Position numbers and translations under genes: made by a program. The notes beneath the pieces are model-generated. The model saw only the letters and a list, made by a program, of their open reading frames with translations. It made no database searches and was not told where the DNA came from. Shown in pieces: positions 1 through 56,488 of a stretch of DNA of 56,488 nucleotides; positions within the stretch are counted from its first letter, which is position 1; every line of letters begins with the position of its first letter. This DNA comes from a virus, in IMG/VR virus record IMGVR_UViG_3300044701_000673, positions 1-56,488 of that record. One strand, 5' to 3'.

Positions 1-105
1 GCGCCAAAACCATAGAGCACAGGCTCTTCATGGTAGTTGCGCGGGATGCCTTTTTGCTCACGGAACACCATGTTCCATTCGTCGGCGCGCTGATTGTAGA
101 CGCCG
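1..105. repeat. Terminal redundancy, left copy
   Basis: Bases 1-105 repeat bases 56384-56488 in the same orientation with two differences (position 45 g against 56428 a; position 54 t against 56437 c). Both fall in third codon positions of the capsid gene and leave Ile and Gln unchanged. The overlap keeps the capsid reading frame open across the join, so the molecule was assembled as a circle (circular or circularly permuted DNA). It is an assembly overlap rather than a demonstrated physical end repeat. Confidence 0.93.
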
Positions 106-173
106 TCGAACACTTCGTTAAGGATGGGCTCGACTACTGACCGAAAGTCAGTACTGCGCATAGGGGTAGCCAT
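1..173 (-). CDS. Major capsid protein, N-terminal part (gene crosses the junction)
   Basis: This is the first ~57 codons of the capsid gene, continuing at 56488-55642 on the minus strand for about 304 residues in all. The start is the ATG at 173-171, preceded by a strong AAGGAGGG ribosome site about seven bases upstream; it begins MATPMRSTDF. Length and the C-terminal part resemble Mu gpT-type HK97-fold major head subunits. The gene directly downstream is a probable decoration or virion protein, then scaffold, chaperonin and portal, the usual head-gene neighbourhood. Confidence 0.85.
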   Translation of the reverse strand, partial: MATPMRSTDFRSVVEPILNEVFDGVYNQRADEWNMVFREQKGIPRNYHEEPVLYGFG

Positions 174-187
174 GGTTCAAGCCCTCC

Positions 188-781
188 TTAGATGCTGTTG
201 ACAGGGGCCTTGTACGCGGCTTCGTTCAGGCGAACGGTAACCGTGACGTAGGCATCAGTCAAAGAGTCGTTGATGTTGTATGCAAATCCGGTGATCTGGA
301 ACTGGCCAGAGGTCGACTGAATTGCGGTGAGTTTGGTGGTCGACAGACCCGTCTGGGTCGAGCCACCCGGAGAAGCCACAGTCCAGTCGCACTCTTCGCC
401 GACAGCGGTTTGCACCGTGGTGCCTGGCGAGGGGTTGTCGTACTGAACGTCGTACAGCGTTTCCGGGTCGTCGTACACCCAGGCAACGATTTCCGTGCCG
501 GTGGCGCCCGAAGGCCAGAAGGGGCTGATGGTCGGCTTGCCCGAGGCATCATAGTACTGGCAGCCAGCAAAGATACCAAGCAGCGTGATGCCGTCAGTGG
601 TTCCGTTGCGGGTACCATCGCTGGTGCCGAGCTGGATAACACCGTTGTCGGTCAGCTTTACGGGGTCACCCGAAAAGATGTTTGCCGCATAGGTGCTAGC
701 GATAACGTAGGCTTTCGGGCGCATCTGGCCACTGTTGTGGTAAGACGGACGAAAACCAAAGGGTGCGCTAGTCGAAGACAT
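188..781 (-). CDS. Virion protein, probable capsid decoration protein
   Basis: A 197-residue protein rich in Gly, Thr and Ser, without membrane segment or signal peptide. It starts MSSTSAPFGFRP at the ATG 781-779, chosen over a TTG seven codons upstream because CAGGAG lies six to seven bases before it. The opening resembles short structural proteins that sit next to the capsid gene in many environmental phages. It lies 14 bases downstream of the capsid gene and is probably made with it in large amounts. Decoration is inferred from position and composition; a minor head protein is the alternative. Confidence 0.6.
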   Translation of the reverse strand: MSSTSAPFGFRPSYHNSGQMRPKAYVIASTYAANIFSGDPVKLTDNGVIQLGTSDGTRNGTTDGITLLGIFAGCQYYDASGKPTISPFWPSGATGTEIVAWVYDDPETLYDVQYDNPSPGTTVQTAVGEECDWTVASPGGSTQTGLSTTKLTAIQSTSGQFQITGFAYNINDSLTDAYVTVTVRLNEAAYKAPVNSI

Positions 782-811
782 AGTGAGCTCCTGATTGGTC
801 AAAGGGTTGCG

Positions 812-1342
812 TCATGAGAGGTCGAACATCGCCTCTCGATCATGCCCCATCTCCATATTGCCTTCCCCAACTTGCAGCTTCGACTTTGAGGCGCGTGCCT
901 GCTGCTCCAAGAACTCAGCCGTGTCGGTGAGCTTCTCCTCTTCGCGCAGGGGTGCGTGATGGTGCGCCTCAAGCATGTACTTCTCGTAAAGAGAAATCGG
1001 CAGCTTGAACGCGAGCATCTCGTTCACACCGATGAACCCTGCCCAATCGCCTGTCTTCAGCGTGGCATAGTCCCAGCCGGGAATGTCTTCCGGCTTCACG
1101 GGTTCATAACCCAATCGCATACGCATATGGATTGAGTCACGCGGGTTGGTGGTCGTCAGCCAGCACATGTGCCAGCCGGGGATTTTTGGCAAGTCCGGTA
1201 GAGAGGACTGGAAAAACTGCTGACGGAACATCTCAACCCGCTCATCATCGGAAATCTCGCGATTTTCAGTTACAGCGCGATCCGTAAGCGCTCTGTTCTC
1301 GCGGCCTTCTCCAGCGGATTTCTTTAGTCGTTCGTCGGTCAT
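812..1342 (-). CDS. Conserved phage head-region protein of unknown function
   Basis: A 176-residue soluble protein with a charged N-terminus (MTDERLKKSAGEG) and a compact middle containing PKIPGWHMCW, RMRLGYEPV and GDWAGFIGVNE. The start has AAGGAG about nine bases upstream. It lies between the scaffold-like gene and the decoration-like gene, so a head role (assembly factor or minor virion protein) is likely from context only. No catalytic motif is visible. Confidence 0.6.
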   Translation of the reverse strand: MTDERLKKSAGEGRENRALTDRAVTENREISDDERVEMFRQQFFQSSLPDLPKIPGWHMCWLTTTNPRDSIHMRMRLGYEPVKPEDIPGWDYATLKTGDWAGFIGVNEMLAFKLPISLYEKYMLEAHHHAPLREEEKLTDTAEFLEQQARASKSKLQVGEGNMEMGHDREAMFDLS

Positions 1343-1406
1343 GCTACTCGCTCCTTCCAGCGATTGAGTGAACTATAAGTCGGGATGGCTAAAAACACAA
1401 TCCCGG

Positions 1407-2366
1407 TCAAGAGCGCTTCTGCCGATCGTACTCGGCATAGCGCCTGACGTATTGTTTGCGCAGTACGGTGTCATCCCACACTCCGGCCTCAATGAGAGCC
1501 TGCTTGCGCTCGGGGGAAATGTAAATCTCCTTGCGAGTGCTGGCGGGGGCGTGTTCTCGGCCCGATCCCACCGCAGGGCCGCCACGAGGCTCGCGGCGCG
1601 GCTCGTTGCGTTCTTCTGCGGCTCTCTTCGCAGGCTTCTGACCGTCGAACCGCTCGGGCAGTCGACGTGCCGCACGGCGGCGCAGCTCGTCCCAGTAGTC
1701 TGCGGAACGAGGGTCGTAGCCGTCCTTGGAGAGCGACTGGTCAATCGCGATGACGATGGCCGAGTCTTCGTCACGGCCCTGGGCGTCGTACCATGGGTTA
1801 TCTGCGATGAACTCTTTCGCGTAGGTCATCGTGATGTCGTCAATCTGCTGACCCTGCGGCTGGGGCCGCTGTGCTGCGAATTGGTTCTTTTGAGCGTTCA
1901 GTTGCTGAATGCGGGCCAGAGCCTGATCGCGATAGCGCATGGCCTGCGTGACGTCTTCGCCGTTGCCCGCTGCCACCGCCTTGGCGATGACGCGCTCAGC
2001 CATGTCAGCCTCTTTGGACGCCTGAGAAATCTCGGCGTCAAAGCTGCCCAAGTCCATCTTGTGCGTGCGCTGCTCTTGGGCCGACACGCGGCGCTCAAGG
2101 TCATCATTGCGCTTGCGCAGGAAGTCCAACTCCAGCTTGTCACGCTTGATGGCCTCATCGCGGCGCACCTTGCGGTCTTGTTTTTCCTGACGGCGGCGCT
2201 CGCGGATGGCCTCGCGTTCGTCGTCGGTGCCGTCGTCGTCGGATTGAGCTACCTGCTCGTCATCCTGATCGTCGTCGTCTTCATTGTTCTGCGAGAGTTT
2301 GCTCTCGTCTTCAACAATGACGATGTCTTCATCATTGTCGTCGTCTTCGCGGAGTGCTTCAGGCAT
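1407..2366 (-). CDS. Probable scaffolding protein
   Basis: A 319-residue, very charged protein. Residues 1-60 are dominated by Asp and Glu; the middle (about 60-170) is Arg/Lys/Glu/Gln-rich with heptad character and likely forms coiled coils; the tail is basic. This composition and the place between portal and capsid genes are typical of phage scaffolds that direct coat assembly and then leave the procapsid. No protease motif is visible. AAGGAG precedes the ATG by eight bases. The long open frame on the opposite strand is a shadow of its codon bias. Confidence 0.68.
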   Translation of the reverse strand: MPEALREDDDNDEDIVIVEDESKLSQNNEDDDDQDDEQVAQSDDDGTDDEREAIRERRRQEKQDRKVRRDEAIKRDKLELDFLRKRNDDLERRVSAQEQRTHKMDLGSFDAEISQASKEADMAERVIAKAVAAGNGEDVTQAMRYRDQALARIQQLNAQKNQFAAQRPQPQGQQIDDITMTYAKEFIADNPWYDAQGRDEDSAIVIAIDQSLSKDGYDPRSADYWDELRRRAARRLPERFDGQKPAKRAAEERNEPRREPRGGPAVGSGREHAPASTRKEIYISPERKQALIEAGVWDDTVLRKQYVRRYAEYDRQKRS

Positions 2367-2380
2367 TGTTCATCTCCTTT

Positions 2381-2806
2381 TCAGATGAATGCCTTGATCG
2401 CCAGCGGGTCAGAGGTGACCTGCCCGATGATGTCAAGGTCGTTGAAAATCACGAACATAGCGGACTCCATGTCGCCATTCGTTCCGCGCTTGCCCAAGGG
2501 GACTTCCCACCGATCGCCGCCGTACTTGGGCACGCGAACGAAGTCACCCGGCTTGCACCACTGACCCTCGGGCCAGCTCTCTTGGGTGTTGCGGTTTTTG
2601 AAAGACAGCGGCCCGACGTTAACCACCTTGGCCACCTGCGTGTTCCACTTCTCAGTGTCGCGGGATTCGCTGTGAAGAATAAGGCCGCCCGATGTCATCG
2701 TCTTGGGGGTCCGGATTTGAACCAGAACGCGGCTACCGAAAGGCTGTACGCCCGGATCAACGTCCGGGAAAGCCTCCGCCATTGCGCTCTCAGAGGTCGT
2801 TGTCAC
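2381..2806 (-). CDS. GroES-like co-chaperonin (Cpn10 fold)
   Basis: A 141-residue protein with Cpn10 features: an opening strand PFGSRVLVQI, a mobile-loop-like segment TPKTMTSGGLILHSES, a strand VAKVVNVGP, the GDFVRVPKYGG strand and the closing VIFNDLDIIGQV. It would cap host GroEL and help fold the coat protein, as T4 gp31 does. The start taken is GTG 2806-2804 with GAGGAG seven bases upstream; an in-frame ATG and TTG farther upstream are poorer. It overlaps the end of the preceding gene and lies in the head operon, which fits a coat-folding job. It is longer than bacterial GroES because of inserts after the mobile loop and before the last strand. Confidence 0.82.
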   Translation of the reverse strand: MTTTSESAMAEAFPDVDPGVQPFGSRVLVQIRTPKTMTSGGLILHSESRDTEKWNTQVAKVVNVGPLSFKNRNTQESWPEGQWCKPGDFVRVPKYGGDRWEVPLGKRGTNGDMESAMFVIFNDLDIIGQVTSDPLAIKAFI

Positions 2807-2987
2807 TGTATTTCTCCTCATCAAGAAGTTTTAAGAGTACGTTGATCGCTGCCTCATATCCGGCAACGACGCCGACACGATACCCGTACTCAAAGGCATC
2901 GCGAGCTTGTGGCCGACTCAAGGCGTCAACAGCGAACTGCTGCTGTTCTGCCTTGAGCCGGTTTAACAGTTTAGCTTCAATGCTCAC
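2790..2987 (-). CDS. Small conserved phage protein
   Basis: A 65-residue, mostly helical protein starting at GTG (MSIEAKLLNRLK). The GTG shares bases with the TGA of the upstream 46-residue gene (GTGA, four-base overlap), and its own end overlaps the GroES-like start, so the three genes are probably translationally coupled. It contains an AFEYGYRVGVVAGYE segment seen in small phage proteins of unknown function. Confidence 0.6.
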   Translation of the reverse strand: MSIEAKLLNRLKAEQQQFAVDALSRPQARDAFEYGYRVGVVAGYEAAINVLLKLLDEEKYSDNDL

Positions 2988-3124
2988 GCTTGGTTTTTCT
3001 CGACCTTGGGCGCGGGGGGCAGAGACTGCCCGTCACATTTTTCGCCCGCCGCCATGCGGTGCTTTTGCTTAACCAAAGCGCTGTTCATCGGAACTTCTTT
3101 GGCCTTGTTCGGGTTGTCGCTCAT
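2984..3124 (-). CDS. Very small basic protein (46 aa)
   Basis: A 46-codon frame starting MSDNPNKAKEVPMNS, with AGGAG about seven bases before the ATG at 3124 and a TGA that overlaps the next gene's GTG start. It is Lys-rich with one Cys and ends PKVEKNQA. It lies between the portal and the 65-residue gene and fills the gap with operon-like spacing at both ends, the main reason to call it a gene. Function unknown. Confidence 0.62.
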   Translation of the reverse strand: MSDNPNKAKEVPMNSALVKQKHRMAAGEKCDGQSLPPAPKVEKNQA

Positions 3125-3136
3125 AGCGCTCTCCTA

Positions 3137-5632
3137 TCAGGGGTTGGGGTTGATGCCTGTGCCGGTGCTCACGGCGACCTTCTCACCCGTCGCCATCTCG
3201 GCTGCGGCAAGCAGTTTCGCGGTGTCGTTGTCAGCCGTGTTCATGCGCTCACGGGCCGCGATCTCCTCTGCGGTGCGCATGCTCTCCTGCTGCTGCTTGA
3301 ACATATCAAGCTGCATCTGCTCGGCGCGAGCCTGCTGCTGCGCGGCCAGCTTCTGGGCCTCAAGCTGCTGCTGCGTCTGCATTTTTTGCGACTCAATCTG
3401 CATGCGGCCTTGGTCAATCGCAGCGCGCTGCTGCATCTCCTGACCCTTCATCTGCATGTTCATCTGAGCGATCTGCATGCTGTTGTCCGGCGGCATCGGC
3501 GGCTGCGGCTTGAACTGCTCGGCAGCCTGCGTGATGGCCGCAAGTTCCTGACCGAACCCACCAAGCTGCTGCTCGATCAGTTGCTGGACCTGAAGGATCA
3601 GCTTGACCTGCTGCTCGGCATCCGCCTCAATCAGACCCTCACGCTCTGCCTTGTCCACGGCATTGTGCGACTCAACGAGGTAGTAGTTCAGCAGGTGATC
3701 CTTCAGGTGCTGCGCCATTGCGTAGAGCGACGCCTGCATGATCGGTGGGTTGCCGCCAAGCAGCGGCGACTTCAGGAACGCCATGTGCGTCATGATGTGC
3801 GCCAGGTGATCCTGACGCGGCAGCACATAGAGCGGCCTGCCCATTGCAGCTGCCACGTTCTCGCTGACCGGGTCCATATCCTGCTCGGTCAACAGCGGCT
3901 GCAGGACTTCCTCTCCCGGCACCTTCAGGGTGCGAAGGAACATCTCCTCGACCTTACGCTGGTCGTAGAGCTGCGGCATCATGGCCGCCCGCTGCATGAT
4001 CGCTTGGATCTGAGCAAAGCGCTGCGTCTCGCTAAAGATCGCGGGATCGCTGACCGGCACGACATCCGACGGGCCGTCGAAGTCTGACGGGTCGATCTCA
4101 AGGCCCGATTCCTGCGCTGCGATGTCTTCTTCGGTCAGGTATGCCGAGTTGATGCGGTGCAGGATTTTGAAGCAGCGTGCCATGGCGCTGTGCAGGCGCG
4201 AGTGGATGCTGCTGAACACCACCATGCCCTGCTCAATCAGAGCCATGGTGGTGCCGACGGGCTGGTTAGGGTTCTGGTCAGACAGCTTCTCAAACGAGGT
4301 CTGCACCACGCCCTTGCCCGCGTCCACCAAGAAGCCCAGAAGCTGGAACAGCACCGGGCTCGGCGGGTTGAACGGCATCGGCATGGCAAGCTTGCGCACG
4401 TCGTCGATCAGCGCGCCGCCCTCCATCTCAACCACCTCGGTCGGCTGCAGGTTGATGGTCTGGCCGTTGGGGCCGCCCTTCAACTTCAAGAGCGTGGGCA
4501 CGTTCTGGATGTGGGCGCTGTCGAGCAGGGCGCGCAGGGCGCCCGTCGCGGCACCGCTCAGGCCGCCGATCATGTGCGTCAGGCCGATGGGGTAAGCCCC
4601 GCGCCACGGCACGAACGGGAACTCGACGATCCAGTCCAGCTCCTTGCGGTATTTGTCCTCGGCCTCCCAGTTACGGTAAAGCGACAGGGCTTGTCCGCTC
4701 GACTTGTCGATGCTCAGGATGTACGGGCTCAGGTCTTCTTCGTCGAACGACAGATACGTGTAGATCTCAAAGATCGTGCGCAGGCCGTCCTCGTTGTAGC
4801 TGGTCTCCTTGCGACCCTCGATCTTGTCGTTGGCTTGGCTCGCCTTGCTGAAGTCCGGATCTTCGGGCATGCCGATGTCAACGTCGCGGTACATCCCCGA
4901 CTTGACGCGCTTTTGGTAGTCCATCTTGGTGATGTACTGCACGTGCGTCTTGCGCTCGGCGGTGTAGAAGTTCGTCGCGGCGAACGGCAGGTACACGTCG
5001 TCGATCGGGATGAACTCGCTGGCCGGGCGACGATGCTGCGGGTTCCACATGAACTTCATGTACTGACCGCCGCCGAGGGGGAGCTGCGTGCTCAGCTGCT
5101 CCAGCTCGCCCCGGAACTCGGTCATCTGCTCGGTGGTCTGCCAATTCATGAACTCAGCCTTGCGCTGAGCCTTCTCGACTTTGACTTTGTCCGACTCGCC
5201 GTAGATCTTGCTCTTCACCGGGCCAGAAGGCGGGAAGACCTCCTTCATAAAGCGCGCGGAGAAGTCCACGCAGGCCTCGACCAGCATCGGGTGTACGACT
5301 TTAGTCGCACCTGAGAACTGCGCGCCGCCGGGTGCGTCATCGCCTAGTCCCGTACGACGCAGACCCTCCTCGTAGAGTTTGTCGCGCTTTTCGCGGGCTT
5401 CCTTGTCGCGGTCGATCTTTTCAAGGAGATCCTGCACGCACTCCTTCAGCTCGCCGGGGTCAACCTCGTCGACGATGTTGGCGAAGTGCTCAAGGTTCTT
5501 GCGCTCATCTTCCTCGTTCTCAAGGCGGATGATGGCGCCACCGTCCTCGGTGTCCTCGACCTCTGATGTCTCGTCCATCAGCTCAACCATCTCGCCTTCG
5601 AGCCGGTCCTCGTTCTCGTCAATATCAGCCAC
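3137..5632 (-). CDS. Portal protein
   Basis: An 831-residue protein that forms the dodecameric DNA gateway at one capsid vertex and binds terminase. An acidic N-terminus is followed by an alpha/beta core with VVHPMLVEACVDFSARFMKE and IPIDDVYLPFAATNF, typical of large podovirus-type portals, and a C-terminal third (about 660-800) very rich in Gln, Met and Ala that likely forms the helical barrel/crown. The start is GTG 5632-5630 with GAGG seven bases upstream. It overlaps the giant upstream gene by eight bases and precedes co-chaperonin, scaffold and coat genes. The large size fits the P22-like class rather than siphovirus portals. Confidence 0.85.
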   Translation of the reverse strand: MADIDENEDRLEGEMVELMDETSEVEDTEDGGAIIRLENEEDERKNLEHFANIVDEVDPGELKECVQDLLEKIDRDKEAREKRDKLYEEGLRRTGLGDDAPGGAQFSGATKVVHPMLVEACVDFSARFMKEVFPPSGPVKSKIYGESDKVKVEKAQRKAEFMNWQTTEQMTEFRGELEQLSTQLPLGGGQYMKFMWNPQHRRPASEFIPIDDVYLPFAATNFYTAERKTHVQYITKMDYQKRVKSGMYRDVDIGMPEDPDFSKASQANDKIEGRKETSYNEDGLRTIFEIYTYLSFDEEDLSPYILSIDKSSGQALSLYRNWEAEDKYRKELDWIVEFPFVPWRGAYPIGLTHMIGGLSGAATGALRALLDSAHIQNVPTLLKLKGGPNGQTINLQPTEVVEMEGGALIDDVRKLAMPMPFNPPSPVLFQLLGFLVDAGKGVVQTSFEKLSDQNPNQPVGTTMALIEQGMVVFSSIHSRLHSAMARCFKILHRINSAYLTEEDIAAQESGLEIDPSDFDGPSDVVPVSDPAIFSETQRFAQIQAIMQRAAMMPQLYDQRKVEEMFLRTLKVPGEEVLQPLLTEQDMDPVSENVAAAMGRPLYVLPRQDHLAHIMTHMAFLKSPLLGGNPPIMQASLYAMAQHLKDHLLNYYLVESHNAVDKAEREGLIEADAEQQVKLILQVQQLIEQQLGGFGQELAAITQAAEQFKPQPPMPPDNSMQIAQMNMQMKGQEMQQRAAIDQGRMQIESQKMQTQQQLEAQKLAAQQQARAEQMQLDMFKQQQESMRTAEEIAARERMNTADNDTAKLLAAAEMATGEKVAVSTGTGINPNP

Positions 5633-8600
5633 GGTTGACCTCGCGAAGTTGGTTGATGATCCGGTTTACGGCAGAGGGATCGTATTTGACAGCGCCGCCA
5701 GCCGCAAACTCATTTTTTCCAGCCTTGCTGGCGCGGGTTTCGATTGCGTCTGGGTCGTACTGGGATGCGCCAAGGCCCGCAGCCCCGACAGCCGCGCCTG
5801 CGCTGATGTTCTTTGAGGCGCGCATCGCCGGGTCGAACTTGGCAAAGCGCGAGCGCAAGACGGCGTCGCTGCCTGTTGGGCGATCAGCCAGCATGATGTG
5901 GCTCACGCTTCCAGCGTCTTCAACATCGTTCATGTACGGGATCGACGTGTAACCTTCTTTGGCCAAGCGCTCGCGCATAAACGGCGCAGCGAGGCGACGA
6001 TCCATGTTGTTCGCGTCCGATACCGCCGAGATGAACATCTCTAAGTCCATCTCAGTCCAAGGCTTGCCGGTGACCGGGTTCAAGAACGGCTTGGACAAGT
6101 CAGCCTTCATCGGAAGCGTGAAGCCCAATGCAGGCGGCACGCCTTCAGGCTTGGCAAAGCCCATGTAACGAGCCTCGGCTGCCTGCGGCGTCCCGACGTG
6201 CGGGCCGAGCTGGCTCATGGCCGATTTAGACTGGTTCAGGTCAAACTCTGAGAAGTCATCAGGCGATCTGGACCAGTGGTAGACATCTGACCAATCTTTA
6301 CCGAATGGTGCTGCGTTGGCAGCAGGCGCGCCACCCGTCAGCCCCTCCATCACCGCAGCCGCTGCCGGTGTGCCGACACGCTTGGCAACAGCCGCAGGCC
6401 CGGCGACGCCAGCCACGCCAGAGAGCATGTCGCCCAAGGCGGCCAAGCGGTCATATCCAGACGCATCCGCAGACGTCAGGCGAGACCCGGCGCGCATAGC
6501 GCCACCGATCGCCTCAACCGGATTGAGGTACTTGTTGACCAGCGCCAACCGATCGCCGATGCCGCCGACGTTCATCAGGCTCGGGTCTTGCGCAGGCACC
6601 GCGTTGGGGCTGCGCTCCTGAGCCATCATGTCCAAGTCGCGCAACAAAATTGCGCGCTGGAGTTCGTCGTCGGAATTAACTGCGCCACCCTCGGCGTACT
6701 TTTGGTCGAGATCATCAAGGCTTGAAGCGCGCAGCTTCATTATCTCTTGGATGTCTGCCTCTGGGATGCCTCTGTTTCTGAGTTGTTGAGGCGTAAGTCC
6801 CAGTAAGCCTTTTGCAGGCTCTCCTGTCCCCGGGGCGAGACGAAGTCCGTCACCAGCTCCAGTTCCCCCAGAAGCTCCTCGTCCGACACCGGGCGCTTCA
6901 GGCGATACAAGTCGCTCACCGCCGCGTCCAACAGATCCTTCTGCCTCTGGGATAATCCCTTCAGGTGCGGCCCGATGACTCGGCGCACCTGCTCCACGAA
7001 TGCCTGCCGCCGTGGCTGTTCTGTCTGCATTGCTTCCACTCCATCTCATGACGATGACGGGCGGCATGCCCATGCTTTCGTCCCAGCCATCCGACTTCCA
7101 AGCAGCCAACAGATCTTTGAAGGCCTGCTCACCATGGTCAGCTATATACATGTCTCGGTCAAAAGGAACCCGTCCGACCTCTTCAAAGCCAAATTTTTTG
7201 TAGTATTGTGGCAAAAAACCATCCGGGAAGCGCTTTGACGGGACCGCAAACGCATCAAGGACGGTGACGCCATCTTCGATAGCCTTTGCCATAACGCTGG
7301 GGGCAGCAGTGCCCTTGGAGCCGGGTGCGTTGCTGACGACGCCGACCAGAGCCTTGTCGTCTGGCATCATCTCAACTCCGGCCCAAGAATAGTCCGGTTT
7401 GGCGTCAACGCCGAAAAACACGTCGTCATCGCCGAGCTGATAGACCGTCAGGTCTCCAGTTTTTGCGCCTCTCTTGATGTCGTCCGCAGTGTAGTTGGTC
7501 AGCGCGGGCTTATACTTGTTGTTGTTGATCGCATCAACAAAAGCCTGCGGAGAGGCGCCACCTGCGTTCACTGCTTTCGTCGTGGGTTTCCACTTATTGA
7601 GCAGGGAGTTGGTGATGATCCGCGTGTCGATCGGCGACAGGCGCATCGCCGACTCAACTGGATATTGATTGCTTCTTGTTTGGAGAAGTCGCTCCAGATC
7701 TTCGACCTGCTTGCCGGTGACTTCTTGGATGGGAAGCTGCAGGTCGAACGCGCGACGGCCCCCCTTGTTGAACTCAGGACCAAAGGCCCTGATGTTCTTC
7801 TCGCCCCAGAAATCTGGGAACATCTCAAAAGTCGAGATGTTCTGGTCCAATGCTCCAAAGACGCGGCCACGGATACCATAACGATAGCTTGGATGGACAG
7901 GCAGACCTTCTGCCAACAGATCGACAGGCGGCGCGCTGAAGTCTGGCTCAATGAACAAAAGCGTGTCTCGGGGGTTGGCGCCAGCATACCGTGGGTCAAC
8001 AGTTTCCTGCAGCAAGCGATTGATGTTGGGAAGCCCCTGCTCCTGCATGCCCTTGCTGCCGATGATGTCGGCAATTCTGCTGCGCTCCTGAAAGCTTGCG
8101 TTGTTAATGAACTCTTGGATGTTCGGGCTTTCAAAGCCCGGGAAACGCTCCAGACGGGAAAGAGCTGGATCCCCACCAGCCGCAGACATGCGAACGCGGG
8201 TGTCTAGTTCTTGGAGGACGTCGCGCGGAAGGCGTTGGTCACGAGCGTAAGCCTCTGTCGTCTTGATCAGAGAATTAATGAAGCTGATGTTTGACTGATG
8301 GCTTGTCGGGTTCATGGCCGTGACGGCGATGAGGTCTGCGCCAGATCCAGCCTTCTTCGAGCCAACATGCTTGCCCTGTACAGCCCATGCCAAGCCAGCG
8401 TCTTGGCTGGATTTCAACAAAGGATAACCCGGTCCGCCCATCATGGGCTCAGGCACGTCAATCTTTGAAGCATCAATGCCAGTGTAATAACCGCCAGTTC
8501 TCGTCAAGTCTGCCACGGTTGGGATGATGCGGGCGTCAAGTATGTCTTTCGGTGTGATGCGAGGAATTGGCGCCAGAGGGGCTTCTTGGTCCGCGCGAGC

Positions 8601-10184
8601 GCTGTCGAACGGGGAGCGCGTGATCGGGTTGCTATACATCACCGGCACTGGGCCGGGCTGATTAAGCCGATCCAAGACATCACGGCCAACGGCGCGCATT
8701 GTATCGCCAGCCGCCTGCGTCGTGGGCGATGCCCCGAGCAGGCTCTCCATCACCGCAGTCGCAGCTGGCGCGCCGACACGCTTGGCAATGGCTGCGGGGC
8801 CAGCAACGCCAGCAACGCCCGAGAGCATGTTGCCCAGTGCAGCAAGGCGATCATAGCCGCCCGCATCGGGGTCCATCAGATCGCGGCCCGCACGCATCGC
8901 GCCGCCGATCGCTTCGACTGGGTTGAAGGTCTGATTGATCAGCGCCAAGCGCTCGGGAATACCGACGCCGAGGTCCAGCATGCCGGGCCTCTGAGGTGCC
9001 ACCCGAGCGCGCGGCACGCCGCCCTGCCCCGCGAGGTCTTCTTCGTACAGACCCTGCATCTGCTGCGCCAACTGGCGCGCCATGTAGGCCTCCTCGTCTT
9101 CCTCGACAACGCCGCCCGGAGCATACTTCTGGGTCAACTCGGCAAGGCCGCCCTCGGCAAAGCCCTGAGCCATGTTGAGGATGTCGTAGCCCTCGCTGAT
9201 GCGGTCAAAGCCGCTGCCCCGATACTTCGGGTCATCAATGCGCCAGCGGATGAAGTTCTTGCCCAAGATGTCGTGGGCCGCGTCGGGGTCGATGTTGGGG
9301 TTGCCCAAGAACGTCTCGCGGGTTCTGGCGTAGCTGGGGTCGTTCTCCATCTCATCGCGCAGATACATTGCCTGCGCGTTGAGAGCCTCCTGACCGGGAA
9401 CGATGCGGCCCGCCGGGTCGATCAGCCCGCGATCAGCCATGAACGACATCAGGCGGTCGGCCCGGTCGCCCTGCCAGCTCAGCATGCCGACATTGGTCGC
9501 CTTGTTGGCTGCGTCGGTGTGCGAGCCGTACAGATACGCCGGATTGAAGCTGCCCTCGCGGTTGATCTCAGCCGTCAGCGCCTTGGCCTGAGCGTCCGAG
9601 AACCCGGCAGCCTTGAAGGAATCAAACACCATCTTGGCCGTCTTGGATCGATCGGGATTGGCATTGCCTCCCGCCTCGACGCGGGCAGCATGCGGCCTCG
9701 GCTCATCGGCGTAGGCCTCGTAAAGATCCTCCAAGCTTCCGGCTGCACCGCTGCGGCCCAGAGCGCGCACGGGGTCGAACTCCTGCGTGCCCGCATCTGC
9801 GGCCTTGCTCTGCAAAGTACGGATCAAATCCTGAAACGATTCCAGCAGCGAGAAGTCGGGCTTCTTGATGCCCTCGTACTTCTCGTCAAGTTCCTCAAGC
9901 CCCACAGCGCCCCCCGTCTTCCACTTAACTTTGTCCGCCCAGTAGGCCGGGCTCGACTTGCCCTTGGCGATGTTCTTTGCGTGGCGAGCCTTGAACGAGG
10001 CGCGCTTTTGCTTCATGGCGTCCGACTCGCCCTCCTTGGGCTTGCCTGCCGTGCTGGCACCCTGCTCACCAAAGCGGATGATTTTTTCCTTGCCATCAAC
10101 GCGCGTCTTGACCACGTGCGACTTGGTCGGGTGGTCGGGCGTGCGGCGCGGCTTGTCGAGCGGCAGGCTGTCTTTGTCGATCAT
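5625..10184 (-). CDS. Giant polyvalent virion protein: lysozyme-, GNAT- and ADP-ribosyltransferase-like domains
   Basis: A 1519-residue multidomain protein between terminase and portal. Residues ~165-340 look like a tail-lysozyme domain (ALTAEINREGSFNP, VGMLSWQGDRADRL). Residues ~910-1025 resemble a GNAT acyltransferase (VLDAFAVPS, LPQYYKKFGFEEVGR). Residues ~1300-1440 resemble phage polyvalent ADP-ribosyltransferases (DVYHWSRSPDDFSEFD, then GPHVGTPQAAEARY). A linker module of ~135 residues (PVEAIGGAMRAG, LAALGNMLSGVAGVAGPAA) occurs twice, at ~341-490 and ~1152-1285. The short motif Y/F-A-x-GG-x-V occurs three times, with a related GGAV elsewhere. The start is ATGA-coupled to the upstream gene with AGGA seven bases away. 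Probably packaged and ejected into the host; enzymatic roles are inferred. Residues ~1050-1115 are low-complexity and overlap a second frame. Confidence 0.75.
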   Translation of the reverse strand: MIDKDSLPLDKPRRTPDHPTKSHVVKTRVDGKEKIIRFGEQGASTAGKPKEGESDAMKQKRASFKARHAKNIAKGKSSPAYWADKVKWKTGGAVGLEELDEKYEGIKKPDFSLLESFQDLIRTLQSKAADAGTQEFDPVRALGRSGAAGSLEDLYEAYADEPRPHAARVEAGGNANPDRSKTAKMVFDSFKAAGFSDAQAKALTAEINREGSFNPAYLYGSHTDAANKATNVGMLSWQGDRADRLMSFMADRGLIDPAGRIVPGQEALNAQAMYLRDEMENDPSYARTRETFLGNPNIDPDAAHDILGKNFIRWRIDDPKYRGSGFDRISEGYDILNMAQGFAEGGLAELTQKYAPGGVVEEDEEAYMARQLAQQMQGLYEEDLAGQGGVPRARVAPQRPGMLDLGVGIPERLALINQTFNPVEAIGGAMRAGRDLMDPDAGGYDRLAALGNMLSGVAGVAGPAAIAKRVGAPAATAVMESLLGASPTTQAAGDTMRAVGRDVLDRLNQPGPVPVMYSNPITRSPFDSARADQEAPLAPIPRITPKDILDARIIPTVADLTRTGGYYTGIDASKIDVPEPMMGGPGYPLLKSSQDAGLAWAVQGKHVGSKKAGSGADLIAVTAMNPTSHQSNISFINSLIKTTEAYARDQRLPRDVLQELDTRVRMSAAGGDPALSRLERFPGFESPNIQEFINNASFQERSRIADIIGSKGMQEQGLPNINRLLQETVDPRYAGANPRDTLLFIEPDFSAPPVDLLAEGLPVHPSYRYGIRGRVFGALDQNISTFEMFPDFWGEKNIRAFGPEFNKGGRRAFDLQLPIQEVTGKQVEDLERLLQTRSNQYPVESAMRLSPIDTRIITNSLLNKWKPTTKAVNAGGASPQAFVDAINNNKYKPALTNYTADDIKRGAKTGDLTVYQLGDDDVFFGVDAKPDYSWAGVEMMPDDKALVGVVSNAPGSKGTAAPSVMAKAIEDGVTVLDAFAVPSKRFPDGFLPQYYKKFGFEEVGRVPFDRDMYIADHGEQAFKDLLAAWKSDGWDESMGMPPVIVMRWSGSNADRTATAAGIRGAGAPSHRAAPEGIIPEAEGSVGRGGERLVSPEAPGVGRGASGGTGAGDGLRLAPGTGEPAKGLLGLTPQQLRNRGIPEADIQEIMKLRASSLDDLDQKYAEGGAVNSDDELQRAILLRDLDMMAQERSPNAVPAQDPSLMNVGGIGDRLALVNKYLNPVEAIGGAMRAGSRLTSADASGYDRLAALGDMLSGVAGVAGPAAVAKRVGTPAAAAVMEGLTGGAPAANAAPFGKDWSDVYHWSRSPDDFSEFDLNQSKSAMSQLGPHVGTPQAAEARYMGFAKPEGVPPALGFTLPMKADLSKPFLNPVTGKPWTEMDLEMFISAVSDANNMDRRLAAPFMRERLAKEGYTSIPYMNDVEDAGSVSHIMLADRPTGSDAVLRSRFAKFDPAMRASKNISAGAAVGAAGLGASQYDPDAIETRASKAGKNEFAAGGAVKYDPSAVNRIINQLREVNRG
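6740..7030 (-). CDS. Candidate nested gene in another frame of the giant virion gene
   Basis: A 96-residue frame wholly inside 5625-10184 but in a different frame of the same strand. It starts MQTEQPRRQAF with GGAG eight bases before the ATG at 7030. The product looks like a normal helical soluble protein (VEQVRRVIGPHLKG, KDLLDAAVSDLYRLKR, DEELLGELELVTDF), whereas the giant frame in the same stretch reads as Gly/Ala/Arg/Pro-rich low complexity, as an out-of-frame reading of GC-rich coding DNA would. It is either an overlapping gene or the remnant of an inserted domain captured by frame change. No family recognised. Confidence 0.5.
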   Translation of the reverse strand: MQTEQPRRQAFVEQVRRVIGPHLKGLSQRQKDLLDAAVSDLYRLKRPVSDEELLGELELVTDFVSPRGQESLQKAYWDLRLNNSETEASQRQTSKR

Positions 10185-10348
10185 TTCTTCCTCGCAGCTC
10201 GCATGTTGTCGACGAGGTTCGGATAGGGGCGGCCCGCAGCCTCGGCCATGCGCTTGGCGCTGTCTTTCTTCTTATCCGAGAGGGGCTTGCTCTCGCCGAG
10301 ATCCTTGGGGCGCTTCTTGTCCCAGACGGGCTTAGGTTTAGACGGCAT
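10181..10348 (-). CDS. Small Lys-rich protein
   Basis: A 55-residue basic protein (MPSKPKPVWDKKRPKD ... NMRAARKK). The ATG at 10348 is chosen over a start 16 codons upstream because AAGGGA lies about eight to ten bases before it. It overlaps the terminase end by 11 bases and the giant gene's ATGA at its own end, so it is translated within the terminase-portal operon. The many Lys and Arg residues suggest nucleic-acid or capsid contact, but nothing more can be said. Confidence 0.6.
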   Translation of the reverse strand: MPSKPKPVWDKKRPKDLGESKPLSDKKKDSAKRMAEAAGRPYPNLVDNMRAARKK

Positions 10349-11909
10349 AAGGATTTCCCTTCTCGCGCTTGTATTGCTTGGGCTCGTCCCGGTCACGAGC
10401 TTGCGGCAGTTCGAACCATCCGTCGTTCTTCAGGTAGATGATCGCCTGAGTGAACGTGTCCACATAATCGTCATGGTCGGCCACCGGGAATTTGCTCAGT
10501 TGCTTCATGAAAGGCTGCGCCCAACTCACAGCCTGCCCACGGTTCTTCCCGCTCTCCGGCACCCACAACAAACCCAGCTCCAAGGTCGGCGCGGCTTGAT
10601 GCGCGCGGCTGACCTTGTCCGCCATGCCCGGATTATACCCGACCGCAGGCACTTTCGCTAGGCGCAAATCTTGCAGCAGGGACTGCCCGCTGGCCTTGGC
10701 TTCGACCAAGATGCGATCGGGCCTGCGTGCGCGCCTGATGCCGTCCTTGACGCTGGTGCCGCCGTACTCTGTGCCCCAGTCCTTGATCGCCCGGTTGCGC
10801 AGGTCAGGGTAAGACAGATGCTCATCCCACGCATCTATGAGCATGGCGTTGCGCTCGTTGTTGTGCGTGAAGATCGCCCAGACCGAGCAGGCTGTGGGGT
10901 CGCCCGTGGTCTTCTCGGTGAAGGCGCAGTCGTAGGACTGCAGGATGTATTCGAACTGCGGCAGCGCCTTGTCAGACGGCCAGAGCTCAAAGTAGTCCGT
11001 CTTGAGGATGCCGCCGCCGGTCGGGGTCGGATCTTGCTGCAGCTGGCCAGCCGTGCCGTACTCGCCGAGGAGCTGCTTGAGGGTGGTGATCTCTTTCTCG
11101 CCGAAGCGCTCCGGGCAGATCAGCTCGCCGATCTTCTTGCGTGGATCGTACGGGCCGAGGATGGTCCGCCGAGCCGCGCCGTCCCATTCAGCCGGAATGC
11201 AGATGTGTTCCCACCCGCCGATGTCTTCGAGGATGTGGCCGCTGATGTCCTTCTCATGCAGGCGCTGCATGACAGTGACCATGGCGTCGGTCTTCGGGTT
11301 GTTCAGTCGGGTCGACCACACCTGATCGAACCACTCCAGCGCCGACTCTCGCATGGCCTCTGACTGGGCATCCTGCGCGCCATGCGGGTCGTCAAGGATC
11401 AGGCGCGAGCCGCCTTCACCCGTTGCCGTGCCGCCGACCGAGGTGGCGATGCGGTAGCCTGTCTGATCGTTCTCGAAGCGCTGCTTGGCGTTCTGGTCGC
11501 CTGCCAGCCTGAACATGTGGCCCCAGCGCTCCTGATACCACGGCGACTGCACAAGGCGCCGAGCCTTCAAGTTGTCGCGGATCGACAGGTTGCCCGAGTA
11601 GGACGCGCAAAGGAACTTCTGTGCCGGATCGGTGAGCCACTCCCACATGGGCCACATGACGCTGACGATGGTTGACTTGGAGTGACGGGGCGGGATGTTG
11701 ACCAGCAGGCGGTGGATCTCGCCTGCGCTGACAGCCTCAAGATGCTCGCAGATCGCCTCGATGTGCCACGAGGGAATGAACGGGACGCCGGGCTCAACCA
11801 CATGCCACGCTTGGCGAACGAACTCGTAAAGCGATGCTGACGCCGCCCTGCGCTCCTGCTCCTTGCGGATGAGGTCCAGCATGACCTCGGGGCTGAGCTG
11901 AGCGTTCAT
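10338..11909 (-). CDS. terL: Terminase large subunit
   Basis: A 523-residue ATPase-nuclease that drives DNA into the prohead. The N-terminal ATPase has a Walker A-like NIPPRHSKST (71-80), Walker B ILDDPH (171-176) and a coupling-type VTVMQRLHEKD segment. The C-terminal RNase H-like nuclease half shows acidic residues in QSYDCAFTEKT (~335-345) and ILVEAKASGQSLLQDL. This arrangement matches the large terminase group with a Terminase_6-type C-terminal domain. It starts with an ATGA overlap after the small subunit and is followed by the portal block. Confidence 0.93.
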   Translation of the reverse strand: MNAQLSPEVMLDLIRKEQERRAASASLYEFVRQAWHVVEPGVPFIPSWHIEAICEHLEAVSAGEIHRLLVNIPPRHSKSTIVSVMWPMWEWLTDPAQKFLCASYSGNLSIRDNLKARRLVQSPWYQERWGHMFRLAGDQNAKQRFENDQTGYRIATSVGGTATGEGGSRLILDDPHGAQDAQSEAMRESALEWFDQVWSTRLNNPKTDAMVTVMQRLHEKDISGHILEDIGGWEHICIPAEWDGAARRTILGPYDPRKKIGELICPERFGEKEITTLKQLLGEYGTAGQLQQDPTPTGGGILKTDYFELWPSDKALPQFEYILQSYDCAFTEKTTGDPTACSVWAIFTHNNERNAMLIDAWDEHLSYPDLRNRAIKDWGTEYGGTSVKDGIRRARRPDRILVEAKASGQSLLQDLRLAKVPAVGYNPGMADKVSRAHQAAPTLELGLLWVPESGKNRGQAVSWAQPFMKQLSKFPVADHDDYVDTFTQAIIYLKNDGWFELPQARDRDEPKQYKREKGNPYAV

Positions 11910-12343
11910 TGCTCTTTGGGTTGGGCCTGAGCTTTAGCCATGAGTTTGGCCATAGCCGCAAGTTCGGTGTCGGTGAGGTTCTTGAGGTTCAAGGCCTGCG
12001 GCGTCATGGAGCCGTCGGAGGAGGTGAGGTCAACGTCCTGCTTCTCGCGCCAATCGCTCGGGAAGCGGTTTTTCATGTTGAAGATGTAGCTGGTCGCATT
12101 GAAACCGGGAACTGAGCCGAAGGTTGCCAGCTTGCCCTGACGCTCCCACCAGACCTGCGCGCGCTGCAGTCCGCGCTTTACGGCGCTGAAAAATTCAGGA
12201 TGTTCGTCCATCCAGTTTGTAATTGTTGCCCTATCAACATCACATGCTTCGGCCATTCCTGCGAGGGTTTCACCTTCTTCGCCTGCGGCTATGACGATGT
12301 CGCACATCGAGGGGTCGTATTTCGTAGGCCGTCCGGCTGGCAT
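11906..12343 (-). CDS. terS: Terminase small subunit
   Basis: A 145-residue protein with an N-terminal helix-turn-helix (GRPTKYDPSMCDIVI, then TLAGMAEACDVDRATITNWM) for recognising the packaging site and a helical oligomerisation and terL-binding tail. Size, fold and the ATGA overlap with terL support the call. A -10 type TATAAT lies about 45 bases upstream of the ATG, and GAGGGA acts as ribosome site. Confidence 0.85.
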   Translation of the reverse strand: MPAGRPTKYDPSMCDIVIAAGEEGETLAGMAEACDVDRATITNWMDEHPEFFSAVKRGLQRAQVWWERQGKLATFGSVPGFNATSYIFNMKNRFPSDWREKQDVDLTSSDGSMTPQALNLKNLTDTELAAMAKLMAKAQAQPKEQ

Positions 12344-12362
12344 GCTTCCCTCGCTCTGTCGT

Positions 12363-12551
12363 TCACGGTGCGGATTGGTTGGCGGCCATTATACGCTCAG
12401 TGCTGACGAAAAGGAAGCCCGAGCGTTTTGATCCTAAAATACGTTTTGCTTCTTGCCTCGTCACGCCCAACTTGCGGGCTGCGTCTGAAACGCTGACGTA
12501 TTTGCCGATCGGTCGCGGCTTGCTGCCGTTGGGATGATACGGGCTGGTCAT
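12363..12551 (-). CDS. Small HTH-like DNA-binding protein
   Basis: A 62-residue protein with a predicted helix-turn-helix (YVSVSDAARKLGVTRQEAKRILGSK). It starts with an ATGA overlap after the transporter gene and ends 19 bases before the small terminase. It could regulate the terminase promoter that lies inside it or act as an excisionase-like factor; nothing else marks its target. Confidence 0.55.
   Translation of the reverse strand: MTSPYHPNGSKPRPIGKYVSVSDAARKLGVTRQEAKRILGSKRSGFLFVSTERIMAANQSAP
12388..12393 (-). promoter_or_regulatory. -10 element upstream of terminase genes
   Basis: TATAAT on the minus strand about 45 bases before the terS start, inside the end of the small HTH gene. The -35 region at 17-bp spacing (TTCCTT) is poor, so an activator or weak promoter is likely. 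The same TATAAT with a GC-rich flank occurs before 18304, 35957 and 52624. Confidence 0.4.
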
Positions 12552-13066
12552 CCTGTTTTTCTGAACCTAATCGCCATCAGGATGATTGCCGCAACAACTG
12601 TCATCCACAGTTTCCCCGCAATCTGGCCGGCGATGAAGTCAAAAGATCCAAAAGCCAGCCACAAGAACACGGCGCTATCTATCGCCGCTCCCACCACGCC
12701 TGATGCGATAACAGCCAGAACCAGACGCTTGCGATGGAGGGGAGCATATACGGCGAGGTCAGCCAACTCTGAGAGAAGAAACGCGGCAACCGATGCCACG
12801 ACAAGCGCAGGCGGTGAGAACTGGAAAGACAGGACGGCACCGAACAAGATGGCGGCGATTGCCCATTGCCATCCCAGCAGGCGATGCACGGCATCACGCA
12901 GGACTAAGGCCGCGCCAATCATCAGCACGCCAGAAGGGGCCATGAGGCCAAACCCTACTGGAATCAGGCAAGGTCCGTCTGGGATGCACTGGCCGACGTT
13001 GCCAATCATCCAGTTTGCTGTTGGTATTGTTGCTGCATATGCAGCCAAAGCGATGTATCCGTTCAT
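12548..13066 (-). CDS. YhhQ/VUT-family queuosine precursor (preQ0) transporter
   Basis: A 172-residue integral membrane protein with about six hydrophobic segments. Features of the VUT/YhhQ family (formerly DUF165) are visible: SELADLAVYAPLHRKR, then ASGVVGAAIDSAVFLWLAF and a closing GQIAGKLWMT segment. Family members import preQ0, a 7-deazaguanine precursor. The start is the ATG at 13066, which overlaps the stop of the TGT-like gene (ATGA); the longer frame from 13114 lies inside that gene. Direct coupling to a TGT/DpdA-like enzyme suggests the imported base is used for phage DNA or host tRNA modification. Confidence 0.78.
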   Translation of the reverse strand: MNGYIALAAYAATIPTANWMIGNVGQCIPDGPCLIPVGFGLMAPSGVLMIGAALVLRDAVHRLLGWQWAIAAILFGAVLSFQFSPPALVVASVAAFLLSELADLAVYAPLHRKRLVLAVIASGVVGAAIDSAVFLWLAFGSFDFIAGQIAGKLWMTVVAAIILMAIRFRKTG

Positions 13067-13743
13067 ACATGGAGATCCATTTGTTGAGGGCGAGTTTCCC
13101 AGCGCGCTGGGCATTGTGCGCCATCCCAGCGGTCAGCCATCTTGCGAGGTGTCTGATGCGGGAGATGGTGGTTTCGTGCGAGGTCGGTACTGTCCACTGA
13201 GCCGAATGGGTATTGCTTTCCAGATAACTGCATTCCGCGAAGCATGTGAAGCCACGGCATGCGTTTGTGGCGCGAGGCAAGTTCATTGAAGGCTTCATCC
13301 ATGCGGCGACACCAAGCGTCAGACAGCACGATTGCATATTCTGCTGTTGATCCCACGCAGACGCGAGGCCACTCGTCACAGAGTTGAAGGAGCCGATAGA
13401 TTGGCTCGTCCATATGCCAAACGGGCGCGCCCTTATGGCCATGAGGCCACTCCCGCAAAAGCGCATCTTGTTCCTGAGTTCCGGCGTCAATGACATCAGG
13501 GATCACGGCCCATGTGGTTGGGTAGTCAAGCCATTGATCGCACCACTGATAATACCCGTTCCAATTGGTCTGCTTTCCAGATTTCCAAGCTGAGAACGCG
13601 CCGTTATCCAACATCACAGACTGACCGATCATGTGAACCCGTGCGACATCCTGCGGCGCTGCATGTGAGACGCAGAAGCATCTGCCAGCAAGTTCCATTA
13701 TGGCTGAGATTGGCGTTATTGGCGTGCCGTGATAATGAATCAT
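13063..13743 (-). CDS. TGT-superfamily transglycosylase, DpdA-like (7-deazaguanine DNA modification)
   Basis: A 226-residue protein that looks like a compact TIM-barrel of the tRNA-guanine transglycosylase superfamily. Landmarks are SVMLDNGAFSAW (D46), WAVIPDVIDAG (D83), PVWHMDEP, a glycine turn RVCVGS and PFGSVDSTDLARNH (D184). DpdA enzymes swap guanine in DNA for preQ0-type bases; several phages use them to evade restriction. The start at 13743 shares bases with the upstream stop (ATGA); AAGAG is a weak ribosome site. Pairing with a preQ0 transporter is the main support for the DNA-modification reading. No zinc-binding Cys cluster of classical TGT is seen. A tRNA target cannot be excluded. 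Confidence 0.62.
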   Translation of the reverse strand: MIHYHGTPITPISAIMELAGRCFCVSHAAPQDVARVHMIGQSVMLDNGAFSAWKSGKQTNWNGYYQWCDQWLDYPTTWAVIPDVIDAGTQEQDALLREWPHGHKGAPVWHMDEPIYRLLQLCDEWPRVCVGSTAEYAIVLSDAWCRRMDEAFNELASRHKRMPWLHMLRGMQLSGKQYPFGSVDSTDLARNHHLPHQTPRKMADRWDGAQCPARWETRPQQMDLHV

Positions 13744-13961
13744 CTCTTCACCGCGATGTATTCGAAGAGGCCGAAACCTGCCCGCCTGCAAAACAGGAAA
13801 CACAGCTTTTCAGATTCCGCTTTGGCAGCCGCGTAGCGATGCAGGCCGCCGCAGCACTGTCCGACATGGTAAACGATGCGGTCACCCTTCTGCGCCTCTC
13901 CCAGCGCGCGGTAGAGGGCATCCTGCTTGGTGTCGCCGGTGATGTATATCGTGTTGCTCAT
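13740..13961 (-). CDS. Small protein coupled to the DpdA-like gene
   Basis: A 73-residue protein (MSNTIYITGDTKQDAL) with CCGGLHRYAAAKAESEK and an aromatic tail. Both ends overlap neighbours by four bases (ATGA), so it is made with the TGT-like enzyme. The nearby Cys pairs (QCCGG, CFLFC) could bind a metal. It may be an accessory or specificity subunit, inferred only from coupling. Confidence 0.55.
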   Translation of the reverse strand: MSNTIYITGDTKQDALYRALGEAQKGDRIVYHVGQCCGGLHRYAAAKAESEKLCFLFCRRAGFGLFEYIAVKR

Positions 13962-14542
13962 TCAATCACCCCGTCGCTGAGAAAGTCGATGTCATCTTCC
14001 AGATCGGCCTTCGGTCGGCGGACAGCTTTGACCTCGGCTCCGGGGAAGGCCAGCTTCACCGCGTTGACCAGCCCGTTGCGATGCTCATGCAATGCGACAG
14101 CAACTTCCCTCATGCTGTGGATCGCGATGCCGGGTCGCTTGGCGTAAGCTGCTGGCCACTCCCTGCCGTCTTCGATGATGCCGTAGACGGTGCCCTCGTA
14201 CTCATGCTCCCAGATCATCGGGTCGGAGATCGGCCTGCCCAGAGCGACCGCCTCGGCATCCATAGCGTTCAACCCACGGATGCATATCTCGACCCAGAAC
14301 TTTGTCTTGTCGGCGTCCTGCGCGTCAATGGCTGCATTCAGTCCAGCCATCGCCTTTCCCCACCTCGCCGCGCTGTCGGGCGACACCAGCTCGGGCAGTC
14401 GGTCGATGCCCCAGCGTTTGTCCATCTCATTCGACGCCCCGTCGAGTGGAGCCAGCGCGCTGTCGCATTTAATTTCAGCCGCCGTCGCCTGCTTGAACAG
14501 AACCCGGTCATCTTTCTTCTGGCGTTTCGGTCTCTGAGCCAT
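13958..14542 (-). CDS. Conserved phage protein of unknown function, first gene of the DpdA cassette
   Basis: A 194-residue soluble protein with a basic start (MAQRPKRQKKDDR) and conserved-looking segments WGKAMAGLNAAIDA, FWVEICIRGLNAMDAEA and MIWEHEYEGTVYGI. The ATG at 14542 is chosen over one nine codons upstream because GAGG lies about eleven bases before it. It follows the repeat/hairpin region and opens the ATGA-coupled run to the TGT-like enzyme and transporter. No motif reveals its role. Confidence 0.55.
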   Translation of the reverse strand: MAQRPKRQKKDDRVLFKQATAAEIKCDSALAPLDGASNEMDKRWGIDRLPELVSPDSAARWGKAMAGLNAAIDAQDADKTKFWVEICIRGLNAMDAEAVALGRPISDPMIWEHEYEGTVYGIIEDGREWPAAYAKRPGIAIHSMREVAVALHEHRNGLVNAVKLAFPGAEVKAVRRPKADLEDDIDFLSDGVIE

Positions 14543-14580
14543 CGTGCCTGTCCTCGTTGCCTGTCTCATCAGTTAACCTT

Positions 14581-14719
14581 CCTCACCTTTTCCTCACCTC
14601 AGGTCACAAAACCATCCACCTCCTCACCCCTACACCCCCTTTAGGGGGTGGGGGTGAGGAGGAAGGATGTTTTCCTCACCTTTCCTCACCTTTTCCTCAC
14701 CTTTGGCTTCAAGGTGAGG
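14581..14719. repeat. Iteron-like CCTCACC/GGTGAGG array
   Basis: Eight copies of a heptamer lie in a 160-base non-coding stretch: CCTCACC at 14581, 14592, 14622, 14674, 14684 and 14695, and its inverse GGTGAGG at 14653 and 14713. Neighbouring direct copies are 10-11 bases apart, one helical turn, as expected for cooperative binding of one protein face. The stretch has no credible gene. A replication origin, a packaging site near terminase, or an operator for the flanking genes are possible; the sequence alone does not decide. Confidence 0.6.
14619..14662. repeat. Large inverted repeat (hairpin/cruciform)
   Basis: A perfect 12-base outer stem (14619-14630 with 14651-14662) and a 7-base inner stem (14633-14639 with 14644-14650) with a four-base loop and a two-base bulge, in the centre of the heptamer array. 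No U-run follows on either strand, so it is not a standard terminator. Its arms contain one direct and one inverted copy of the heptamer. Confidence 0.65.
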
Positions 14720-14730
14720 TGACATTTTTA

Positions 14731-15360
14731 TCACAGTTCACCCTGCATTTCCTCGTCGCAGTCACCACAAATGATCCTTGTTCCGACCTTCGCCCACGCC
14801 TTTGCGCCGCAGCATGAGCATGTGAATTTGACCTTGGAAAGGTCTTTCTTCTTCTCGGCTGCGGGGCGCGGCTGGGTGAAGTAGGGCAGCGAGAATCCAT
14901 CGGCAATGAGCTTGTGCATGGACGTCTCGAAGGCACCGCCAGCCTCAACGTAATGGGTCATCTGGCGGCCCGTCTGCTTGCCTCCCGGCTCGCCCGTGTT
15001 GCTGGGGATGAGGCCCACCCGCTCCATAAGCTTTACCCACTCCCGGTTGTGGTTGCCCTTGCTTCCGGGGGTGCCGTATTCCTGCTGCTCAAGGTGCGTC
15101 ATCTCGTGAACGAGGGTCGACAGGACGGCGTCCAGAGTGCGGTCCATGGTGTCGGGATTGAGGGCGATCTCGTGGGTGGGATCGCTGTCTTCGCGGTGCT
15201 TGAACTGCTCGGCCCAGAAGTAGCCGTGTGCCTTGCGCTTGCGGGTCAGGGTGAAGAGAACAGACGGCAGGCGGTGGTCGAACAGTTCCTTGTTGAAGTG
15301 GTTGAAGGCCTTGTCGAGGTTCTCGTAGGTCTCGGCGGTGGGGGTCTGGTAGTTGGTCAT
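14731..15360 (-). CDS. SprT-like zinc metalloprotease
   Basis: A 209-residue SprT-family protein. The catalytic helix has HEMTH (H85, E86, H89) with a third ligand probably in the NHNREW segment; a C-terminal zinc ribbon has CSCC and CGDC Cys pairs. The family (SprT/Spartan) is linked to breakdown of DNA-bound or cross-linked proteins. The ATG at 15360 overlaps the upstream stop (TGATG). Its place beside the repeat array and replication genes fits a role in DNA metabolism or host takeover, which is inference. Confidence 0.8.
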   Translation of the reverse strand: MTNYQTPTAETYENLDKAFNHFNKELFDHRLPSVLFTLTRKRKAHGYFWAEQFKHREDSDPTHEIALNPDTMDRTLDAVLSTLVHEMTHLEQQEYGTPGSKGNHNREWVKLMERVGLIPSNTGEPGGKQTGRQMTHYVEAGGAFETSMHKLIADGFSLPYFTQPRPAAEKKKDLSKVKFTCSCCGAKAWAKVGTRIICGDCDEEMQGEL

Positions 15361-15542
15361 CACAGCTTCTCCCATGCTGATTTATGTTTCCCGCCCTGCC
15401 AGCCGTGGCCAGATGACGTATCGCTCATGCGCACGGTGGCCCAGCCATGCTCGTTCCACTCGGTCAGGCGCTCGTAGGTGGCGACGCCGGGGTGACCCCA
15501 GCTATCGCGCGTTTCGGTGGTTTTGGTTTCAATGACGGTCAT
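15360..15542 (-). CDS. Small protein of unknown function
   Basis: A 60-residue protein (MTVIETKTTETRDSWG) with AAGGAG about ten bases before the ATG at 15542; an upstream in-frame start lies inside a hairpin and lacks such a site. It contains aromatic and Gly/His residues (GHGWQGGKHKSAWEKL). It is coupled to the SprT-like gene by a one-base overlap. Confidence 0.5.
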   Translation of the reverse strand: MTVIETKTTETRDSWGHPGVATYERLTEWNEHGWATVRMSDTSSGHGWQGGKHKSAWEKL

Positions 15543-15569
15543 GGTGGTTGCTCCTTGTTGCTGTGTTGG

Positions 15570-15609
15570 CCTTCGGGATGCCAGCCCCGCAGGGCTGGTC
15601 ACCGGAAGG
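15570..15609. other. Stable hairpin in leader of the 60-aa gene
   Basis: An inner 7-bp stem (CCAGCCC with GGGCTGG, four-base loop) is extended by a second stem CCTTC/GAAGG. It lies in the 89-base gap upstream of the gene starting at 15542. No U-run follows in either direction, so a leader structure, attenuator or RNA-stability element is more likely than a terminator. Confidence 0.45.
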
Positions 15610-15631
15610 TCATGCGCCTACTCTCAACTGG

Positions 15632-15847
15632 TTAAGACACAAAATCGCAGCTTTGAGATTTTACTCCGCCCTTTGGCCCGATTGTGACGGTGTAGCAGCG
15701 GCGCTTGATAAAAACTTCTACCGTGGCCAAACCGTCGATGTCACTGCTCCGGGCCTGAACGTGATCTGCAATGCGAAGCTCTGCGGCCAAAACACGGCGG
15801 GCTGCGTAGATTTGGTTGTGGGTCAAGTTGTCTGTCCAGAAGGTCAT
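15632..15847 (-). CDS. Small early protein with duplicated leader
   Basis: A 71-residue protein starting MTFWTDNLTHNQIYA at the ATG at 15847. The leader (AAGGA about twelve bases upstream) is nearly identical to that of the plus-strand gene at 20978. It contains a strand-rich part (TVEVFIKRRCYTVTIGPKGG). It is the first gene after a matched promoter at 15883-15910. Function unknown. Confidence 0.6.
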   Translation of the reverse strand: MTFWTDNLTHNQIYAARRVLAAELRIADHVQARSSDIDGLATVEVFIKRRCYTVTIGPKGGVKSQSCDFVS

Positions 15848-15857
15848 CTTGTTCGTT

Positions 15858-15876
15858 TCCTTGTTTGCTAGTTCGT
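15858..15876 (-). repeat. Duplicated mRNA leader, copy B
   Basis: The 19-base element ACGAACTAGCAAACAAGGA, read on the minus strand, is identical to 20951-20969 on the plus strand. It lies at the same distance (16 bases) from its -10 box and carries the ribosome site of its gene. Confidence 0.8.
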
Positions 15877-15882
15877 ATGACC

Positions 15883-15910
15883 ACCATACAGCCTGCTCAG
15901 TACGATGCAA
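15883..15910 (-). promoter_or_regulatory. Leftward early promoter, copy B
   Basis: On the minus strand TTGCAT (15910-15905), 16-base spacer, TATGGT (15888-15883). The plus-strand promoter at 20917-20944 is TTGCAC, 16 bases, TATTGT, followed after the same 16 bases by the same leader. An inverted repeat CAAC-6-GTTG (15908-15921) overlaps the -35, as a palindrome does at the other promoter. The two look co-regulated. Confidence 0.6.
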
Positions 15911-15943
15911 CAAGAAAGTTGACGTTTGCGAAATTATTTTCGC

Positions 15944-18304
15944 TCACACCTCGTCGTGGCTGATCCAGTCGCCCTGCACGATGACGGCCACCTCTCTGGC
16001 CTGCCTCGGGTCGGTGATCCTATCGACGGCCAGCACGTTGGTCTTGATCCACGTCTTGACGATGGACGCGACCTTGGCCTTGCCTGCCTTGTCGCTGATG
16101 TCGATGCCGATCATGTCGCCCACGGCGACACCCACCCACCTCTTGGACTGCACGCTCTCACGGTACGGGTCACCGTCTTCTAAGGCGTTGGCCACGATCC
16201 TCTGGATGTTCCTTGCGTCCTTGGCGCTGATACCGTCGAAGGCATCGGGCAGGCTGTAGGGCACGCAGACGCCGATCCACTCGCCGTTGTCGATCTTGAC
16301 GCCCTCCATCTTCCTGTAGACCGCAGCGGCTGCTGGCGGGGCCAGATTGGCCTTCCCGTCATCTACCCGGAACACCGACCTCGCCTCGGTCTCGTCGATC
16401 CCAAGCTTCACGGCGTCGTCGGCTGACATGCGGTTGACCACCCGCGCCGCCCTAGCAGCCCCGATCAGGCTGCCCGCGCCACGCACGCTGTCGATGCTGG
16501 CATCATCGCTGCCATTGCCCTTGCGGATGTGGTGGACCAGCCCGATGGCGCATTTGGTCTCGTCAGCCACGCGCCTTATTTCCGCCACAATCGCGTTCAC
16601 GGCCATGTTATCATTTTCTTGAATGGCGTGGGCATTAACGAATGGGTCTATGAACACGCAGCCGATCTGCTTCTGCGGTATCTGCTTGCAGAGGTACTCG
16701 ACCAGCTTGGTATTGGGCAGGACGCCGTCGCGGGTCTGGATGCCAAACTTGAGGCTGAAGTCTCGGCCCGCGTTGACGAAGAGGCGCCCGCGCACGTCAT
16801 CGGGCTTGATCCCGTAATGCCGCATCGCAGCAAGGACGCGGCGCTGTATTTCCTCTAGGGGATCCTCGAGGTTGACCAGCCAGACGTTTGTCCGCTCCTT
16901 CACTTCCTCGCCCAAGAGCGGGCGGCCCGTCACGATGGCGAGGGCTTCCACGATCTGCAGGGATGTCTTCCCGATGCCGCCTGCCGATGCCAGCACGCTG
17001 ACGAAGGACCGCAGATAGTGGCTGGCGTATATCCAGCGGCGCGGTTCGATGCTGGCCTCGTCGAACATATCGTAGAGGGTGGGCCAATCCGGCGCGCTCT
17101 CGGGGGCGTCCGGGGTGTCGAAGTCGTCAAGGTCTATGTCGTCGTCCGACGAAATTTCGTTGGCGGGGTCTGCCACCTTTGTTTCGTTGACGATTCTCTC
17201 CGACGAAATTTCGTTGGAGGTGGGGGCCACATAGTCGAAATCATCCATGCCGTTCTGCGGAATGTCGATCTCCGCGTTGGTGCCCCTGATCTCGGCACCG
17301 TAGGCACGCACGGCGGCGTCGAAGTCTCCACGATGCTCGTAGTGGACCCACAAATCCCACGCATCACCCCAGCAGTATGAATGCTCGCCCAGAGACTTTT
17401 GCCTGCCGACACCAGCTGCCGCGTCTGAGCCTGACAGGCTGACCCAATGGGTGCCGAAATTCTGCGTCGCGTAGCTGTGGCTGGTTTGGTAGCGGGAGCG
17501 GTAATGATGGGACGATCCGCGCCGCTCGTATTGATAGCGTGCGAACAGGTCTTCGATGGAGTGGTCAGCGTTGAAGGCGTCCACCGGGCTGACCTGATCG
17601 GGGAACTTCTGGCGGCGTTCGGCACGCTGGCGGTCACGCTCCCGGCGCGCGATCTCGGCCTGCTCCGCGGCGAGGCGGTATTGTTCCAGCCTGCGGTCGA
17701 TCTCTTGGCGGATGGCGCTGTCTGCGTCGAGACGCAGGGTGCCAGCCCGGATGATGCGGTGCTGGTAGAAGATCGGGGTGAGATCCGGGTTGCGTTTGCC
17801 GAGCGGCACGTTGGGCAGGTAGATCGGCTGCCCGCAGCGTGCCAGCGCGCCGTCGGGGTGAATGCCTTGGGCGTGCAGGAGATCGAAGAGGGCGGTCTGG
17901 GCCAACTCGTAGTCGGCGCCGGTCAGAAAGGACGCCAGAGGCAGCAGGACGCGCCACTTGCGGTTTTCCGGGGTTGCGCCCGAGGATGAATAGGCGAGCA
18001 GGCTCACGGGCCCGCAGACGGCCTCCACAGCGGTCAGCACGTCGTCGAGGCTGGGGTTGCCACGGTCGATGTCGAGGGCCAGCATGCGGTACGCCCCACG
18101 CTCGCGCTGCGCCTCGTGGGATCTGCCATCATGCTCGCGGTAGGTCGAGGGGATGAAGAAGTCGGCGTCCTGCTTCTCCTTGGCCTGCGGGGTGGCGACC
18201 ATGCGGGCGATCTCGGCCCAAGAGATGCCAGGGTATGTCTGGCCGGGCTTGTCGATCAGGGTGTGGAAGGAGCCGGGGGCGGTCAGGAAGCGGATGTCAG
18301 ACAT
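15944..18304 (-). CDS. Primase-helicase (AEP-type primase fused to RepA-like RecA-fold ATPase)
   Basis: A 786-residue replication protein. The N-terminal half resembles archaeo-eukaryotic-type primases (RMLALDIDRGNPS; YSSSGATPENRKWRVLLPL). The C-terminal half is a RepA/AAA_25-type helicase with Walker A ASAGGIGKTS (~440-448 from this start), VWLVNLEDP, FIDPFVNAH (Walker B) and IGLVHHIRKGNGSDD. The acidic linker repeats NEISS. The start is uncertain: ATG 18304 and GTG 18328 both lack a ribosome site, whereas a good site with ATG exists at 18379 in the same frame but is followed by one TAA at 18344. It lies with SSB, nuclease and resolvase genes; no DNA polymerase was recognised, so the host enzyme is probably used. 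Confidence 0.82.
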   Translation of the reverse strand: MSDIRFLTAPGSFHTLIDKPGQTYPGISWAEIARMVATPQAKEKQDADFFIPSTYREHDGRSHEAQRERGAYRMLALDIDRGNPSLDDVLTAVEAVCGPVSLLAYSSSGATPENRKWRVLLPLASFLTGADYELAQTALFDLLHAQGIHPDGALARCGQPIYLPNVPLGKRNPDLTPIFYQHRIIRAGTLRLDADSAIRQEIDRRLEQYRLAAEQAEIARRERDRQRAERRQKFPDQVSPVDAFNADHSIEDLFARYQYERRGSSHHYRSRYQTSHSYATQNFGTHWVSLSGSDAAAGVGRQKSLGEHSYCWGDAWDLWVHYEHRGDFDAAVRAYGAEIRGTNAEIDIPQNGMDDFDYVAPTSNEISSERIVNETKVADPANEISSDDDIDLDDFDTPDAPESAPDWPTLYDMFDEASIEPRRWIYASHYLRSFVSVLASAGGIGKTSLQIVEALAIVTGRPLLGEEVKERTNVWLVNLEDPLEEIQRRVLAAMRHYGIKPDDVRGRLFVNAGRDFSLKFGIQTRDGVLPNTKLVEYLCKQIPQKQIGCVFIDPFVNAHAIQENDNMAVNAIVAEIRRVADETKCAIGLVHHIRKGNGSDDASIDSVRGAGSLIGAARAARVVNRMSADDAVKLGIDETEARSVFRVDDGKANLAPPAAAAVYRKMEGVKIDNGEWIGVCVPYSLPDAFDGISAKDARNIQRIVANALEDGDPYRESVQSKRWVGVAVGDMIGIDISDKAGKAKVASIVKTWIKTNVLAVDRITDPRQAREVAVIVQGDWISHDEV
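17146..17217. repeat. Two copies of a 12-bp palindrome inside the primase-helicase linker
   Basis: The 18-base sequence CCGACGAAATTTCGTTGG occurs at 17146-17163 and again at 17200-17217. Its core ACGAAATTTCGT is a perfect palindrome. Both copies encode the NEISS motif of the acidic linker, so the repeat may come from protein duplication, but exact identity with palindromic symmetry also suits a protein-binding site near a replication gene. Confidence 0.55.
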
Positions 18305-18321
18305 TGTGCGCACCACGACGC

Positions 18322-18350
18322 TTGCCACCAGATATAGACTGCATTATAGT
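18322..18350 (+). promoter_or_regulatory. Candidate rightward promoter of a small RNA
   Basis: TTGCCA (18322-18327), exactly 17 bases, TATAGT (18345-18350) on the plus strand. About 100 bases later lies a strong plus-strand terminator. Overlapping it on the minus strand is a perfect TATAAT (18348-18343) that could instead serve the primase-helicase gene. Confidence 0.45.
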
Positions 18351-18379
18351 TTTTCCTGTGTTTGGTTGCTCTGACACAT
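18344..18379 (-). CDS. Leader peptide (11 codons) in frame with primase-helicase
   Basis: ATG at 18379 with GAGGAG nine bases upstream encodes MCQSNQTQEKL and stops at TAA 18344. It is in the same frame as the primase-helicase, which continues open after that stop. It may be a true upstream ORF coupling translation, or the original start of the gene cut off by a nonsense change. Confidence 0.35.
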   Translation of the reverse strand: MCQSNQTQEKL

Positions 18380-18455
18380 GGAACTTGCTCCTCGCCTGTT
18401 CCGCCTGCCTTTGACTTGAACCCCGGCGCGTTGGTCTCACGCCGGGGTTCTTTTT
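18357..18455 (+). ncRNA. Candidate ~100-nt antisense RNA targeting the ssb leader
   Basis: A short transcript is predicted from the promoter at 18322-18350 to the terminator ending at 18455. It carries TTGCTCCTC (18385-18393) and GCGTTGGTCTCA (18428-18439, in the terminator loop region). Both are perfect complements of the ssb mRNA leader (plus-strand positions 19116-19124 and 19128-19139), covering its ribosome site, and they occur in collinear order for pairing. No convincing gene is inside. The alternative is that the minus-strand leaders of ssb and primase share duplicated sequence and no such RNA is made. Confidence 0.4.
18418..18455 (+). terminator. Intrinsic terminator, plus strand
   Basis: A perfect 11-bp stem (18418-18428 with 18440-18450), an 11-base loop and five T on the plus strand. 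On the minus strand the stem is followed by AAGTC, so it does not terminate the ssb-to-primase mRNA. No plus-strand gene precedes it, implying a small RNA or a block against antisense transcription. Confidence 0.7.
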
Positions 18456-18458
18456 ATG

Positions 18459-19112
18459 TCACCACGGGATATCGTCCCCGAGCTCTTCCTTAATGCTTTG
18501 GCGCTTCTCTTCGGCCAATGGCTTGCGCGACTGCTCAAACGGGTCAGCCTTGCTCTCGACGGTATCGAAGTCATCCATGCCGCCGTCGCCATAGCGGGCT
18601 TCGGTGACCTGCACCGCGTCTAGCAGAAGGCTGATGCCGCCATTGCCATCGGGGTCGATCACGGCCACGGCCCAAGCGCGCACGGTGCCTTTGGAGCCGC
18701 CCCAGAAGGCTAGATCGGCCAGCGGCTGCTTCTGCCCGTCAATGACGGTCGGTGCCTTGTTGGGCGTGCCGTCCTTCTTCATGCCGTTGCGCTTGGCGGT
18801 AAACTGCACGATCCCGGTTTCATTGCCGTTTTCGTCCTTCAACTTCTTCATGCTGAAGATGGTTTTGAATTGGGGCATCTTGCTGTTGCGCGAGCGGCAA
18901 GCCTCGTAATGGGCGCGCAGCTCTTCGTAAAGAGGCTTGGCCTGTTCCTTTGGCATTTCGAAGGCCACGCTCCAAGCCGCGTTGGATGCCGTCGGCGCGC
19001 AGGGTTCGCTGGCCTGCTTCTGGGTGTTGAAGCGGTATGTCCCGTTCAGCTTGGGGTATTGCAGGGTCACGTTCTTGACGAGAACCTTGTGGAAGTCATC
19101 GTTGTTAGCCAT
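18459..19112 (-). CDS. ssb: Single-stranded DNA-binding protein (T7 gp2.5-like)
   Basis: A 217-residue OB-fold-type protein with an acidic C-terminal tail ending ELGDDIPW, the usual protein-docking end of phage SSBs. The core shows TLQYPKLNGTYRF, MKKLKDENGNETG and RAWAVAVIDPDG strands, as in T7 gp2.5-like (DUF2815-type) proteins. It coats single-stranded DNA in replication and recombination. The start has GAGGAG seven bases upstream. Its leader is a predicted target of the candidate antisense RNA at 18357-18455. It lies between a RecE-like nuclease and the primase-helicase. Confidence 0.82.
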   Translation of the reverse strand: MANNDDFHKVLVKNVTLQYPKLNGTYRFNTQKQASEPCAPTASNAAWSVAFEMPKEQAKPLYEELRAHYEACRSRNSKMPQFKTIFSMKKLKDENGNETGIVQFTAKRNGMKKDGTPNKAPTVIDGQKQPLADLAFWGGSKGTVRAWAVAVIDPDGNGGISLLLDAVQVTEARYGDGGMDDFDTVESKADPFEQSRKPLAEEKRQSIKEELGDDIPW

Positions 19113-19136
19113 GGTTTGCTCCTCTTGGCGTTGGTC

Positions 19137-19949
19137 TCAGAAGTCTACGTTTTGGTCGAAGATGTCATCTTCGGCGGTCTCGGCCTGCCAGCGCGGCAGA
19201 CTGATAGTATTGATCAGTGGCCAGCCCGTTGTGAAGGCGGAAACTGCGGTGGCGTTGCTGATCTTTTGGAGGGTATGGGTCACGACCTGATCGGCGTGGC
19301 GCATGTAGTCGTCGGTGAGGGCGTGCAGGCAGACGGCGTGCGGCGGCTCCTTCTCCACGGCAATGAAGATGAACGTATCGGCCTTGAACCCCGCCGACCG
19401 AAGTGCGCGCAGGTAAAAGGCGCCTTGGACGTCGTAAGCGAACTTTCGCAATTCACGCGGGAACCCGTCTGGGCTGGCATCGGTGGTGGTCTTCAGGTCA
19501 AAGACAATGCCATAATCCGGCAGATAGCCGTCGGGCCTGCACTTGATCTCCACGCCGGTTTCCGGGTCGATGCCGAAGAAGGAGGCCTCGGCCACGAAGG
19601 TCGGGTCGCCGAGATACTGTTCGACGACCGGGTGAGCCTTCGCGGCATCGGCGATTCGGGCGGCCAAGTCAAACTCGCCCTCGGGCAGCAAGATTTGGCC
19701 CTCAATGTCGGCGGCGAAGCTGGCCTCCTTCCACTTGTTGCCTCGGCGGTCTTCGGGGCCACGCACGACCAAGTTCTTTTCCGGCTCCAGCACGAGGGCG
19801 TGGACGGCGCTGCCCAGCGCGAAGGCCGAGGTTTCCTTGCGGACCTTGCCTTTCCAATGGGCCAGCGACTTGGTGTGGACCGCCTTCACGTCCGAGGACG
19901 AGATCGCGGGGTGGGCGTGGTATTCCTTGTTGGTTAGCTCTCGGTTCAT
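19137..19949 (-). CDS. RecE-like PD-(D/E)XK exonuclease
   Basis: A 270-residue nuclease of the exodeoxyribonuclease VIII-like PDDEXK group. Motifs include HPAISSSDVKAVHTKSLAHW, FALGSAVHALVLEP, the core GVEIKCRPDGYLPDYGIVFDLKT (D and E/K acids for metal binding) and FAYDVQGAFYLRAL. It would resect DNA ends for recombination or degrade host DNA. The ATG at 19949 is preceded by GGAGGAAGAA and overlaps the resolvase stop (ATGA); the 97 extra codons upstream lie inside that gene. With SSB and a resolvase it forms a recombination set, though no annealase is seen. Confidence 0.82.
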   Translation of the reverse strand: MNRELTNKEYHAHPAISSSDVKAVHTKSLAHWKGKVRKETSAFALGSAVHALVLEPEKNLVVRGPEDRRGNKWKEASFAADIEGQILLPEGEFDLAARIADAAKAHPVVEQYLGDPTFVAEASFFGIDPETGVEIKCRPDGYLPDYGIVFDLKTTTDASPDGFPRELRKFAYDVQGAFYLRALRSAGFKADTFIFIAVEKEPPHAVCLHALTDDYMRHADQVVTHTLQKISNATAVSAFTTGWPLINTISLPRWQAETAEDDIFDQNVDF

Positions 19950-20383
19950 TTCTTCCTCCATCCGTAATATGCGATCAGCGCCGCCTCGGCCCGACCGTCG
20001 TCTTTCTTGCGCGCCCAGAGGTGGGACTGATCCGGGAAGACGCTTGATGCGTATGCTCTGGATGCGTCCTTGTCGGTCGAGAGGCCGAAGTGCTTCTTCC
20101 ACGCGGCTGGCGGCACCTCGTTCGTCGGCACGCCCGCGAAGAACAGGCAGGCCTTCAGTTCTCCATATGCCTGCGCGATGCGGGCTACGTTGGCGGTTCC
20201 GATCATTCTCGGAAAATAGGGTTTCTCCACCCAAGCGCATCGTACTGCACCAATCTCGGACAGGATGGCGCGCTTTTCCTCAATGGTGCCGGGCATGTCG
20301 TAGACGCGCACGCTCATGTCGTCACCGTCCATGACCGCGATGGCTCCGGTCTTGCCGGGGTCGATGCCGATGTAGAGTGCCAT
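19946..20383 (-). CDS. RuvC-like Holliday junction resolvase
   Basis: A 145-residue RNase H-fold protein: YIGIDPGKTGAIA with D8, a second acid in CAWVEKPY (E53), and DDGRAEAALIAYYG at the end (D129, E133). This is the acidic set of RuvC-family resolvases, a little shorter than bacterial RuvC. It would cut branched DNA before packaging. The start is TGATG-coupled to the upstream gene. Confidence 0.85.
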   Translation of the reverse strand: MALYIGIDPGKTGAIAVMDGDDMSVRVYDMPGTIEEKRAILSEIGAVRCAWVEKPYFPRMIGTANVARIAQAYGELKACLFFAGVPTNEVPPAAWKKHFGLSTDKDASRAYASSVFPDQSHLWARKKDDGRAEAALIAYYGWRKK

Positions 20384-20649
20384 CAGGGTGCCACCGCAAT
20401 CTCGCCGCCGCAGGCCATGTAGCCACAGGCGTCAATCCAGTTGTCCGCGTTGCCGGGGTTAGAGTCGATGCGCGCGATCTTCAACAGGGTCATCATCACG
20501 GCCACGTCATGCGGATTAACAGTGACGCCAAGATACGCGCTCCAATACTCAGAGATGTGTTTGAAATTTCTTTCAGCATCACCGTGCGTGGCGTCACGAT
20601 CCTTGGTGATGTACTCCTTGGCGGTGTCCAATATCTCGGCCCGGTTCAT
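20383..20649 (-). CDS. DUF6378-like phage protein
   Basis: An 88-residue protein with the hallmark order AKEYITKDRDATHGDAERNF, WSAYLG, DVAVMMTLLKIAR and NADNWIDACGYMACGGE, common in phage genomes near replication genes and grouped as DUF6378. ATG 20649 is preferred over GTG 20655 because AAGGAG is eight bases before the ATG and too close to the GTG. It overlaps the regulator's stop (ATGA). Confidence 0.75.
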   Translation of the reverse strand: MNRAEILDTAKEYITKDRDATHGDAERNFKHISEYWSAYLGVTVNPHDVAVMMTLLKIARIDSNPGNADNWIDACGYMACGGEIAVAP

Positions 20650-20846
20650 TTCCACATCTCCTTGTCGCGCAGGCTATCCAGCCCGGTGATCTCGGCGATG
20701 CGGTTGCGGTAGATCGCGGCAGGCACGATGCCGCCCTGCATCCAGCGTGACATGCTGGACTTCGCGACCGGGATTTGGTCGGCCAGCCAGCCGAGCTTGC
20801 GCCCGCCGTCCTTCGCCCATTGTCTGATTAGGTCTTGAGCCTTCAC
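20646..20846 (-). CDS. Cro/CI-like HTH transcriptional regulator
   Basis: A 66-residue protein, almost all helix-turn-helix (LGWLADQIPVAKSSMSRWMQGG). It starts at GTG with AGGAGG eight bases upstream. It is the first gene left of a divergent control region holding a palindrome between two promoters, a Cro-like position. It likely controls both the leftward replication operon and the rightward small-gene operon. No integrase was found, so it need not mean lysogeny. Confidence 0.75.
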   Translation of the reverse strand: MKAQDLIRQWAKDGGRKLGWLADQIPVAKSSMSRWMQGGIVPAAIYRNRIAEITGLDSLRDKEMWK

Positions 20847-20873
20847 GGCATCCTCCTGCGTTTCGGTTCGATC

Positions 20874-20902
20874 TGTCTATTTGTTAAAAAAATATGCGTC
20901 AA
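20874..20902 (-). promoter_or_regulatory. Leftward early promoter
   Basis: TTGACG (20902-20897), 17-base AT-rich spacer, TAGACA (20879-20874) on the minus strand, leading to the HTH regulator and replication genes. The -35 adjoins the palindrome at 20903-20922. Confidence 0.6.
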
Positions 20903-20922
20903 GTGCAAATATTTTCTTGCAC
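20903..20922. promoter_or_regulatory. Operator palindrome between divergent promoters
   Basis: GTGCAA (20903-20908), eight bases, TTGCAC (20917-20922), a perfect inverted repeat. The right half is the -35 of the rightward promoter and the left half abuts the -35 of the leftward one, so one bound dimer could control both. The HTH protein encoded next door is the obvious candidate. Confidence 0.6.
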
Positions 20923-20944
20923 GGGGTGTGATAGGGTGTATTGT
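20917..20944 (+). promoter_or_regulatory. Rightward early promoter, copy A
   Basis: TTGCAC (20917-20922), 16-base spacer, TATTGT (20939-20944), then 34 bases to the ATG at 20978. It matches the leftward promoter at 15883-15910 in spacing and in the leader that follows. It drives the plus-strand block of small genes. Confidence 0.62.
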
Positions 20945-20950
20945 GGGGGC

Positions 20951-20969
20951 ACGAACTAGCAAACAAGGA
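20951..20969 (+). repeat. Duplicated mRNA leader, copy A
   Basis: ACGAACTAGCAAACAAGGA, identical to 15858-15876 on the other strand, followed in both by GAACAAGATGACC with the start codon. It supplies the AAGGA ribosome site and may carry a shared regulatory or stability function. Confidence 0.8.
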
Positions 20970-20977
20970 TGAACAAG

Positions 20978-21268
20978 ATGACCACCGTAACCACGATCAA
21001 TACAAACTGCATCAAGGTTGAGATGTTGAATACTCAGCTTGAGCGCGAGACATACTGGATCGACCTGCGTGGAGTTTACATCGACACCAAGGCCCCGATG
21101 GTCAGCGTGACCGTTTCCCGCAAAAACGGCGGGTCAGCCCAGCTTAACAATAATGTACACCAGACGCGGATTGGCCGAGTTTGCTCGGTCGCCCGCAAGG
21201 AATTGGCGGCATATGTGAAAGGCCTGCTGGAAGCGCAGCCGGAAGCTGGCTTTGATAAGCGCATCTGA
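20978..21268 (+). CDS. First rightward early gene, unknown function
   Basis: A 96-residue protein (MTTVTTINTNCIKVEM) with beta-strand-rich composition and a short charged helix at the C-terminus. The ATG at 20978 is chosen over 20969 because AAGGA is correctly spaced for it. As the first gene of the promoter-proximal block it should be expressed early and strongly. Host-takeover genes often sit here; nothing more specific can be seen. Confidence 0.6.
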   Translation: MTTVTTINTNCIKVEMLNTQLERETYWIDLRGVYIDTKAPMVSVTVSRKNGGSAQLNNNVHQTRIGRVCSVARKELAAYVKGLLEAQPEAGFDKRI

Positions 21269-21393
21269 TGACCCTCGAACTCGAACTCAACAGGCTTGGC
21301 ATTATTGCCAAGCCAGCACCCCGCCCCCAGCCAGCGGCCTACGCGCCGCCACAGTGGAAACCAACTTACCCCGGCGAAGAACCGCCATTTTGA
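21268..21393 (+). CDS. Very small Pro-rich protein (41 aa)
   Basis: A frame of 41 codons starting MTLELELNRLGII with its ATG overlapping the upstream TGA. The second half is proline-rich and ends YPGEEPPF. Operon-like coupling supports it. Function unknown. Confidence 0.5.
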   Translation: MTLELELNRLGIIAKPAPRPQPAAYAPPQWKPTYPGEEPPF

Positions 21394-21408
21394 TAGGAGA
21401 CGAACAAC

Positions 21409-21606
21409 ATGTCAGACCCAACCATCCTCATCACGCTGGAGCAGGCCGAGGCGGCTCTGGAGTGCATCGACCGAGACATTGAGAGCAGTTACTCAAACCG
21501 TGACCCAAACTATCACGACGTTGGCGAGATGATGTTCTACCTGCGCCGCGCTGAACTGCGCCTGCGCTTGGCCGCCGCAATCAACGCCAACAAGGAGACC
21601 AAATAA
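21409..21606 (+). CDS. Small helical protein
   Basis: A 65-residue acidic, helical protein (MSDPTILITLEQAEAALECIDRDIE) with AGGAG about ten bases upstream. Two helices joined by a Tyr/Asp-rich turn are likely. Its stop overlaps the next start (TAATG). Unknown function. Confidence 0.55.
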   Translation: MSDPTILITLEQAEAALECIDRDIESSYSNRDPNYHDVGEMMFYLRRAELRLRLAAAINANKETK

Positions 21607-21704
21607 TGCGCATCAGAGACGTCCTTTCCGCCATGATCGGCACCCTGTGCATCTTCGCCGTACTGTACGCGGCCCTTCTGTTCGCCCACGGGATGGGGTG
21701 GTAA
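21606..21704 (+). CDS. Tiny single-pass membrane protein (32 aa)
   Basis: A 32-codon frame with a short basic start (MRIRDVLSAM) and one hydrophobic stretch (GTLCIFAVLYAALLF), so an inner-membrane peptide with the N-terminus inside is likely. It starts at a TAATG overlap and ends one base before the next ATG. Possible roles include a small early membrane effector; unproven. Confidence 0.5.
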   Translation: MRIRDVLSAMIGTLCIFAVLYAALLFAHGMGW

Positions 21705-21705
21705 A

Positions 21706-21897
21706 ATGGCAATCAGACTCGGAGCCAACGACACCCACATCGTGCTGACGGCACTGTGGGATTATCGCGAGACGCTGACGATTTATTACGACATTAAGCC
21801 CACGCTGGAGCTCAAAAACAAGATCAAAGCTATCGATCGCCTGATCGCATCGTACAAGAAATCGTACTTCGCGCTGGATCGGCTGGGGTTGATGTGA
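21706..21897 (+). CDS. Small helical protein
   Basis: A 63-residue protein (MAIRLGANDTHIVLTALWDYRE) with two helices, the second Lys-rich (LELKNKIKAIDRLIASYKK). It is coupled by TGATG to the next gene. Unknown function. Confidence 0.5.
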   Translation: MAIRLGANDTHIVLTALWDYRETLTIYYDIKPTLELKNKIKAIDRLIASYKKSYFALDRLGLM

Positions 21898-22085
21898 TGA
21901 CCGAGGCAGACAAACTCCGCGCATTCATCTTTGTGAAAGAACAACAGATCAAAGATTTGGAAAGCAAATACGGGACCGGTGTTAGGCCCTCATGGGTGGG
22001 AGAGGACATAACGAGATACTGGCTGTATGCCCGCGACGCCAAAGATCAATTAGCAGAACTGGAAAAGAACAATGCAACCGACTGA
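21897..22085 (+). CDS. Small coiled-coil protein
   Basis: A 62-residue protein (MTEADKLRAFIFVKEQQIKD) with a helical start and a second helix DAKDQLAELEK, and an aromatic turn between. The second of two adjacent start codons is taken because of the TGATG overlap. It overlaps the next gene by 14 bases. Confidence 0.5.
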   Translation: MTEADKLRAFIFVKEQQIKDLESKYGTGVRPSWVGEDITRYWLYARDAKDQLAELEKNNATD

Positions 22086-22482
22086 GATCCTTATCACTAA
22101 CAAGTTGGCAACAGGCACCACCTTCGCCGTCCTCGCCAGCGACATGACGCAGAACGTGTTCATCCCGTCCAAGCTGGCTTTGGATGCCAACCTGCGCCCC
22201 GGCCAGAAGGTCATGGCGCAGATCGTTCCGAACATGAGCCAGCCGGAGAAGACGCCTTGGTTGGCGATCTCGCTGGAGGATGCCGCGCCTGTATCACGGA
22301 ATGATACGCTGGGGGCCTTCATCCTCGGCAACTTGCAAGCTGATGGCCGCGCCACCGTCGAAGAGATCGCCGAGGATATGAACATGGCTGACGAAAAGAT
22401 CGCCGCCAAGCTGGCCGAGTTGGTCGCAGCCGGGCGTGTGGTGCGGCTGACCTGCTTCGATCTGCCGGAGGACGTGGCATGA
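22072..22482 (+). CDS. OB-like plus winged-helix protein, possible nucleic-acid binder
   Basis: A 136-residue protein with two parts. Residues ~1-70 look like an OB/cold-shock-type barrel (QNVFIPSKLALDANLRPGQKVMAQIVPN). Residues ~78-130 look like a winged helix (ATVEEIAEDMNMADEKIAAKLAELVAAGRVVRL). Such a pair suggests binding of RNA or DNA, perhaps as an early regulator. This rests on pattern only. Confidence 0.5.
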   Translation: MQPTEILITNKLATGTTFAVLASDMTQNVFIPSKLALDANLRPGQKVMAQIVPNMSQPEKTPWLAISLEDAAPVSRNDTLGAFILGNLQADGRATVEEIAEDMNMADEKIAAKLAELVAAGRVVRLTCFDLPEDVA

Positions 22483-22697
22483 TGTTTTGGCGCAAGGAAC
22501 CAAAGACCATGCCGCACCGCGACGTGCAGGCAGAGGCCGCAATATGGATCAACAGCGCAGTGCAGGTGCTGCCGCCCAAGAGGTTCATGGACCTCGTCTA
22601 CTGGGCCATCATTAGCAATCGCCAGATCGGCATCGAGGACATCGACGCGCTGGCCAACCGACTGTCGCGCATAGCGTGGGAACGGGGGCGGAAATGA
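22479..22697 (+). CDS. Small early protein, unknown
   Basis: A 72-residue protein (MMFWRKEPKTMPHRDVQAEA) of mainly helical character, joined to both neighbours by four-base overlaps. The second Met at 22482 is an alternative start. No motif recognised. Confidence 0.5.
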   Translation: MMFWRKEPKTMPHRDVQAEAAIWINSAVQVLPPKRFMDLVYWAIISNRQIGIEDIDALANRLSRIAWERGRK

Positions 22698-23068
22698 CCA
22701 TCGACATGACCAACAACCGAGTGCCGTATGGCCTGCTGACCGACGAGGAAAAGGCTGCGCTGCATGAGCATAAGAAGGCGGGTGGAGGGTTCTGCGTGAC
22801 CCGACCGCTACCAGTTTCAGAGGCGGCAGGAACCAGTTGGGTGCCTGACGCGGTTTACCGCACCGTCCCTCTGCCCCTGACCCAAGACGTGATTGCATGG
22901 GAGAAGCTGCCTGATTGGGTTGAGTGGGTGGCGAGGGATATGGATGGCAGTGTGTGGTGCTACGAGGCTGGGGGCGCTGTTCACCGCCGCATCGACGACT
23001 TCCCCGGCATCGTGCAGATCGGGACGTGTGATTGGAAAGACAGCAAGCAGCGGAGGCCACGGAAATGA
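22694..23068 (+). CDS. Conserved phage protein with GTCDWKDS ending
   Basis: A 124-residue protein. Its C-terminal part (WVEWVARDMDGSVWCYEAG ... GTCDWKDSKQRRP) matches a small module met in many phage early regions. The ATG at 22694 (ATGA overlap) is preferred over a GTG six codons upstream. Function of the family is unknown to me. Confidence 0.58.
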   Translation: MTIDMTNNRVPYGLLTDEEKAALHEHKKAGGGFCVTRPLPVSEAAGTSWVPDAVYRTVPLPLTQDVIAWEKLPDWVEWVARDMDGSVWCYEAGGAVHRRIDDFPGIVQIGTCDWKDSKQRRPRK

Positions 23069-23388
23069 CTGACGAAGAACTGGTGAAGATGGCACGACTT
23101 GCTCAGCGTGATGACCGCATGTCCACAGGTGCCCTGTATGGTGATCTTGCCGACCGCATCGAAGCCCTGACCGCCGAGCCGCACGCGGAAGGCGAAGCAT
23201 GGGGCATTTTGAACCCATACGGCAGATTGTGGACGCACAACACATTCCCCAGCGAGGACGCGGCGCGGCGTCACGTTGAAGCCTTTTGGCGCGGGAACCC
23301 AAACGCGGGCGATTATGTACGCGGGCTCAAGCCTGTTCGCGTGAATGTGCGCGTGACGCTGGCCGAGATTGAGGGAGAGAAGGGATGA
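23065..23388 (+). CDS. Ead/Ea22-like small early protein
   Basis: A 107-residue protein with TGALYGDLADRIEALTAE, a segment typical of poorly understood phage early proteins that list optional specimens around an ADRIEAL motif, followed by an aromatic domain (WGILNPYGRLWTHNTF) and VRVNVRVTLAEIEGEKG. It starts and ends at four-base overlaps. Confidence 0.5.
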   Translation: MTDEELVKMARLAQRDDRMSTGALYGDLADRIEALTAEPHAEGEAWGILNPYGRLWTHNTFPSEDAARRHVEAFWRGNPNAGDYVRGLKPVRVNVRVTLAEIEGEKG

Positions 23389-23693
23389 GCAGTCTTAAAC
23401 TATACAGAACGACCAAAGGCGAGATGGAACGGATCATGTGCGACATCACATATCCGCATCCTGTCTACTTCGACCGACCTTCTAAGCGGCTTGCAAAGCA
23501 TGATCTCAAGGTCATGTTGCACGAGCGGGCAGAGGAGGCCAAACGCATCATTGATATGATGGAGCGTATGGCTGAGGCCAATGTCGAGAACGCGAGGCTT
23601 CGAGATTACATCAACGCCCTGCATGACTTCCACAACGCATTTGGTTTTTTCACTGTGGAAGCGCCCGGTAGACCGCATCTTTGGGAAGTGTAG
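23385..23693 (+). CDS. Small early protein with coiled coil
   Basis: A 102-residue protein with a central helix rich in Glu, Arg and Met (HERAEEAKRIIDMMERMAEA) likely to form a coiled coil, and an aromatic C-terminus. It starts at an ATGA overlap with the previous gene. Unknown function. Confidence 0.5.
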   Translation: MSSLKLYRTTKGEMERIMCDITYPHPVYFDRPSKRLAKHDLKVMLHERAEEAKRIIDMMERMAEANVENARLRDYINALHDFHNAFGFFTVEAPGRPHLWEV

Positions 23694-23696
23694 CCA

Positions 23697-23894
23697 ATGC
23701 CCCGTGAAGTCAGCAACAGCCCCGGAGCGAGGGCCTTGAGGCTGGCGGGCTATGTCAAGTTGCCCAACTTTTGGGTGACCCGCGAGCAGTACGAGTTGAT
23801 CCTGTGGATGGCCCAGCAGAACCTGCCAGAGATCAGCCGCATCAAGGCCGAGGCCGAGAAAAAAGCGATTGCGGGCCACAAACTGACCCGCTAA
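23697..23894 (+). CDS. Last gene of the rightward operon, unknown
   Basis: A 65-residue protein (MPREVSNSPGARALRLAGYV) with KLPNFWVTREQYELILWMA, resembling small phage proteins around a WVT segment, and a Lys/Ala-rich helix at the end. It precedes the convergent junction with the minus-strand virion block. Confidence 0.5.
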   Translation: MPREVSNSPGARALRLAGYVKLPNFWVTREQYELILWMAQQNLPEISRIKAEAEKKAIAGHKLTR

Positions 23895-23902
23895 ATTTAT
23901 CA

Positions 23903-23988
23903 CGAGGGGCGCATACGAAACCTGCGGTTTTGTATTGGTCGACGGTCAGACTGCGCTACGGCTCACCATCCACCATCAGCGCCCCTCG
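23903..23988. repeat. Inverted repeat with long loop at the convergent operon junction
   Basis: CGAGGGGCGC (23903-23912) and its inverse (23979-23988) enclose about 66 bases between the ends of a plus-strand and a minus-strand operon. Inside, AAACC-TGC-GGTTTT forms a small hairpin ending in T. It may end transcription or be a structured RNA. No gene is seen in 23895-24026. Confidence 0.5.
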
Positions 23989-24026
23989 CGATTAAACCTA
24001 CGGAAGATCGGCGGGCTCGTCGATCG

Positions 24027-26135
24027 TTAGAGCATTCTCCTCTGGCCGCGTGCCATAGCCTGCAGCGGCGCAGAGCGCATGGCAGACTGCTTGAGCCCCT
24101 GAGAGATGGACGCCAGCGGGCCAGAAGCGGGCTTCTGAAGCTTCACGTCGCCGCCGCGAGCGAAATCTTCGCCACCCGCGAGAAGGCTACGCAGCGCCTG
24201 CTGCGAGATGGTAGCACCTGGCTGAGCCCCCGTCACAGTCCCTGCTCTGGCTGCCCCTTTTGTCCCTGCTGCAGTCAACTCTTGAATGCGCGTCTGCAGG
24301 GCAGCCATTGCCCCCTCATCGCTGATCGCGCGGCGAACAAGGTCTGGGTCTTCGGAGACCAAGATGCGGGCAACGCGAGCGCGCTCGGCGTCTGTTAGGT
24401 CGCGCGTAAATTTTGCGGCCAAGTTTGAGGCGATGCGAATAACTGCATCTGGGTTAGCCCGGAGGACGCCCGTCAGATCGGCAACAGAAACACCCATGCC
24501 ACGGCGAGCGGCTTCCATTTTAGTTTCTTCTGTTGGGGAACCTCGAAGGATAAAATCAGTTGTAGCCTGCGATGACCGAGCGGTTTCCAGCTTGTTCAAC
24601 ACATCGTCAACCGCATCTTGGGGCAAGACCTCGCGGATCATCATCCCTTCTTTAGTTTCAGGGTTTGTCAGATTGCGTATCATGCTCTGACGCGAACCTG
24701 TTGTGGCGCGAGCCTCAAGTGTGGCCATTAAGCCAGCGCGATAGGCCTCAATCTGATCTGGATCAGTGATTTTGGAGAATGCAAACAGCTTCTCGTTCAC
24801 GTCCCCAGCCAAAGCAGTTTGACCAGCCTCAAACGCTCTGTTTTGCCCTTCAATTTTAGCCACTTGTGCTCGCACTGCGCCAAGTTCAGGAGATGCCGCA
24901 TCGATAGCGCCGCGCAACCACTTTTCAGCCGCAGAAAACGATTCGCCCGCCCCACCATAGCCAGCGCGATATTCTGCCGTTGCGGAGTTTTTAATGGCGC
25001 GACGTACCCTTTCCGCCTCGTCCATTGTGATCGGGCGAGTGAATGTTACATTGGCAGGCCCGATCCCGCTCGCCGGTGGCGTTGTTGCGACAAGGCCACG
25101 GAACATTTTGTTAACTTCCCCGATCGCCTCTGGCACCACTTCTAAGGCTGAAAGCACTTCGCGCGAGACTTCATCAGGTGCCTCAATGTTTTTAAATGGC
25201 GCATAAGCCGCCCTGCGTGCAGCTGCCACCGCCTCCTCATCACGCCGCTGCGCTTGAAGCGCACTCGGCGCGTTTACGTCGGAAAGATATTTCCGCATTT
25301 CATCCATTGCCTGTGCGCGGGTTTGCGCCGGGCGTGGCTTCATGGCCTCCATGATAATGGTTGATGCCTTGCCACCGCTTGCCCTGTATGCGCGCACGGC
25401 GGCCTGAATGGTCTCGTTCTCAGCCATAATCCGACCATTGATGATATCGTCGGCAATCTCATCAGCCGTCTTTCCGGTCTGCTCCGCGAGGCGTTGGATC
25501 TCGTTTTCAACGATGCTGGAGCCACGATTGCCAAGAATACGGCGTGCAGTTCCGGTGATTGCATTCAGAGCGCCGCCTGCGGCTCGAGTGGCACCGCCAG
25601 CAAGAGTTCCGCCAAATGTGCCTGTGACAACGCCTCCGGGGACTCTTGACGCCCTCTCGCCAAAACCACCTTCTCCAGTGTTAAAAGCGTAGACGCCACC
25701 CTCCAATCCCGCCAACGCCGCAAGGCGTGCGAGGCTAGGCGCGGTCACAGCGGTGGATGAACCACCAGTAAACGGGGCAGCAATAAGCGAAGCAACAGCA
25801 GGAATAGCGGCTCCAGCAGCCTCATATCCTAAAGAGGAAACTGGGTAGGCTTCTTGGTACGCCTTCAGGTTCCCACGAATTTCCTTCAGCACTTCTTCAT
25901 ATGAAGGATTGTTGACATCAAAACCAAGTTTCGAGGCAATAGAAGTGGCCGCAGAGCGAGCCGCAGCTTCCATTTCGTCATAGGCACCAAGCGTCAAACC
26001 GTGAAGTACGGTGCGCCGCCTTTCTTTCTCAACTGGCGTCCCGTATTCACGCTGCATGACATCCTTGATCACCTCATCCGGTGTTCCATCAGGAAAGCGA
26101 ACGATGGTATTATCTGGAGCCTGAATTTCAATCAT
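24027..26135 (-). CDS. Internal virion (ejection) protein candidate
   Basis: A 702-residue Ala/Gly/Arg-rich protein. It opens with MIEIQAPDNTIVRFPDGTP, an N-terminal segment shared by many environmental-phage virion proteins. Glycine-rich hydrophobic helices (VPGGVVTGTFGGTLAGG) at ~100-190 and long amphipathic helices after that suit a protein ejected with the DNA that crosses the envelope. The C-terminus carries DFARGGDVKL, one of the GG motifs found in several virion proteins here. No lysozyme motif is visible. It ends the minus-strand virion block. Confidence 0.62.
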   Translation of the reverse strand: MIEIQAPDNTIVRFPDGTPDEVIKDVMQREYGTPVEKERRRTVLHGLTLGAYDEMEAAARSAATSIASKLGFDVNNPSYEEVLKEIRGNLKAYQEAYPVSSLGYEAAGAAIPAVASLIAAPFTGGSSTAVTAPSLARLAALAGLEGGVYAFNTGEGGFGERASRVPGGVVTGTFGGTLAGGATRAAGGALNAITGTARRILGNRGSSIVENEIQRLAEQTGKTADEIADDIINGRIMAENETIQAAVRAYRASGGKASTIIMEAMKPRPAQTRAQAMDEMRKYLSDVNAPSALQAQRRDEEAVAAARRAAYAPFKNIEAPDEVSREVLSALEVVPEAIGEVNKMFRGLVATTPPASGIGPANVTFTRPITMDEAERVRRAIKNSATAEYRAGYGGAGESFSAAEKWLRGAIDAASPELGAVRAQVAKIEGQNRAFEAGQTALAGDVNEKLFAFSKITDPDQIEAYRAGLMATLEARATTGSRQSMIRNLTNPETKEGMMIREVLPQDAVDDVLNKLETARSSQATTDFILRGSPTEETKMEAARRGMGVSVADLTGVLRANPDAVIRIASNLAAKFTRDLTDAERARVARILVSEDPDLVRRAISDEGAMAALQTRIQELTAAGTKGAARAGTVTGAQPGATISQQALRSLLAGGEDFARGGDVKLQKPASGPLASISQGLKQSAMRSAPLQAMARGQRRML

Positions 26136-26141
26136 TTCGCA

Positions 26142-29045
26142 TCACTCCAGTTCTTTGGTTTCTGGGTTCCACGTGCGGAATGTTGACCCACCTCCGTCAC
26201 CCTCAGTCGCTCCAGGCACTCTAAAATTGGCCAGCGGGTTCTCGCGCGCTTGCAGTAACTCAAAAGCTTCCACACTGTTAATTTCTTTAGCGCGGAACCG
26301 CTGAACGATTGCAGCGCCTTCGGCATCATATTGGGCAATGGCTCGCACGGTATTGAGAATCATTTCGTTTCCGCCGGGCTGGTTAATGATGCGCGGCAGA
26401 GCCTGTTTAAACAAGATCGCGTCAGAATCAGTCATGGGACCAGAACCGGGAGCCCTTTGTTCTGGGACGAGGCTGCTGATGACTGCCCGCGCGGCTTGAG
26501 CTGAATCAAGGCCTTCTGTGTTGATGCCGAAGTCACCAGCAGCAAGTTTAATTGCACCTTCCATGCCTTGAGGAGAGCTGGCCAAAAGAGTTTCCAAGTG
26601 GTCAATGCGCCCAATATTTCGGATGGCTTGCATGCCAGTTGTTGAAACTTCAGCCAGAGACTTTGCATCAAGTTTGGCAAATTCTTCATCCAGCTTGTTG
26701 GCTGCGCCCGTGTCTACGTTGACAGTCGTGCCCGCCCCGCCGATGGCCGTGACTTGCCCGTCTGGCGAGACGTTGAACATTTTGCCAGCGTCTTCACCAG
26801 TTAGGCCAAGCTCTGCGCCCGTAACTTGTGTATACCCAGCCTTCTCAGCCGCAATCTGCTCTTTGAGCAGTTCTTTGGCCACATCCCGACGGTACTTGGC
26901 TTCTTCAGACTGCAGGCCTTGCAGCGCGTCATACTCCTCTCCAGCCGTGCCCATGCGCATCTTCTGGATTTCCAAGTCAACGCCGAGCCTCTTTTCGCGG
27001 GCTTCGCGCTCACGCTGGGCCTTAGCCGCCAACTGGGATGACATCTCCTCACCGACCAGACCCAAGTTCTCGGCGAAGTGGCCGGTCTTCGTAGGCGCGC
27101 CGAAGGCTGCCGCAAGGCGGAAATACTTCTCAGCCTTGGACATTGGCTCACTGTCGCTGCCCTGCAGTTGCGAGCGCAGGATGTCTTCGAACGCCTTCTG
27201 CTCTGCAGCACGACGCTCGGCGGCAGCAGCGATCTGCTCGCTAGTGACGGTCGGCGGCACGTAGCGGTTCAACATGGCTTCTAGTGCGGCGTTAGGGTCG
27301 ATAGGCGGTGGCGTGGTCAGGGTATCTTCCTCTGCGCCGCCCATCATCATGGCATTGCCAGCGCCACCGTAGAGCATGTCAACCGGGCCGCCGGGGCGGT
27401 AGCCTTTCACGGAGCCGCCTTGGGCGTAGTTTTGGGCAGGGCCAATACCAAACATTCTGCCTGCCTGTTGTGCTTGTTCCAGTGTCCCGTAACCGCCACG
27501 AAGGGCGATACCATCTGCAGACACCAAAGCAAACCCTTGTGGAGTCTGAATAATACCTGCCTGACCAGTAGGGTTATCGTATCTCAACGCCTCTTTTGTA
27601 GGGTCAGACCCTTGCAATTTAATATCGGTAGTACTCCTGCCTAGGTTGAAAGCAGTAGACGCCGGATTGTTGTACATCTGTCCCGTGGCTTGTGCCGCTG
27701 CTGTCACAGGGTTACCAGAGGACATGATAGCCCCCCAATCCCGAGTATCTGTATTAGAACCAACGACGCCATAGAGCATCTCCGAGGCAGTCTGAAAGTC
27801 GGCGCCAGTGGCGTCCATGAACTCCTTCATATTCGGCTTGTTTCCAGCCATTGGTGCCGGAGAGCCAGAGCCAGCTGCGGCGGGAGACGAGGCGACAGGT
27901 GCTTGTGCCATCGGTGCTTGTACCATCGGAACTTGCGCCATCGGGGTTGGCACCATCGGGGTGGGCGACATCACGGCATTCTGCGCACCGTAATACGAGG
28001 GAAACGCCGGGAAGTTGACGCCAGTCGTGTTGAACTGCGCCTGATTGTACATGTTCGTGTTGGCCAGACGATTCTGATAGTCCGAAGCGTAACTGTTATA
28101 GGCCGCAGCGTCTGCAGCCGAAGTCCCAGTGTAAGGTGCCATAGTCGGGGTAGAGACACCGTACTGCTGCAGCAGCCTTCTGAGCTCATACCCCATGGAA
28201 CTCGGGCCCGTCACCACTCCGGTATTGGTCCCGGTGGCGGGAGTGGTCGGCGTGGTACTGCTGATGTAATCCACCAAGTGCGGAGGGATTGGCGTTGTCG
28301 GGGTCGTGGTAGTGGTTGGGGTCGTCGGAGTTACAGCCGAACCACCGTTGCCGTCACTCCGAGATCCTCCACGGTCTTCCATGGAAACCATGCCGGGAAA
28401 AACACCCTGCGAACCTGCAAGGTTTCCGCCAGAACCCAGCGGAGACAGCCCTAGCGCGTTTGCAAGCCCCGAAAGGAAACCACCTTGGAAGGACGTGCCG
28501 GACTGACCCGGACCGCCACCGTTAAGCCTGTCAAGCAACCCGGTATAACCGCCGCCAGACGGAGCACCACCTGCACCACCTGCACCGCCACCGGCATTGC
28601 CGCCACCACCCGGCGTTCCACTTCCGCCGCTTCCGACATTCCCAGGACCGCCACTTCCGCCGCCACCACCCGGCGTTCCACTTCCGCCACTTCCGACATT
28701 CCCAGGACCGCCACTTCCGCCGCCACCACCCGGCGTTCCTTTGCCCTTACTAGCATCCTTGCTTGAAGAGCTTCCCGTCTTACCGCCCGGAGTGCCGCCG
28801 CCACCAGCGCCAGCAGGAGGAAAGGCAGGGATGCCAGCCGGTCCCGGAATGTCAGCACCGCCCAAGTCTTTCAGAAGACGGCGCTCATCCTTGTTGATGT
28901 AGGCCAGCATGTGCGGCTGGTTGGCAATCGTGGCCAACGCGGGCGCAACAACAGTTTTCGCCGGGCTCATAGTTGCGAAAGGAGTAGTCATCCTCGGGGT
29001 GTAAACCCCGAACCGCTGCATCAGCTTATTGAGTTCGTTTCCCAT
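26142..29045 (-). CDS. Gly-rich virion protein with repeated N-terminal module
   Basis: A 967-residue protein. Residues 1-26 (MGNELNKLMQRFGVYTPRM) recur in altered form at ~284-306 (MGYELRRLLQQYGVSTPTM), suggesting internal duplication or fusion. Between them lies a Gly/Pro/Ser-rich region (about 75-240) with two exact 20-residue repeats, then a Thr/Pro linker. About residue 545 is AQGGSVKGYRPGGPV, the GG motif of other virion proteins. The C-terminal half is helical (EREAREKRLGVDLEIQKM) and likely the conserved core. It lies among ejection-protein candidates, so an internal or tail protein is likely. Confidence 0.6.
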   Translation of the reverse strand: MGNELNKLMQRFGVYTPRMTTPFATMSPAKTVVAPALATIANQPHMLAYINKDERRLLKDLGGADIPGPAGIPAFPPAGAGGGGTPGGKTGSSSSKDASKGKGTPGGGGGSGGPGNVGSGGSGTPGGGGGSGGPGNVGSGGSGTPGGGGNAGGGAGGAGGAPSGGGYTGLLDRLNGGGPGQSGTSFQGGFLSGLANALGLSPLGSGGNLAGSQGVFPGMVSMEDRGGSRSDGNGGSAVTPTTPTTTTTPTTPIPPHLVDYISSTTPTTPATGTNTGVVTGPSSMGYELRRLLQQYGVSTPTMAPYTGTSAADAAAYNSYASDYQNRLANTNMYNQAQFNTTGVNFPAFPSYYGAQNAVMSPTPMVPTPMAQVPMVQAPMAQAPVASSPAAAGSGSPAPMAGNKPNMKEFMDATGADFQTASEMLYGVVGSNTDTRDWGAIMSSGNPVTAAAQATGQMYNNPASTAFNLGRSTTDIKLQGSDPTKEALRYDNPTGQAGIIQTPQGFALVSADGIALRGGYGTLEQAQQAGRMFGIGPAQNYAQGGSVKGYRPGGPVDMLYGGAGNAMMMGGAEEDTLTTPPPIDPNAALEAMLNRYVPPTVTSEQIAAAAERRAAEQKAFEDILRSQLQGSDSEPMSKAEKYFRLAAAFGAPTKTGHFAENLGLVGEEMSSQLAAKAQREREAREKRLGVDLEIQKMRMGTAGEEYDALQGLQSEEAKYRRDVAKELLKEQIAAEKAGYTQVTGAELGLTGEDAGKMFNVSPDGQVTAIGGAGTTVNVDTGAANKLDEEFAKLDAKSLAEVSTTGMQAIRNIGRIDHLETLLASSPQGMEGAIKLAAGDFGINTEGLDSAQAARAVISSLVPEQRAPGSGPMTDSDAILFKQALPRIINQPGGNEMILNTVRAIAQYDAEGAAIVQRFRAKEINSVEAFELLQARENPLANFRVPGATEGDGGGSTFRTWNPETKELE
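28621..28740. repeat. Tandem 60-bp repeat in the Gly-rich virion gene
   Basis: Two consecutive 60-base units (28621-28680 and 28681-28740) differ at two positions, with a third partial unit at 28601-28620. They encode the GTPGGGGGSGGPGNVGSGGS repeat. Copy number could change by slippage or recombination. Confidence 0.85.
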
Positions 29046-29054
29046 GACCGCTCC

Positions 29055-30293
29055 TTAACCCAGATTCTGCAGACCCTTGTACGTATACAGGCCCGTCGCC
29101 AGCTGTGACAGCAGCGAGGGATTGTAAGTCGCACCAGTGGTCGAAGACGAAGACGTTTGCGTTTGCGGCGTGATCGGCGCCATCCCGCGAATTTGGGTGC
29201 TGAGCCAATCCAGCTGCTGCTTCGGATAAAGCTGCTCCGCTTGGAACTGCGCCTGAGCCGCATCCAGCTGCCTTTGCAACTGCCCCTGCTGAGCCGCACC
29301 AGCAGTCTCCAGAGCCGCAACATCTGCCGCACGCATCCCTTGCTCCTGCTGAGCCATCGCAGCCATCTGCTGCAGCGCGCTCATCTGGCGCTGATAGTCC
29401 TGCGCCTGAGCCTGTTGTGACGTGCTCGCCGCACCAAGGCCATATTGTTGTTGTGCCTGCCCAGCCTGCGTCTGCATTTGGCCAAGCTGACCATATTGCG
29501 AGCCGCCCTGCAGGATGCGAGACAGATCTGCGCCGCTGATGCTGCCAACCGTTCCAGCGAGCTGAGCCTGACGGGCAAGGTCTGTCTGCGCAGCACCGAG
29601 CGCCTGACCGTAACCCTGCTGCGCCGCCTGAGCCTGTTGCGCAAGAATAGCCTCCTGCGTGTCGCGCAGCGCCCGAGAGCCCATATCACCCATGCGGCTA
29701 GATCCAAATTGGCCAGCCCTGATGAAGGCATCAGAGACGCCCGGCAAAAGATTCTCAGTCAGATTGCGTGCGCCCTGCTTGGCGATCACGTCCATGACGC
29801 CCGTTTGGTACGGGTTCATGTATTGACCGACCTGAGAGGCGGCAGTCTGCGCAGAGGCCTGCAGGTAGGGGTTGGCAGCCTGCAGAGCGCGCTCAGAAAG
29901 AGATTGCGCCGTGGCCTGCCCAGCCTGTCCAAACAACTGCTGCCCGGTGTCGAGACCCTTGTTTACCAAGTCTTGGCGCAGGTATCTTTCTTGCTCGGCA
30001 CGAAGCTGGTCAGCAGTACCCTTGCCGCTGAAGCCCTCCATGCCAGTCTGCGCCTTGCCCATCGCGGGCTTCCAAAAGCCTTGGTTTGCAACGACGTCGG
30101 CATAAGCCCTCTGCTGCAGCGGAGAGAGTTCCGCTACGGTGGGCATGTTGTAGGCCTGATACGGCATGTTGGCGATGTTTTGCGCCACTTGGATTTGGTT
30201 GTAGATGGCGTCCTGCATCCACTTGGGCGTCTCAGTGGACGATGTGGCGTAGGATGTTGCCGTCTGCGGCGTGCCTTCGAACAAGCTACCCAT
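29055..30293 (-). CDS. Gln/Ala-rich virion protein, ejection protein candidate
   Basis: A 412-residue protein made mostly of long helices rich in Gln and Ala (YGQALGAAQTDLARQAQLAG), with a non-repetitive start (TPKWMQDAIYNQIQVAQNIANMPYQAYN). Such proteins in short-tailed phages form part of the ejected internal complex. Of two adjacent ATG codons the second (30293) is better spaced from GGAG in the preceding gene's end. It overlaps that gene's stop. Confidence 0.6.
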   Translation of the reverse strand: MGSLFEGTPQTATSYATSSTETPKWMQDAIYNQIQVAQNIANMPYQAYNMPTVAELSPLQQRAYADVVANQGFWKPAMGKAQTGMEGFSGKGTADQLRAEQERYLRQDLVNKGLDTGQQLFGQAGQATAQSLSERALQAANPYLQASAQTAASQVGQYMNPYQTGVMDVIAKQGARNLTENLLPGVSDAFIRAGQFGSSRMGDMGSRALRDTQEAILAQQAQAAQQGYGQALGAAQTDLARQAQLAGTVGSISGADLSRILQGGSQYGQLGQMQTQAGQAQQQYGLGAASTSQQAQAQDYQRQMSALQQMAAMAQQEQGMRAADVAALETAGAAQQGQLQRQLDAAQAQFQAEQLYPKQQLDWLSTQIRGMAPITPQTQTSSSSTTGATYNPSLLSQLATGLYTYKGLQNLG

Positions 30294-32038
30294 CATGCAA
30301 CTCCTTTAATGTAAGCCAGCGGAGACTTGGCGTCGGGGCTGAATTTGCCCTTGGCCAGCGCCTTACCCTTGTGAGAACGGATTTTCTCGCGCATCTGATC
30401 CAATCGTTGAGCGCCCGCCTTGCTTGAGCCGTCACCCAACATTGCCACAGTTTCGGCATCAATAACATACTCTCCGTCAGAGAGTTTAGCGTCGATTTCA
30501 TCCGAGCGACCTGTGCCAGCGCCACGGGCAAACCGGGCGACAGCGCTCAGAGGCGAGCCGCCGTTGGCCATCATGTGGCGACCGCCGTGGGCCATTGCTG
30601 GCGGGGCCATCGCAGTGGCGGGCATCGCGTTGGGTGCCTGCGCAGGGGCTGCTGGGGCTGCTGGGGCCGCATTGTACTGGCCGCTTGTGATGTTGTTCCA
30701 GTTGCTTGCCATAAACTGGCTCAGGCTCATGCCAGATGCGTTGGCATCGCGCTGCATCTTGTTCCAATCCCAAGTGATGCTCGGGCGGTTAAAGTATTCC
30801 TGCTGCTCAGGAGACAGCGTTGAGGCCGCCTGCTTGACCTCGGGAGGCGCAGACAGCAGGCCGGACAGTGCGGATCCAGCAAAGGCAAGCTTGCCGAGAG
30901 TTCCGAACGAACCGCTACCCGCGCCGCCAGCCGCGTCACCGCCGCCGAAGATGCGCTGCAAGAATGTCGGTTGCGCGTCCGCTGCCGCAGGCTGGTTGGC
31001 GGATGCCTCGGGCTGCTGACCGCCTCTAAGGCTGGTCACCGCAGCGTCAGCCGGGCTGTACGAGATGCCCTTGGCCAAGCCGCTCAATGCGCCAGCCGCC
31101 AGCGCGCTCTTGGGATCGTAGCCCGCCGTGAGAGCTTGGCCGAAGGTTTGGCCTGCAGCGCCGATACCCTGCTGGAAGGCCGTCGGGCCGGACATGCCGC
31201 CCGCCAGCTGGCCGACCGCACCGCCCAGCACACCTTGGCCAGCGCCCTTGAGGAAGCCCTGCCCGGTGGCCGCACCCGCAACACCGCCGACAAGGCCGCT
31301 GCCCAAAAGCGCCTGCCCGGTATCCCCCAAATTCAGCCCGAGCATCTTGTTGGCAGCGCCGCCAACGACGTTGCCCAAGCCGCCGCCCAGGCCGCCCATG
31401 AGAGCGCCCTGCAGGGCGTTGCCGCCGGTCAGAGCAGAGGATGCCCCGCCGATGATCGCCCCGCCGAATGCGGTGGCCGCCGCCCCGCTCAAGCCGACAG
31501 CGCCGCCGATGGCCGAGCCCAGACCCGGAGCGATGAAGTTGAGGGCGATCGGCAGGATGGCCTTGAACAGCTTCTTCAGCGAGAAATACTGCGGGTATCC
31601 GGTCATCGGGTTGATGGTGCCAGCGCCGCCGCGCGCCTTCAGCATCGCCGCCTCTTCGGGCGAAATGTGGGCCATCATCGTGTCGCCCATGCGACCCTGA
31701 CGCGCCAGCGTCCGCATGCCAGCAAGACCGCCGCGAGCGAACATCTGGGTGGCTTGGCCGCCGCCCTCACGCAGCTTGTAAAGCACGACCAGAGCCGAGG
31801 CGATGACCGTGGCATCAAACTCTGGCGGCATGTCTTCCGGCTCGACCATGTCGTCCTGAATCGCCGCCTGAAGGATGGCCTGATAGTCATCGGGACGCTG
31901 AAGCATCAGCTCAAAGAGCTCAATCAGCTCCTCAACCTGCTCAGGAGATGCGTCAGACAACTCGGCCTGAGCAACCTGCAGAGCCTGCTGGAAGCGCGGG
32001 TCTTGAGCCGCCTGTTGGATCAGTTGCTGCATTTCCAT
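30293..32038 (-). CDS. Virion protein with Gly-rich core and conserved C-terminal domain
   Basis: A 581-residue protein. An acidic helical start is followed by a long Gly/Ala-rich hydrophobic section (~150-330) that could insert in membrane during DNA ejection. The last ~90 residues (GRSDEIDAKLSDGEYVIDAET ... SPDAKSPLAYIKGV) form a domain conserved in many phage virion or tail-tip proteins. GG motifs (MFARGGLAG; MMANGGSPL) occur twice. The start has GGAG eight bases upstream. Confidence 0.62.
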   Translation of the reverse strand: MEMQQLIQQAAQDPRFQQALQVAQAELSDASPEQVEELIELFELMLQRPDDYQAILQAAIQDDMVEPEDMPPEFDATVIASALVVLYKLREGGGQATQMFARGGLAGMRTLARQGRMGDTMMAHISPEEAAMLKARGGAGTINPMTGYPQYFSLKKLFKAILPIALNFIAPGLGSAIGGAVGLSGAAATAFGGAIIGGASSALTGGNALQGALMGGLGGGLGNVVGGAANKMLGLNLGDTGQALLGSGLVGGVAGAATGQGFLKGAGQGVLGGAVGQLAGGMSGPTAFQQGIGAAGQTFGQALTAGYDPKSALAAGALSGLAKGISYSPADAAVTSLRGGQQPEASANQPAAADAQPTFLQRIFGGGDAAGGAGSGSFGTLGKLAFAGSALSGLLSAPPEVKQAASTLSPEQQEYFNRPSITWDWNKMQRDANASGMSLSQFMASNWNNITSGQYNAAPAAPAAPAQAPNAMPATAMAPPAMAHGGRHMMANGGSPLSAVARFARGAGTGRSDEIDAKLSDGEYVIDAETVAMLGDGSSKAGAQRLDQMREKIRSHKGKALAKGKFSPDAKSPLAYIKGVA

Positions 32039-32051
32039 CTGTCTTGCTCCG

Positions 32052-32285
32052 TTACGCTATTGTCTGGACAAAACGCTCTGCCCATTCACGCCAGTCGGTA
32101 AAGTTATAGGGAACCGGAAAGTTCTCTTTCAGGCTCATGTTGTTTAGGAACTGCATAGCCCAGTTCTGCCATTGTGTCTCGTCGTCTAGCCGACCAAACG
32201 CGCCGTAGGGGTCGAGGTCGAGCGCGATCTGGTCTGCCCAGTCGCGCAACCCCATGCCCGTAGGAAGAGTGACTTGAATGCTCAT
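32052..32285 (-). CDS. Small conserved phage protein
   Basis: A 77-residue protein (MSIQVTLPTGMGLRDWADQI) rich in Trp and Asp, with FTDWREWAERFVQTIA at the end. The ATGA overlap with the tail-hub gene suggests it is made with it; small proteins of this type accompany tail genes in environmental podoviruses. Possibly a tail-assembly factor. Confidence 0.55.
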   Translation of the reverse strand: MSIQVTLPTGMGLRDWADQIALDLDPYGAFGRLDDETQWQNWAMQFLNNMSLKENFPVPYNFTDWREWAERFVQTIA

Positions 32286-34126
32286 CCCAGCACCGTCTTG
32301 TCTCCGGGCGAGACGTGCCCGATGATCTGGCCCATTTGATAATCCCCGTACACGGCATTGCTCTCAAAGCGCACGCGGAGCTCGCGACGCTGCTCCTTGA
32401 GCATGACGATCTGCTGTTGCGGCTCGACCACGTCTTTGGGGTCCACAAACGTGAAGATGCTGCTGACGACTTCAGGCGCGCGGGCGTTGGCTCGACCCGT
32501 AACCTGCACGGTCATCGGGCCATTCTGCACAAAGTCAGGTTCAATTCGCGTGATGCGCAGGTATTCGTTCCTACCCTGAACCAAGCTCGAAAGATCGGCT
32601 GTCTGGAAGTAACTGATAATCGGATTTAGTTCAGACCCGTCAATCTCATCGACGCCCTGCTCTTGCACCCACACACGATAGTCGCTGCCATCCCCGATGG
32701 CCCCCGTCAGCATTGGCGCGCGGAAACTGTTGCTATATTGACCAGCAGAACGGCCGTTCAGCGGCAATTCAGTGTCATACCAAGTGTTCTCTCGCACGTT
32801 GAAAATGACAGCGTGGGTGCATTCAGTCGCGTCCCCTCGGGGGTAGCACCACCAGATTTCACCGTAACGCGGAACCTTGAAGGCAAAGACCTTGTTGGCC
32901 TGTGCCTTATTCAGCCCGTCGAAAAAGTAGTTCAGGTTCATGGTGTTCGGGACTTCACGCACGACGCCGTTGAACATCAAGAAGCGGTCAACGCCACACC
33001 AGAAGAAAACGCCGTCGTAGTCAATCACGCTGTTTGCCGAAATTATTGAAGTCTCTGTCGCAACCACGTCGAATTGAAAAAGTGTTGAGCCGCCGGTGAA
33101 GGTGGCACGGATGACCGCGTCGAAGGCCCAGAAGATGCCCGCAGGGGCGGTGCCAGAGCCCGCGCGCAGGGGCAGGCCCTTGATGATCTTCTGGCCCCAG
33201 ACGCGGGCCAAGCCAGCGCCGCTGCCTGTGTCAACGAGATCCGTTGGCTCGCCGGGAACAGACCACCCAATGATGCCGTCAGTGCCGTAGTAAAAGAGAT
33301 ATGGATGCAGCGAGACAATGCCGCCCGTGACGTTGGCGTCGGGTGGCAGGTTGATGCTTTTGAGCGGCGCAGTTCCGAGCACGTCGCCGTAAAAGATTTG
33401 GCCGCCGGTGTCGTTGCAGATGCAATCAAGATTCGGAGAGACGTGAGCCAGAATGTAATTCTGGTTGCCGCTGCTCTCGTACTGGTAGTCGAACATCCAC
33501 ATGTTGTCTGCGCTGTTAATGAGCGCGTCAGACCCGTTGGTCATGTCGGTGTTGGTTGTGGTGATCGTGGTCGCCGCGACAACCACCTCACCGTTGGATG
33601 CAGAGCCCGTGGCTGCCGCCGTGATGGTAATGACAGCGCCCGCTGCAGCGGCCGTGTAATTTGGTGTCGAGGCGAACGCCGTGATGTTTGCGGCCACCGC
33701 CGTGGCCGTCGTGGCGAGGTTCGTCGTGAAGGAGACGGGCGCAGACATGATCTCAACGCCGTTGATCTCAATGCTATCGACGGATCCTGAAGCCCCTCCG
33801 GTCAGGGTAACCGTGCAGGTGCCAGCCACCGCAACGGGCGTCCGGTCGGTGACGATTGATGCATTCAGAGATGCGTCCATCGTAAAACGATCCAGAGACG
33901 TCGCGCCACCCGAGTGGCAGTAGACGAAATTTTGTTGCGTGAAGTTGGTGAAGCCGCGACTGATTTCTGTCAGATATTTCTGCGTTGCTCGGTAGCCACC
34001 AATCTTGCGGGGCAGCCCGCGCTGCCACCGCACCCACTGCCCGTCGGTGTAGTTCTCCCCCTCAAAGATAGTCCCGTCCCGCTTAATGCCGGGCTGAGAG
34101 CGGAGAACGACGGTCGTTTCGGGCAT
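32282..34126 (-). CDS. Tail hub / DNA stabilisation protein, P22 gp10-like
   Basis: A 614-residue beta-rich protein. The parts ~30-80 (EGENYTDGQWVRWQRGLPRKIGGY) and ~370-560 (DYDGVFFWCGVDRFLMF, RYGEIWWCYPRG) resemble the head-completion/tail-hub proteins related to P22 gp10. Residues ~100-200 are a repeat-like insert with ITITAAATGSASNG, a beta-sandwich type domain often found in tail fibres. The ATG at 34126 overlaps the upstream stop (TGATG). Precise equivalence to gp10 is inferred. Confidence 0.6.
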   Translation of the reverse strand: MPETTVVLRSQPGIKRDGTIFEGENYTDGQWVRWQRGLPRKIGGYRATQKYLTEISRGFTNFTQQNFVYCHSGGATSLDRFTMDASLNASIVTDRTPVAVAGTCTVTLTGGASGSVDSIEINGVEIMSAPVSFTTNLATTATAVAANITAFASTPNYTAAAAGAVITITAAATGSASNGEVVVAATTITTTNTDMTNGSDALINSADNMWMFDYQYESSGNQNYILAHVSPNLDCICNDTGGQIFYGDVLGTAPLKSINLPPDANVTGGIVSLHPYLFYYGTDGIIGWSVPGEPTDLVDTGSGAGLARVWGQKIIKGLPLRAGSGTAPAGIFWAFDAVIRATFTGGSTLFQFDVVATETSIISANSVIDYDGVFFWCGVDRFLMFNGVVREVPNTMNLNYFFDGLNKAQANKVFAFKVPRYGEIWWCYPRGDATECTHAVIFNVRENTWYDTELPLNGRSAGQYSNSFRAPMLTGAIGDGSDYRVWVQEQGVDEIDGSELNPIISYFQTADLSSLVQGRNEYLRITRIEPDFVQNGPMTVQVTGRANARAPEVVSSIFTFVDPKDVVEPQQQIVMLKEQRRELRVRFESNAVYGDYQMGQIIGHVSPGDKTVLG

Positions 34127-35325
34127 CAGAACGTACCCCCGTTCACTGTGCCAGAAGGCGCAACACCCAGCGCTGTCCACGCGGCGTTCTGGTCAACCGC
34201 CGTAAACAGGGCAATGCCGGTCGTCGTGCCGCCGAGATTAATCCGCGCGCCGCTGGCCGTCGTAGAGCCCGTGCCGCCTTGGTTGATCAGCACGGGGATC
34301 GACACCGTTGACGTGTCGGCGTCCAGCATGTCGCTGCCGTCGGAATAGAGGATTGCGCGCGAGCCTTGGTTCACTGTAACGCCGCCGCCGCCCACCACCT
34401 CCACATCAAGCGTGAACGAGCCCGTCGTCTGGTTATCAACCCAATACTGCTGCACTGTGGCTGGGCAGACGACGGCACGGTTGCCCGTCAGCGTCCCCGT
34501 AAACCGATAGGCGATGCGGTTAAGTTCAGTGCCGGTCAGCGTGTAGTCGCCCGTGCCGGAGACATCGATGACCGTATAATCGAACGCGAAGGTGGCCGAC
34601 TGGCCGAAGCCAATGGTGTAAAGGTCGCTGCCGTCGCTCGCAATAATCGCAGACTCTCCCGGCTGGAAAGCCAGCGTAGAGTTGCCATTAATTTCCGACG
34701 TGCCGGGGGCGTCAACCACGATGTTGCCGCTGCCGCTGTTGCGCAGATAGATGAACCAGTTGTTACCGACAACAGCCGGATCAGGCATCGTCAGCGTGCC
34801 CGCGCCACCAGTCCAGTTGAACATCTCGGCGCGGTCGCTTGGCCCTGCCGTGTAGTTGCTGTTGAAGGTGACAATCGGCACCGACTGGCTCAACAGAGCA
34901 CCAACGGCAACGATGCCCGTGCCAGCCAGCGCCGAGGCGTCGGCGATAGATGTCGTTGACCCGTACTGCAGGGATTGCCAGTTGCCCGCCGCCGTTGTGT
35001 TGTTCGTCAGGTAGACCTGCCACAGCGTGCCAGCCGCGATGGTGACCACCTGAACATTAGCGGCGTTGCGAACCGTGAAGGTGTGCGCGCCCTTGTTGTT
35101 GAACAGGATGGTGTTGCCGGTGCCGCTCTTATTTGCGTCGGGCAGCACGATGCTGAGCCCGGCCGTAGACGGCGTGACGTCGATGATACGGGTGGCAAGG
35201 TTTACGTTGGTGGAGGTTTCCTCCGGCCAGCTCAGAACAACATCCGCAGAAAGCGCGATGGCGCTGTAGCTGATCTCGCTGGGATAAATGTTCGCGCCGC
35301 CGAACACATCTGTGTAGATAGGCAT
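34126..35325 (-). CDS. Tail fibre-like virion protein
   Basis: A 399-residue beta-rich protein with Thr, Gly and Asn repeats. It shows a fibre signature near the C-terminus (INQGGTGSTTASGARINLG) and ends GTVNGGTF, echoing the ending DGGTF of the fibre at 48885-51335. It starts at a TAATG overlap with AGGAG eight bases away. The repeated DGSDLYTIGF/DGSDMLDAD units suggest beta-strand repeats. Confidence 0.65.
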   Translation of the reverse strand: MPIYTDVFGGANIYPSEISYSAIALSADVVLSWPEETSTNVNLATRIIDVTPSTAGLSIVLPDANKSGTGNTILFNNKGAHTFTVRNAANVQVVTIAAGTLWQVYLTNNTTAAGNWQSLQYGSTTSIADASALAGTGIVAVGALLSQSVPIVTFNSNYTAGPSDRAEMFNWTGGAGTLTMPDPAVVGNNWFIYLRNSGSGNIVVDAPGTSEINGNSTLAFQPGESAIIASDGSDLYTIGFGQSATFAFDYTVIDVSGTGDYTLTGTELNRIAYRFTGTLTGNRAVVCPATVQQYWVDNQTTGSFTLDVEVVGGGGVTVNQGSRAILYSDGSDMLDADTSTVSIPVLINQGGTGSTTASGARINLGGTTTGIALFTAVDQNAAWTALGVAPSGTVNGGTF

Positions 35326-35957
35326 TACGCTTCGCTCCTATTCGCCGAACGATCCATGATGCGCTTCAGGTCTTCTCCGTTCAGAGCCTGAGCGGAACGG
35401 TCGTACATTCCTTGCCAAATCTGAATGCGCTCGTCGCTCTTGAGGAACGGTGCCGCTTCGAGCAGCGCCGCATAGAGCAGCAGGTCTGGCGCGTATTCAG
35501 TGAGCCAGTTGGTTTGAAAGTCATCGCCCAAGAAGCGAGGCTGCTCGTAGTAGAGAACCTCAAGCGTCTGAACGGTCGCGGGCGATGGCGTGATCAGCCA
35601 GTGCTGATAGTCGTAGTCAGCATAGAACTGAGGTGCGCCCGTTTGGGCCTCATCGGGCCAGTAGCTGCGGCAGTATTCATAGGACCGCGCAAAGATCGGA
35701 GATCCGTTGACCGTCATGCTGATGGTATCGCGCCACCGATCCGGCTTGAGGTAGACCGCGACACCCGCCTGCAGCGGCGTCTGCACCGCGCGGATAAAGC
35801 CTTGGATCTTCAGCTCACGCGCAATCCGGCGCTCGCCCAGCGTAATCAAACGGGGCAGCTGCTCGTAGACGATCTGATCGCTCTCAGCGGTAAAACCACG
35901 CTCAAGATAACGGCGCACGTCCGTTAACAAGCTGTCATAGGTCATGCTGTATGCCAT
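35325..35957 (-). CDS. Head-tail adaptor-like protein
   Basis: A 210-residue helical protein (YLERGFTAESDQIVYEQLPRLI; RRIARELKIQGF) of a type common in podoviruses and placed as a head-tail adaptor or tail-tube factor (T7 gp11 or P22 gp4 class). It is the first gene after a TTGCCT/TATAAT promoter and starts a run of tail genes. GGAG lies about six bases before the ATG. Confidence 0.65.
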   Translation of the reverse strand: MAYSMTYDSLLTDVRRYLERGFTAESDQIVYEQLPRLITLGERRIARELKIQGFIRAVQTPLQAGVAVYLKPDRWRDTISMTVNGSPIFARSYEYCRSYWPDEAQTGAPQFYADYDYQHWLITPSPATVQTLEVLYYEQPRFLGDDFQTNWLTEYAPDLLLYAALLEAAPFLKSDERIQIWQGMYDRSAQALNGEDLKRIMDRSANRSEA

Positions 35958-36010
35958 GCGGACTCCGGATTTAGTTTCCGCGGCTGTTGCAGCATGCGCC
36001 CGTGTGCGGA

Positions 36011-36040
36011 ATTATAGCCTTGAAAGGCGGTTAGAGGCAA
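36011..36040 (-). promoter_or_regulatory. Promoter of the tail/internal-protein operon
   Basis: TTGCCT (36040-36035), 18 bases, TATAAT (36016-36011) on the minus strand, 54 bases before the ATG of the adaptor gene. It is in the 128-base gap between lysis and tail genes, where no gene is seen. Confidence 0.6.
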
Positions 36041-36085
36041 CCCAATTCAGAATACCCCAAATTGAGCGTTAAAGAACTCTACCAT

Positions 36086-36952
36086 TTAACCGAGGAGTTT
36101 GGCGAGTGTCCTCGGGCCAGCGATGCCGTCGGCGGTCAAACCGTTTCTGGCTTGCCATTTTTTCAGGGCAGCCTCGGTGCCGGGCCCGAAGTCTCCGTCA
36201 GCCTTGATGCGAAGCGCGGCCTGCATTTTCTTGACGCCTTCACCCTTGGAGCCCTTGCGCAGCGTTTCAACGGGGGCAGCTTTGGCCGAGGCGGGCGCGG
36301 GGGGAGACACTCTGCCGCCCAGCGCTGCCATGGCCTTCGTATAGCGCGCTTGGCGGTCAGAAAGACCAATGTTCCCCCCGTTGATGATTTTCGTGAGGCG
36401 GGTCACATCCCCAGTGTCTGCGTCTGCGACTTCGTTCAGGTTGCGGCTGTCCCAGAACCACAGTGCGCTTTCAAGTGCGCCCTTCTTGGTCAATAGGTAG
36501 GCAGCGGCTTCCTCTGCGGTCATGCCGATGGTCTTACCAAAGGCTTCATGGTTTGCACGGCCGGTAACTTGTTTCAGACCTTTTCCTCTCATGGCCCAGC
36601 CGTCATTTTCCTTCACATTGCCTAAAGCACCCGCCTTAGAACGGTTCTTGTCCATGTAGACATAATTGGCCAGCTTCTGTGGGTTCCTTGCATACTCGTC
36701 CGGGTTCTCTTTTCCGGGGCCAAAGTAGCGCGGAAACACCTTCAAAAGGGTTTCGGTCTTGTACGAAAGCGCCTCCTCTAGCACCCGGAAGTCTAGGCTC
36801 TCATGGGCGCACTGGCTCACGAACGCCGCAATCCGCTTGTCGGTGGTGATGCCATACTTGGGCAGCATCTCGTTCAAAGCGGCGCACCACTCCTCAACCT
36901 CTTTGTTGGAGGGGATCATGGCGCGCAGTTGGTCAACGGTCAGCAGGGTCAT
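36086..36952 (-). CDS. Endolysin: GH19 lysozyme plus peptidoglycan-binding domain
   Basis: A 288-residue lysis enzyme. Residues ~1-215 are a glycoside hydrolase family 19 domain (FVSQCAHESLDFRVLEEAL with catalytic Glu51 and Glu60 candidates; GWAMRGKGLKQVTGRANHEAFG). Residues ~225-288 are a PG_binding_1 domain (LRKGSKGEGVKKMQAAL ... ADGIAGPRTLAKLLG). It cuts cell-wall glycan after the holin opens the membrane. No signal peptide is seen, so it needs the holin. It follows the small gene at 36949 with an ATGA overlap. Confidence 0.9.
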   Translation of the reverse strand: MTLLTVDQLRAMIPSNKEVEEWCAALNEMLPKYGITTDKRIAAFVSQCAHESLDFRVLEEALSYKTETLLKVFPRYFGPGKENPDEYARNPQKLANYVYMDKNRSKAGALGNVKENDGWAMRGKGLKQVTGRANHEAFGKTIGMTAEEAAAYLLTKKGALESALWFWDSRNLNEVADADTGDVTRLTKIINGGNIGLSDRQARYTKAMAALGGRVSPPAPASAKAAPVETLRKGSKGEGVKKMQAALRIKADGDFGPGTEAALKKWQARNGLTADGIAGPRTLAKLLG

Positions 36953-37206
36953 TTCTTTGGCTTCCTAACCCGCATCTTCTTGGCAACCGCATCCATCACG
37001 GCTTCTTTCGCCACGTCTTGGCCCGTGCTGCCGAGCAGGTCACCGACGTTGCCCGTGGCCGCCGCCTTGATCGCGTTTTCTACCGGGTCAGGCAGGTTCA
37101 CCTTGTCCAGCACTGCGTCCACGGCCTTCTCTTTGAGCCTGCGGCCCATGAACATTCCTACGATGCGTCCGATCATCGCGCTCAGTTGGGCTTTGATAAA
37201 GCTCAT
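36949..37206 (-). CDS. Small lysis-module protein, unknown
   Basis: An 85-residue basic protein with an amphipathic/hydrophobic start (MSFIKAQLSAMIGRIVGMFMGRRLKEK) and a charged tail (VRKPKK). It is coupled by ATGA overlaps to the holin and endolysin genes, so it likely takes part in lysis or its timing. No clear transmembrane segment of full length. Confidence 0.55.
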   Translation of the reverse strand: MSFIKAQLSAMIGRIVGMFMGRRLKEKAVDAVLDKVNLPDPVENAIKAAATGNVGDLLGSTGQDVAKEAVMDAVAKKMRVRKPKK

Positions 37207-37598
37207 TTGGCAATTCCTTTTTGCTTTTCGTAGGTCCGCAGGCCGCCGAGACCAAGCATGCCCATCATCACGGTCATCAGCGATGCCATGTCGAACTCAG
37301 GCAGAGCTGGCAGTTCCACCCCAGCAGTCAGAACGCCAAAGACAATGACCGGCTGGAGGACGAAGTGATAGGCAAACGCACCACCACAGACCCAACCAAT
37401 AAAGGGACGCCATCCGCCTTTGAAAAGGGAGCCGGATGCGGCCTCTGCTTTGTTCACGTCGATCTGCGCGACGGCCAGTTCTTGCGCGTGGCGTTCGGCC
37501 ATCGTGGAGAGTTCGTAGGCCAACTTGGCTTTTTGATCCTTGTCCTCGATGAACTTGTCGAGAAGCCCGGTGACGGGACCGATTAAATTACCCAGCAT
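37203..37598 (-). CDS. Holin (3-TM, gene-transfer-release type)
   Basis: A 131-residue membrane protein. A helical start is followed by three hydrophobic segments (GWRPFIGWVCGGAFAYHF; LQPVIVFGVLTAGV; LMTVMMGMLGLGGL) ending in a short basic tail (YEKQKG). The GWRPFIGWVCG entry is typical of the 3TM holin family. It lies directly before the endolysin. GGAGG is near the ATG. Confidence 0.8.
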   Translation of the reverse strand: MLGNLIGPVTGLLDKFIEDKDQKAKLAYELSTMAERHAQELAVAQIDVNKAEAASGSLFKGGWRPFIGWVCGGAFAYHFVLQPVIVFGVLTAGVELPALPEFDMASLMTVMMGMLGLGGLRTYEKQKGIAK

Positions 37599-37625
37599 CT
37601 TGGTTATCCTCCGATTTGAGTCTGA

Positions 37626-37907
37626 TCATTGTAGCGGCTCCTGTGTTGGCGGCTCGTCGTCGTTGCGTTTATTTCGACTGTTGCCAGCGGCTAGCACCCC
37701 AGACAAAGCGCCTACTAGAAACGAGGTGATTGGCGTGAGGATGGAGAACAAAGCCCGGTCGTTCTCAGAGCTTTCACCGAGAGGCTGGGTTACGAACACC
37801 AGCGAGTAAAGAATGATGAAGATGCTGCCGCCTAAGATCATAGTTAGAGACACGCCAATGAAGTAGCGCAGCTTGGCTTCGAGAAATTCAGGATCGTTCT
37901 TGCTCAT
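37626..37907 (-). CDS. Two-TM membrane protein, possible antiholin or second holin
   Basis: A 93-residue protein with two hydrophobic helices (~16-40 and ~55-75) and a charged C-terminus (RNKRNDDEPPTQEP). Coupled by an ATGA overlap to the gene before it. Position in the lysis block suggests a holin partner. Confidence 0.55.
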   Translation of the reverse strand: MSKNDPEFLEAKLRYFIGVSLTMILGGSIFIILYSLVFVTQPLGESSENDRALFSILTPITSFLVGALSGVLAAGNSRNKRNDDEPPTQEPLQ

Positions 37908-38095
37908 GGCGAAGCTCCTCCGGTTAGATCGTCGGCACAGTTCTTAGTTCGAAGGCAGATCGGGGGCTGGCACTCAAGTGCGCTCCAATTTTTTGGGTCT
38001 TGGCACGGATAGCGATACCAACCGTCGCCGCTGAAATAGAATACCAATGCAATACCAATTGCAAAGGCAGGCCATATCCAGTGTTCAAGTGACAT
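37904..38095 (-). CDS. Short membrane protein with Cys-rich outer part
   Basis: A 63-residue protein. An N-terminal hydrophobic helix (LEHWIWPAFAIGIALVFYF) leads to a short Cys-rich segment (CQDPKNWSALECQPPICLRTKNC) probably outside the inner membrane, where disulphides could form. The ATG at 38095 has GGAGG five bases upstream and overlaps the preceding stop. Might be an o-spanin or lysis effector; no lipobox is seen. Confidence 0.5.
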   Translation of the reverse strand: MSLEHWIWPAFAIGIALVFYFSGDGWYRYPCQDPKNWSALECQPPICLRTKNCADDLTGGASP

Positions 38096-38586
38096 CACCA
38101 CCTCCCCAGATAGACGCCCCAGAAGTACAGGCCGATGCCAGACAGCGCCATTGTGACCAAGATTATACCCGCCCAAAGCAAAAAATCCATGATCGATTCG
38201 ATCATCTCCCGCCGACGGTAAACCTGATCTTGCTGCTGTTGCCTCACCCGGCGCTCAATGGCCTGAAACTCTAGCCAAGCATCTTGCCCGTAAGTATATG
38301 ATATTAATTGCATTAATTCTTTCCGCTGCTGTTGGCACTGCTTCTGCGCTGCGAAAATATCAATGGCGCTTTTTTGGTTGCTGCCGCCGAACAGCGTCTT
38401 GAACACGCCCGGAGGCTCGTTGGCCTTCTCTGCAGCGTACGCGATATCAGAGACAGCCTTGCCCCACTCCGACAGCTGAGACGCCATGTCTTGGATTTCA
38501 CGACCAGCGGCGATGCCTTGTTTGAGGAGGCTGAAGGCCTTGCTGCCAACGCTGATGGCCATGCCAATGCTAACGGGATCAAACAT
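38095..38586 (-). CDS. Membrane-anchored coiled-coil protein near lysis genes
   Basis: A 163-residue protein with a Gln/Arg-rich helix in the middle (QKQCQQQRKELMQ; AIERRVRQQQQDQVYRRREM) and a C-terminal transmembrane helix (LLWAGIILVTMALSGIGLYFWG). It may serve as i-spanin-like lysis factor or be a virion protein; the sequence does not decide. AGGAG before the ATG lies in a small hairpin (38593-38613). Confidence 0.5.
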   Translation of the reverse strand: MFDPVSIGMAISVGSKAFSLLKQGIAAGREIQDMASQLSEWGKAVSDIAYAAEKANEPPGVFKTLFGGSNQKSAIDIFAAQKQCQQQRKELMQLISYTYGQDAWLEFQAIERRVRQQQQDQVYRRREMIESIMDFLLWAGIILVTMALSGIGLYFWGVYLGRW

Positions 38587-38614
38587 CTTAAGCTCCTAAG
38601 CATTTAGGGAGCCC

Positions 38615-39376
38615 TTATGTTCTCCCCAATGCGCTGTACGTTTTCGTCATGTCAGCCCGAGTAAAGGGCTGATAGTTTTGTTTCAGGTGTTTTGGCATTG
38701 GGATCTCCCGGATCTCCGCCCCCGTTTCAGAGGCGACACGCCGAGCAACATGCATGAACGACTGCGCCGTTCCCGTGCCGACATTATACACACCCGAGAG
38801 GGGTAGGTCAAAGAAGCGCTTATGAATGTCGATGACTGTTTCGACCGGGACGAAGTCGCGCAGGAAATTCTCGCTGCCCTCAAACACCTTGATCACACCG
38901 TCAGCCGCCTGCCGCCGGAAGAGGCTATGCGGCGACGGCTGATCCTTGTGATCTTCGTGCGGGCCATAGACGTTGAAGTACCGAAAGAGCTGCACGGGAA
39001 CCGACCAGTTATGGCGCTCGACGTATTTCTCCACGATGAACTTAGACAGCGCGTAAGGGTTCAGTGGCTGCGGCTTGTCGGTCTCAACGAAGGTGGTGTT
39101 GTCTGGCCCATATACGGCAGCCGACGAGGCGATCTGGATGGGAATGCCACGCTCCTCGCAGGCTGTGATAAGGCGCACGGAAGAGATGACGTTCTGCTGC
39201 AAGAGCGCGTCCCAATCCCGACATGCCGTGCTGCTGATGGCGCCGAGGTGAATGACCCGCTCTATGCCGTCAAGGTTAGGCTCGCCGTCGCCCCACTCGT
39301 GGCCCACCGAACCCGGCAGAGCCTCCATCATGTTCTGGCCGATGAAGCCGCGATGTCCGGTGATCAGAATGGCCAT
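38615..39376 (-). CDS. NAD-dependent epimerase, HldD/RfaD-like
   Basis: A 253-residue short-chain dehydrogenase/epimerase. The Rossmann start ITGHRGFIGQNMMEAL binds NAD, ASSAAVYG and YALSKFIVEKY supply the Ser-Tyr-Lys catalytic set, and YFNVYGPHEDHKDQPSPHSLF and DFVPVETVIDIHKRFFD match ADP-glycero-manno-heptose 6-epimerase (HldD). It is shorter than E. coli HldD (310). With kinase and nucleotidyltransferase genes upstream it fits an ADP-heptose route; a generic nucleotide-sugar epimerase is the alternative. Confidence 0.72.
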   Translation of the reverse strand: MAILITGHRGFIGQNMMEALPGSVGHEWGDGEPNLDGIERVIHLGAISSTACRDWDALLQQNVISSVRLITACEERGIPIQIASSAAVYGPDNTTFVETDKPQPLNPYALSKFIVEKYVERHNWSVPVQLFRYFNVYGPHEDHKDQPSPHSLFRRQAADGVIKVFEGSENFLRDFVPVETVIDIHKRFFDLPLSGVYNVGTGTAQSFMHVARRVASETGAEIREIPMPKHLKQNYQPFTRADMTKTYSALGRT

Positions 39377-39645
39377 TGTGCTTTGTCATCCACCCAAACG
39401 TCATAGGACGGCTTCCCCATCCACAACTGGTGATACTTGCACCCCCACTGGTCAAGCTGGCTTTTTGTCAGCTCCGACCAGTCTGTGCTCGAGGCCATGC
39501 CGCGTGCGGTCCAATAGATGATCTCGTGGCCCTGATCGTACAGATCGTTGATCTGCGAGATCCGGTCGATGTAGGGCTCAGCGTCATGGTAGGCGCTGGC
39601 GGTCTGACTGCAAATGGTGCCATCAATGTCTACGACATACCTCAA
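39364..39645 (-). CDS. Small HAD-family phosphatase
   Basis: A 93-residue HAD fold with the nucleophile motif VVDIDGTICS, IIYWTARGM (motif II Thr) and GKPSYDVWVDDKA (motif III Lys, IV Asp pair). Such minimal HADs accompany capsule and nucleotide-sugar genes; in heptose synthesis the GmhB step is a HAD phosphatase, which this could replace. The start taken is TTG 39645, overlapping the upstream TGA by four bases; no ATG precedes the first motif in this frame. Confidence 0.65.
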   Translation of the reverse strand: MRYVVDIDGTICSQTASAYHDAEPYIDRISQINDLYDQGHEIIYWTARGMASSTDWSELTKSQLDQWGCKYHQLWMGKPSYDVWVDDKAQWPF

Positions 39646-40049
39646 CGCAAAACTCTCCCACGCTGCAGGGTCGATGACAGCCCGTGGCGTCGTCGGTTGT
39701 AGTGGATCTTCACTCCGAGCTGCTCGCACAAATCTTTGCCGGTGAAGTTCTTGCCCTTGTACTCCTCGCCAACGATGCGGACGGCGGGGCAAAGGAGAGC
39801 GATCAGGCGCTCAAGTTCTGCCTCCGTCTGGTACGTGATGATTTGAGAAACGTATCGTACTGCGCTGAGTTGGATGTGCCGCTCGGACAGATCTTGCATC
39901 GGCTTTGATTTGCTTGGTCGCTCAAGGCTCGGGTCAACGTGCAGCGCGCAGACAAGGACATCGCACAGGGATGCGGCCTCCTCCAGCATGGCGATGTGCC
40001 CCGCGTGCAGCATGTCAAAGGCGGAGGCCGTGAACCCGACGGTTTTCAT
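39642..40049 (-). CDS. Cytidylyltransferase-like nucleotidyltransferase
   Basis: A 135-residue protein of the glycerol-3-phosphate cytidylyltransferase fold: VGFTASAFDMLHAGHIAMLEEA with the HxGH motif, and VRIVGEEYKGKNFTG as the second nucleotide site. It would activate a sugar or polyol phosphate with CTP or ATP. A second enzyme of this fold (HldE C-like) lies at 40967-41482. ATGA overlap with the kinase gene. Confidence 0.75.
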   Translation of the reverse strand: MKTVGFTASAFDMLHAGHIAMLEEAASLCDVLVCALHVDPSLERPSKSKPMQDLSERHIQLSAVRYVSQIITYQTEAELERLIALLCPAVRIVGEEYKGKNFTGKDLCEQLGVKIHYNRRRHGLSSTLQRGRVLR

Positions 40050-40765
40050 GTCTTCTTCACCGCGTAGACGCCCGGATGCGTGCAGGCTTGGGCCGCATAG
40101 ACGTTGGCCGCCGAGAGGGCTGACGGCATGTCGCTGTCCTTGGTGTAGTGGTAGGCCAGCGCCGCGAGGAAGGTGTCGCCAGCGCCGCAGACGTCCACCA
40201 CGTCAACCTTGGGTGCGGAGAAGTTCTCGCCCTTGTACCAGCATCCGCCAGCGCCGCACGTCACGATCAGATCGTCCGGCTCGCTTTTCAGCTTGTCATG
40301 CTCAACGCTATTGATCTTGAATATCGGGCCTGACAGCGGCTTCAGGTGCGTCTTCTTGGTGTCAACAAAGATCGGCCCCCGGTAGGCGTTGATGAGCGCC
40401 AATAGGTTGTCTTGGGTGATGAAGCCCTTGTTGTAGTCCGACACGACGATGGCGTCTAACTTAGAATAGAACTCAGGCGTGTTGACCTTGTAGGGCTGGC
40501 TCTGAGCGTCCTGATCCACGCGCATGAGCTGGGTCACCCCATCCTCAGCATAGAAGCGCGTCTTCTTGGAATATGGCTCAGACGGGAAGTGAACGGTGAC
40601 GTCGCAGAAGGCGCGAAGGTTCTCAGCCACGTTGGCCGCCATGCCGGGTGATCGGCGGGTGTGCGTCTGCCGCAGGAGGGTGGCCGCCGCCTCGGGGTTC
40701 TTCCGCTCCGTCGTCCCGTAGACATAAATGTCCTCGCAGACGTCGCCGATGACGAGGATCAGCAT
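40046..40765 (-). CDS. PfkB-family sugar kinase, HldE N-domain-like
   Basis: A 239-residue ribokinase-fold kinase. VIGDVCEDIYVYG opens the domain, SPGMAANVAENLRAF binds the sugar, IVVSDYNKGFI resembles the HldE (RfaE) heptose kinase domain, and VDVCGAGDTFLAALA is the PfkB signature with catalytic Asp. It would phosphorylate heptose 7-phosphate at position 1. In bacteria this domain is fused to the nucleotidyltransferase; here a cupin gene lies between them. Confidence 0.78.
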   Translation of the reverse strand: MLILVIGDVCEDIYVYGTTERKNPEAAATLLRQTHTRRSPGMAANVAENLRAFCDVTVHFPSEPYSKKTRFYAEDGVTQLMRVDQDAQSQPYKVNTPEFYSKLDAIVVSDYNKGFITQDNLLALINAYRGPIFVDTKKTHLKPLSGPIFKINSVEHDKLKSEPDDLIVTCGAGGCWYKGENFSAPKVDVVDVCGAGDTFLAALAYHYTKDSDMPSALSAANVYAAQACTHPGVYAVKKT

Positions 40766-41109
40766 CCTTGACTGTCTCCCGGCAGGACGCGGAAATTGTC
40801 CTCAACGGTGTCTTGGCTTGAAACCTCAATGATGATGCCGGGGCCTTCTACGCAGTGCAGTTGGTGAGGCAGGAGGGGCGCATTGCGCCAGACATCTCCC
40901 TTGCGGAGATACTGAGAGTGCGGGGTCGCGGTCTTGGTGTCTATGGTCGTGAGTTTGAAGACGCCATCAAGGACGTACCACGTCTCGTCCTTGTCCCGAT
41001 GAAAGTGCATCGAGAACTTCCTCCCCGGCTCGAAGCAGAGAAGTTTCCCACAGTAGGTCTCCGTCGAGGCAAAAATCTCCTCGTGTCCCCAACCCTTTTC
41101 GACGCGCAT
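40759..41109 (-). CDS. Cupin-fold sugar protein
   Basis: A 116-residue cupin: [18 protein letters not shown] carries the metal-binding His/Glu set and [22 protein letters not shown] the second motif. Similar cupins act in sugar-phosphate isomerisation or accompany nucleotidyltransferases. It could stand in for the missing GmhA-type isomerase, but this is a guess. ATG 41109 is the start used; the frame overlaps the nucleotidyltransferase gene by 143 bases. Confidence 0.65.
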
Positions 41110-41482
41110 GCTCAATAATCCCTGTCGTTGATTTGTCGGCAACGTAAGGGATTACGACGACCTTTGCCAAGTCTCTTCCGACAATATTATTTGCGCTATA
41201 GTCACCGCCTTTAGTGATGACGTCAGGACGCAGGCTTTTGATCAGCTCGTAGGGGGTGTCCTCGTCAAAGATCACCACCTCGTCAACGCAGGCCAGCGCC
41301 CGCAGAACCTCGGCCCGATCCTCTTGGGAATTGATGGGACGATCTGGGCCCTTGATCCGCCGGACGGATGCGTCAGAGTTCAGGCCGACGACCAGCTTTG
41401 TGCCGAGCGCTTTTGACGCCTGCAGGTATCGGATGTGGCCGACGTGCAGAATGTCGAAGCAGCCGTTGGTGAAGACTAGCAT
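40967..41482 (-). CDS. HldE C-domain-like nucleotidyltransferase (RfaE2)
   Basis: A 171-residue protein whose first ~128 residues match the ADP-heptose synthase domain: [18 protein letters not shown] (HxGH), [42 protein letters not shown] and the ending [10 protein letters not shown]. It joins ATP to heptose 1-phosphate. The family normally ends there, but this frame runs about 43 codons more into the cupin gene in another frame, with a tail unlike the family. The tail may be translated junk after a stop loss. Overlaps the GT25 gene by seven bases. Confidence 0.8.
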
Positions 41483-42168
41483 GACAGGTCGTCGTTGCGA
41501 AGGGTGCTCCTGCCCTCTTTCGGGCGGCCCAAGATCGTCGTCTCTTGGTCTTTCACGTCATATGCGAAGACGCCCATCTGGTGGATCGGGAAGATGTCGG
41601 CGCGCAAGAGAATGTCGAGCGGGGCGTTGATCCCGTACTTCAGGACGTGGGCCAGCATGTTCTTGGCCACGGCAGGATCGACGGCATAAGCGTGAGCCCG
41701 GCAGATGAAGTGGTAGTTGGGCCCCTCGCTGGCATGCGGCGGCGTTGGCATGACACCCCAGCCTTGGTTCACCTGCTCGTTGCTGCCGAGATAGCAGATC
41801 GAGTTGAAGACGGCGTGCTGCGTATAGGGCTGCACCATGACGGCGTCATGCTCAAGGATCACGAGCGGTCGGTCTTCCAACACGCACTTCTGCCAGAGGC
41901 TGATGTGGCTCAGGGCGCAGGCCACCTCGCCTCGGGTCATGTAGTGGTCGGTGACCTTGACCATGGCAGGCACGCCGCCGTGGTGCTCTGGCGGCTGGAT
42001 CGGGTTCTGGATGCCGTCGTAGGCGTCCCAATACATCCACGGCATGCCAGCCAGATCGCAGCTCTCTGCTGCGCGCTGCGCCTTCTGCATCGACATCTCA
42101 TGGTTCGGGATGCGGATGATGTAGGCTTTGGTGACGGACTGGTTGTAGTTGTAGTTGAGGGATTTCAC
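41476..42168 (-). CDS. Glycosyltransferase family 25
   Basis: A 230-residue GT25-type enzyme with [41 protein letters not shown] and [11 protein letters not shown] (acid for metal-sugar nucleotide binding). GT25 enzymes add sugars in LPS outer core synthesis. Start is GTG with AAAGG seven bases upstream. Being beside an ADP-heptose-like cassette it may use that sugar; substrate is unproven. Confidence 0.75.
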
Positions 42169-42171
42169 GGG

Positions 42172-43383
42172 TTAGCCTTTGGTGATGGCGTGGACATGGT
42201 CACTGCCCACCGAAACCTGCATCCAGTTGGTCGACGCACCAATTTGAACAGGGCTGGACTTAGCAACAACAGTGCCGTCGCCGATTTGACCAAATGGGTT
42301 GTTACCCCACGAAAAAAGAGTGCTCGACGTCGTGACGCAAGCGCTGTTAGTAAGCCCCGCTGAAACCCCCGCCCAGTTTGTTAACGCGCCGACTTGAACA
42401 GGGCTGGAGCGGCTAATCGTGTCCCCAAGGCCAAGACGCCCTTGACCGTTACTACCCCAAATAAATAGAGTGCCCCCCGCTGTAGTGCAGGCTGTGTGTT
42501 GACCCCCCGCTGAAACCTGCGCCCAGTTTGTTAGTGCGCCGACTTGAACAGGACTAGAAAGGTTGATGCCGTTGTTGTGGCCGAGCTGACCGTCGCTGCC
42601 GTTCCCCCATGAAAAAAGGGTGCTGTCAGTCTTGACGCAAGCGGTTAGGTTTCCACCGGCTGAAACCTGCGCCCAGTTTGTTAAAGCGCCCACTTGAACA
42701 GGACTAGAGCGATTGATGATTGTGCCGTCGCCAAGCATGCCTTTTCCGTTGTAGCCCCACGACCACAAAGTTCCGTCAGTTTTAACGCAGGCAGTATGCA
42801 AACCGCCCGCTGAAACCTGCGCCCAGTTTGTTAAAGCGCCCACTTGAACAGGACTAGAGCGATTGATGATTGTGCCGTCGCCAAGCCGCCCATAGCTGCC
42901 GTCCCCCCACGTGAACAGCGTACCATCCGTCTTGACACAAGCCATGTGATCTAGGCCCGATGAAACCTGCGCCCAGTTAGTTAGTGCGCCAACTTGAACA
43001 GGACTAGAAGAAGACGCAACACTGTCGTGCCCTAGTCGGCCACTGGCTCCGTTACCCCACGTAAAAAGTGTGCCCGCCGTCGTAACACTTGCGGCTTGAC
43101 TCCGGCCCGATGAAACCTGCGCCCAGTTAGTTAACGCACCAATCTGAACAGGACTAGACTTGTCGATGACAGTGCCGTCGCCAAGCTGCCCGCTGGGACT
43201 GTTGTCCCCCCAAGCATAAAGCTCCCTCGGCAAAACCTTCTGCGGCCAGTTCCCCGCCTTTTGCAACCCAAGCTGCTCAGCCAGCGTCCAGACGCCAGAC
43301 GCGGAACCGCCCTCGCCGTCAACGGGTGCGACGACCGTGGGCGGTGTCTTGCTGATTACGCCACCGGGGAAGCGGTCGCCCAT
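42172..43383 (-). CDS. RCC1-repeat propeller protein 1
   Basis: A 403-residue protein with seven RCC1-type repeats of about 50 residues (LFTWGNGASGRLG; RSSPVQVGALTNWAQVSAG), which should close into a seven-bladed propeller. An ~80-residue N-terminal region, without RCC1 repeats, may anchor it to the particle. Two repeats share ~78 identical bases (42660-42737 and 42810-42887). Phage proteins of this type are probably exposed virion or receptor-binding parts. AAGGAG precedes the ATG. Confidence 0.72.
   Translation of the reverse strand: MGDRFPGGVISKTPPTVVAPVDGEGGSASGVWTLAEQLGLQKAGNWPQKVLPRELYAWGDNSPSGQLGDGTVIDKSSPVQIGALTNWAQVSSGRSQAASVTTAGTLFTWGNGASGRLGHDSVASSSSPVQVGALTNWAQVSSGLDHMACVKTDGTLFTWGDGSYGRLGDGTIINRSSPVQVGALTNWAQVSAGGLHTACVKTDGTLWSWGYNGKGMLGDGTIINRSSPVQVGALTNWAQVSAGGNLTACVKTDSTLFSWGNGSDGQLGHNNGINLSSPVQVGALTNWAQVSAGGQHTACTTAGGTLFIWGSNGQGRLGLGDTISRSSPVQVGALTNWAGVSAGLTNSACVTTSSTLFSWGNNPFGQIGDGTVVAKSSPVQIGASTNWMQVSVGSDHVHAITKG
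42561..42641. repeat. Segment shared between RCC1 genes (copy 1)
   Basis: These 81 bases match 46956-47036 in the third RCC1 gene with one mismatch, far more alike than the surrounding repeats. It looks like recent gene conversion or recombination between paralogs. Confidence 0.85.
42660..42887. repeat. Near-identical RCC1 repeat units
   Basis: The segment beginning at 42660 is repeated exactly for about 78 bases starting at 42810, a period of 150 bases (50 codons). Identity at silent sites points to recent duplication or exchange. Confidence 0.85.
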
Positions 43384-43395
43384 CGGAAATACTCC

Positions 43396-43821
43396 TTACA
43401 GAGCGTCAACAGCCTCGTGGGTCGTCGCAGCGGCGATCTCGTCCATGCGGGCCTCAAAGACAACGCGAGCCGCATCCACGACAGCAGCGTCATACTGCGT
43501 CTCGGGATACTGGTCGGTTTCCTTGGCAACCTCTGCGTCAACCACAGCCTTAAACTCAGCCTTGGCAGACCCCCGCAAGCCATCCTTGCGCTCGTCAACC
43601 TCAAGCTCGCGCTTCGACCAAACGATCTGCGCAGGCTCAACGTCGATGTCGATCAGGTGCGTGGTCATCATCTCGCGGTTAGCCACAAGATCAGGCATGA
43701 CTTCTACGGCCTCGCGCCAGCCGGGCTCAGACGCCAGCTTGTCAGCCGACGGCTTGTAGTCCCAAACGTCTTTGACTTGGCCGTTTTTGACGCGAATCCA
43801 GTAGCCCGTTTTCGTAGGCAT
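43396..43821 (-). CDS. Conserved protein between RCC1 and fusion enzyme genes
   Basis: A 141-residue mostly helical, acidic protein (GYWIRVKNGQVKDVWDYKPS; KAEFKAVVDAEVAKETDQY). The start resembles short proteins that accompany fibre genes, perhaps a fibre-assembly factor. AAGGAG is six bases before the ATG. Its first 80 bases overlap the end of the sulfotransferase/glycosyltransferase gene. Confidence 0.5.
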   Translation of the reverse strand: MPTKTGYWIRVKNGQVKDVWDYKPSADKLASEPGWREAVEVMPDLVANREMMTTHLIDIDVEPAQIVWSKRELEVDERKDGLRGSAKAEFKAVVDAEVAKETDQYPETQYDAAVVDAARVVFEARMDEIAAATTHEAVDAL

Positions 43822-45562
43822 GGAGCAACTCCTTTTTCAATTCTCCAAAGACCGTGACCCAGTCTCCGTGTCCAGTTTGACGGAACAGCCGCACGCTGTC
43901 GTACCACTCCGTCGTGTTTCCCGGCTTTGCCCAAAGATAATACGGAAGCACGGGCGTGACAATCCATGTCGGTATACCCATTGCAGCCGACATGTGGGAA
44001 ACTGATGTGCAAGACGATACCACAAGATCGCAGGAAGCGATAGCCTGCCGGGTGTCTTCCCAGTGCGCCAAAGGCAGCTCCTTGACCCACGCGGGCCTGT
44101 GCTCCGCGCCCTCGTCGCGCTGCAGGCTGACATATTCAACATCCAAGCCCTTCACCGCGTTGAACAGATACTGCGCCGGGAAGATGCGGTGCTGCTCATG
44201 CTCGAACTGCGGGTTGCCCTGCCAGCGCAGGCCGATCCGAAACTTGTCGCCCTTAGCTACATCTGGCTTCGGGATGTAGGCCGACCCGTCGATGTGCTTG
44301 TACTGCCAGCCCAGCGGAATGCTGGCCGTCATGCTGGGCACCCAGAAGTCATGCACCACGCCGAAGGCAGCCTCGTGCTGGATGACCATGTCCACGCCAT
44401 CAACCTTGCGCATGGTCATCGCCAGCGCGCCGGAGCAGGCCACGATGACCTGATTGCCGCGCTTCTTCAGCTCGCGGGCATAGCGGACGCCGTGGATTTG
44501 ATCGCCGAGGCCAGCCTCCAAGTTCAACAGGATCGTGCCCGTCGATACCCCATCCCAGATCGGCGTCGGCACTTTGGGTGCCTCGTTGCCGAAGACCTTT
44601 TCGATCCGGCCTCTGTCCAGCAGCTTCATGCCGTCCAGCAGGTGGCCCTTCCGCATCTCGTACCAGCCGCGATTGAAGGCCGCGCGGTGGTTCTTCGGCT
44701 CCTTGATCGCCAGCTCCTGAGCAATCTCCTCGCCGCGCTTGAAGTCGCCGATGATCCCGGCGGCCAGCTGCATGTCGAGCGGGTGGATCATCTCGGTCGT
44801 CAGCGGCTTTTCGCGCCAGAAGCAGGGCTGCACGAAGTTCTGGCGCATGTGCTGGAGGATGTCTTCAGGGTCGTCGTTGTGACGCTTGGCCAGCTTCGGT
44901 GCCACGGTATGCAGGCCGGGGACGTTCCAGATTTCCTCGTCGCGCTCCTTGGGGGCATGCTCGTCGAGGTGGTTGAAGTCGTAGTCGAAGTCGCCGATCT
45001 CAAGAAACTCGTGGATGCGGGCGAGCTGCTTCTTGGGGTCGGCGATCAGGTCTTCGTACTCGACAAAGAGGAAGCAGGACTGGTCGTAGTTGAAGCCCGT
45101 GAGAAGCACCTGATAAGACTTCTTGAGGTGGTCGATCAGGTCACTGTTGCGGAGGAAGTCCTCGACATCGTTGGGCTTCGCCACGCGCACGAAGGATGCC
45201 GCGCAGTCGTCGATGTTGCGAACGGTGGCAATGATCTTCGGCTTTCGGCCCAGAAGTTCGTGCAGCACGCGCAGGCTTGAGACCTCGGCCCAGTTCCGCG
45301 CCTTGTCGATCACGACAGGCTTTTCCACCTTGGCGTACTTGGCGTCCATGATGCCACGCAGCACGGCCTTGATCTGGTCTTCGTCCGGTGCCGCCTGCTC
45401 CGCCGAGCTGCCCTGCCACGCCTTGAAGGTGTTGAACATCACCTCGCCCATGCCGCTGGTGGGGCTGGCGTGAAGGTCGGGGTGCTGGTTCAAGAGCGCG
45501 GCGAGGACGGTGCTGCCCGAGCGGGGAAGGCCTGCGAGGAAGTGGAAGGTTTTCTGGAGCAT
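43742..45562 (-). CDS. Sulfotransferase fused to TPR and heptosyltransferase-like domain
   Basis: A 606-residue fusion. Residues ~1-250 are a sulfotransferase: AGLPRSGSTVLAALLNQHP is the PAPS-binding loop and VRNIDDCAASFVR the 3'-phosphate site. Residues ~265-330 look like TPR helices. Residues ~335-585 resemble GT9/heptosyltransferase-type domains found after TPRs (LEAGLGDQIHGVRYAREL; IGLRWQGNPQFEH; SCDLVVSSCTSVSHMSAAMG). It may transfer the sugar made by the adjacent cassette and sulfate it, on host LPS or on the RCC1 proteins. ATG 45562 overlaps the upstream stop (TAATG). Confidence 0.72.
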   Translation of the reverse strand: MLQKTFHFLAGLPRSGSTVLAALLNQHPDLHASPTSGMGEVMFNTFKAWQGSSAEQAAPDEDQIKAVLRGIMDAKYAKVEKPVVIDKARNWAEVSSLRVLHELLGRKPKIIATVRNIDDCAASFVRVAKPNDVEDFLRNSDLIDHLKKSYQVLLTGFNYDQSCFLFVEYEDLIADPKKQLARIHEFLEIGDFDYDFNHLDEHAPKERDEEIWNVPGLHTVAPKLAKRHNDDPEDILQHMRQNFVQPCFWREKPLTTEMIHPLDMQLAAGIIGDFKRGEEIAQELAIKEPKNHRAAFNRGWYEMRKGHLLDGMKLLDRGRIEKVFGNEAPKVPTPIWDGVSTGTILLNLEAGLGDQIHGVRYARELKKRGNQVIVACSGALAMTMRKVDGVDMVIQHEAAFGVVHDFWVPSMTASIPLGWQYKHIDGSAYIPKPDVAKGDKFRIGLRWQGNPQFEHEQHRIFPAQYLFNAVKGLDVEYVSLQRDEGAEHRPAWVKELPLAHWEDTRQAIASCDLVVSSCTSVSHMSAAMGIPTWIVTPVLPYYLWAKPGNTTEWYDSVRLFRQTGHGDWVTVFGELKKELLHAYENGLLDSRQKRPSQRRLGLQAVG

Positions 45563-46713
45563 TAGTTGGTTGCGCCTTGGAGGATGGCCAAAACATATCC
45601 TTGGCCTGCAGAAGCAGAGAACCACGAGGTTGATGCGCCAACTTGTACTGGGCTAGAACGGTTTGTGGTGTTACTTTGGCCAAGCTCGCCTTGGCTATTT
45701 TGACCCCAAGCCCAAAGAGTGCCGTCGGTTTTGACAGCTGCGTTGAGACGGTTGCCTGCTGATACTTTTGACCAGTTAGTCAGCGCACCAATTTGAACAG
45801 GGCTGGAGCGGTTGATGATGTTGTTTTGGCCGAGTTGGCCTGTGTCATTGTATCCCCAAGCCCAAAGAGTTCCCGTTGTTTTTACGGCAGTTGCGTGGTA
45901 GCTGCCCGCAGAAACACTAGCCCAATCCGTTAGCGCACCGATCTGAACAGGGCTAGACCTGTAGATATTATTTCCTCCACCCAAACGTCCAAAACTACCC
46001 TTGCCCCAAGACCATATAGTGTTGTCAGTCTTTACGGCAGTCGAAAACTCACCTCCGGCAGATACCTGCGCCCAATTTGTTAGGGCACCAATTTGGACAG
46101 GGCTTGACTTGTCGGCGACAGTGCCGTCTCCGACTTGGCCGCTGCCATTTCTTCCCCAAGCCCACATTGTGTTGTTAGTTTTCACCGAAAGCGTTGAGTT
46201 TAAGCTGGAAGAAGTAGAACTCCAATCCGTCAATGCGCCAACTTGCACCGGGCTAGACCGATATCCAGTTGTCGCGTTGATGCCAAGAGCCCCAAAAGCG
46301 TTAGCCCCCCAAGCCCATAGAGTTCCATTGCTCTTAACCGCAGAGGAGAACGTGGAGCCAGAAGAAATTGAGTACCAGTCGGTCAGGGAACCGACCTGCA
46401 CAGGGCTGGAGCGGTTGATGACGTTGTTCTGGCCGAGTTGGCCTGAGGTGTTTAGCCCCCAAGACCAAAGTGTCCCGTCTGATCTTAAGCCTAAGCTATG
46501 ACCACTTTCTGGGCCCACCGAAAGAATAGACCATGTTTGTGCGGAGCCGACCTGAGTCGGGCTAGACACACTGACTGTCGCATTCAAGCCTGTTCGGCCG
46601 TCTGTTCCTGAACCCCACGCATACAACTCATACGCAGGCAACCCCGTCCACGTCCCTGCGGCCACGGCCTGAATCTGCTCTTTTAGGTTCCAGACGCCGG
46701 AGAAATTGGGCAT
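45562..46713 (-). CDS. RCC1-repeat propeller protein 2
   Basis: A 383-residue paralog with seven RCC1 repeats (LWAWGYNDTGQLGQNN; NRSSPVQIGALTNWSKVSAG) behind a ~30-residue start FSGVWNLKEQIQAVAAG, different from its neighbours. GGAG is eight bases upstream of the ATG. It ends in a TAATG overlap with the fusion enzyme, so the two are translated together, which ties the sugar enzyme to the propeller proteins. Confidence 0.72.
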   Translation of the reverse strand: MPNFSGVWNLKEQIQAVAAGTWTGLPAYELYAWGSGTDGRTGLNATVSVSSPTQVGSAQTWSILSVGPESGHSLGLRSDGTLWSWGLNTSGQLGQNNVINRSSPVQVGSLTDWYSISSGSTFSSAVKSNGTLWAWGANAFGALGINATTGYRSSPVQVGALTDWSSTSSSLNSTLSVKTNNTMWAWGRNGSGQVGDGTVADKSSPVQIGALTNWAQVSAGGEFSTAVKTDNTIWSWGKGSFGRLGGGNNIYRSSPVQIGALTDWASVSAGSYHATAVKTTGTLWAWGYNDTGQLGQNNIINRSSPVQIGALTNWSKVSAGNRLNAAVKTDGTLWAWGQNSQGELGQSNTTNRSSPVQVGASTSWFSASAGQGYVLAILQGATN

Positions 46714-48102
46714 TTATACTACTCCGAGGATAGCGAAGGTTTGAGCCCCACCTGACGAAACTTGCAGCCAAGTCGTAAGGGCGCCAACTTGGACGGGGCT
46801 GGATAAGTTGATATCGTTGTTATGGCCAAGGCGGCCGCTTCCGTTGTTTCCCCAAGTAAACAGTGTCCCCGCCGTTGTGATGCAGGCGGTCTGGGTGCTA
46901 CCCGCCGCACCCTGTGCCCAATTGGTTAAAGCGCCAACTTGAACGGGGCTGGAGAGGTTGATGCCGTTGTTGTGGCCGAGCTGACCGTAGCTGCCGTTCC
47001 CCCATGAAAAAAGGGTGCTGTCAGTCTTGACGCAAGTGTTGAAGTAATTTCCCGAAGAAACCTGAGCCCAGTTCGTTAGAGCGCCGACTTGCACGGGACT
47101 GGAATGGTCGACGACGTTGTTGTGGCCGAGCTGGCCAAAGTTGCTGCTGCCCCAAGTGAAGAGAGTGCCTGCTGTCGTGACGCAAGCGGTAAAACCAGTT
47201 CCTGCCGAAGCCTGAGCCCAATTTGTTAATACGCCGACCTGCACAGGGCTGGAACGGCTGATCGTGTTGTTGTGGCCGAGACGGCCGGATTGATTGAGTC
47301 CCCACGTAAAGAGTGTTCCCGCCGTTGTTACACAGACGGTGTGGAAGTTTCCTATAGCAGCCTTTGCCCAATTAGTTAAAGCACCTACTTGCACAGGGCT
47401 AGATCGGCTAGTTGTGTCGCCAAGTCCGAGACGGCCATAGCTCCCGTTGCCCCAAACAAAGAGCGTTCCCGCTGTCGTGACGCAAACGGTGTGAGCCCCC
47501 TCGGCACGCGAAGCAACCTGCGCCCAATTGGTTAAAGCGCCAACTTGAACGGGGCTGGATAAGTTGATATCGTTGTTATGGCCAAGGCGGCCGCTGCCAT
47601 TGTAGCCCCAAGTAAACAGTGTCCCCGCCGTTGTGATGCAAGCGGCAAAGTTATAACCTGACGCAACTTGTGCCCAATTGTCTAAGGCGCCAACTTGGAC
47701 GGGGCTAGAACGGTTGATAGTGTCGCCAAGGCCAAGGCGGCCGCTTCCGTTGCCGCCCCACGCATACAACCCGGCCCCAGAGTATATCTCGTTCCCCGTA
47801 TCAAACTCCGTCAGCCGCCCCGGCCCGAAGTTGTTGACCGCCTGCGCGCGAATTTTGAACGTGCCGCCGCCGGGAGAGATCGAAATAGGTGAAGCAGACC
47901 CAGTAGCCCCTGTCGAGACGCCCGTGCTCTCGTCAATCGCCGTGACGATGTACGACGTGATCGCGCCGTCACCCGTGTCGGTGGGCGCGGTAAACGAAAC
48001 GCTGGCCGAGCCGATGCTCGTGCTCACACTGAGATCAGTGGGCGCGTTCGGTGTACTGAGAGGCGTGAAGGTGCCTAGTGTGCCGCCTTGTCTGCGAGAC
48101 AT
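46714..48102 (-). CDS. RCC1-repeat propeller protein 3 with fibronectin III domain
   Basis: A 462-residue protein. Residues ~15-105 form an Fn3-like domain (APTDLSVSTSIGSASVSFTAPTD; GGTFKIRAQAVNNFGPG), then seven RCC1 repeats follow. Fn3 domains are common on phage surface proteins. GAGGAG is seven bases before the ATG. The 81-base segment at 46956-47036 is nearly identical to the first RCC1 gene. Confidence 0.72.
   Translation of the reverse strand: MSRRQGGTLGTFTPLSTPNAPTDLSVSTSIGSASVSFTAPTDTGDGAITSYIVTAIDESTGVSTGATGSASPISISPGGGTFKIRAQAVNNFGPGRLTEFDTGNEIYSGAGLYAWGGNGSGRLGLGDTINRSSPVQVGALDNWAQVASGYNFAACITTAGTLFTWGYNGSGRLGHNNDINLSSPVQVGALTNWAQVASRAEGAHTVCVTTAGTLFVWGNGSYGRLGLGDTTSRSSPVQVGALTNWAKAAIGNFHTVCVTTAGTLFTWGLNQSGRLGHNNTISRSSPVQVGVLTNWAQASAGTGFTACVTTAGTLFTWGSSNFGQLGHNNVVDHSSPVQVGALTNWAQVSSGNYFNTCVKTDSTLFSWGNGSYGQLGHNNGINLSSPVQVGALTNWAQGAAGSTQTACITTAGTLFTWGNNGSGRLGHNNDINLSSPVQVGALTTWLQVSSGGAQTFAILGVV
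46956..47036. repeat. Segment shared between RCC1 genes (copy 2)
   Basis: The partner of 42561-42641, one mismatch in 81 bases, which changes one residue (Asp to Tyr) of the repeat. Confidence 0.85.
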
Positions 48103-48116
48103 TGCTCACTCCTCGG

Positions 48117-48491
48117 TCAAGATATTTCCTCATAGCTCACTACGACCTTGAGGTCGCTTGCAGAGCCAGCAGTCGCGCCAATCGACTTGTCTTCCTCAAG
48201 ATAGATCGAGGTGTTCCGGTCGATGACAATGAGCGAGGCATCAGCGGGGACCGAGACCGTGCTTACGATCTGGGTGGCCGTGCCGCCGATGTTGTCCTCG
48301 CTATAGAGCGAGATCGTGATGTCGGCGGCGTTGGTTCCGTCCACGTTCGAGATGATCAGCGACTCGATCTTGAAGACCTTGCCGCTCGCGGCAGCATTCT
48401 CAACGACGAGCGTCGCGTTGGTGGTGGTGAGGTCAACCACGGCAGACTTGCCGATGATTGAGGTGACGTTGACGATGTTTGGCGCGGCCAT
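48117..48491 (-). CDS. Small virion protein
   Basis: A 124-residue beta-rich protein (NIVNVTSIIGKSAVVDLTTT; SVPADASLIVIDRNTSIYLEED) of a kind widespread in virions of aquatic phages, including T4-like cyanophages. Ends LKVVVSYEEIS. AAGGAG eight bases before the ATG. Position among fibre genes fits a fibre-associated or decoration role. Confidence 0.65.
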   Translation of the reverse strand: MAAPNIVNVTSIIGKSAVVDLTTTNATLVVENAAASGKVFKIESLIISNVDGTNAADITISLYSEDNIGGTATQIVSTVSVPADASLIVIDRNTSIYLEEDKSIGATAGSASDLKVVVSYEEIS

Positions 48492-48502
48492 AGCTTATCT
48501 CC

Positions 48503-48811
48503 TTATCCAAAAATCAGGGTGAAGGCGATTGCCTTGCCAGCTGAGATGCCCGCAGAGCCAAACGACAGGTTTCCAGAACCGTCTGTGACCACAGCCTGAC
48601 CCGCAGTTCCGTCTGCTGTCGGATAGGTCAGGCCCGCCGGGTTGTTCGCGATCTTGATGACCGTACCAGACGCATTTTCCGCGTACAACGCCATGTCAGC
48701 GTTGTTGATGTTGATCGCAAGTTCGCCAGGGCTCAGGTTTGCGGCGAGCGGAACTGTACTGGCAGTGGTGCTGCGGTACAGCTGAATCGGAGTAAATCCG
48801 GTCTGCGGCAT
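48503..48811 (-). CDS. Fibre N-terminus-like virion protein
   Basis: A 102-residue protein (TGFTPIQLYRSTTASTVPL; NLSPGELAININNADMALY), matching the particle-attaching start seen in many tail fibres but here a separate short protein that ends GKAIAFTLIFG. It may be an adaptor for other fibres. AGAGG about nine bases before the ATG. Confidence 0.62.
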   Translation of the reverse strand: MPQTGFTPIQLYRSTTASTVPLAANLSPGELAININNADMALYAENASGTVIKIANNPAGLTYPTADGTAGQAVVTDGSGNLSFGSAGISAGKAIAFTLIFG

Positions 48812-48840
48812 GGCTGTTACCTCTTTCTAAGGTGGTTGGC

Positions 48841-48853
48841 GGGCATTATGCCC
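48841..48853 (-). promoter_or_regulatory. Palindromic -10-like element upstream of 48811
   Basis: GGGCATTATGCCC is a perfect palindrome about 30 bases before the start at 48811; on the minus strand it contains CATAAT. It lies in the 73-base gap behind the long fibre. No good -35 is visible, so an operator is as likely as a promoter. Confidence 0.35.
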
Positions 48854-48884
48854 TTAAATTCGGAGCAACGCGATAGCTTATTCA

Positions 48885-51335
48885 TCAAAACGTCCCCCCA
48901 TCCATTCCGCCCCAGCTGGGCGCGCTCGCACCATTCGACAGCAACACCTGCCCCGCTGTGCCGTTGGCCAAGAAGGCAGTGGCACCTGCGCCGGTCTGAT
49001 ACGGGATTTGGCTGGCCGCGCCGCCTGCGAGATTGGTGGCTGTCCCCACGGCGAGCGTGGATTGCGTCCGGTTCTCCCAGCGCGAATCGACGCTGTCGTA
49101 GACGATGACATCGCCGCCCGTCAGCGAGGTGAACTGCACGTTGCCGTCGGTGCCACCCAAAACCGAGCCGAAAGTTGGACGCACGAACAGGATGCCGTTG
49201 GAGGCATCCGCGTAGACGACGGCAGCCATAAGGGCGATGGCATTCGGGGTGTTCGGCTTCGTCTTGGTCAGACCGCCCGTGACAGCCGGGTTGTAGTAAA
49301 GCACGTCGCCCTGAACCCAAACCTCAGCGCCGCCCGTGGTGTTAATGCCCTTGATCTCGCCGAACTCAACGACGGTGATCCAGTCGTTGGTGATCCCGGT
49401 CTCCATAGCAACGCCGAGGATGGAGCTGGCTTGGTCAGCCGTCAGGCCCGTGGCGGGGGCAGCCGTCAAACCGCCGCTCGCGCCCAGCGTGCCCGTAAAC
49501 ATGAGCACTTGACCCTTAGATGCACCAGCCGACAGCTTGACGCGGTAGTACATCTCCTCGCCGACATGCTGGATCACCGCGCCGTTCATCTGGAACGCCA
49601 GCGTCTGGAACATGTCGGCATCGTCGTAATAGAGCCGCCCGGTGGCGTCCACCACAGTGGCCGTGGTGTCGAACTGGATGAAGTCCGGCGAGCTGATGCC
49701 GCCCGTGACGCCGGTCATGGAGGTGATGTCGGCATTCGCGCCAGAGGCGGCCGCGCTGAGGTTGGTGCGGGCGGTGCCTGCGTCCGTAGCCCCGGTGCCG
49801 CCATTGGCCACAGCAAGCGTGCCCGCAATCGTGATCGTGCCAGACGTTGTGACCGGGCCTCCAGTGGTGGTCAGGCCCGTCGTGCCGCCGGACACGTCGA
49901 CAGATGTCACCGTGCCGGATCCTGCGACGTCCCACACGAAGGCCGACCCGTTCCACTTCAGGAACCTGTCAGTGACAGCGGGCGCGTCGATGAAGGCGCT
50001 GGTGTTTGATCCAGTGTTGTAGACGATCTTGTTGGCCGCACCGCCAGCCACATTGGTCGCGGTCCCCGCATTGCCCGTCACGCTGATAGACCACGTCCCC
50101 GTGGCATCCGTGCCGGATGTCGATGGCGCGCCGACGTCGGCATAATCAAGGACGACAATGCCGGTCTGCCCGTTGACCGAGGCCACGAGGTTTGTTTGGT
50201 CGATTTTCTGCCAGACAGTCCCGTTGAAGATCGCCCAGTCGCCGATCTGCCAATCGGTGATGCCGTCCAAGTTTGTGGATCCGGCTGTACTCACGATGTA
50301 GTAATAACCGTTTACCCCCACCCCAGACGCAAGGGTCGGCGTGTTGGTTGATGCATTCCAGCCGCCCTGAAACGACAGACCGCCCGTGAAGCTCGCCGTG
50401 GTGGCGCTGGTGATGACGCCCTTGGCATTGACGGTCAGGACGGGGATTGCCGTGGATGAGCCGTAGGTGTTTGCCGAGACGCCGGATGCAGGCAGGTCGG
50501 CGTTGACCATGGCGCGAAATGTTGTTGGCGCGTCTGCCCCGGCCGCAGGCCCCGCGTAGATGACGTTGGCGGGCTGATCCACGACCAGAATCGCCGAGCC
50601 CCACGTGTATTCATTGGAGCCGTTCGACACCAGAACTTGGCCCGCACTTCCGACCGGGCCGACATAAAGGCCATCAGCGCCGCACCAGATGATTACACCA
50701 GCGTCAGCAACGAGGCTGCGTGCCGTGCCGCCTTGGTCGAGCGGCAAGATGCCATTGATCTGCGCTTGGTCGGAAAGATCAACTGCCGGGTGCTGGTGGT
50801 CGGCGCGAGCCATGTTCGTCGAGACGCCAGCCGTGCCCGTGCCATCCAAAACAAGCGGCGTGGCATTCGACAGGTTGGCCGTCAGCGTGACATTGCCCGT
50901 CAGAGCCCCGCCACCGCTCAGGCCCGTCCCAGCGATGACCTGACGGCTCTCCGGCACATAACCAGATATCGTCGCCGGGATCGTCGTGGCCGCCATGACG
51001 CGGCCCGTGGTGTCAACGGTCAGGACAGGGATTTCGGTGGCCGAACCATAGGAGCCCGGCGTCACGCCCGAGTTGGCCAGTTGCGTTGACCCGACGCCGC
51101 CGTTGGCGATCGACAGCGTGACGTTGGAGGACAGTTGGCCGCCACCCTGCAGGCCCGTGCCAGCGATCACCTGCCGCGACGTCGGAACGCCAGCCACGCT
51201 CAGAAGGTCACCCACCCGGATCTGGTAGTTGTTGCCCTGATAGACGATCATCATCAGCGAGTTTTCGTCGGCCACAGGCGCGACGGGGAGCTGCGTGACG
51301 CGGGTTGGGATCAGATTGCTGGGTACGTCTGACAT
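48885..51335 (-). CDS. Long tail fibre protein
   Basis: An 816-residue fibre with many repeats of the type RQVIAGTGLQGGGQLSSNVTL and GNAGTATNVAGGAANKIVYN, and GGTGATDAGTARTNLSAA, a classic fibre signature. It ends TAGQVLLSNGASAPSWGG. A low-complexity beta-helical or triple-stranded shaft is expected, with the receptor-binding part probably at the C-terminus. GGAG is about seven bases before the ATG. Confidence 0.8.
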   Translation of the reverse strand: MSDVPSNLIPTRVTQLPVAPVADENSLMMIVYQGNNYQIRVGDLLSVAGVPTSRQVIAGTGLQGGGQLSSNVTLSIANGGVGSTQLANSGVTPGSYGSATEIPVLTVDTTGRVMAATTIPATISGYVPESRQVIAGTGLSGGGALTGNVTLTANLSNATPLVLDGTGTAGVSTNMARADHQHPAVDLSDQAQINGILPLDQGGTARSLVADAGVIIWCGADGLYVGPVGSAGQVLVSNGSNEYTWGSAILVVDQPANVIYAGPAAGADAPTTFRAMVNADLPASGVSANTYGSSTAIPVLTVNAKGVITSATTASFTGGLSFQGGWNASTNTPTLASGVGVNGYYYIVSTAGSTNLDGITDWQIGDWAIFNGTVWQKIDQTNLVASVNGQTGIVVLDYADVGAPSTSGTDATGTWSISVTGNAGTATNVAGGAANKIVYNTGSNTSAFIDAPAVTDRFLKWNGSAFVWDVAGSGTVTSVDVSGGTTGLTTTGGPVTTSGTITIAGTLAVANGGTGATDAGTARTNLSAAASGANADITSMTGVTGGISSPDFIQFDTTATVVDATGRLYYDDADMFQTLAFQMNGAVIQHVGEEMYYRVKLSAGASKGQVLMFTGTLGASGGLTAAPATGLTADQASSILGVAMETGITNDWITVVEFGEIKGINTTGGAEVWVQGDVLYYNPAVTGGLTKTKPNTPNAIALMAAVVYADASNGILFVRPTFGSVLGGTDGNVQFTSLTGGDVIVYDSVDSRWENRTQSTLAVGTATNLAGGAASQIPYQTGAGATAFLANGTAGQVLLSNGASAPSWGGMDGGTF

Positions 51336-51644
51336 TTATAGCTCCAGGTATCCGTCACCATCTTCGGTGATGATGAACTCGTTGCCTTGCTCTTGGATCA
51401 ACCCGGCGGGGCGTGTGTTGATCGGCGTGTCGGGGCGTACAAACGGGAGCACGATCTGGTCCGGTCGGCGAGGGGCGAGGCGATATGGGTCGTATTGGTC
51501 GCGGTCTTCTTGGCAAACCATCAGCCCCGGATAGTTCGGGTCCGGGGCCAGTTCGGAAAGAAACATCTTGCGCGAGCAGCGTCCGCAAATCCCGATACCG
51601 TATGTCGGTTGGCCCGTAGGATCGAGGTACAGCGAATTGCTCAT
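51336..51644 (-). CDS. Small zinc-ribbon-like phage protein
   Basis: A 102-residue protein (YGIGICGRCSRKMFLSELAPDPNYPGLMVC): Cys pairs CGRC and a single later C suggest a metal site, as in small structural proteins that accompany the P22 gp4-like adaptor in many podoviruses. Overlaps the adaptor gene by four bases (ATGA). Confidence 0.6.
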   Translation of the reverse strand: MSNSLYLDPTGQPTYGIGICGRCSRKMFLSELAPDPNYPGLMVCQEDRDQYDPYRLAPRRPDQIVLPFVRPDTPINTRPAGLIQEQGNEFIITEDGDGYLEL

Positions 51645-52624
51645 GCGGTGTACGCCCTAATGCCAGGGTTGATCTGGATCGGCGAGCCGTCATTGTCGCC
51701 GTCCCACGCACGCTGCATGCTCACTGCCGCACGCTGGTCCAAGATAGGCATCAAGGCAACGTCAACCTGCGGCGTCTCGGCGGCGACCTTGCTGGCCAAA
51801 CCATCGACGATGGCCTGCAGCCAGCGCTGCGGCACCTCAACCTCCTGCTGAAGGTTCTCGGTGTCCATGATCTGGCGGTGACGCCACAGGATCAGCTGCG
51901 CCTGCTCCGCCGCCGAGAACGGCGCGGGCCAAAGGTAAACCACAGGCTCCGGCAGGTCGCGCTGGAAGTAGTAGCTGCTCGGGCGGCTGGGGAACTGCAG
52001 GTTCGACTGGTTCACATACGAGTCGCGGTTCAACTGGCCGAGCGGGATCTGCTGCGGCAGGTTGCCCAGCGTGATCTCCGAATAGTTCAGGGTGCCGCTG
52101 GTCGCCACGATGCGGAAATAGGCATAGGCCAGGGCGCCGCTGATGTCGGTCCACGTGATCTCGCCAGCCGATGCCGTGACACTTGATGTCCCCACGGTCG
52201 TCCACGACGAGCCATTCGTGCTGACTTGGAAGTTGACGGGCACGGCAGCCGCCGACCACTTGATGCCGACCGTGTTTACCACCGTCTGCGTGGTGAAGTT
52301 GACGGTGTAGCTGGTGGATGTGGTGACCGTAGCCCCGTCCAAAAGCTGCAGCACGCGGTAGTTCAGGTTCAAGACCTCAACGGTGCCAGGCGGCAGCGTG
52401 ATCAGCGGCTGGTTCTCATACATGGGAAGGATGAGTTGCTCGATGCACCAGCTGGGCGTCTTGATGTTGGCGAGCTCAGAAAGCATCAGGTAAAGAGAGT
52501 CGAGCGCGTAGGTTTGCATCTCGGCGGTGATGGCCTGAGCGGGCAAACGACAGCGTCTGAAGGCGTGATCTACCACCTTCAGAGCGTTAAACGTCGTGCC
52601 GCTCACATTCCCGGAATAGGCCAT
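51641..52624 (-). CDS. Head-tail adaptor, P22 gp4-like, with inserted discoidin-type domain
   Basis: A 327-residue protein. The helical frame around DHAFRRCRLPAQAITAEMQTYALDSLYLMLSELANIKTP and PGTVEVLNLNYR resembles P22 gp4-type tail accessory proteins. The middle (~110-190) is a beta-rich insert (GIKWSAAAVPVNFQVSTNGSSWTTVG), like F5/8 discoidin or carbohydrate-binding folds, unusual in an adaptor. The final helices (QQEVEVPQRWLQAIVDGLASKVA) complete the fold. GGAG lies before the ATG; the TATAAT is 67 bases upstream. Confidence 0.7.
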   Translation of the reverse strand: MAYSGNVSGTTFNALKVVDHAFRRCRLPAQAITAEMQTYALDSLYLMLSELANIKTPSWCIEQLILPMYENQPLITLPPGTVEVLNLNYRVLQLLDGATVTTSTSYTVNFTTQTVVNTVGIKWSAAAVPVNFQVSTNGSSWTTVGTSSVTASAGEITWTDISGALAYAYFRIVATSGTLNYSEITLGNLPQQIPLGQLNRDSYVNQSNLQFPSRPSSYYFQRDLPEPVVYLWPAPFSAAEQAQLILWRHRQIMDTENLQQEVEVPQRWLQAIVDGLASKVAAETPQVDVALMPILDQRAAVSMQRAWDGDNDGSPIQINPGIRAYTA

Positions 52625-52681
52625 ACTGTCTCCGCCGCGTGATCAAAGCTGGCCGCTGGTTCAGCACGCCTCGGGAGTTTG

Positions 52682-52712
52682 TTCAGGGGAATTATAGACC
52701 AACCCCCCTGAA
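52682..52712 (-). promoter_or_regulatory. TATAAT flanked by an inverted repeat, upstream of adaptor gene
   Basis: TATAAT (52696-52691) on the minus strand is in the loop of an 8-bp inverted repeat, TTCAGGGG (52682-52689) and CCCCTGAA (52705-52712). It precedes the gp4-like gene by about 70 bases. The repeat may bind a regulator or act as a hairpin over the promoter. Confidence 0.5.
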
Positions 52713-52720
52713 AGAGAAAG

Positions 52721-53413
52721 TCACTTCTTTTTCTTGCCCGCCTCAGACATGGCAATGGCGATGGCCTGCTTGCGGCTCTTGACCATCGGGCCAGACTTGC
52801 TGCCCGAGTGCAGATCGCCAGCCTTGAACTCGCCCATGACGCGGCTCACCTTGGCTTCCTGCTTGGGGGTCATGCCGCCGCGCTTCATCATGGTCTTCGG
52901 ACCGGGAAGGTCTGGCGCGGTGTGCATCTTGGTCTCGCCGGGGTTCTTGTTCCCCTCAATGCCAAGCTTGCTCTTGTCCTTGATCATGCCGCCCGCCATT
53001 GCCTTGATCATCGGCTCGCTGCGGTTGGTCGGGTATTGCTTACGCATCGGCATGTCGCTCTTCAGCTTGGCCTCGTCGTAGCGCATTTCCTTGCGGACGC
53101 GCGACATCTCCTCGCCTGCATCCTTACGCTCGCTGCGGGTTTCCTGCTTAATGCGGGACATCTCAGCGCGCTCGTTGCGCATCGCGTCCTTGGCCTTAGC
53201 AGCGCCACCCATGGCCATCTTGGTCAGAGGCTCGCCCTTGTGCATGCTCTTTTCATGCTTGTGGACGGCGGTCTTCATCATGGCCTTGTCTTTGGCCACG
53301 TCGGCGTGACCGCCGCGCGCGTAACCCTTGACCATGGTTTTGCCGGTCGAGCCAGTAAACCCGCACTCGCTGGGAAACTGGAAGTCCGACACGTATTTCA
53401 GAGACTTGCTCAT
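52721..53413 (-). CDS. Lys-rich virion protein with DUF6496 domain
   Basis: A 230-residue very basic protein. The N-terminal part holds GYARGGHADV and MAMGGAAKA; the C-terminus (KVSRVMGEFKAGDLHSGSK then KSRKQAIAIAMSEAGKKKK) is a DUF6496 domain known from phages. The charge suggests binding to DNA in the head or a bacterial surface. The GG motif resembles those in the ejection-protein candidates. AGGAG before the ATG; overlaps the next gene upstream by four bases. Confidence 0.7.
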   Translation of the reverse strand: MSKSLKYVSDFQFPSECGFTGSTGKTMVKGYARGGHADVAKDKAMMKTAVHKHEKSMHKGEPLTKMAMGGAAKAKDAMRNERAEMSRIKQETRSERKDAGEEMSRVRKEMRYDEAKLKSDMPMRKQYPTNRSEPMIKAMAGGMIKDKSKLGIEGNKNPGETKMHTAPDLPGPKTMMKRGGMTPKQEAKVSRVMGEFKAGDLHSGSKSGPMVKSRKQAIAIAMSEAGKKKK

Positions 53414-53667
53414 TTCACGCTCCTATCAGAGTGATAACCTTCGATCAGCCGATCCAGTTTCGCGTCCAAAACCTCAAGCCGGGTCATCACCCGATTGATG
53501 TCAGCGTGCACCTCGACCTTGGTGACATATTCTTTGGCGACTTCTTCGCGTGTACGGTTCAGCAGGATGGTGATCCGGTTGAGTTCGTAGGATTTCTCCT
53601 TGAGAACCCAACCGATCAAACCCAGCAACACGGACAAGACGGTGTTCCACAGCATGACTTCTGACAT
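53410..53667 (-). CDS. Membrane-anchored coiled-coil protein (XhlA-like shape)
   Basis: An 85-residue protein with an N-terminal hydrophobic helix (LWNTVLSVLLGLIGWVLKE) and a long helix with heptads (KVEVHADINRVMTRLEVLDAKLDRLIEG). The shape resembles hemolysin XhlA-type or small membrane virion proteins. The second of two start codons, the ATG at 53667, has a better spaced AAGG. Function not certain. Confidence 0.5.
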   Translation of the reverse strand: MSEVMLWNTVLSVLLGLIGWVLKEKSYELNRITILLNRTREEVAKEYVTKVEVHADINRVMTRLEVLDAKLDRLIEGYHSDRSVK

Positions 53668-53676
53668 CACATCACC

Positions 53677-54090
53677 TTACGGCTGCGTGCCATAGGTCTT
53701 GATGCACTCCATCGTGATGGTGTAGCGATCACCTGCCGCTGCGCCGACCGTGGTAAACAAGACGTCTCCGGTCTTGCCAGCGCCTGCGTTATTCGGAAGC
53801 CCGCCAAACGACGAGTAATCCATCAGGTAGAACTGGTTTTCCGGGATTGTCTCGCAGATCAAGTCGGTGGTGGCATCCCACAGGATGTCAACCGCCATGC
53901 CTTGCGTCTGCGCCCAGATCTTGTTGATCTTGACGCCGTTACAGGCATTCCCGGCTGCGTTTGGGTTCAGGGTGGAGACGTCGATCTTTACGACCGCCGT
54001 TTCGCCCCCGCTGTCAGAGATGTTCGTGAACTTTCCGATGAACAGCCGCTCACCGTCAAGGATGGTTTGTGAAGTGACTGCGTCAGCCAT
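53677..54090 (-). CDS. Virion structural protein, unknown
   Basis: A 137-residue beta-rich protein (QTILDGERLFIGKFTNISD; VKINKIWAQTQGMAVDILWDAT). This pattern is common among structural genes near the capsid in podoviruses. The ATG is preceded by TAGGAG. Its start is overlapped by the 59-residue gene's end. Confidence 0.6.
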   Translation of the reverse strand: MADAVTSQTILDGERLFIGKFTNISDSGGETAVVKIDVSTLNPNAAGNACNGVKINKIWAQTQGMAVDILWDATTDLICETIPENQFYLMDYSSFGGLPNNAGAGKTGDVLFTTVGAAAGDRYTITMECIKTYGTQP

Positions 54091-54262
54091 CTTGTGCTCC
54101 TAGCTCCGTTTGCTGCTCAGGCTCAGGCGCATCCAAGCGCCTGAGCAACATCTGGTAGGCTGAAATTGTGGCTTGAGCCTGAACCACAAAGGTGTTCGCC
54201 CTTTGCAATTCTTTTTCAAGCTCAGCGATCTCACCGACCAAAAAGTCTTTGGTTATCTGCAT
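54083..54262 (-). CDS. Small coiled-coil protein (59 aa)
   Basis: A 59-residue protein starting MQITKDFLVGEIAELEKELQ, a long amphipathic helix, ending with an acidic PEPEQQTEL tail. The ATG at 54262 overlaps the stop of the gene before (TGATG) and its end overlaps the next start by eight bases, so it is clearly operonic. Small helical proteins of this type occur between structural genes in many phages. Confidence 0.6.
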   Translation of the reverse strand: MQITKDFLVGEIAELEKELQRANTFVVQAQATISAYQMLLRRLDAPEPEQQTELGAQDG

Positions 54263-54861
54263 CAGCTAAACGATGCGTAAGCCGCCACATAGTAGTCCGT
54301 ACCACCGATGCGGACTTTGATCGCCTTCGAAACAGTTGCCACAGCCGTCGCAGTCGGAGCAATGGTGGCTGCAGGCCCGGTTTCAATGTTCAGGAGGTTC
54401 TGGACTTCACCAGTTTGAGAACCGCTGTCGGTTACCCGAATGAACGAAGAGGCGGCACCCAGCGTGACGTTGGTGCTGTAGTCGGTGTCGAGCTGCATGA
54501 CGGCAAGCGTGCCGCCGGGGGTCGTTGCCGTGCCGCCCAAGGTTGCACGGATCGCGTTGGCAGCGCCAGAGATGGTGCCGGTGGTGTTGATTGAGGTGCT
54601 GATGTGAGCGCCATTGATCGTGCCGCCGGTGGCTGCACCAGCGCCGGTGACCACGGAGAACGCACGCAGCGTTTCACCAGATCCGGTCGAAGTGAAGCTC
54701 AGACGCTGATAAGACAGACGAGTATCGCCGGTAGCGGCCGAGGTGGTGCCATAGGCGCTGGAGATGTTGGCTGCGGTCGTAACAGACACTGGAGCGGACG
54801 AGGTGCCGCTGGAGAAGCCATTCAGCGAGTTTACTGGACCCGAAAAAGTCGTATTAGCCAT
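54262..54861 (-). CDS. Virion protein with Ser/Thr/Gly-rich beta repeats
   Basis: A 199-residue protein (MANTTFSGPVNSLNGFSSG; GGTINGAHISTSINTTGTISG; GGTDYYVAAYASFS). Proteins opening with this type of start are known from capsid-near regions of aquatic phages. AGAGG lies about nine bases before the ATG. Probably a head or fibre decoration component. Confidence 0.6.
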   Translation of the reverse strand: MANTTFSGPVNSLNGFSSGTSSAPVSVTTAANISSAYGTTSAATGDTRLSYQRLSFTSTGSGETLRAFSVVTGAGAATGGTINGAHISTSINTTGTISGAANAIRATLGGTATTPGGTLAVMQLDTDYSTNVTLGAASSFIRVTDSGSQTGEVQNLLNIETGPAATIAPTATAVATVSKAIKVRIGGTDYYVAAYASFS

Positions 54862-54945
54862 TGGATGTTCCTCTTTTGCACGAGTCGCCTGTCAGTCTGT
54901 GCATCGTCCGCTGGGCCGGTCTGACAAGCTGGGTGTAGTCCCAGA

Positions 54946-55551
54946 CTAGGAATACTTTAGCACATAAGCCTGAGCCTTGACTAGTAGCGCAGGGTCGTCA
55001 TTGAAAAGGCCGAGAGCCGTATTGCAGTTTGAGCAGAGCAGCGCGCGAACGCTCCCCGTTGCGTGGCAGTGGTCAACCGCCAAATCCTTAATCTTGCCCG
55101 ATGCCTTGTCTGGTCTTCTCTCTGGTTTGCCACAAATTGCGCAAACATTGTCTTGCTCGCGAAGCATCTCCTGATAGCGGAAGGCATCTACACCTAAAGA
55201 CTCCCACTTTAATTGCTTGGCGTAATGCGCGTGGCAAAGGCCTTTGGCATACAGGGTATTGTCGCAGCTCTCTATGATGCATTTTTTCATAGATTTTGCG
55301 CGAGTTCCGGGTCTGACATGCCCGTGGCGCAAAAGCCTTTGATAATGCATCTTGCACAGACCCTTGGCCTTGACGGGCTCCGAACACCCATCCTCTTCGC
55401 ATTCAGGCAATTTCTGCATAACGCGCGCCCTGATTGGCTCACTAGGCGACGATCCTCGTTTGAACTGAGCGTAATGAGAGGGGCAGTACCCCCTCGCATG
55501 ATTTTGTCGGCCGCAGCCAGAAACAGTGCAAGAACTGCGCTTGTTTTTCAT
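54946..55551 (-). CDS. HNH/endonuclease VII-like homing endonuclease
   Basis: A 201-residue protein. The C-terminal domain has CAICGKPE, LAVDHCHATGSVRALLCSNCNTALGLF, the HNH form of recombination endonuclease VII. N-terminally, three small Cys-His units (CxxxxC...CxxHY, near 6-27, 50-70, 91-110) could bind DNA by zinc. Such free-standing enzymes copy themselves into nearby genes. The ATG at 55551 uses GGGGAGG as ribosome site, which lies in the 3' arm of the capsid-gene terminator hairpin; translation would be low when that hairpin forms. It lies between capsid and structural genes. Confidence 0.75.
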   Translation of the reverse strand: MKNKRSSCTVSGCGRQNHARGYCPSHYAQFKRGSSPSEPIRARVMQKLPECEEDGCSEPVKAKGLCKMHYQRLLRHGHVRPGTRAKSMKKCIIESCDNTLYAKGLCHAHYAKQLKWESLGVDAFRYQEMLREQDNVCAICGKPERRPDKASGKIKDLAVDHCHATGSVRALLCSNCNTALGLFNDDPALLVKAQAYVLKYS

Positions 55552-55599
55552 AAGAAAGCCTCCCCGATGCTTAGGATTGTATCCTAGTATCGGGGAGGC
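55552..55599 (-). terminator. Terminator downstream of the capsid gene, overlapping the endonuclease ribosome site
   Basis: On the minus strand an 11-bp stem (55599-55589 with 55568-55558) encloses a 6-bp stem (55586-55581 with 55577-55572) with a three-base loop, followed by TTTCTT. It lies 43 bases after the capsid stop. The 3' arm contains GGGGAGG, the endonuclease ribosome site. Confidence 0.8.
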
Positions 55600-55641
55600 C
55601 ATTTTACAAGAAGCCAAAAACTGTTAGTTTTCAGCTACTTA

Positions 55642-56488
55642 TCAGACGCCAGCCGTTCCATAAACGCCTCTTGGATCGGTCCATCCAAATACATAGCGTT
55701 CTGTTGCCTTATAGCGCATCGAGTCGGTTTCGAAGTCACCTTCCATCGACTTTTCAAGGCCGCGACGCATCAGCAGCTTCAGGCCTTCCGGCGCATCAGT
55801 CTGGATCCACCAAGCGGTGGTCGAGGTGATACGCGACAGGTTGGCTTGGCCGTCCGACAGCAGACCCATGGACTTCACGGGGTTGATGTCGTTGTCGGCG
55901 GTGCCGGTACGCAGAACCGACTTCAGCAGCACTTCGGCTTGGAAGACGTTCGACGGACCCGTCACGATCTTCTTCGGCGTCAGGCGGATACGCTTGCCGT
56001 TGTTGTCAACAGCGTTGCGGATCTGGATGAGCAGCTGCTCCAGCGAGGTCTGCGAGAGAGCCGCCGGGGTGGTCAGCTGGTTGCTGAAGGTGCCGTTGAC
56101 GATCGGGTGCGAGGCGCTCACCAGAGCCACACCGTCGCCGCCCGGATAGGCAGCGTTGAAGGCGCGGTTCAGGATGTTGGCACCCAGCGTTTCCTTCGTT
56201 TCGATCAGCGACTGAGCCAAGTGCTTGGCGTAGGTCTGACCGATACGAATGTGATCGCCGTCCTCAACAAGAACCTTGGTCAGCGAGAACGCCAGACCGT
56301 AGACCTTGTAGAGGTAGCGCTGCAGGAACAGCACGCCGCCGGACTGGTAGGACACAGCCATGCCGTCGGGCAGTTCCGGCGCAGCGCCAAAACCATAGAG
56401 CACAGGCTCTTCATGGTAGTTGCGCGGAATGCCTTTCTGCTCACGGAACACCATGTTCCATTCGTCGGCGCGCTGATTGTAGACGCCG
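55642..56488 (-). CDS. Major capsid protein (most of the gene, continues at 173-1)
   Basis: The larger part of a ~304-residue capsid protein; the start is at 173 across the junction. Visible features are HEEPVLYGFGAAPELPDG, FNAAYPGGDGVALVSASHPI, TPKKIVTGPSNVFQAEVLLKS and a C-terminus with WIQTDAPEGLKLLMRRG. Length and the GGDGVALVSASHPI loop fit Mu gpT-like/HK97-fold major head subunits. It forms the icosahedral shell around scaffold and portal; the GroES-like protein may help fold it. It ends before a strong terminator, which fits high, separate expression. Confidence 0.85.
   Translation of the reverse strand, partial: GVYNQRADEWNMVFREQKGIPRNYHEEPVLYGFGAAPELPDGMAVSYQSGGVLFLQRYLYKVYGLAFSLTKVLVEDGDHIRIGQTYAKHLAQSLIETKETLGANILNRAFNAAYPGGDGVALVSASHPIVNGTFSNQLTTPAALSQTSLEQLLIQIRNAVDNNGKRIRLTPKKIVTGPSNVFQAEVLLKSVLRTGTADNDINPVKSMGLLSDGQANLSRITSTTAWWIQTDAPEGLKLLMRRGLEKSMEGDFETDSMRYKATERYVFGWTDPRGVYGTAGV
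56384..56488. repeat. Terminal redundancy, right copy
   Basis: Matches bases 1-105 with two synonymous differences, as described for the left copy. These are natural polymorphisms within the phage population or assembly variants. Confidence 0.93.

Follow-up and report, generated by a model that had tools for sequence, protein, structure and literature searches.

Gene content of the locus between TerL and the portal

In the window (the whole stretch of viral DNA that was analysed, 56,488 nucleotides), matches to Pfam and PHROGs placed TerS, TerL (10338-11909, minus strand; phrog_38, E 1.4e-91, and PF17289), a large ORF and the portal (3137-5632, minus strand; phrog_1216, E 3.8e-16) in that order, in agreement with the virion-region placement that the first-pass annotation had proposed for the large ORF. 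This ORF, hereafter the slot ORF, was confirmed as 1519 codons at 5625-10184, on the minus strand (previously left unstated), with an ATG start and a stop that overlaps the portal start. Comparison of its codons 1-342 with those of the homologous ORF of locus L082, its nearest relative, showed 22, 12 and 58 differences at codon positions 1, 2 and 3, respectively, with 50 synonymous and 26 non-synonymous codons; since the differences are mostly at third positions, the slot ORF is a selected coding gene. A basic, lysine-rich ORF of 55 aa (10181-10348, minus strand), whose stop overlaps the slot ORF start, separates it from TerL. This small ORF was found with E < 1e-10 in 32 of the 40 loci showing both TerL and the portal, and is a constant part of the locus while the cargo varies.

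The nearest named relatives by portal were four Caulobacter phage records (RW, for example, with 51.7% identity), followed by a metagenomic record (45.5%) and the roseophages CRP-902 (38.7%) and CRP-901 (38.4%). The order of domains in the slot ORF is a phrog_7595 domain, Phage_lysozyme2, a hydrophobic repeat, a domain that we call X, a GNAT domain, a second copy of the repeat, an ART-like domain and a C-terminal tail.

N domain and wall enzyme

Residues 9-88 (9921-10160, minus strand) matched phrog_7595, a family of no assigned function, with E 2.1e-33. In other phages this N domain is a separate small protein ending at KVKW or KVLW, and the fused N domains run on into a short glycine-rich joint exactly where the separate proteins stop. 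Residues 181-313 (9246-9644, minus strand) matched Phage_lysozyme2 (PF18013) with E 2.3e-8 and 34.7 bits against a cut-off of 28.2, so that the lysozyme previously placed at about residues 165-340 was borne out by the domain search.

The lysozyme region was most similar to tape-measure and tail-tip proteins of Acinetobacter and Xanthomonas phages, as would be expected if the protein were a tail-tip or baseplate lysozyme whose additional domains act on the cell surface without ever entering the cell. We regard this as very improbable: GNAT enzymes require acetyl-CoA and ARTs require NAD, both of which are found inside cells, and the gene sits with the packaging genes while the tail-like genes of the window lie elsewhere.

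Domain X and the GNAT domain

The full-length slot ORF gave no phmmer match in the PDB. The X and GNAT stretches, used as queries, retrieved 25 and 29 loci, respectively, from viral contigs, and residues 541-1070 were folded from a 16-member alignment. The GNAT part of the model had a block pLDDT of 59-86, while the X part was mostly below 50 apart from a helical stretch. Comparison of the GNAT part (residues about 858-1050; 7035-7613, minus strand) with solved structures by VIA-align showed that the top rows were all GNAT-fold acyltransferases, the best being 8zt3_F (Z 11.6, rmsd 2.9, 139 aligned residues), with RimI at Z 10.3; Foldseek gave a best E of only 0.003. Several of the Streptomyces phage proteins that weakly matched residues about 923-1007 (best E 1e-3) are annotated as acetyltransferases. 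The usual pyrophosphate-loop motif of GNATs is Q/RxxGxG/A; the loop found here, GSKGTA (residues 955-960), keeps the G and the A and has a G at the Q/R position. A GNAT fold for residues about 858-1050 is supported by the predicted model, with Z up to 11.6, and the GNAT-like part first suggested at about 910-1025 was upheld.

Domain X (residues about 541-857; 7614-8564, minus strand) is conserved in relatives and had no significant Pfam or PDB profile match. HHalign gave E 0.25 for it against an X-type domain (X') of L083 and E 0.027 against X' of L137; it distantly matched L087 with E 1e-7, and L087 matched L083 with E 3e-11. The identity of domain X between relatives is 66-88%, and stretches resembling it are located before or after ART-like domains.

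The ART-like domain

An ADP-ribosyltransferase-like domain had been proposed for the C-terminal part of the protein. The direct searches with this domain (residues about 1283-1461 with the following tail; 5802-6338, minus strand) were all negative. None of 12 members matched any Pfam family at E up to 1, ART-PolyVal (PF18760) included; PHROGs gave nothing better than E 0.17, and the PDB sequences gave no profile match at E up to 10. Nothing significant was found by tblastn against phages with the domains of the window and of L135, nor in the scan of genome contigs. The AlphaFold2 model of residues 1165-1519 had a pLDDT of 35.5. HHalign against seven ART-PolyVal sequences gave 11.3-15.3, the level of 294 decoys (median 12.4, top 21.5), so that a profile search over the region previously delimited as about 1300-1440 found no match to ART-PolyVal beyond decoys.

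The indirect evidence came from locus L089, which was retrieved with the final 44 residues of the window's ART-like domain (40% identity, E 6e-4). In the L089 protein a true ART-PolyVal domain (E 2.2e-9, above cut-off) precedes a tail that is shared with the window ORF (HHalign E 1.2e-6, 23 columns, 74% identity). In a joint alignment, the invariant YH of the window domain fell on the ART histidine and its invariant GPHVGT on the second ART motif. The H-Y-D active site of ART-PolyVal (as given in PMC5512222) is absent from the window domain: H1303 is present, whereas H1329, invariant in the 12 members, stands where a Y or F is expected in ARTs; E1422 is also conserved.

Because the direct tests were negative while the L089 tail, the motif alignment and the frequency of ART-PolyVal in the slot point to an ART, we term residues 1283-1461 ART-like, a label that is indirectly supported, and do not assign them to ART-PolyVal. 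Of the original proposal, the wall enzyme and the GNAT fold in one protein beside the packaging genes were supported, and the ART reading was supported indirectly. It is quite possible, although we do not favour it, that residues 1283-1461 form an unrelated conserved domain having only the following tail in common with ART proteins. The negative direct tests argue for this, as does a link to L089 that rests mainly on the tail; the position of YH and GPHVGT on the first and second ART motifs argues against it, as does the prevalence of ART-PolyVal, the most frequent Pfam family among the slot proteins.

The slot between TerL and the portal in relatives

A portal scan confirmed 248 stretches, of which 80 loci were kept; to these were added loci chosen for carrying related modules, so that the sample is non-random. 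The contigs are metagenomic, many of them fragments, and were selected by their likeness to the window. Among the 87 loci examined, the window included, 85 show a portal and 40 show TerL upstream of it. In all 40, one or more ORFs exceeding 350 codons lay between TerL and the portal, with gaps of 1,514-7,333 nt; as the slot proteins are mutually related, these and the following counts are not independent events. Altogether 82 slot ORFs of at least 300 aa were collected, and the removal of 25 near-duplicates left 57 non-redundant slot proteins, fragments included. A joint Pfam scan covered 43 of the 57 at E up to 0.001; the window ORF, L003, L083, L084, L085, L096 and L099 were scanned singly, and L082, L183 and five fragments stood outside the Pfam scans. 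The 43 proteins contained ART-PolyVal (12), SLT (8), CHAP (1), Phage_lysozyme2 (1) and PBECR5 (1), and the wall enzymes among these families (Phage_lysozyme2, SLT and CHAP) are non-homologous enzymes found in the same slot.

The slot is not always filled. In Caulobacter phage RW only an annotated tRNA lies between TerL and the portal, and in CRP-901 TerL and the portal adjoin; neither has a large slot protein, so the wider group can do without one. Among the cultured relatives by portal, Pelagibacter phage HTVC027P carries two large proteins in the slot position. The RW annotation splits the large terminase into two pieces, which flank a methyltransferase gene (L129, 2445-5247). The slot ORFs of L158 (5774-8980), L170 (4906-8982) and L172 (5827-8982) have a common FGYRRAF-type C-terminal end and repeated G/Y-rich stretches; by eye, these ends resemble that of an outer-membrane barrel.

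The hydrophobic repeat and the exchange of modules

A DNA repeat of 213 columns with 76.5% identity joins nucleotides 1230-1440 and 3630-3840 of the ORF (codons 410-480 and 1210-1280), and an HMM of both copies extended them to residues about 396-492 (8709-8999, minus strand) and about 1195-1292 (6309-6602, minus strand). The first-pass annotation had described a duplicated linker of about 135 residues, a length that fits if the joint before each copy (at residues 354 and 1163) is included. We dropped a membrane segment as an identity for the repeat, its best 19-residue hydropathy mean being 1.35, below the usual threshold of 1.6.

Comparison of the slot ORF with those of related loci, whose portals are 72-98% identical, showed several variants of module content. 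L082 (portal 98% identical) has the order N-lysozyme-repeat-ART-tail without X-GNAT, and L084 and L086 have a different stretch between the repeat and ART, that of L084 giving a sub-threshold match to the GNAT family Acetyltransf_CG (E 0.017). In L083, X' precedes the second repeat and ART. L096 and L099 have X-GNAT and no ART, and L099 has an SLT transglycosylase (E 5.5e-29) in the position of the window's lysozyme. In L134 a CHAP domain with a repeat is followed by a separate repeat-ART ORF, and L004 combines two ART-PolyVal stretches with an N domain in mid-chain. In other phages repeat-X-GNAT or repeat-ART is encoded separately; in the three loci read in detail (L093, L098 and L102), a free-standing X-GNAT gene lies between TerS and a TerL of a different type, this type being judged by reading. 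L137 (7605-9794, 730 aa) and L139 (7605-8843, 413 aa) form a clean pair, having one ORF with and without an X'-type domain.

Judged from these sequences, the duplicated linker is one repeat copy per effector module, several effector modules starting with a repeat. Since effector modules carry their own copy, also when they are separate genes, the duplication reflects modules gained or lost; the duplication claimed earlier is thus real, but it is not a spacer made inside the protein. The best reading of the slot as a whole is that of a hypervariable cargo site, at which wall enzymes and effectors are exchanged as modules. L090, in which X-GNAT is a separate gene, has 77-94% DNA identity to much of an upstream gene block of the window (13783-22785), which hints that head-gene blocks are exchanged between phages of different terminase types.

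The joint motif and the C-terminal tag

The joint of the slot proteins, in its strict form [FY]AxGGxV, occurred 139 times in the 57 proteins, against a mean of 0.28 and a maximum of 2 in 100 shuffles, while five rearranged patterns of it occurred 0 times. The relaxed form [FYW]xxGGx[VIL] was present in 56 of the 57, and the only near-invariant columns in an alignment of 43 slot proteins were the A, G and G of the motif. In the window ORF, joints are located after the N domain (WKTGGAV, a relaxed motif, residues 88-94; 9903-9923), at residues 342-348 (FAEGGLA; 9141-9161), 354-360 (YAPGGVV; 9105-9125) and 1163-1169 (YAEGGAV; 6678-6698), all on the minus strand. The ends of homologous segments lay within 12 residues of a joint in 161 of 695 cases where 60 were expected, a number that no circular shift out of 1000 attained; the other 534 ends lay away from joints, which therefore mark some module borders and not all.

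The last motif was located within 35 residues of the C-terminus in 41 of the 57 slot proteins and within 90 in 51; the 16 without a motif in the last 35 residues include some fragments. We call this terminal element the tag. It consists of [FY]AxGGxV and about 20 further residues of the YD[PS]xxVDxI[VI]NQ type, and in the window ORF it is FAAGGAV plus 20 residues (residues 1493-1519; 5628-5708, minus strand). In the two-ORF slots of L170 and L172 the first ORF is without the tag. Comparison of X-GNAT proteins inside and outside the slot, in the loci collected for these modules, showed that all 17 outside lacked the motif and ended soon after an RNRGIP-like segment, whereas all three inside (window, L096 and L099) continued from this segment into a joint.

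In a count over 761 non-redundant ORFs of the loci the signal was weak. These ORFs contained 39 [FY]A.GG, compared with 31 for [LIV]A.GG and 5-22 for the eight patterns made by rearrangement; the strong signal sits in the slot proteins. The window alone contained nine [FY]A.GG, against a shuffle mean of 1.13 and a maximum of 6 in 500 shuffles; of these nine, the occurrence within an RCC1-like protein looks accidental. Two large late-region ORFs of the window (24030-26135 and 26145-29045, minus strand) carry one strict motif each, and one of the two weakly matches a tail-measure family; the ORFs at 30296-32038 and 52724-53413 have only [FY]A.GG, without the strict motif. Neighbouring proteins at 45565-46713 and 46717-48102 (minus strand) match RCC1-like (regulator-of-chromosome-condensation) PHROGs. 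The strict motif was absent from 50-kb stretches of RW and CRP-901, and the remaining RW stretch had a single occurrence, located in a mechanical ORF that runs opposite to annotated genes.

The joint and the tag may be a shared label for loading or processing. A polyprotein, whose joints would be cut during head assembly to give separate cargoes and whose last motif would free a peptide of about 20-25 residues, is the main alternative, and we consider it somewhat unlikely. Its attraction is that modules are fused or separate in the same phage kind, with a separate N ORF in L158, L170 and L216 and the separate repeat-ART ORF of L134, that the fused N domains enter the joint precisely at the end of the separate ones, that cleavage at the G-G core would be plausible, and that the T4 head protease removes a targeting sequence (PMC5694885). 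However, no candidate protease was identified, and the MCP-like, portal and scaffold-like proteins of the window are all without the strict motif. A loading tag and polyprotein cleavage may also both be valid together.

The joints could alternatively be flexible or recombination-prone linkers in a protein that is not packaged and acts in the producing cell, where it might, for instance, serve lysis or work against rival phages. Some free-standing N proteins are located near lysis genes, and the codons of the joints are biased relative to background (alanine GCC 0.61 against 0.27, for example), as expected of inherited or recombined DNA; this bias cannot separate a DNA-level from a protein-level cause, because relatedness is still in the data. 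The location between TerL and the portal in every locus showing both, the presence of the joint in the two other large late-region ORFs of the window and a C-terminal position in 41 of 57 proteins, unexpected for a mere linker, make this explanation improbable.

Proposed role of the slot protein

We consider, with a probability of about 0.7, that the slot ORF codes for a polyvalent, probably injected cargo protein located at a hypervariable slot and carrying a common C-terminal loading tag. The packaging view is favoured because of the position between TerL and the portal and because a single chain combines a wall enzyme with a GNAT fold, and the tag is preferred as a loading signal because unlike cargoes carry it, because it is terminal and because X-GNAT has it when in the slot. 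We infer head packaging, injection, the function of the tag, the enzyme activities and their targets as follows. The cargo protein would be made beside the genes for the packaging motor and the portal, would be loaded into the head via the tag and would exit the virion together with the DNA. Its lysozyme would open the wall, and the GNAT and ART-like enzymes, once brought into the host, would modify host proteins early in infection. The modules of the cargo are swapped at the slot, with module ends tending to fall at [FY]AxGGxV joints.

A wider version of this proposal is tentative: [FY]AxGGxV plus about 20 residues might be a portable C-terminal address or processing signal that loads arbitrary proteins into heads, with the internal copies marking cargoes fused in a polyprotein, the slot serving as a plug-in site for injected effectors and the ART-like domain representing a new H-H-E clade of ARTs. 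As the slot products have little in common but one short motif, this motif is a testable candidate for a head-loading signal in a phage kind other than T4. The tag would offer a way to spot injected effectors and a possible means of loading chosen proteins into phage particles, and the slot proteins would provide a set of enzymes with which uncultured phages probably act against their hosts early in infection.

Comparison with known systems

The cited part of PMC9503650 takes ARTs coded near terminase and portal genes as head-packaged. Polyvalent proteins with ART, GNAT and lysozyme domains were predicted to be injected by Iyer et al. (2017; PMC5512222, in the sections used here), who report that one GNAT family of these proteins typically has an ART neighbour. 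The slot ORF resembles them in combining unlike enzyme domains (lysozyme, GNAT and, indirectly, ART) in one chain, with portal and terminase genes near. It differs from them, as described in those sections, in its fixed slot between TerL and the portal, the exchange between close relatives and the recurrence of the joint and the C-terminal tag; the main text of PMC5512222 does not use the terms linker, shuffling or transmembrane. Polyvalent proteins with lysozyme, ART and GNAT are thus already known, and no description of the slot, joint or tag was found in the open-licence PubMed Central literature, among the matches listed. Like ART-PolyVal (PF18760) itself, the ART-like domain has the YH motif and, as judged by eye, the order of motifs, and its downstream tail recurs after the ART-PolyVal domain of L089; it differs in having no significant profile match and a histidine at the second active-site position.

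The MuF polymorphic toxins, as presented in part of PMC12226406, also have a constant virion-associated part, a variable effector and linkage to head genes. No MuF model matched the window ORF at E up to 1 or the 43 jointly scanned slot proteins at E up to 0.001. Unlike MuF toxins, the slot proteins have several modules per chain, their wall enzyme is swapped too, and the only conserved neighbour seen is the constant 55-aa ORF rather than a cognate immunity gene.

In the papers used here, a signal directing injected proteins to the phage head is described for T4 (PMC5694885). As in T4, a short common element may direct unlike proteins into the head, those of T4 being the internal proteins and an ART (Alt). 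The T4 capsid targeting sequence is N-terminal, 10-20 residues long and removed, and the slot proteins show no such N-terminal propeptide of 10-20 residues; the element of the window type is instead C-terminal or internal, has a G-G core and is a candidate signal.

Follow-up and report, generated by a model that had tools for sequence, protein, structure and literature searches.

We identified, in a phage contig, a gene for a short DpdA-like transglycosylase followed by a gene for a VUT/YhhQ-family transporter, and the two likely constitute a salvage-type module for 7-deazaguanine modification of DNA. In the window, which is the whole analysed stretch of 56,488 bases (record IMGVR_UViG_3300044701_000673), the minus strand carries a terminase pair (10338-12343) and, at 15944-18328, a gene for replication (AAA/primase-helicase). 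Between them are five minus-strand ORFs chained by literal ATGA overlaps, with junctions at 12548-12551, 13063-13066, 13740-13743 and 13958-13961. From upstream to downstream, they encode a 203-aa protein (13958-14569), a 73-aa protein (13740-13961), a short DpdA-type guanine transglycosylase of 226 aa (13063-13743), a VUT/QPTR transporter (COG1738, YhhQ family) of 172 aa predicted to import a 7-deazaguanine precursor (12548-13066), and a 62-aa HTH-like protein (12363-12551). The ORF positions, the ATGA joins and the enzyme motifs VMLDNGAF, VIPDVID and GSVDSTD are as stated in the original prediction, which was made from the sequence letters. At the DNA level, no known phage matched the whole region.

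Purifying selection acts on the two central genes: compared with three related loci (L009, L011, L015; dS 0.5-1.7), dN/dS was 0.03-0.06 for dpdA and 0.05-0.12 for vut. The 73-aa ORF had been counted as a cassette member, and we removed it as a passenger, since it had no family match in Pfam, PHROG or NCBIfam, no match among 50,697 phage records and no conserved linkage with dpdA-vut: it is missing beside the pair in the close relatives L010-L014 and lies apart from dpdA in L017. The 203-aa ORF had no Pfam or PHROG match, the NUMOD1/HTH similarity of the 62-aa ORF was weak and below the cut-off, and neither of them showed a link to the modification system. In addition, the window encodes a SprT-like metallopeptidase upstream of the cassette (14731-15375; Pfam SprT-like, 40 bits) and two RCC1-type repeat proteins (42172-43383 and 46714-48102; phrog_7220 and others).

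The enzyme start was placed at the ATG at 13743 because the window's relatives begin with MIHYHG; the GTG at 13803 is unsupported by relatives. The protein matches phrog_887 (queuine tRNA-ribosyltransferase, E=3e-47), to which the DpdA of phage 9g also belongs (E=2e-98). Six residues within the three motifs (D46, P82, D83, S182, D184, S185) are invariant in 73 relatives. When the profile of these 73 sequences was compared with 9g DpdA by hhalign (probability 95%, P=2.4e-8, 147 columns), D46 coincided with the aspartate of DSGAF and D184 with that of CDSSSW, and comparison with the DpdA of Pantoea phage MED16 gave a probability of 100% with 41% identity over 194 columns. As the original prediction proposed, the enzyme is DpdA-like, a homology supported by profile comparison, and it very probably swaps some guanines in phage DNA for a rarer base.

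A TGT-fold barrel had been expected for 13063-13743. The AF2 model was confident and barrel-like (pLDDT 94.7, pTM 0.90), but Foldseek returned generic TIM barrels, and the 50 best-ranked solved structures included no TGT. Profile comparison with the TGTs of bacterial hosts was not significant, so that the link to the TGT superfamily runs through DpdA only. Searches of solved structures by sequence, with the single sequence or the profile, gave no meaningful match, and PF01702 (TGT) had no match in the window. TGT carries a Cys3-His zinc site at its C-terminus; the phage enzyme, with 226 residues and only one Cys in the C-terminal tail, has no room for this site.

These features bear on whether the enzyme acts on host or phage tRNA and not on DNA, the transporter then boosting queuosine-type tRNA modification to help translation. 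TGT-superfamily chemistry is common to both activities, and Hutinet 2019 (PMC6884629) proposed tRNA effects for phages that have pathway genes without DpdA. We nevertheless regard a tRNA role as improbable: the detectable homology is with DpdA and not with TGT, the plainly delimited host TGTs have 361-379 residues, 9g dpdA failed to complement an E. coli delta-tgt strain (PMC6884629), and a TGT is already present in every one of the 11 checked host genomes that carry a related enzyme.

The transporter scores 42.5 bits with the Pfam Vut_1 model (PF02592), above its cut-off of 27.2 and in agreement with its original assignment to the VUT/YhhQ family, and matches phrog_4899 (E=1e-38). The longest ORF starts at 13114, and the ATG at 13066 agrees with the start of relatives. 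Phage and host transporters were compared by single-sequence HMM scores; a profile comparison between them, which was contaminated by prophage copies, was left out. Vut_1 is common to the phage protein and E. coli YhhQ (COG1738), but the former is a distinct subtype, scoring 38.9 bits against a cut-off of 50.95 for the queuosine precursor transporter equivalog TIGR00697 and 19 bits against one of 252 for the NCBIfam equivalog PRK11212. Because the TIGR00697 score is below the cut-off, its substrate could differ. A profile of the phage subtype (A2) nevertheless finds typical chromosomal QPTRs (E 7e-17 and 6e-19). In a Rhizobiales genome (G001, locus L224), a non-prophage homologue of the same subtype (3068-3646) starts inside the end of queC (2353-3075), and this overlap is the best indication here of a substrate from the preQ0 pathway. 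The transporter probably imports the building block, predicted to be a 7-deazaguanine precursor. Regarding other matches, the human-gut "phage" record MT837598 (MT837598.1, L213) was set aside, as bacterial housekeeping-type genes lie beside its VUT gene. It is probably a misfiled phage record, and so is OR850331.1 (hit H7), a 1.7-kb "Staphylococcus" phage record in which the enzyme scores like copies in Salmonella phages.

Viral contigs were searched with the enzyme and the transporter separately, which gave two samples of non-redundant loci (<88% identity) with enough flanking sequence. In the transporter-anchored sample, the same enzyme was encoded within 2 kb of the transporter and on its strand in 27 of 31 loci, upstream of the transporter in 20 and downstream in 7; because the queries for both samples were close to the window, the figures describe its part of family space and not all phage VUT genes. 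The pairing is real and occurs in many unrelated phages, which upholds the reading of the two genes as a genuine pair.

The remaining four loci encode a different protein of about 205 aa directly upstream of the transporter, belonging to phrog_15826 and having the motifs DNGG, PDVVG, FIGGT, GRVN and DSCDG. GreaseLightnin gp55 and Aoka gp40, the latter annotated as DpdA-like, are members of phrog_15826, and ReqiPine5 gp03 aligns with both; all three genes are beside a VUT gene or one gene away from it. Altogether, phrog_15826 looks like another family of DpdA-like transglycosylases. Its similarity to the window enzyme was weak (E=0.0045; profile comparison P=2.9e-4) and is suggestive of distant homology only. 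In phage phiLM21, VUT is paired with a third type, a phrog_1279 transglycosylase. The proteins of the phrog_15826 type beside VUT in other phages are at L109:3390-4001, L112, L125, L128, L210:2991-3602, L211:2944-3564 and L212:3266-3892.

The enzyme-anchored sample gave a wider set of partners. Among 34 viral loci, VUT was found in 18 (accompanied by another partner in 6), a PTPS/QueD-like gene in 9, only an ORF of about 80 aa in 5, and none of these in 2. QueD-like genes did not occur with VUT (0/10 vs 21/42; Fisher p=0.003) and never occurred together with the QueF-Like family described below (p=0.01), and these p-values are weakened by shared ancestry, because a single clade holds 6 of the 10 QueD loci. 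Mapped on the enzyme tree, the five partner states require 25 changes, and the label "transporter only" alone requires no fewer than 11, counted on well-supported branches. It means that the supply partners were swapped repeatedly along the enzyme tree.

Since close relatives make up many of the loci near the window, the pairing might be thought a chance or hitch-hiking neighbourhood within one phage lineage, with no functional module. This is very unlikely in our judgement, for the counts come from loci below 88% identity, seven of these loci have the reverse gene order, the partner label changed many times on well-supported branches, and the transporter pairs with two further transglycosylase families.

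The unannotated family of about 80 aa (A4) corresponds to phrog_37496 and has the invariant residues C12, P13, Y21, E34, E49 and H69. All of its 56 matches in the fetched loci are near the enzyme gene and on the same strand, and most overlap or abut it. Its structural model (pLDDT 96.8) has the order b-b-a-a-b-b, the best structural matches were archaeosine synthase QueF-Like (TM to query about 0.7-0.8), and sequence comparison with the same protein gave E=4.8e-5 and brought the catalytic-type Cys into alignment. The family is predicted to have the archaeosine-synthase QueF-Like fold. Its members (L181:7759-8001, L047:3797-4036, L021:3771-4001 and others) were seen in phages and in Pseudomonas and Burkholderiales genomes. 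Besides, shortened QueD-like proteins of 94-98 aa are encoded beside short DpdA genes (L043:3711-4001, L058:3711-3992, L062:2196-2489, L005); the HGH motif is kept in several of them, they score around or below the Pfam PTPS cut-off, and their function may have changed.

No gene for QueC, PTPS/QueD, FolE, a radical SAM protein or canonical TGT was found in the 56,488-base window, as the original prediction had noted for the synthesis genes, and the 9g-type de novo preQ0 pathway (FolE, QueD, QueE, QueC) is not encoded there. QueC, FolE and radical SAM proteins were also not found in 51 viral records including the window, while control genomes were positive; QueE is likewise absent from these records, since no radical-SAM protein was found. 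This absence is firmest in long or complete contigs such as those of the named phages, because many records are fragments. It had been concluded that the phage would live on imported precursor, which is one reading only, as preQ0 might also come from a host that synthesises it.

Full-length QueC was found in 9 of the 11 host genomes in which a related enzyme occurs. This would fit a host that makes its own preQ0 and a phage transporter that serves other uptake (purine or deazapurine) or export, a reading that the sub-threshold TIGR00697 score also allows. Such a function seems unlikely to us, because almost every viral copy of the transporter adjoins a DpdA-like gene, the transporter alternates with QueD-like and QueF-Like genes, and the bacterial homologue overlaps queC. 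A convincing QueC was missing in two of the three genomes with both enzyme and transporter (Devosia and Rhizobium) versus none of the eight without the transporter, a correlation (p about 0.05) from a small sample of incomplete genomes, one of them a MAG, and therefore a lead only. The sample stayed small because a search of 398 genomes of one order found the enzyme only in the starting genome.

For the salvage module preferred here, we infer the following mechanism. Into the infected cell, the transporter would bring a 7-deazaguanine base (most likely preQ0, though preQ1 or a relative is possible), which would supplement any supply made by the host. The short DpdA would exchange guanine in phage DNA for the imported base by TGT-like base-exchange chemistry, with D184 as the predicted nucleophile and D46 as the predicted general acid/base or substrate-binding residue. 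Lacking a de novo pathway, the phage would draw the ring from the environment or the host. The modification is probably sparse or sequence-specific and not complete.

Protection of the DNA would be the presumed benefit, and it is the weakest step of this mechanism. The description of the locus as a compact anti-restriction system is not supported here: in MED16, the closest measured DpdA-only relative, dADG amounts to about 0.13% of G and G-containing restriction enzymes cut the DNA (PMC8306585). The system may work with no anti-restriction role, its sparse marks serving in packaging, in regulation or in evading one particular nuclease; we consider this a serious possibility, though not the favoured one. 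MED16 agrees with it in having no resistance to the tested enzymes beyond effects explained by m6dA (PMC8306585), while the modification in 9g and others, which blocks restriction enzymes (PMC6884629), speaks against it. Because MED16 is said to carry dpdA only, a phage bearing an importer might be modified more heavily.

Taking the relatives together, we lean slightly towards the view that the short DpdA family represents a widespread, synthesis-free class of phage DNA-modification systems, in which one transglycosylase works with an exchangeable partner. This partner would be a COG1738 importer, a QueD-like protein raising host flux, or the QueF-Like protein of about 80 aa, which may convert preQ0 to a base of the archaeosine or preQ1 type; the importer version may be suited to hosts unable to make preQ0. 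Three PHROGs of unknown function thereby gain predicted roles (4899 as transporter, 37496 as QueF-Like, 15826 as DpdA-like), and for most members of one DpdA-like family, a neighbouring gene can now be named as a possible means of supplying or tailoring the base. The question of the base source becomes testable in isolated phages, namely Pam5, RHph_N3_2, Aoka and DMCA.

Among known systems, insertion of preQ0 into DNA was shown experimentally for 9g DpdA (PMC6884629). This enzyme and that of the window are both virus-encoded members of phrog_887 with DxGAF and DSS/DST motifs and aligned aspartates, but 9g DpdA has 317 aa and lies within a full preQ0/G+ synthesis cluster, whereas the 226-aa window enzyme is accompanied by a transporter and no synthesis genes. 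MED16, in which dpdA is the sole pathway gene reported (PMC8306585), resembles the window in the enzyme, 41% identical, and in the absence of synthesis genes; it differs in that its dpdA has no annotated transporter within 3 kb and in the longer C-terminus of its DpdA.

A transporter in a phage of this kind is not a new idea. Transporters of preQ0/preQ1 were described in phages Vid5 (2018, PMC6266253) and EC151 (2021, PMC8310023) alongside synthesis genes. Like the window, both are dpdA phages with a COG1738/VUT transporter, but theirs occurs with three or four preQ0 synthesis genes and that of the window without any. Hutinet 2019 (PMC6884629) already knew DpdA-only phages, suggested uptake and noted YhhQ homologues in some phages with no correlation to groups; the source of the base in phages with DpdA and without synthesis genes, a large group, was left open there.

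Close named relatives are Rhizobium phage RHph_N3_2 and Pseudanabaena phage Pam5, whose enzymes are 70-73% identical to that of the window, with VUT directly after the enzyme in the former and one gene later in the latter. Their genes are labelled only as hypothetical/transglycosylase and DUF165/VUT, and the system is not described in these records. As far as checked, it is new that enzyme and transporter form a near-obligate pair across a large set of phages lacking synthesis genes, and so are the interchange of the transporter with QueD-like and QueF-Like partners and the roles predicted for the three PHROGs; some of this may already be in the DpdA literature of 2023-2024. The individual parts of the system were already known, and the repeated trading of supply genes among related viruses is what is new.
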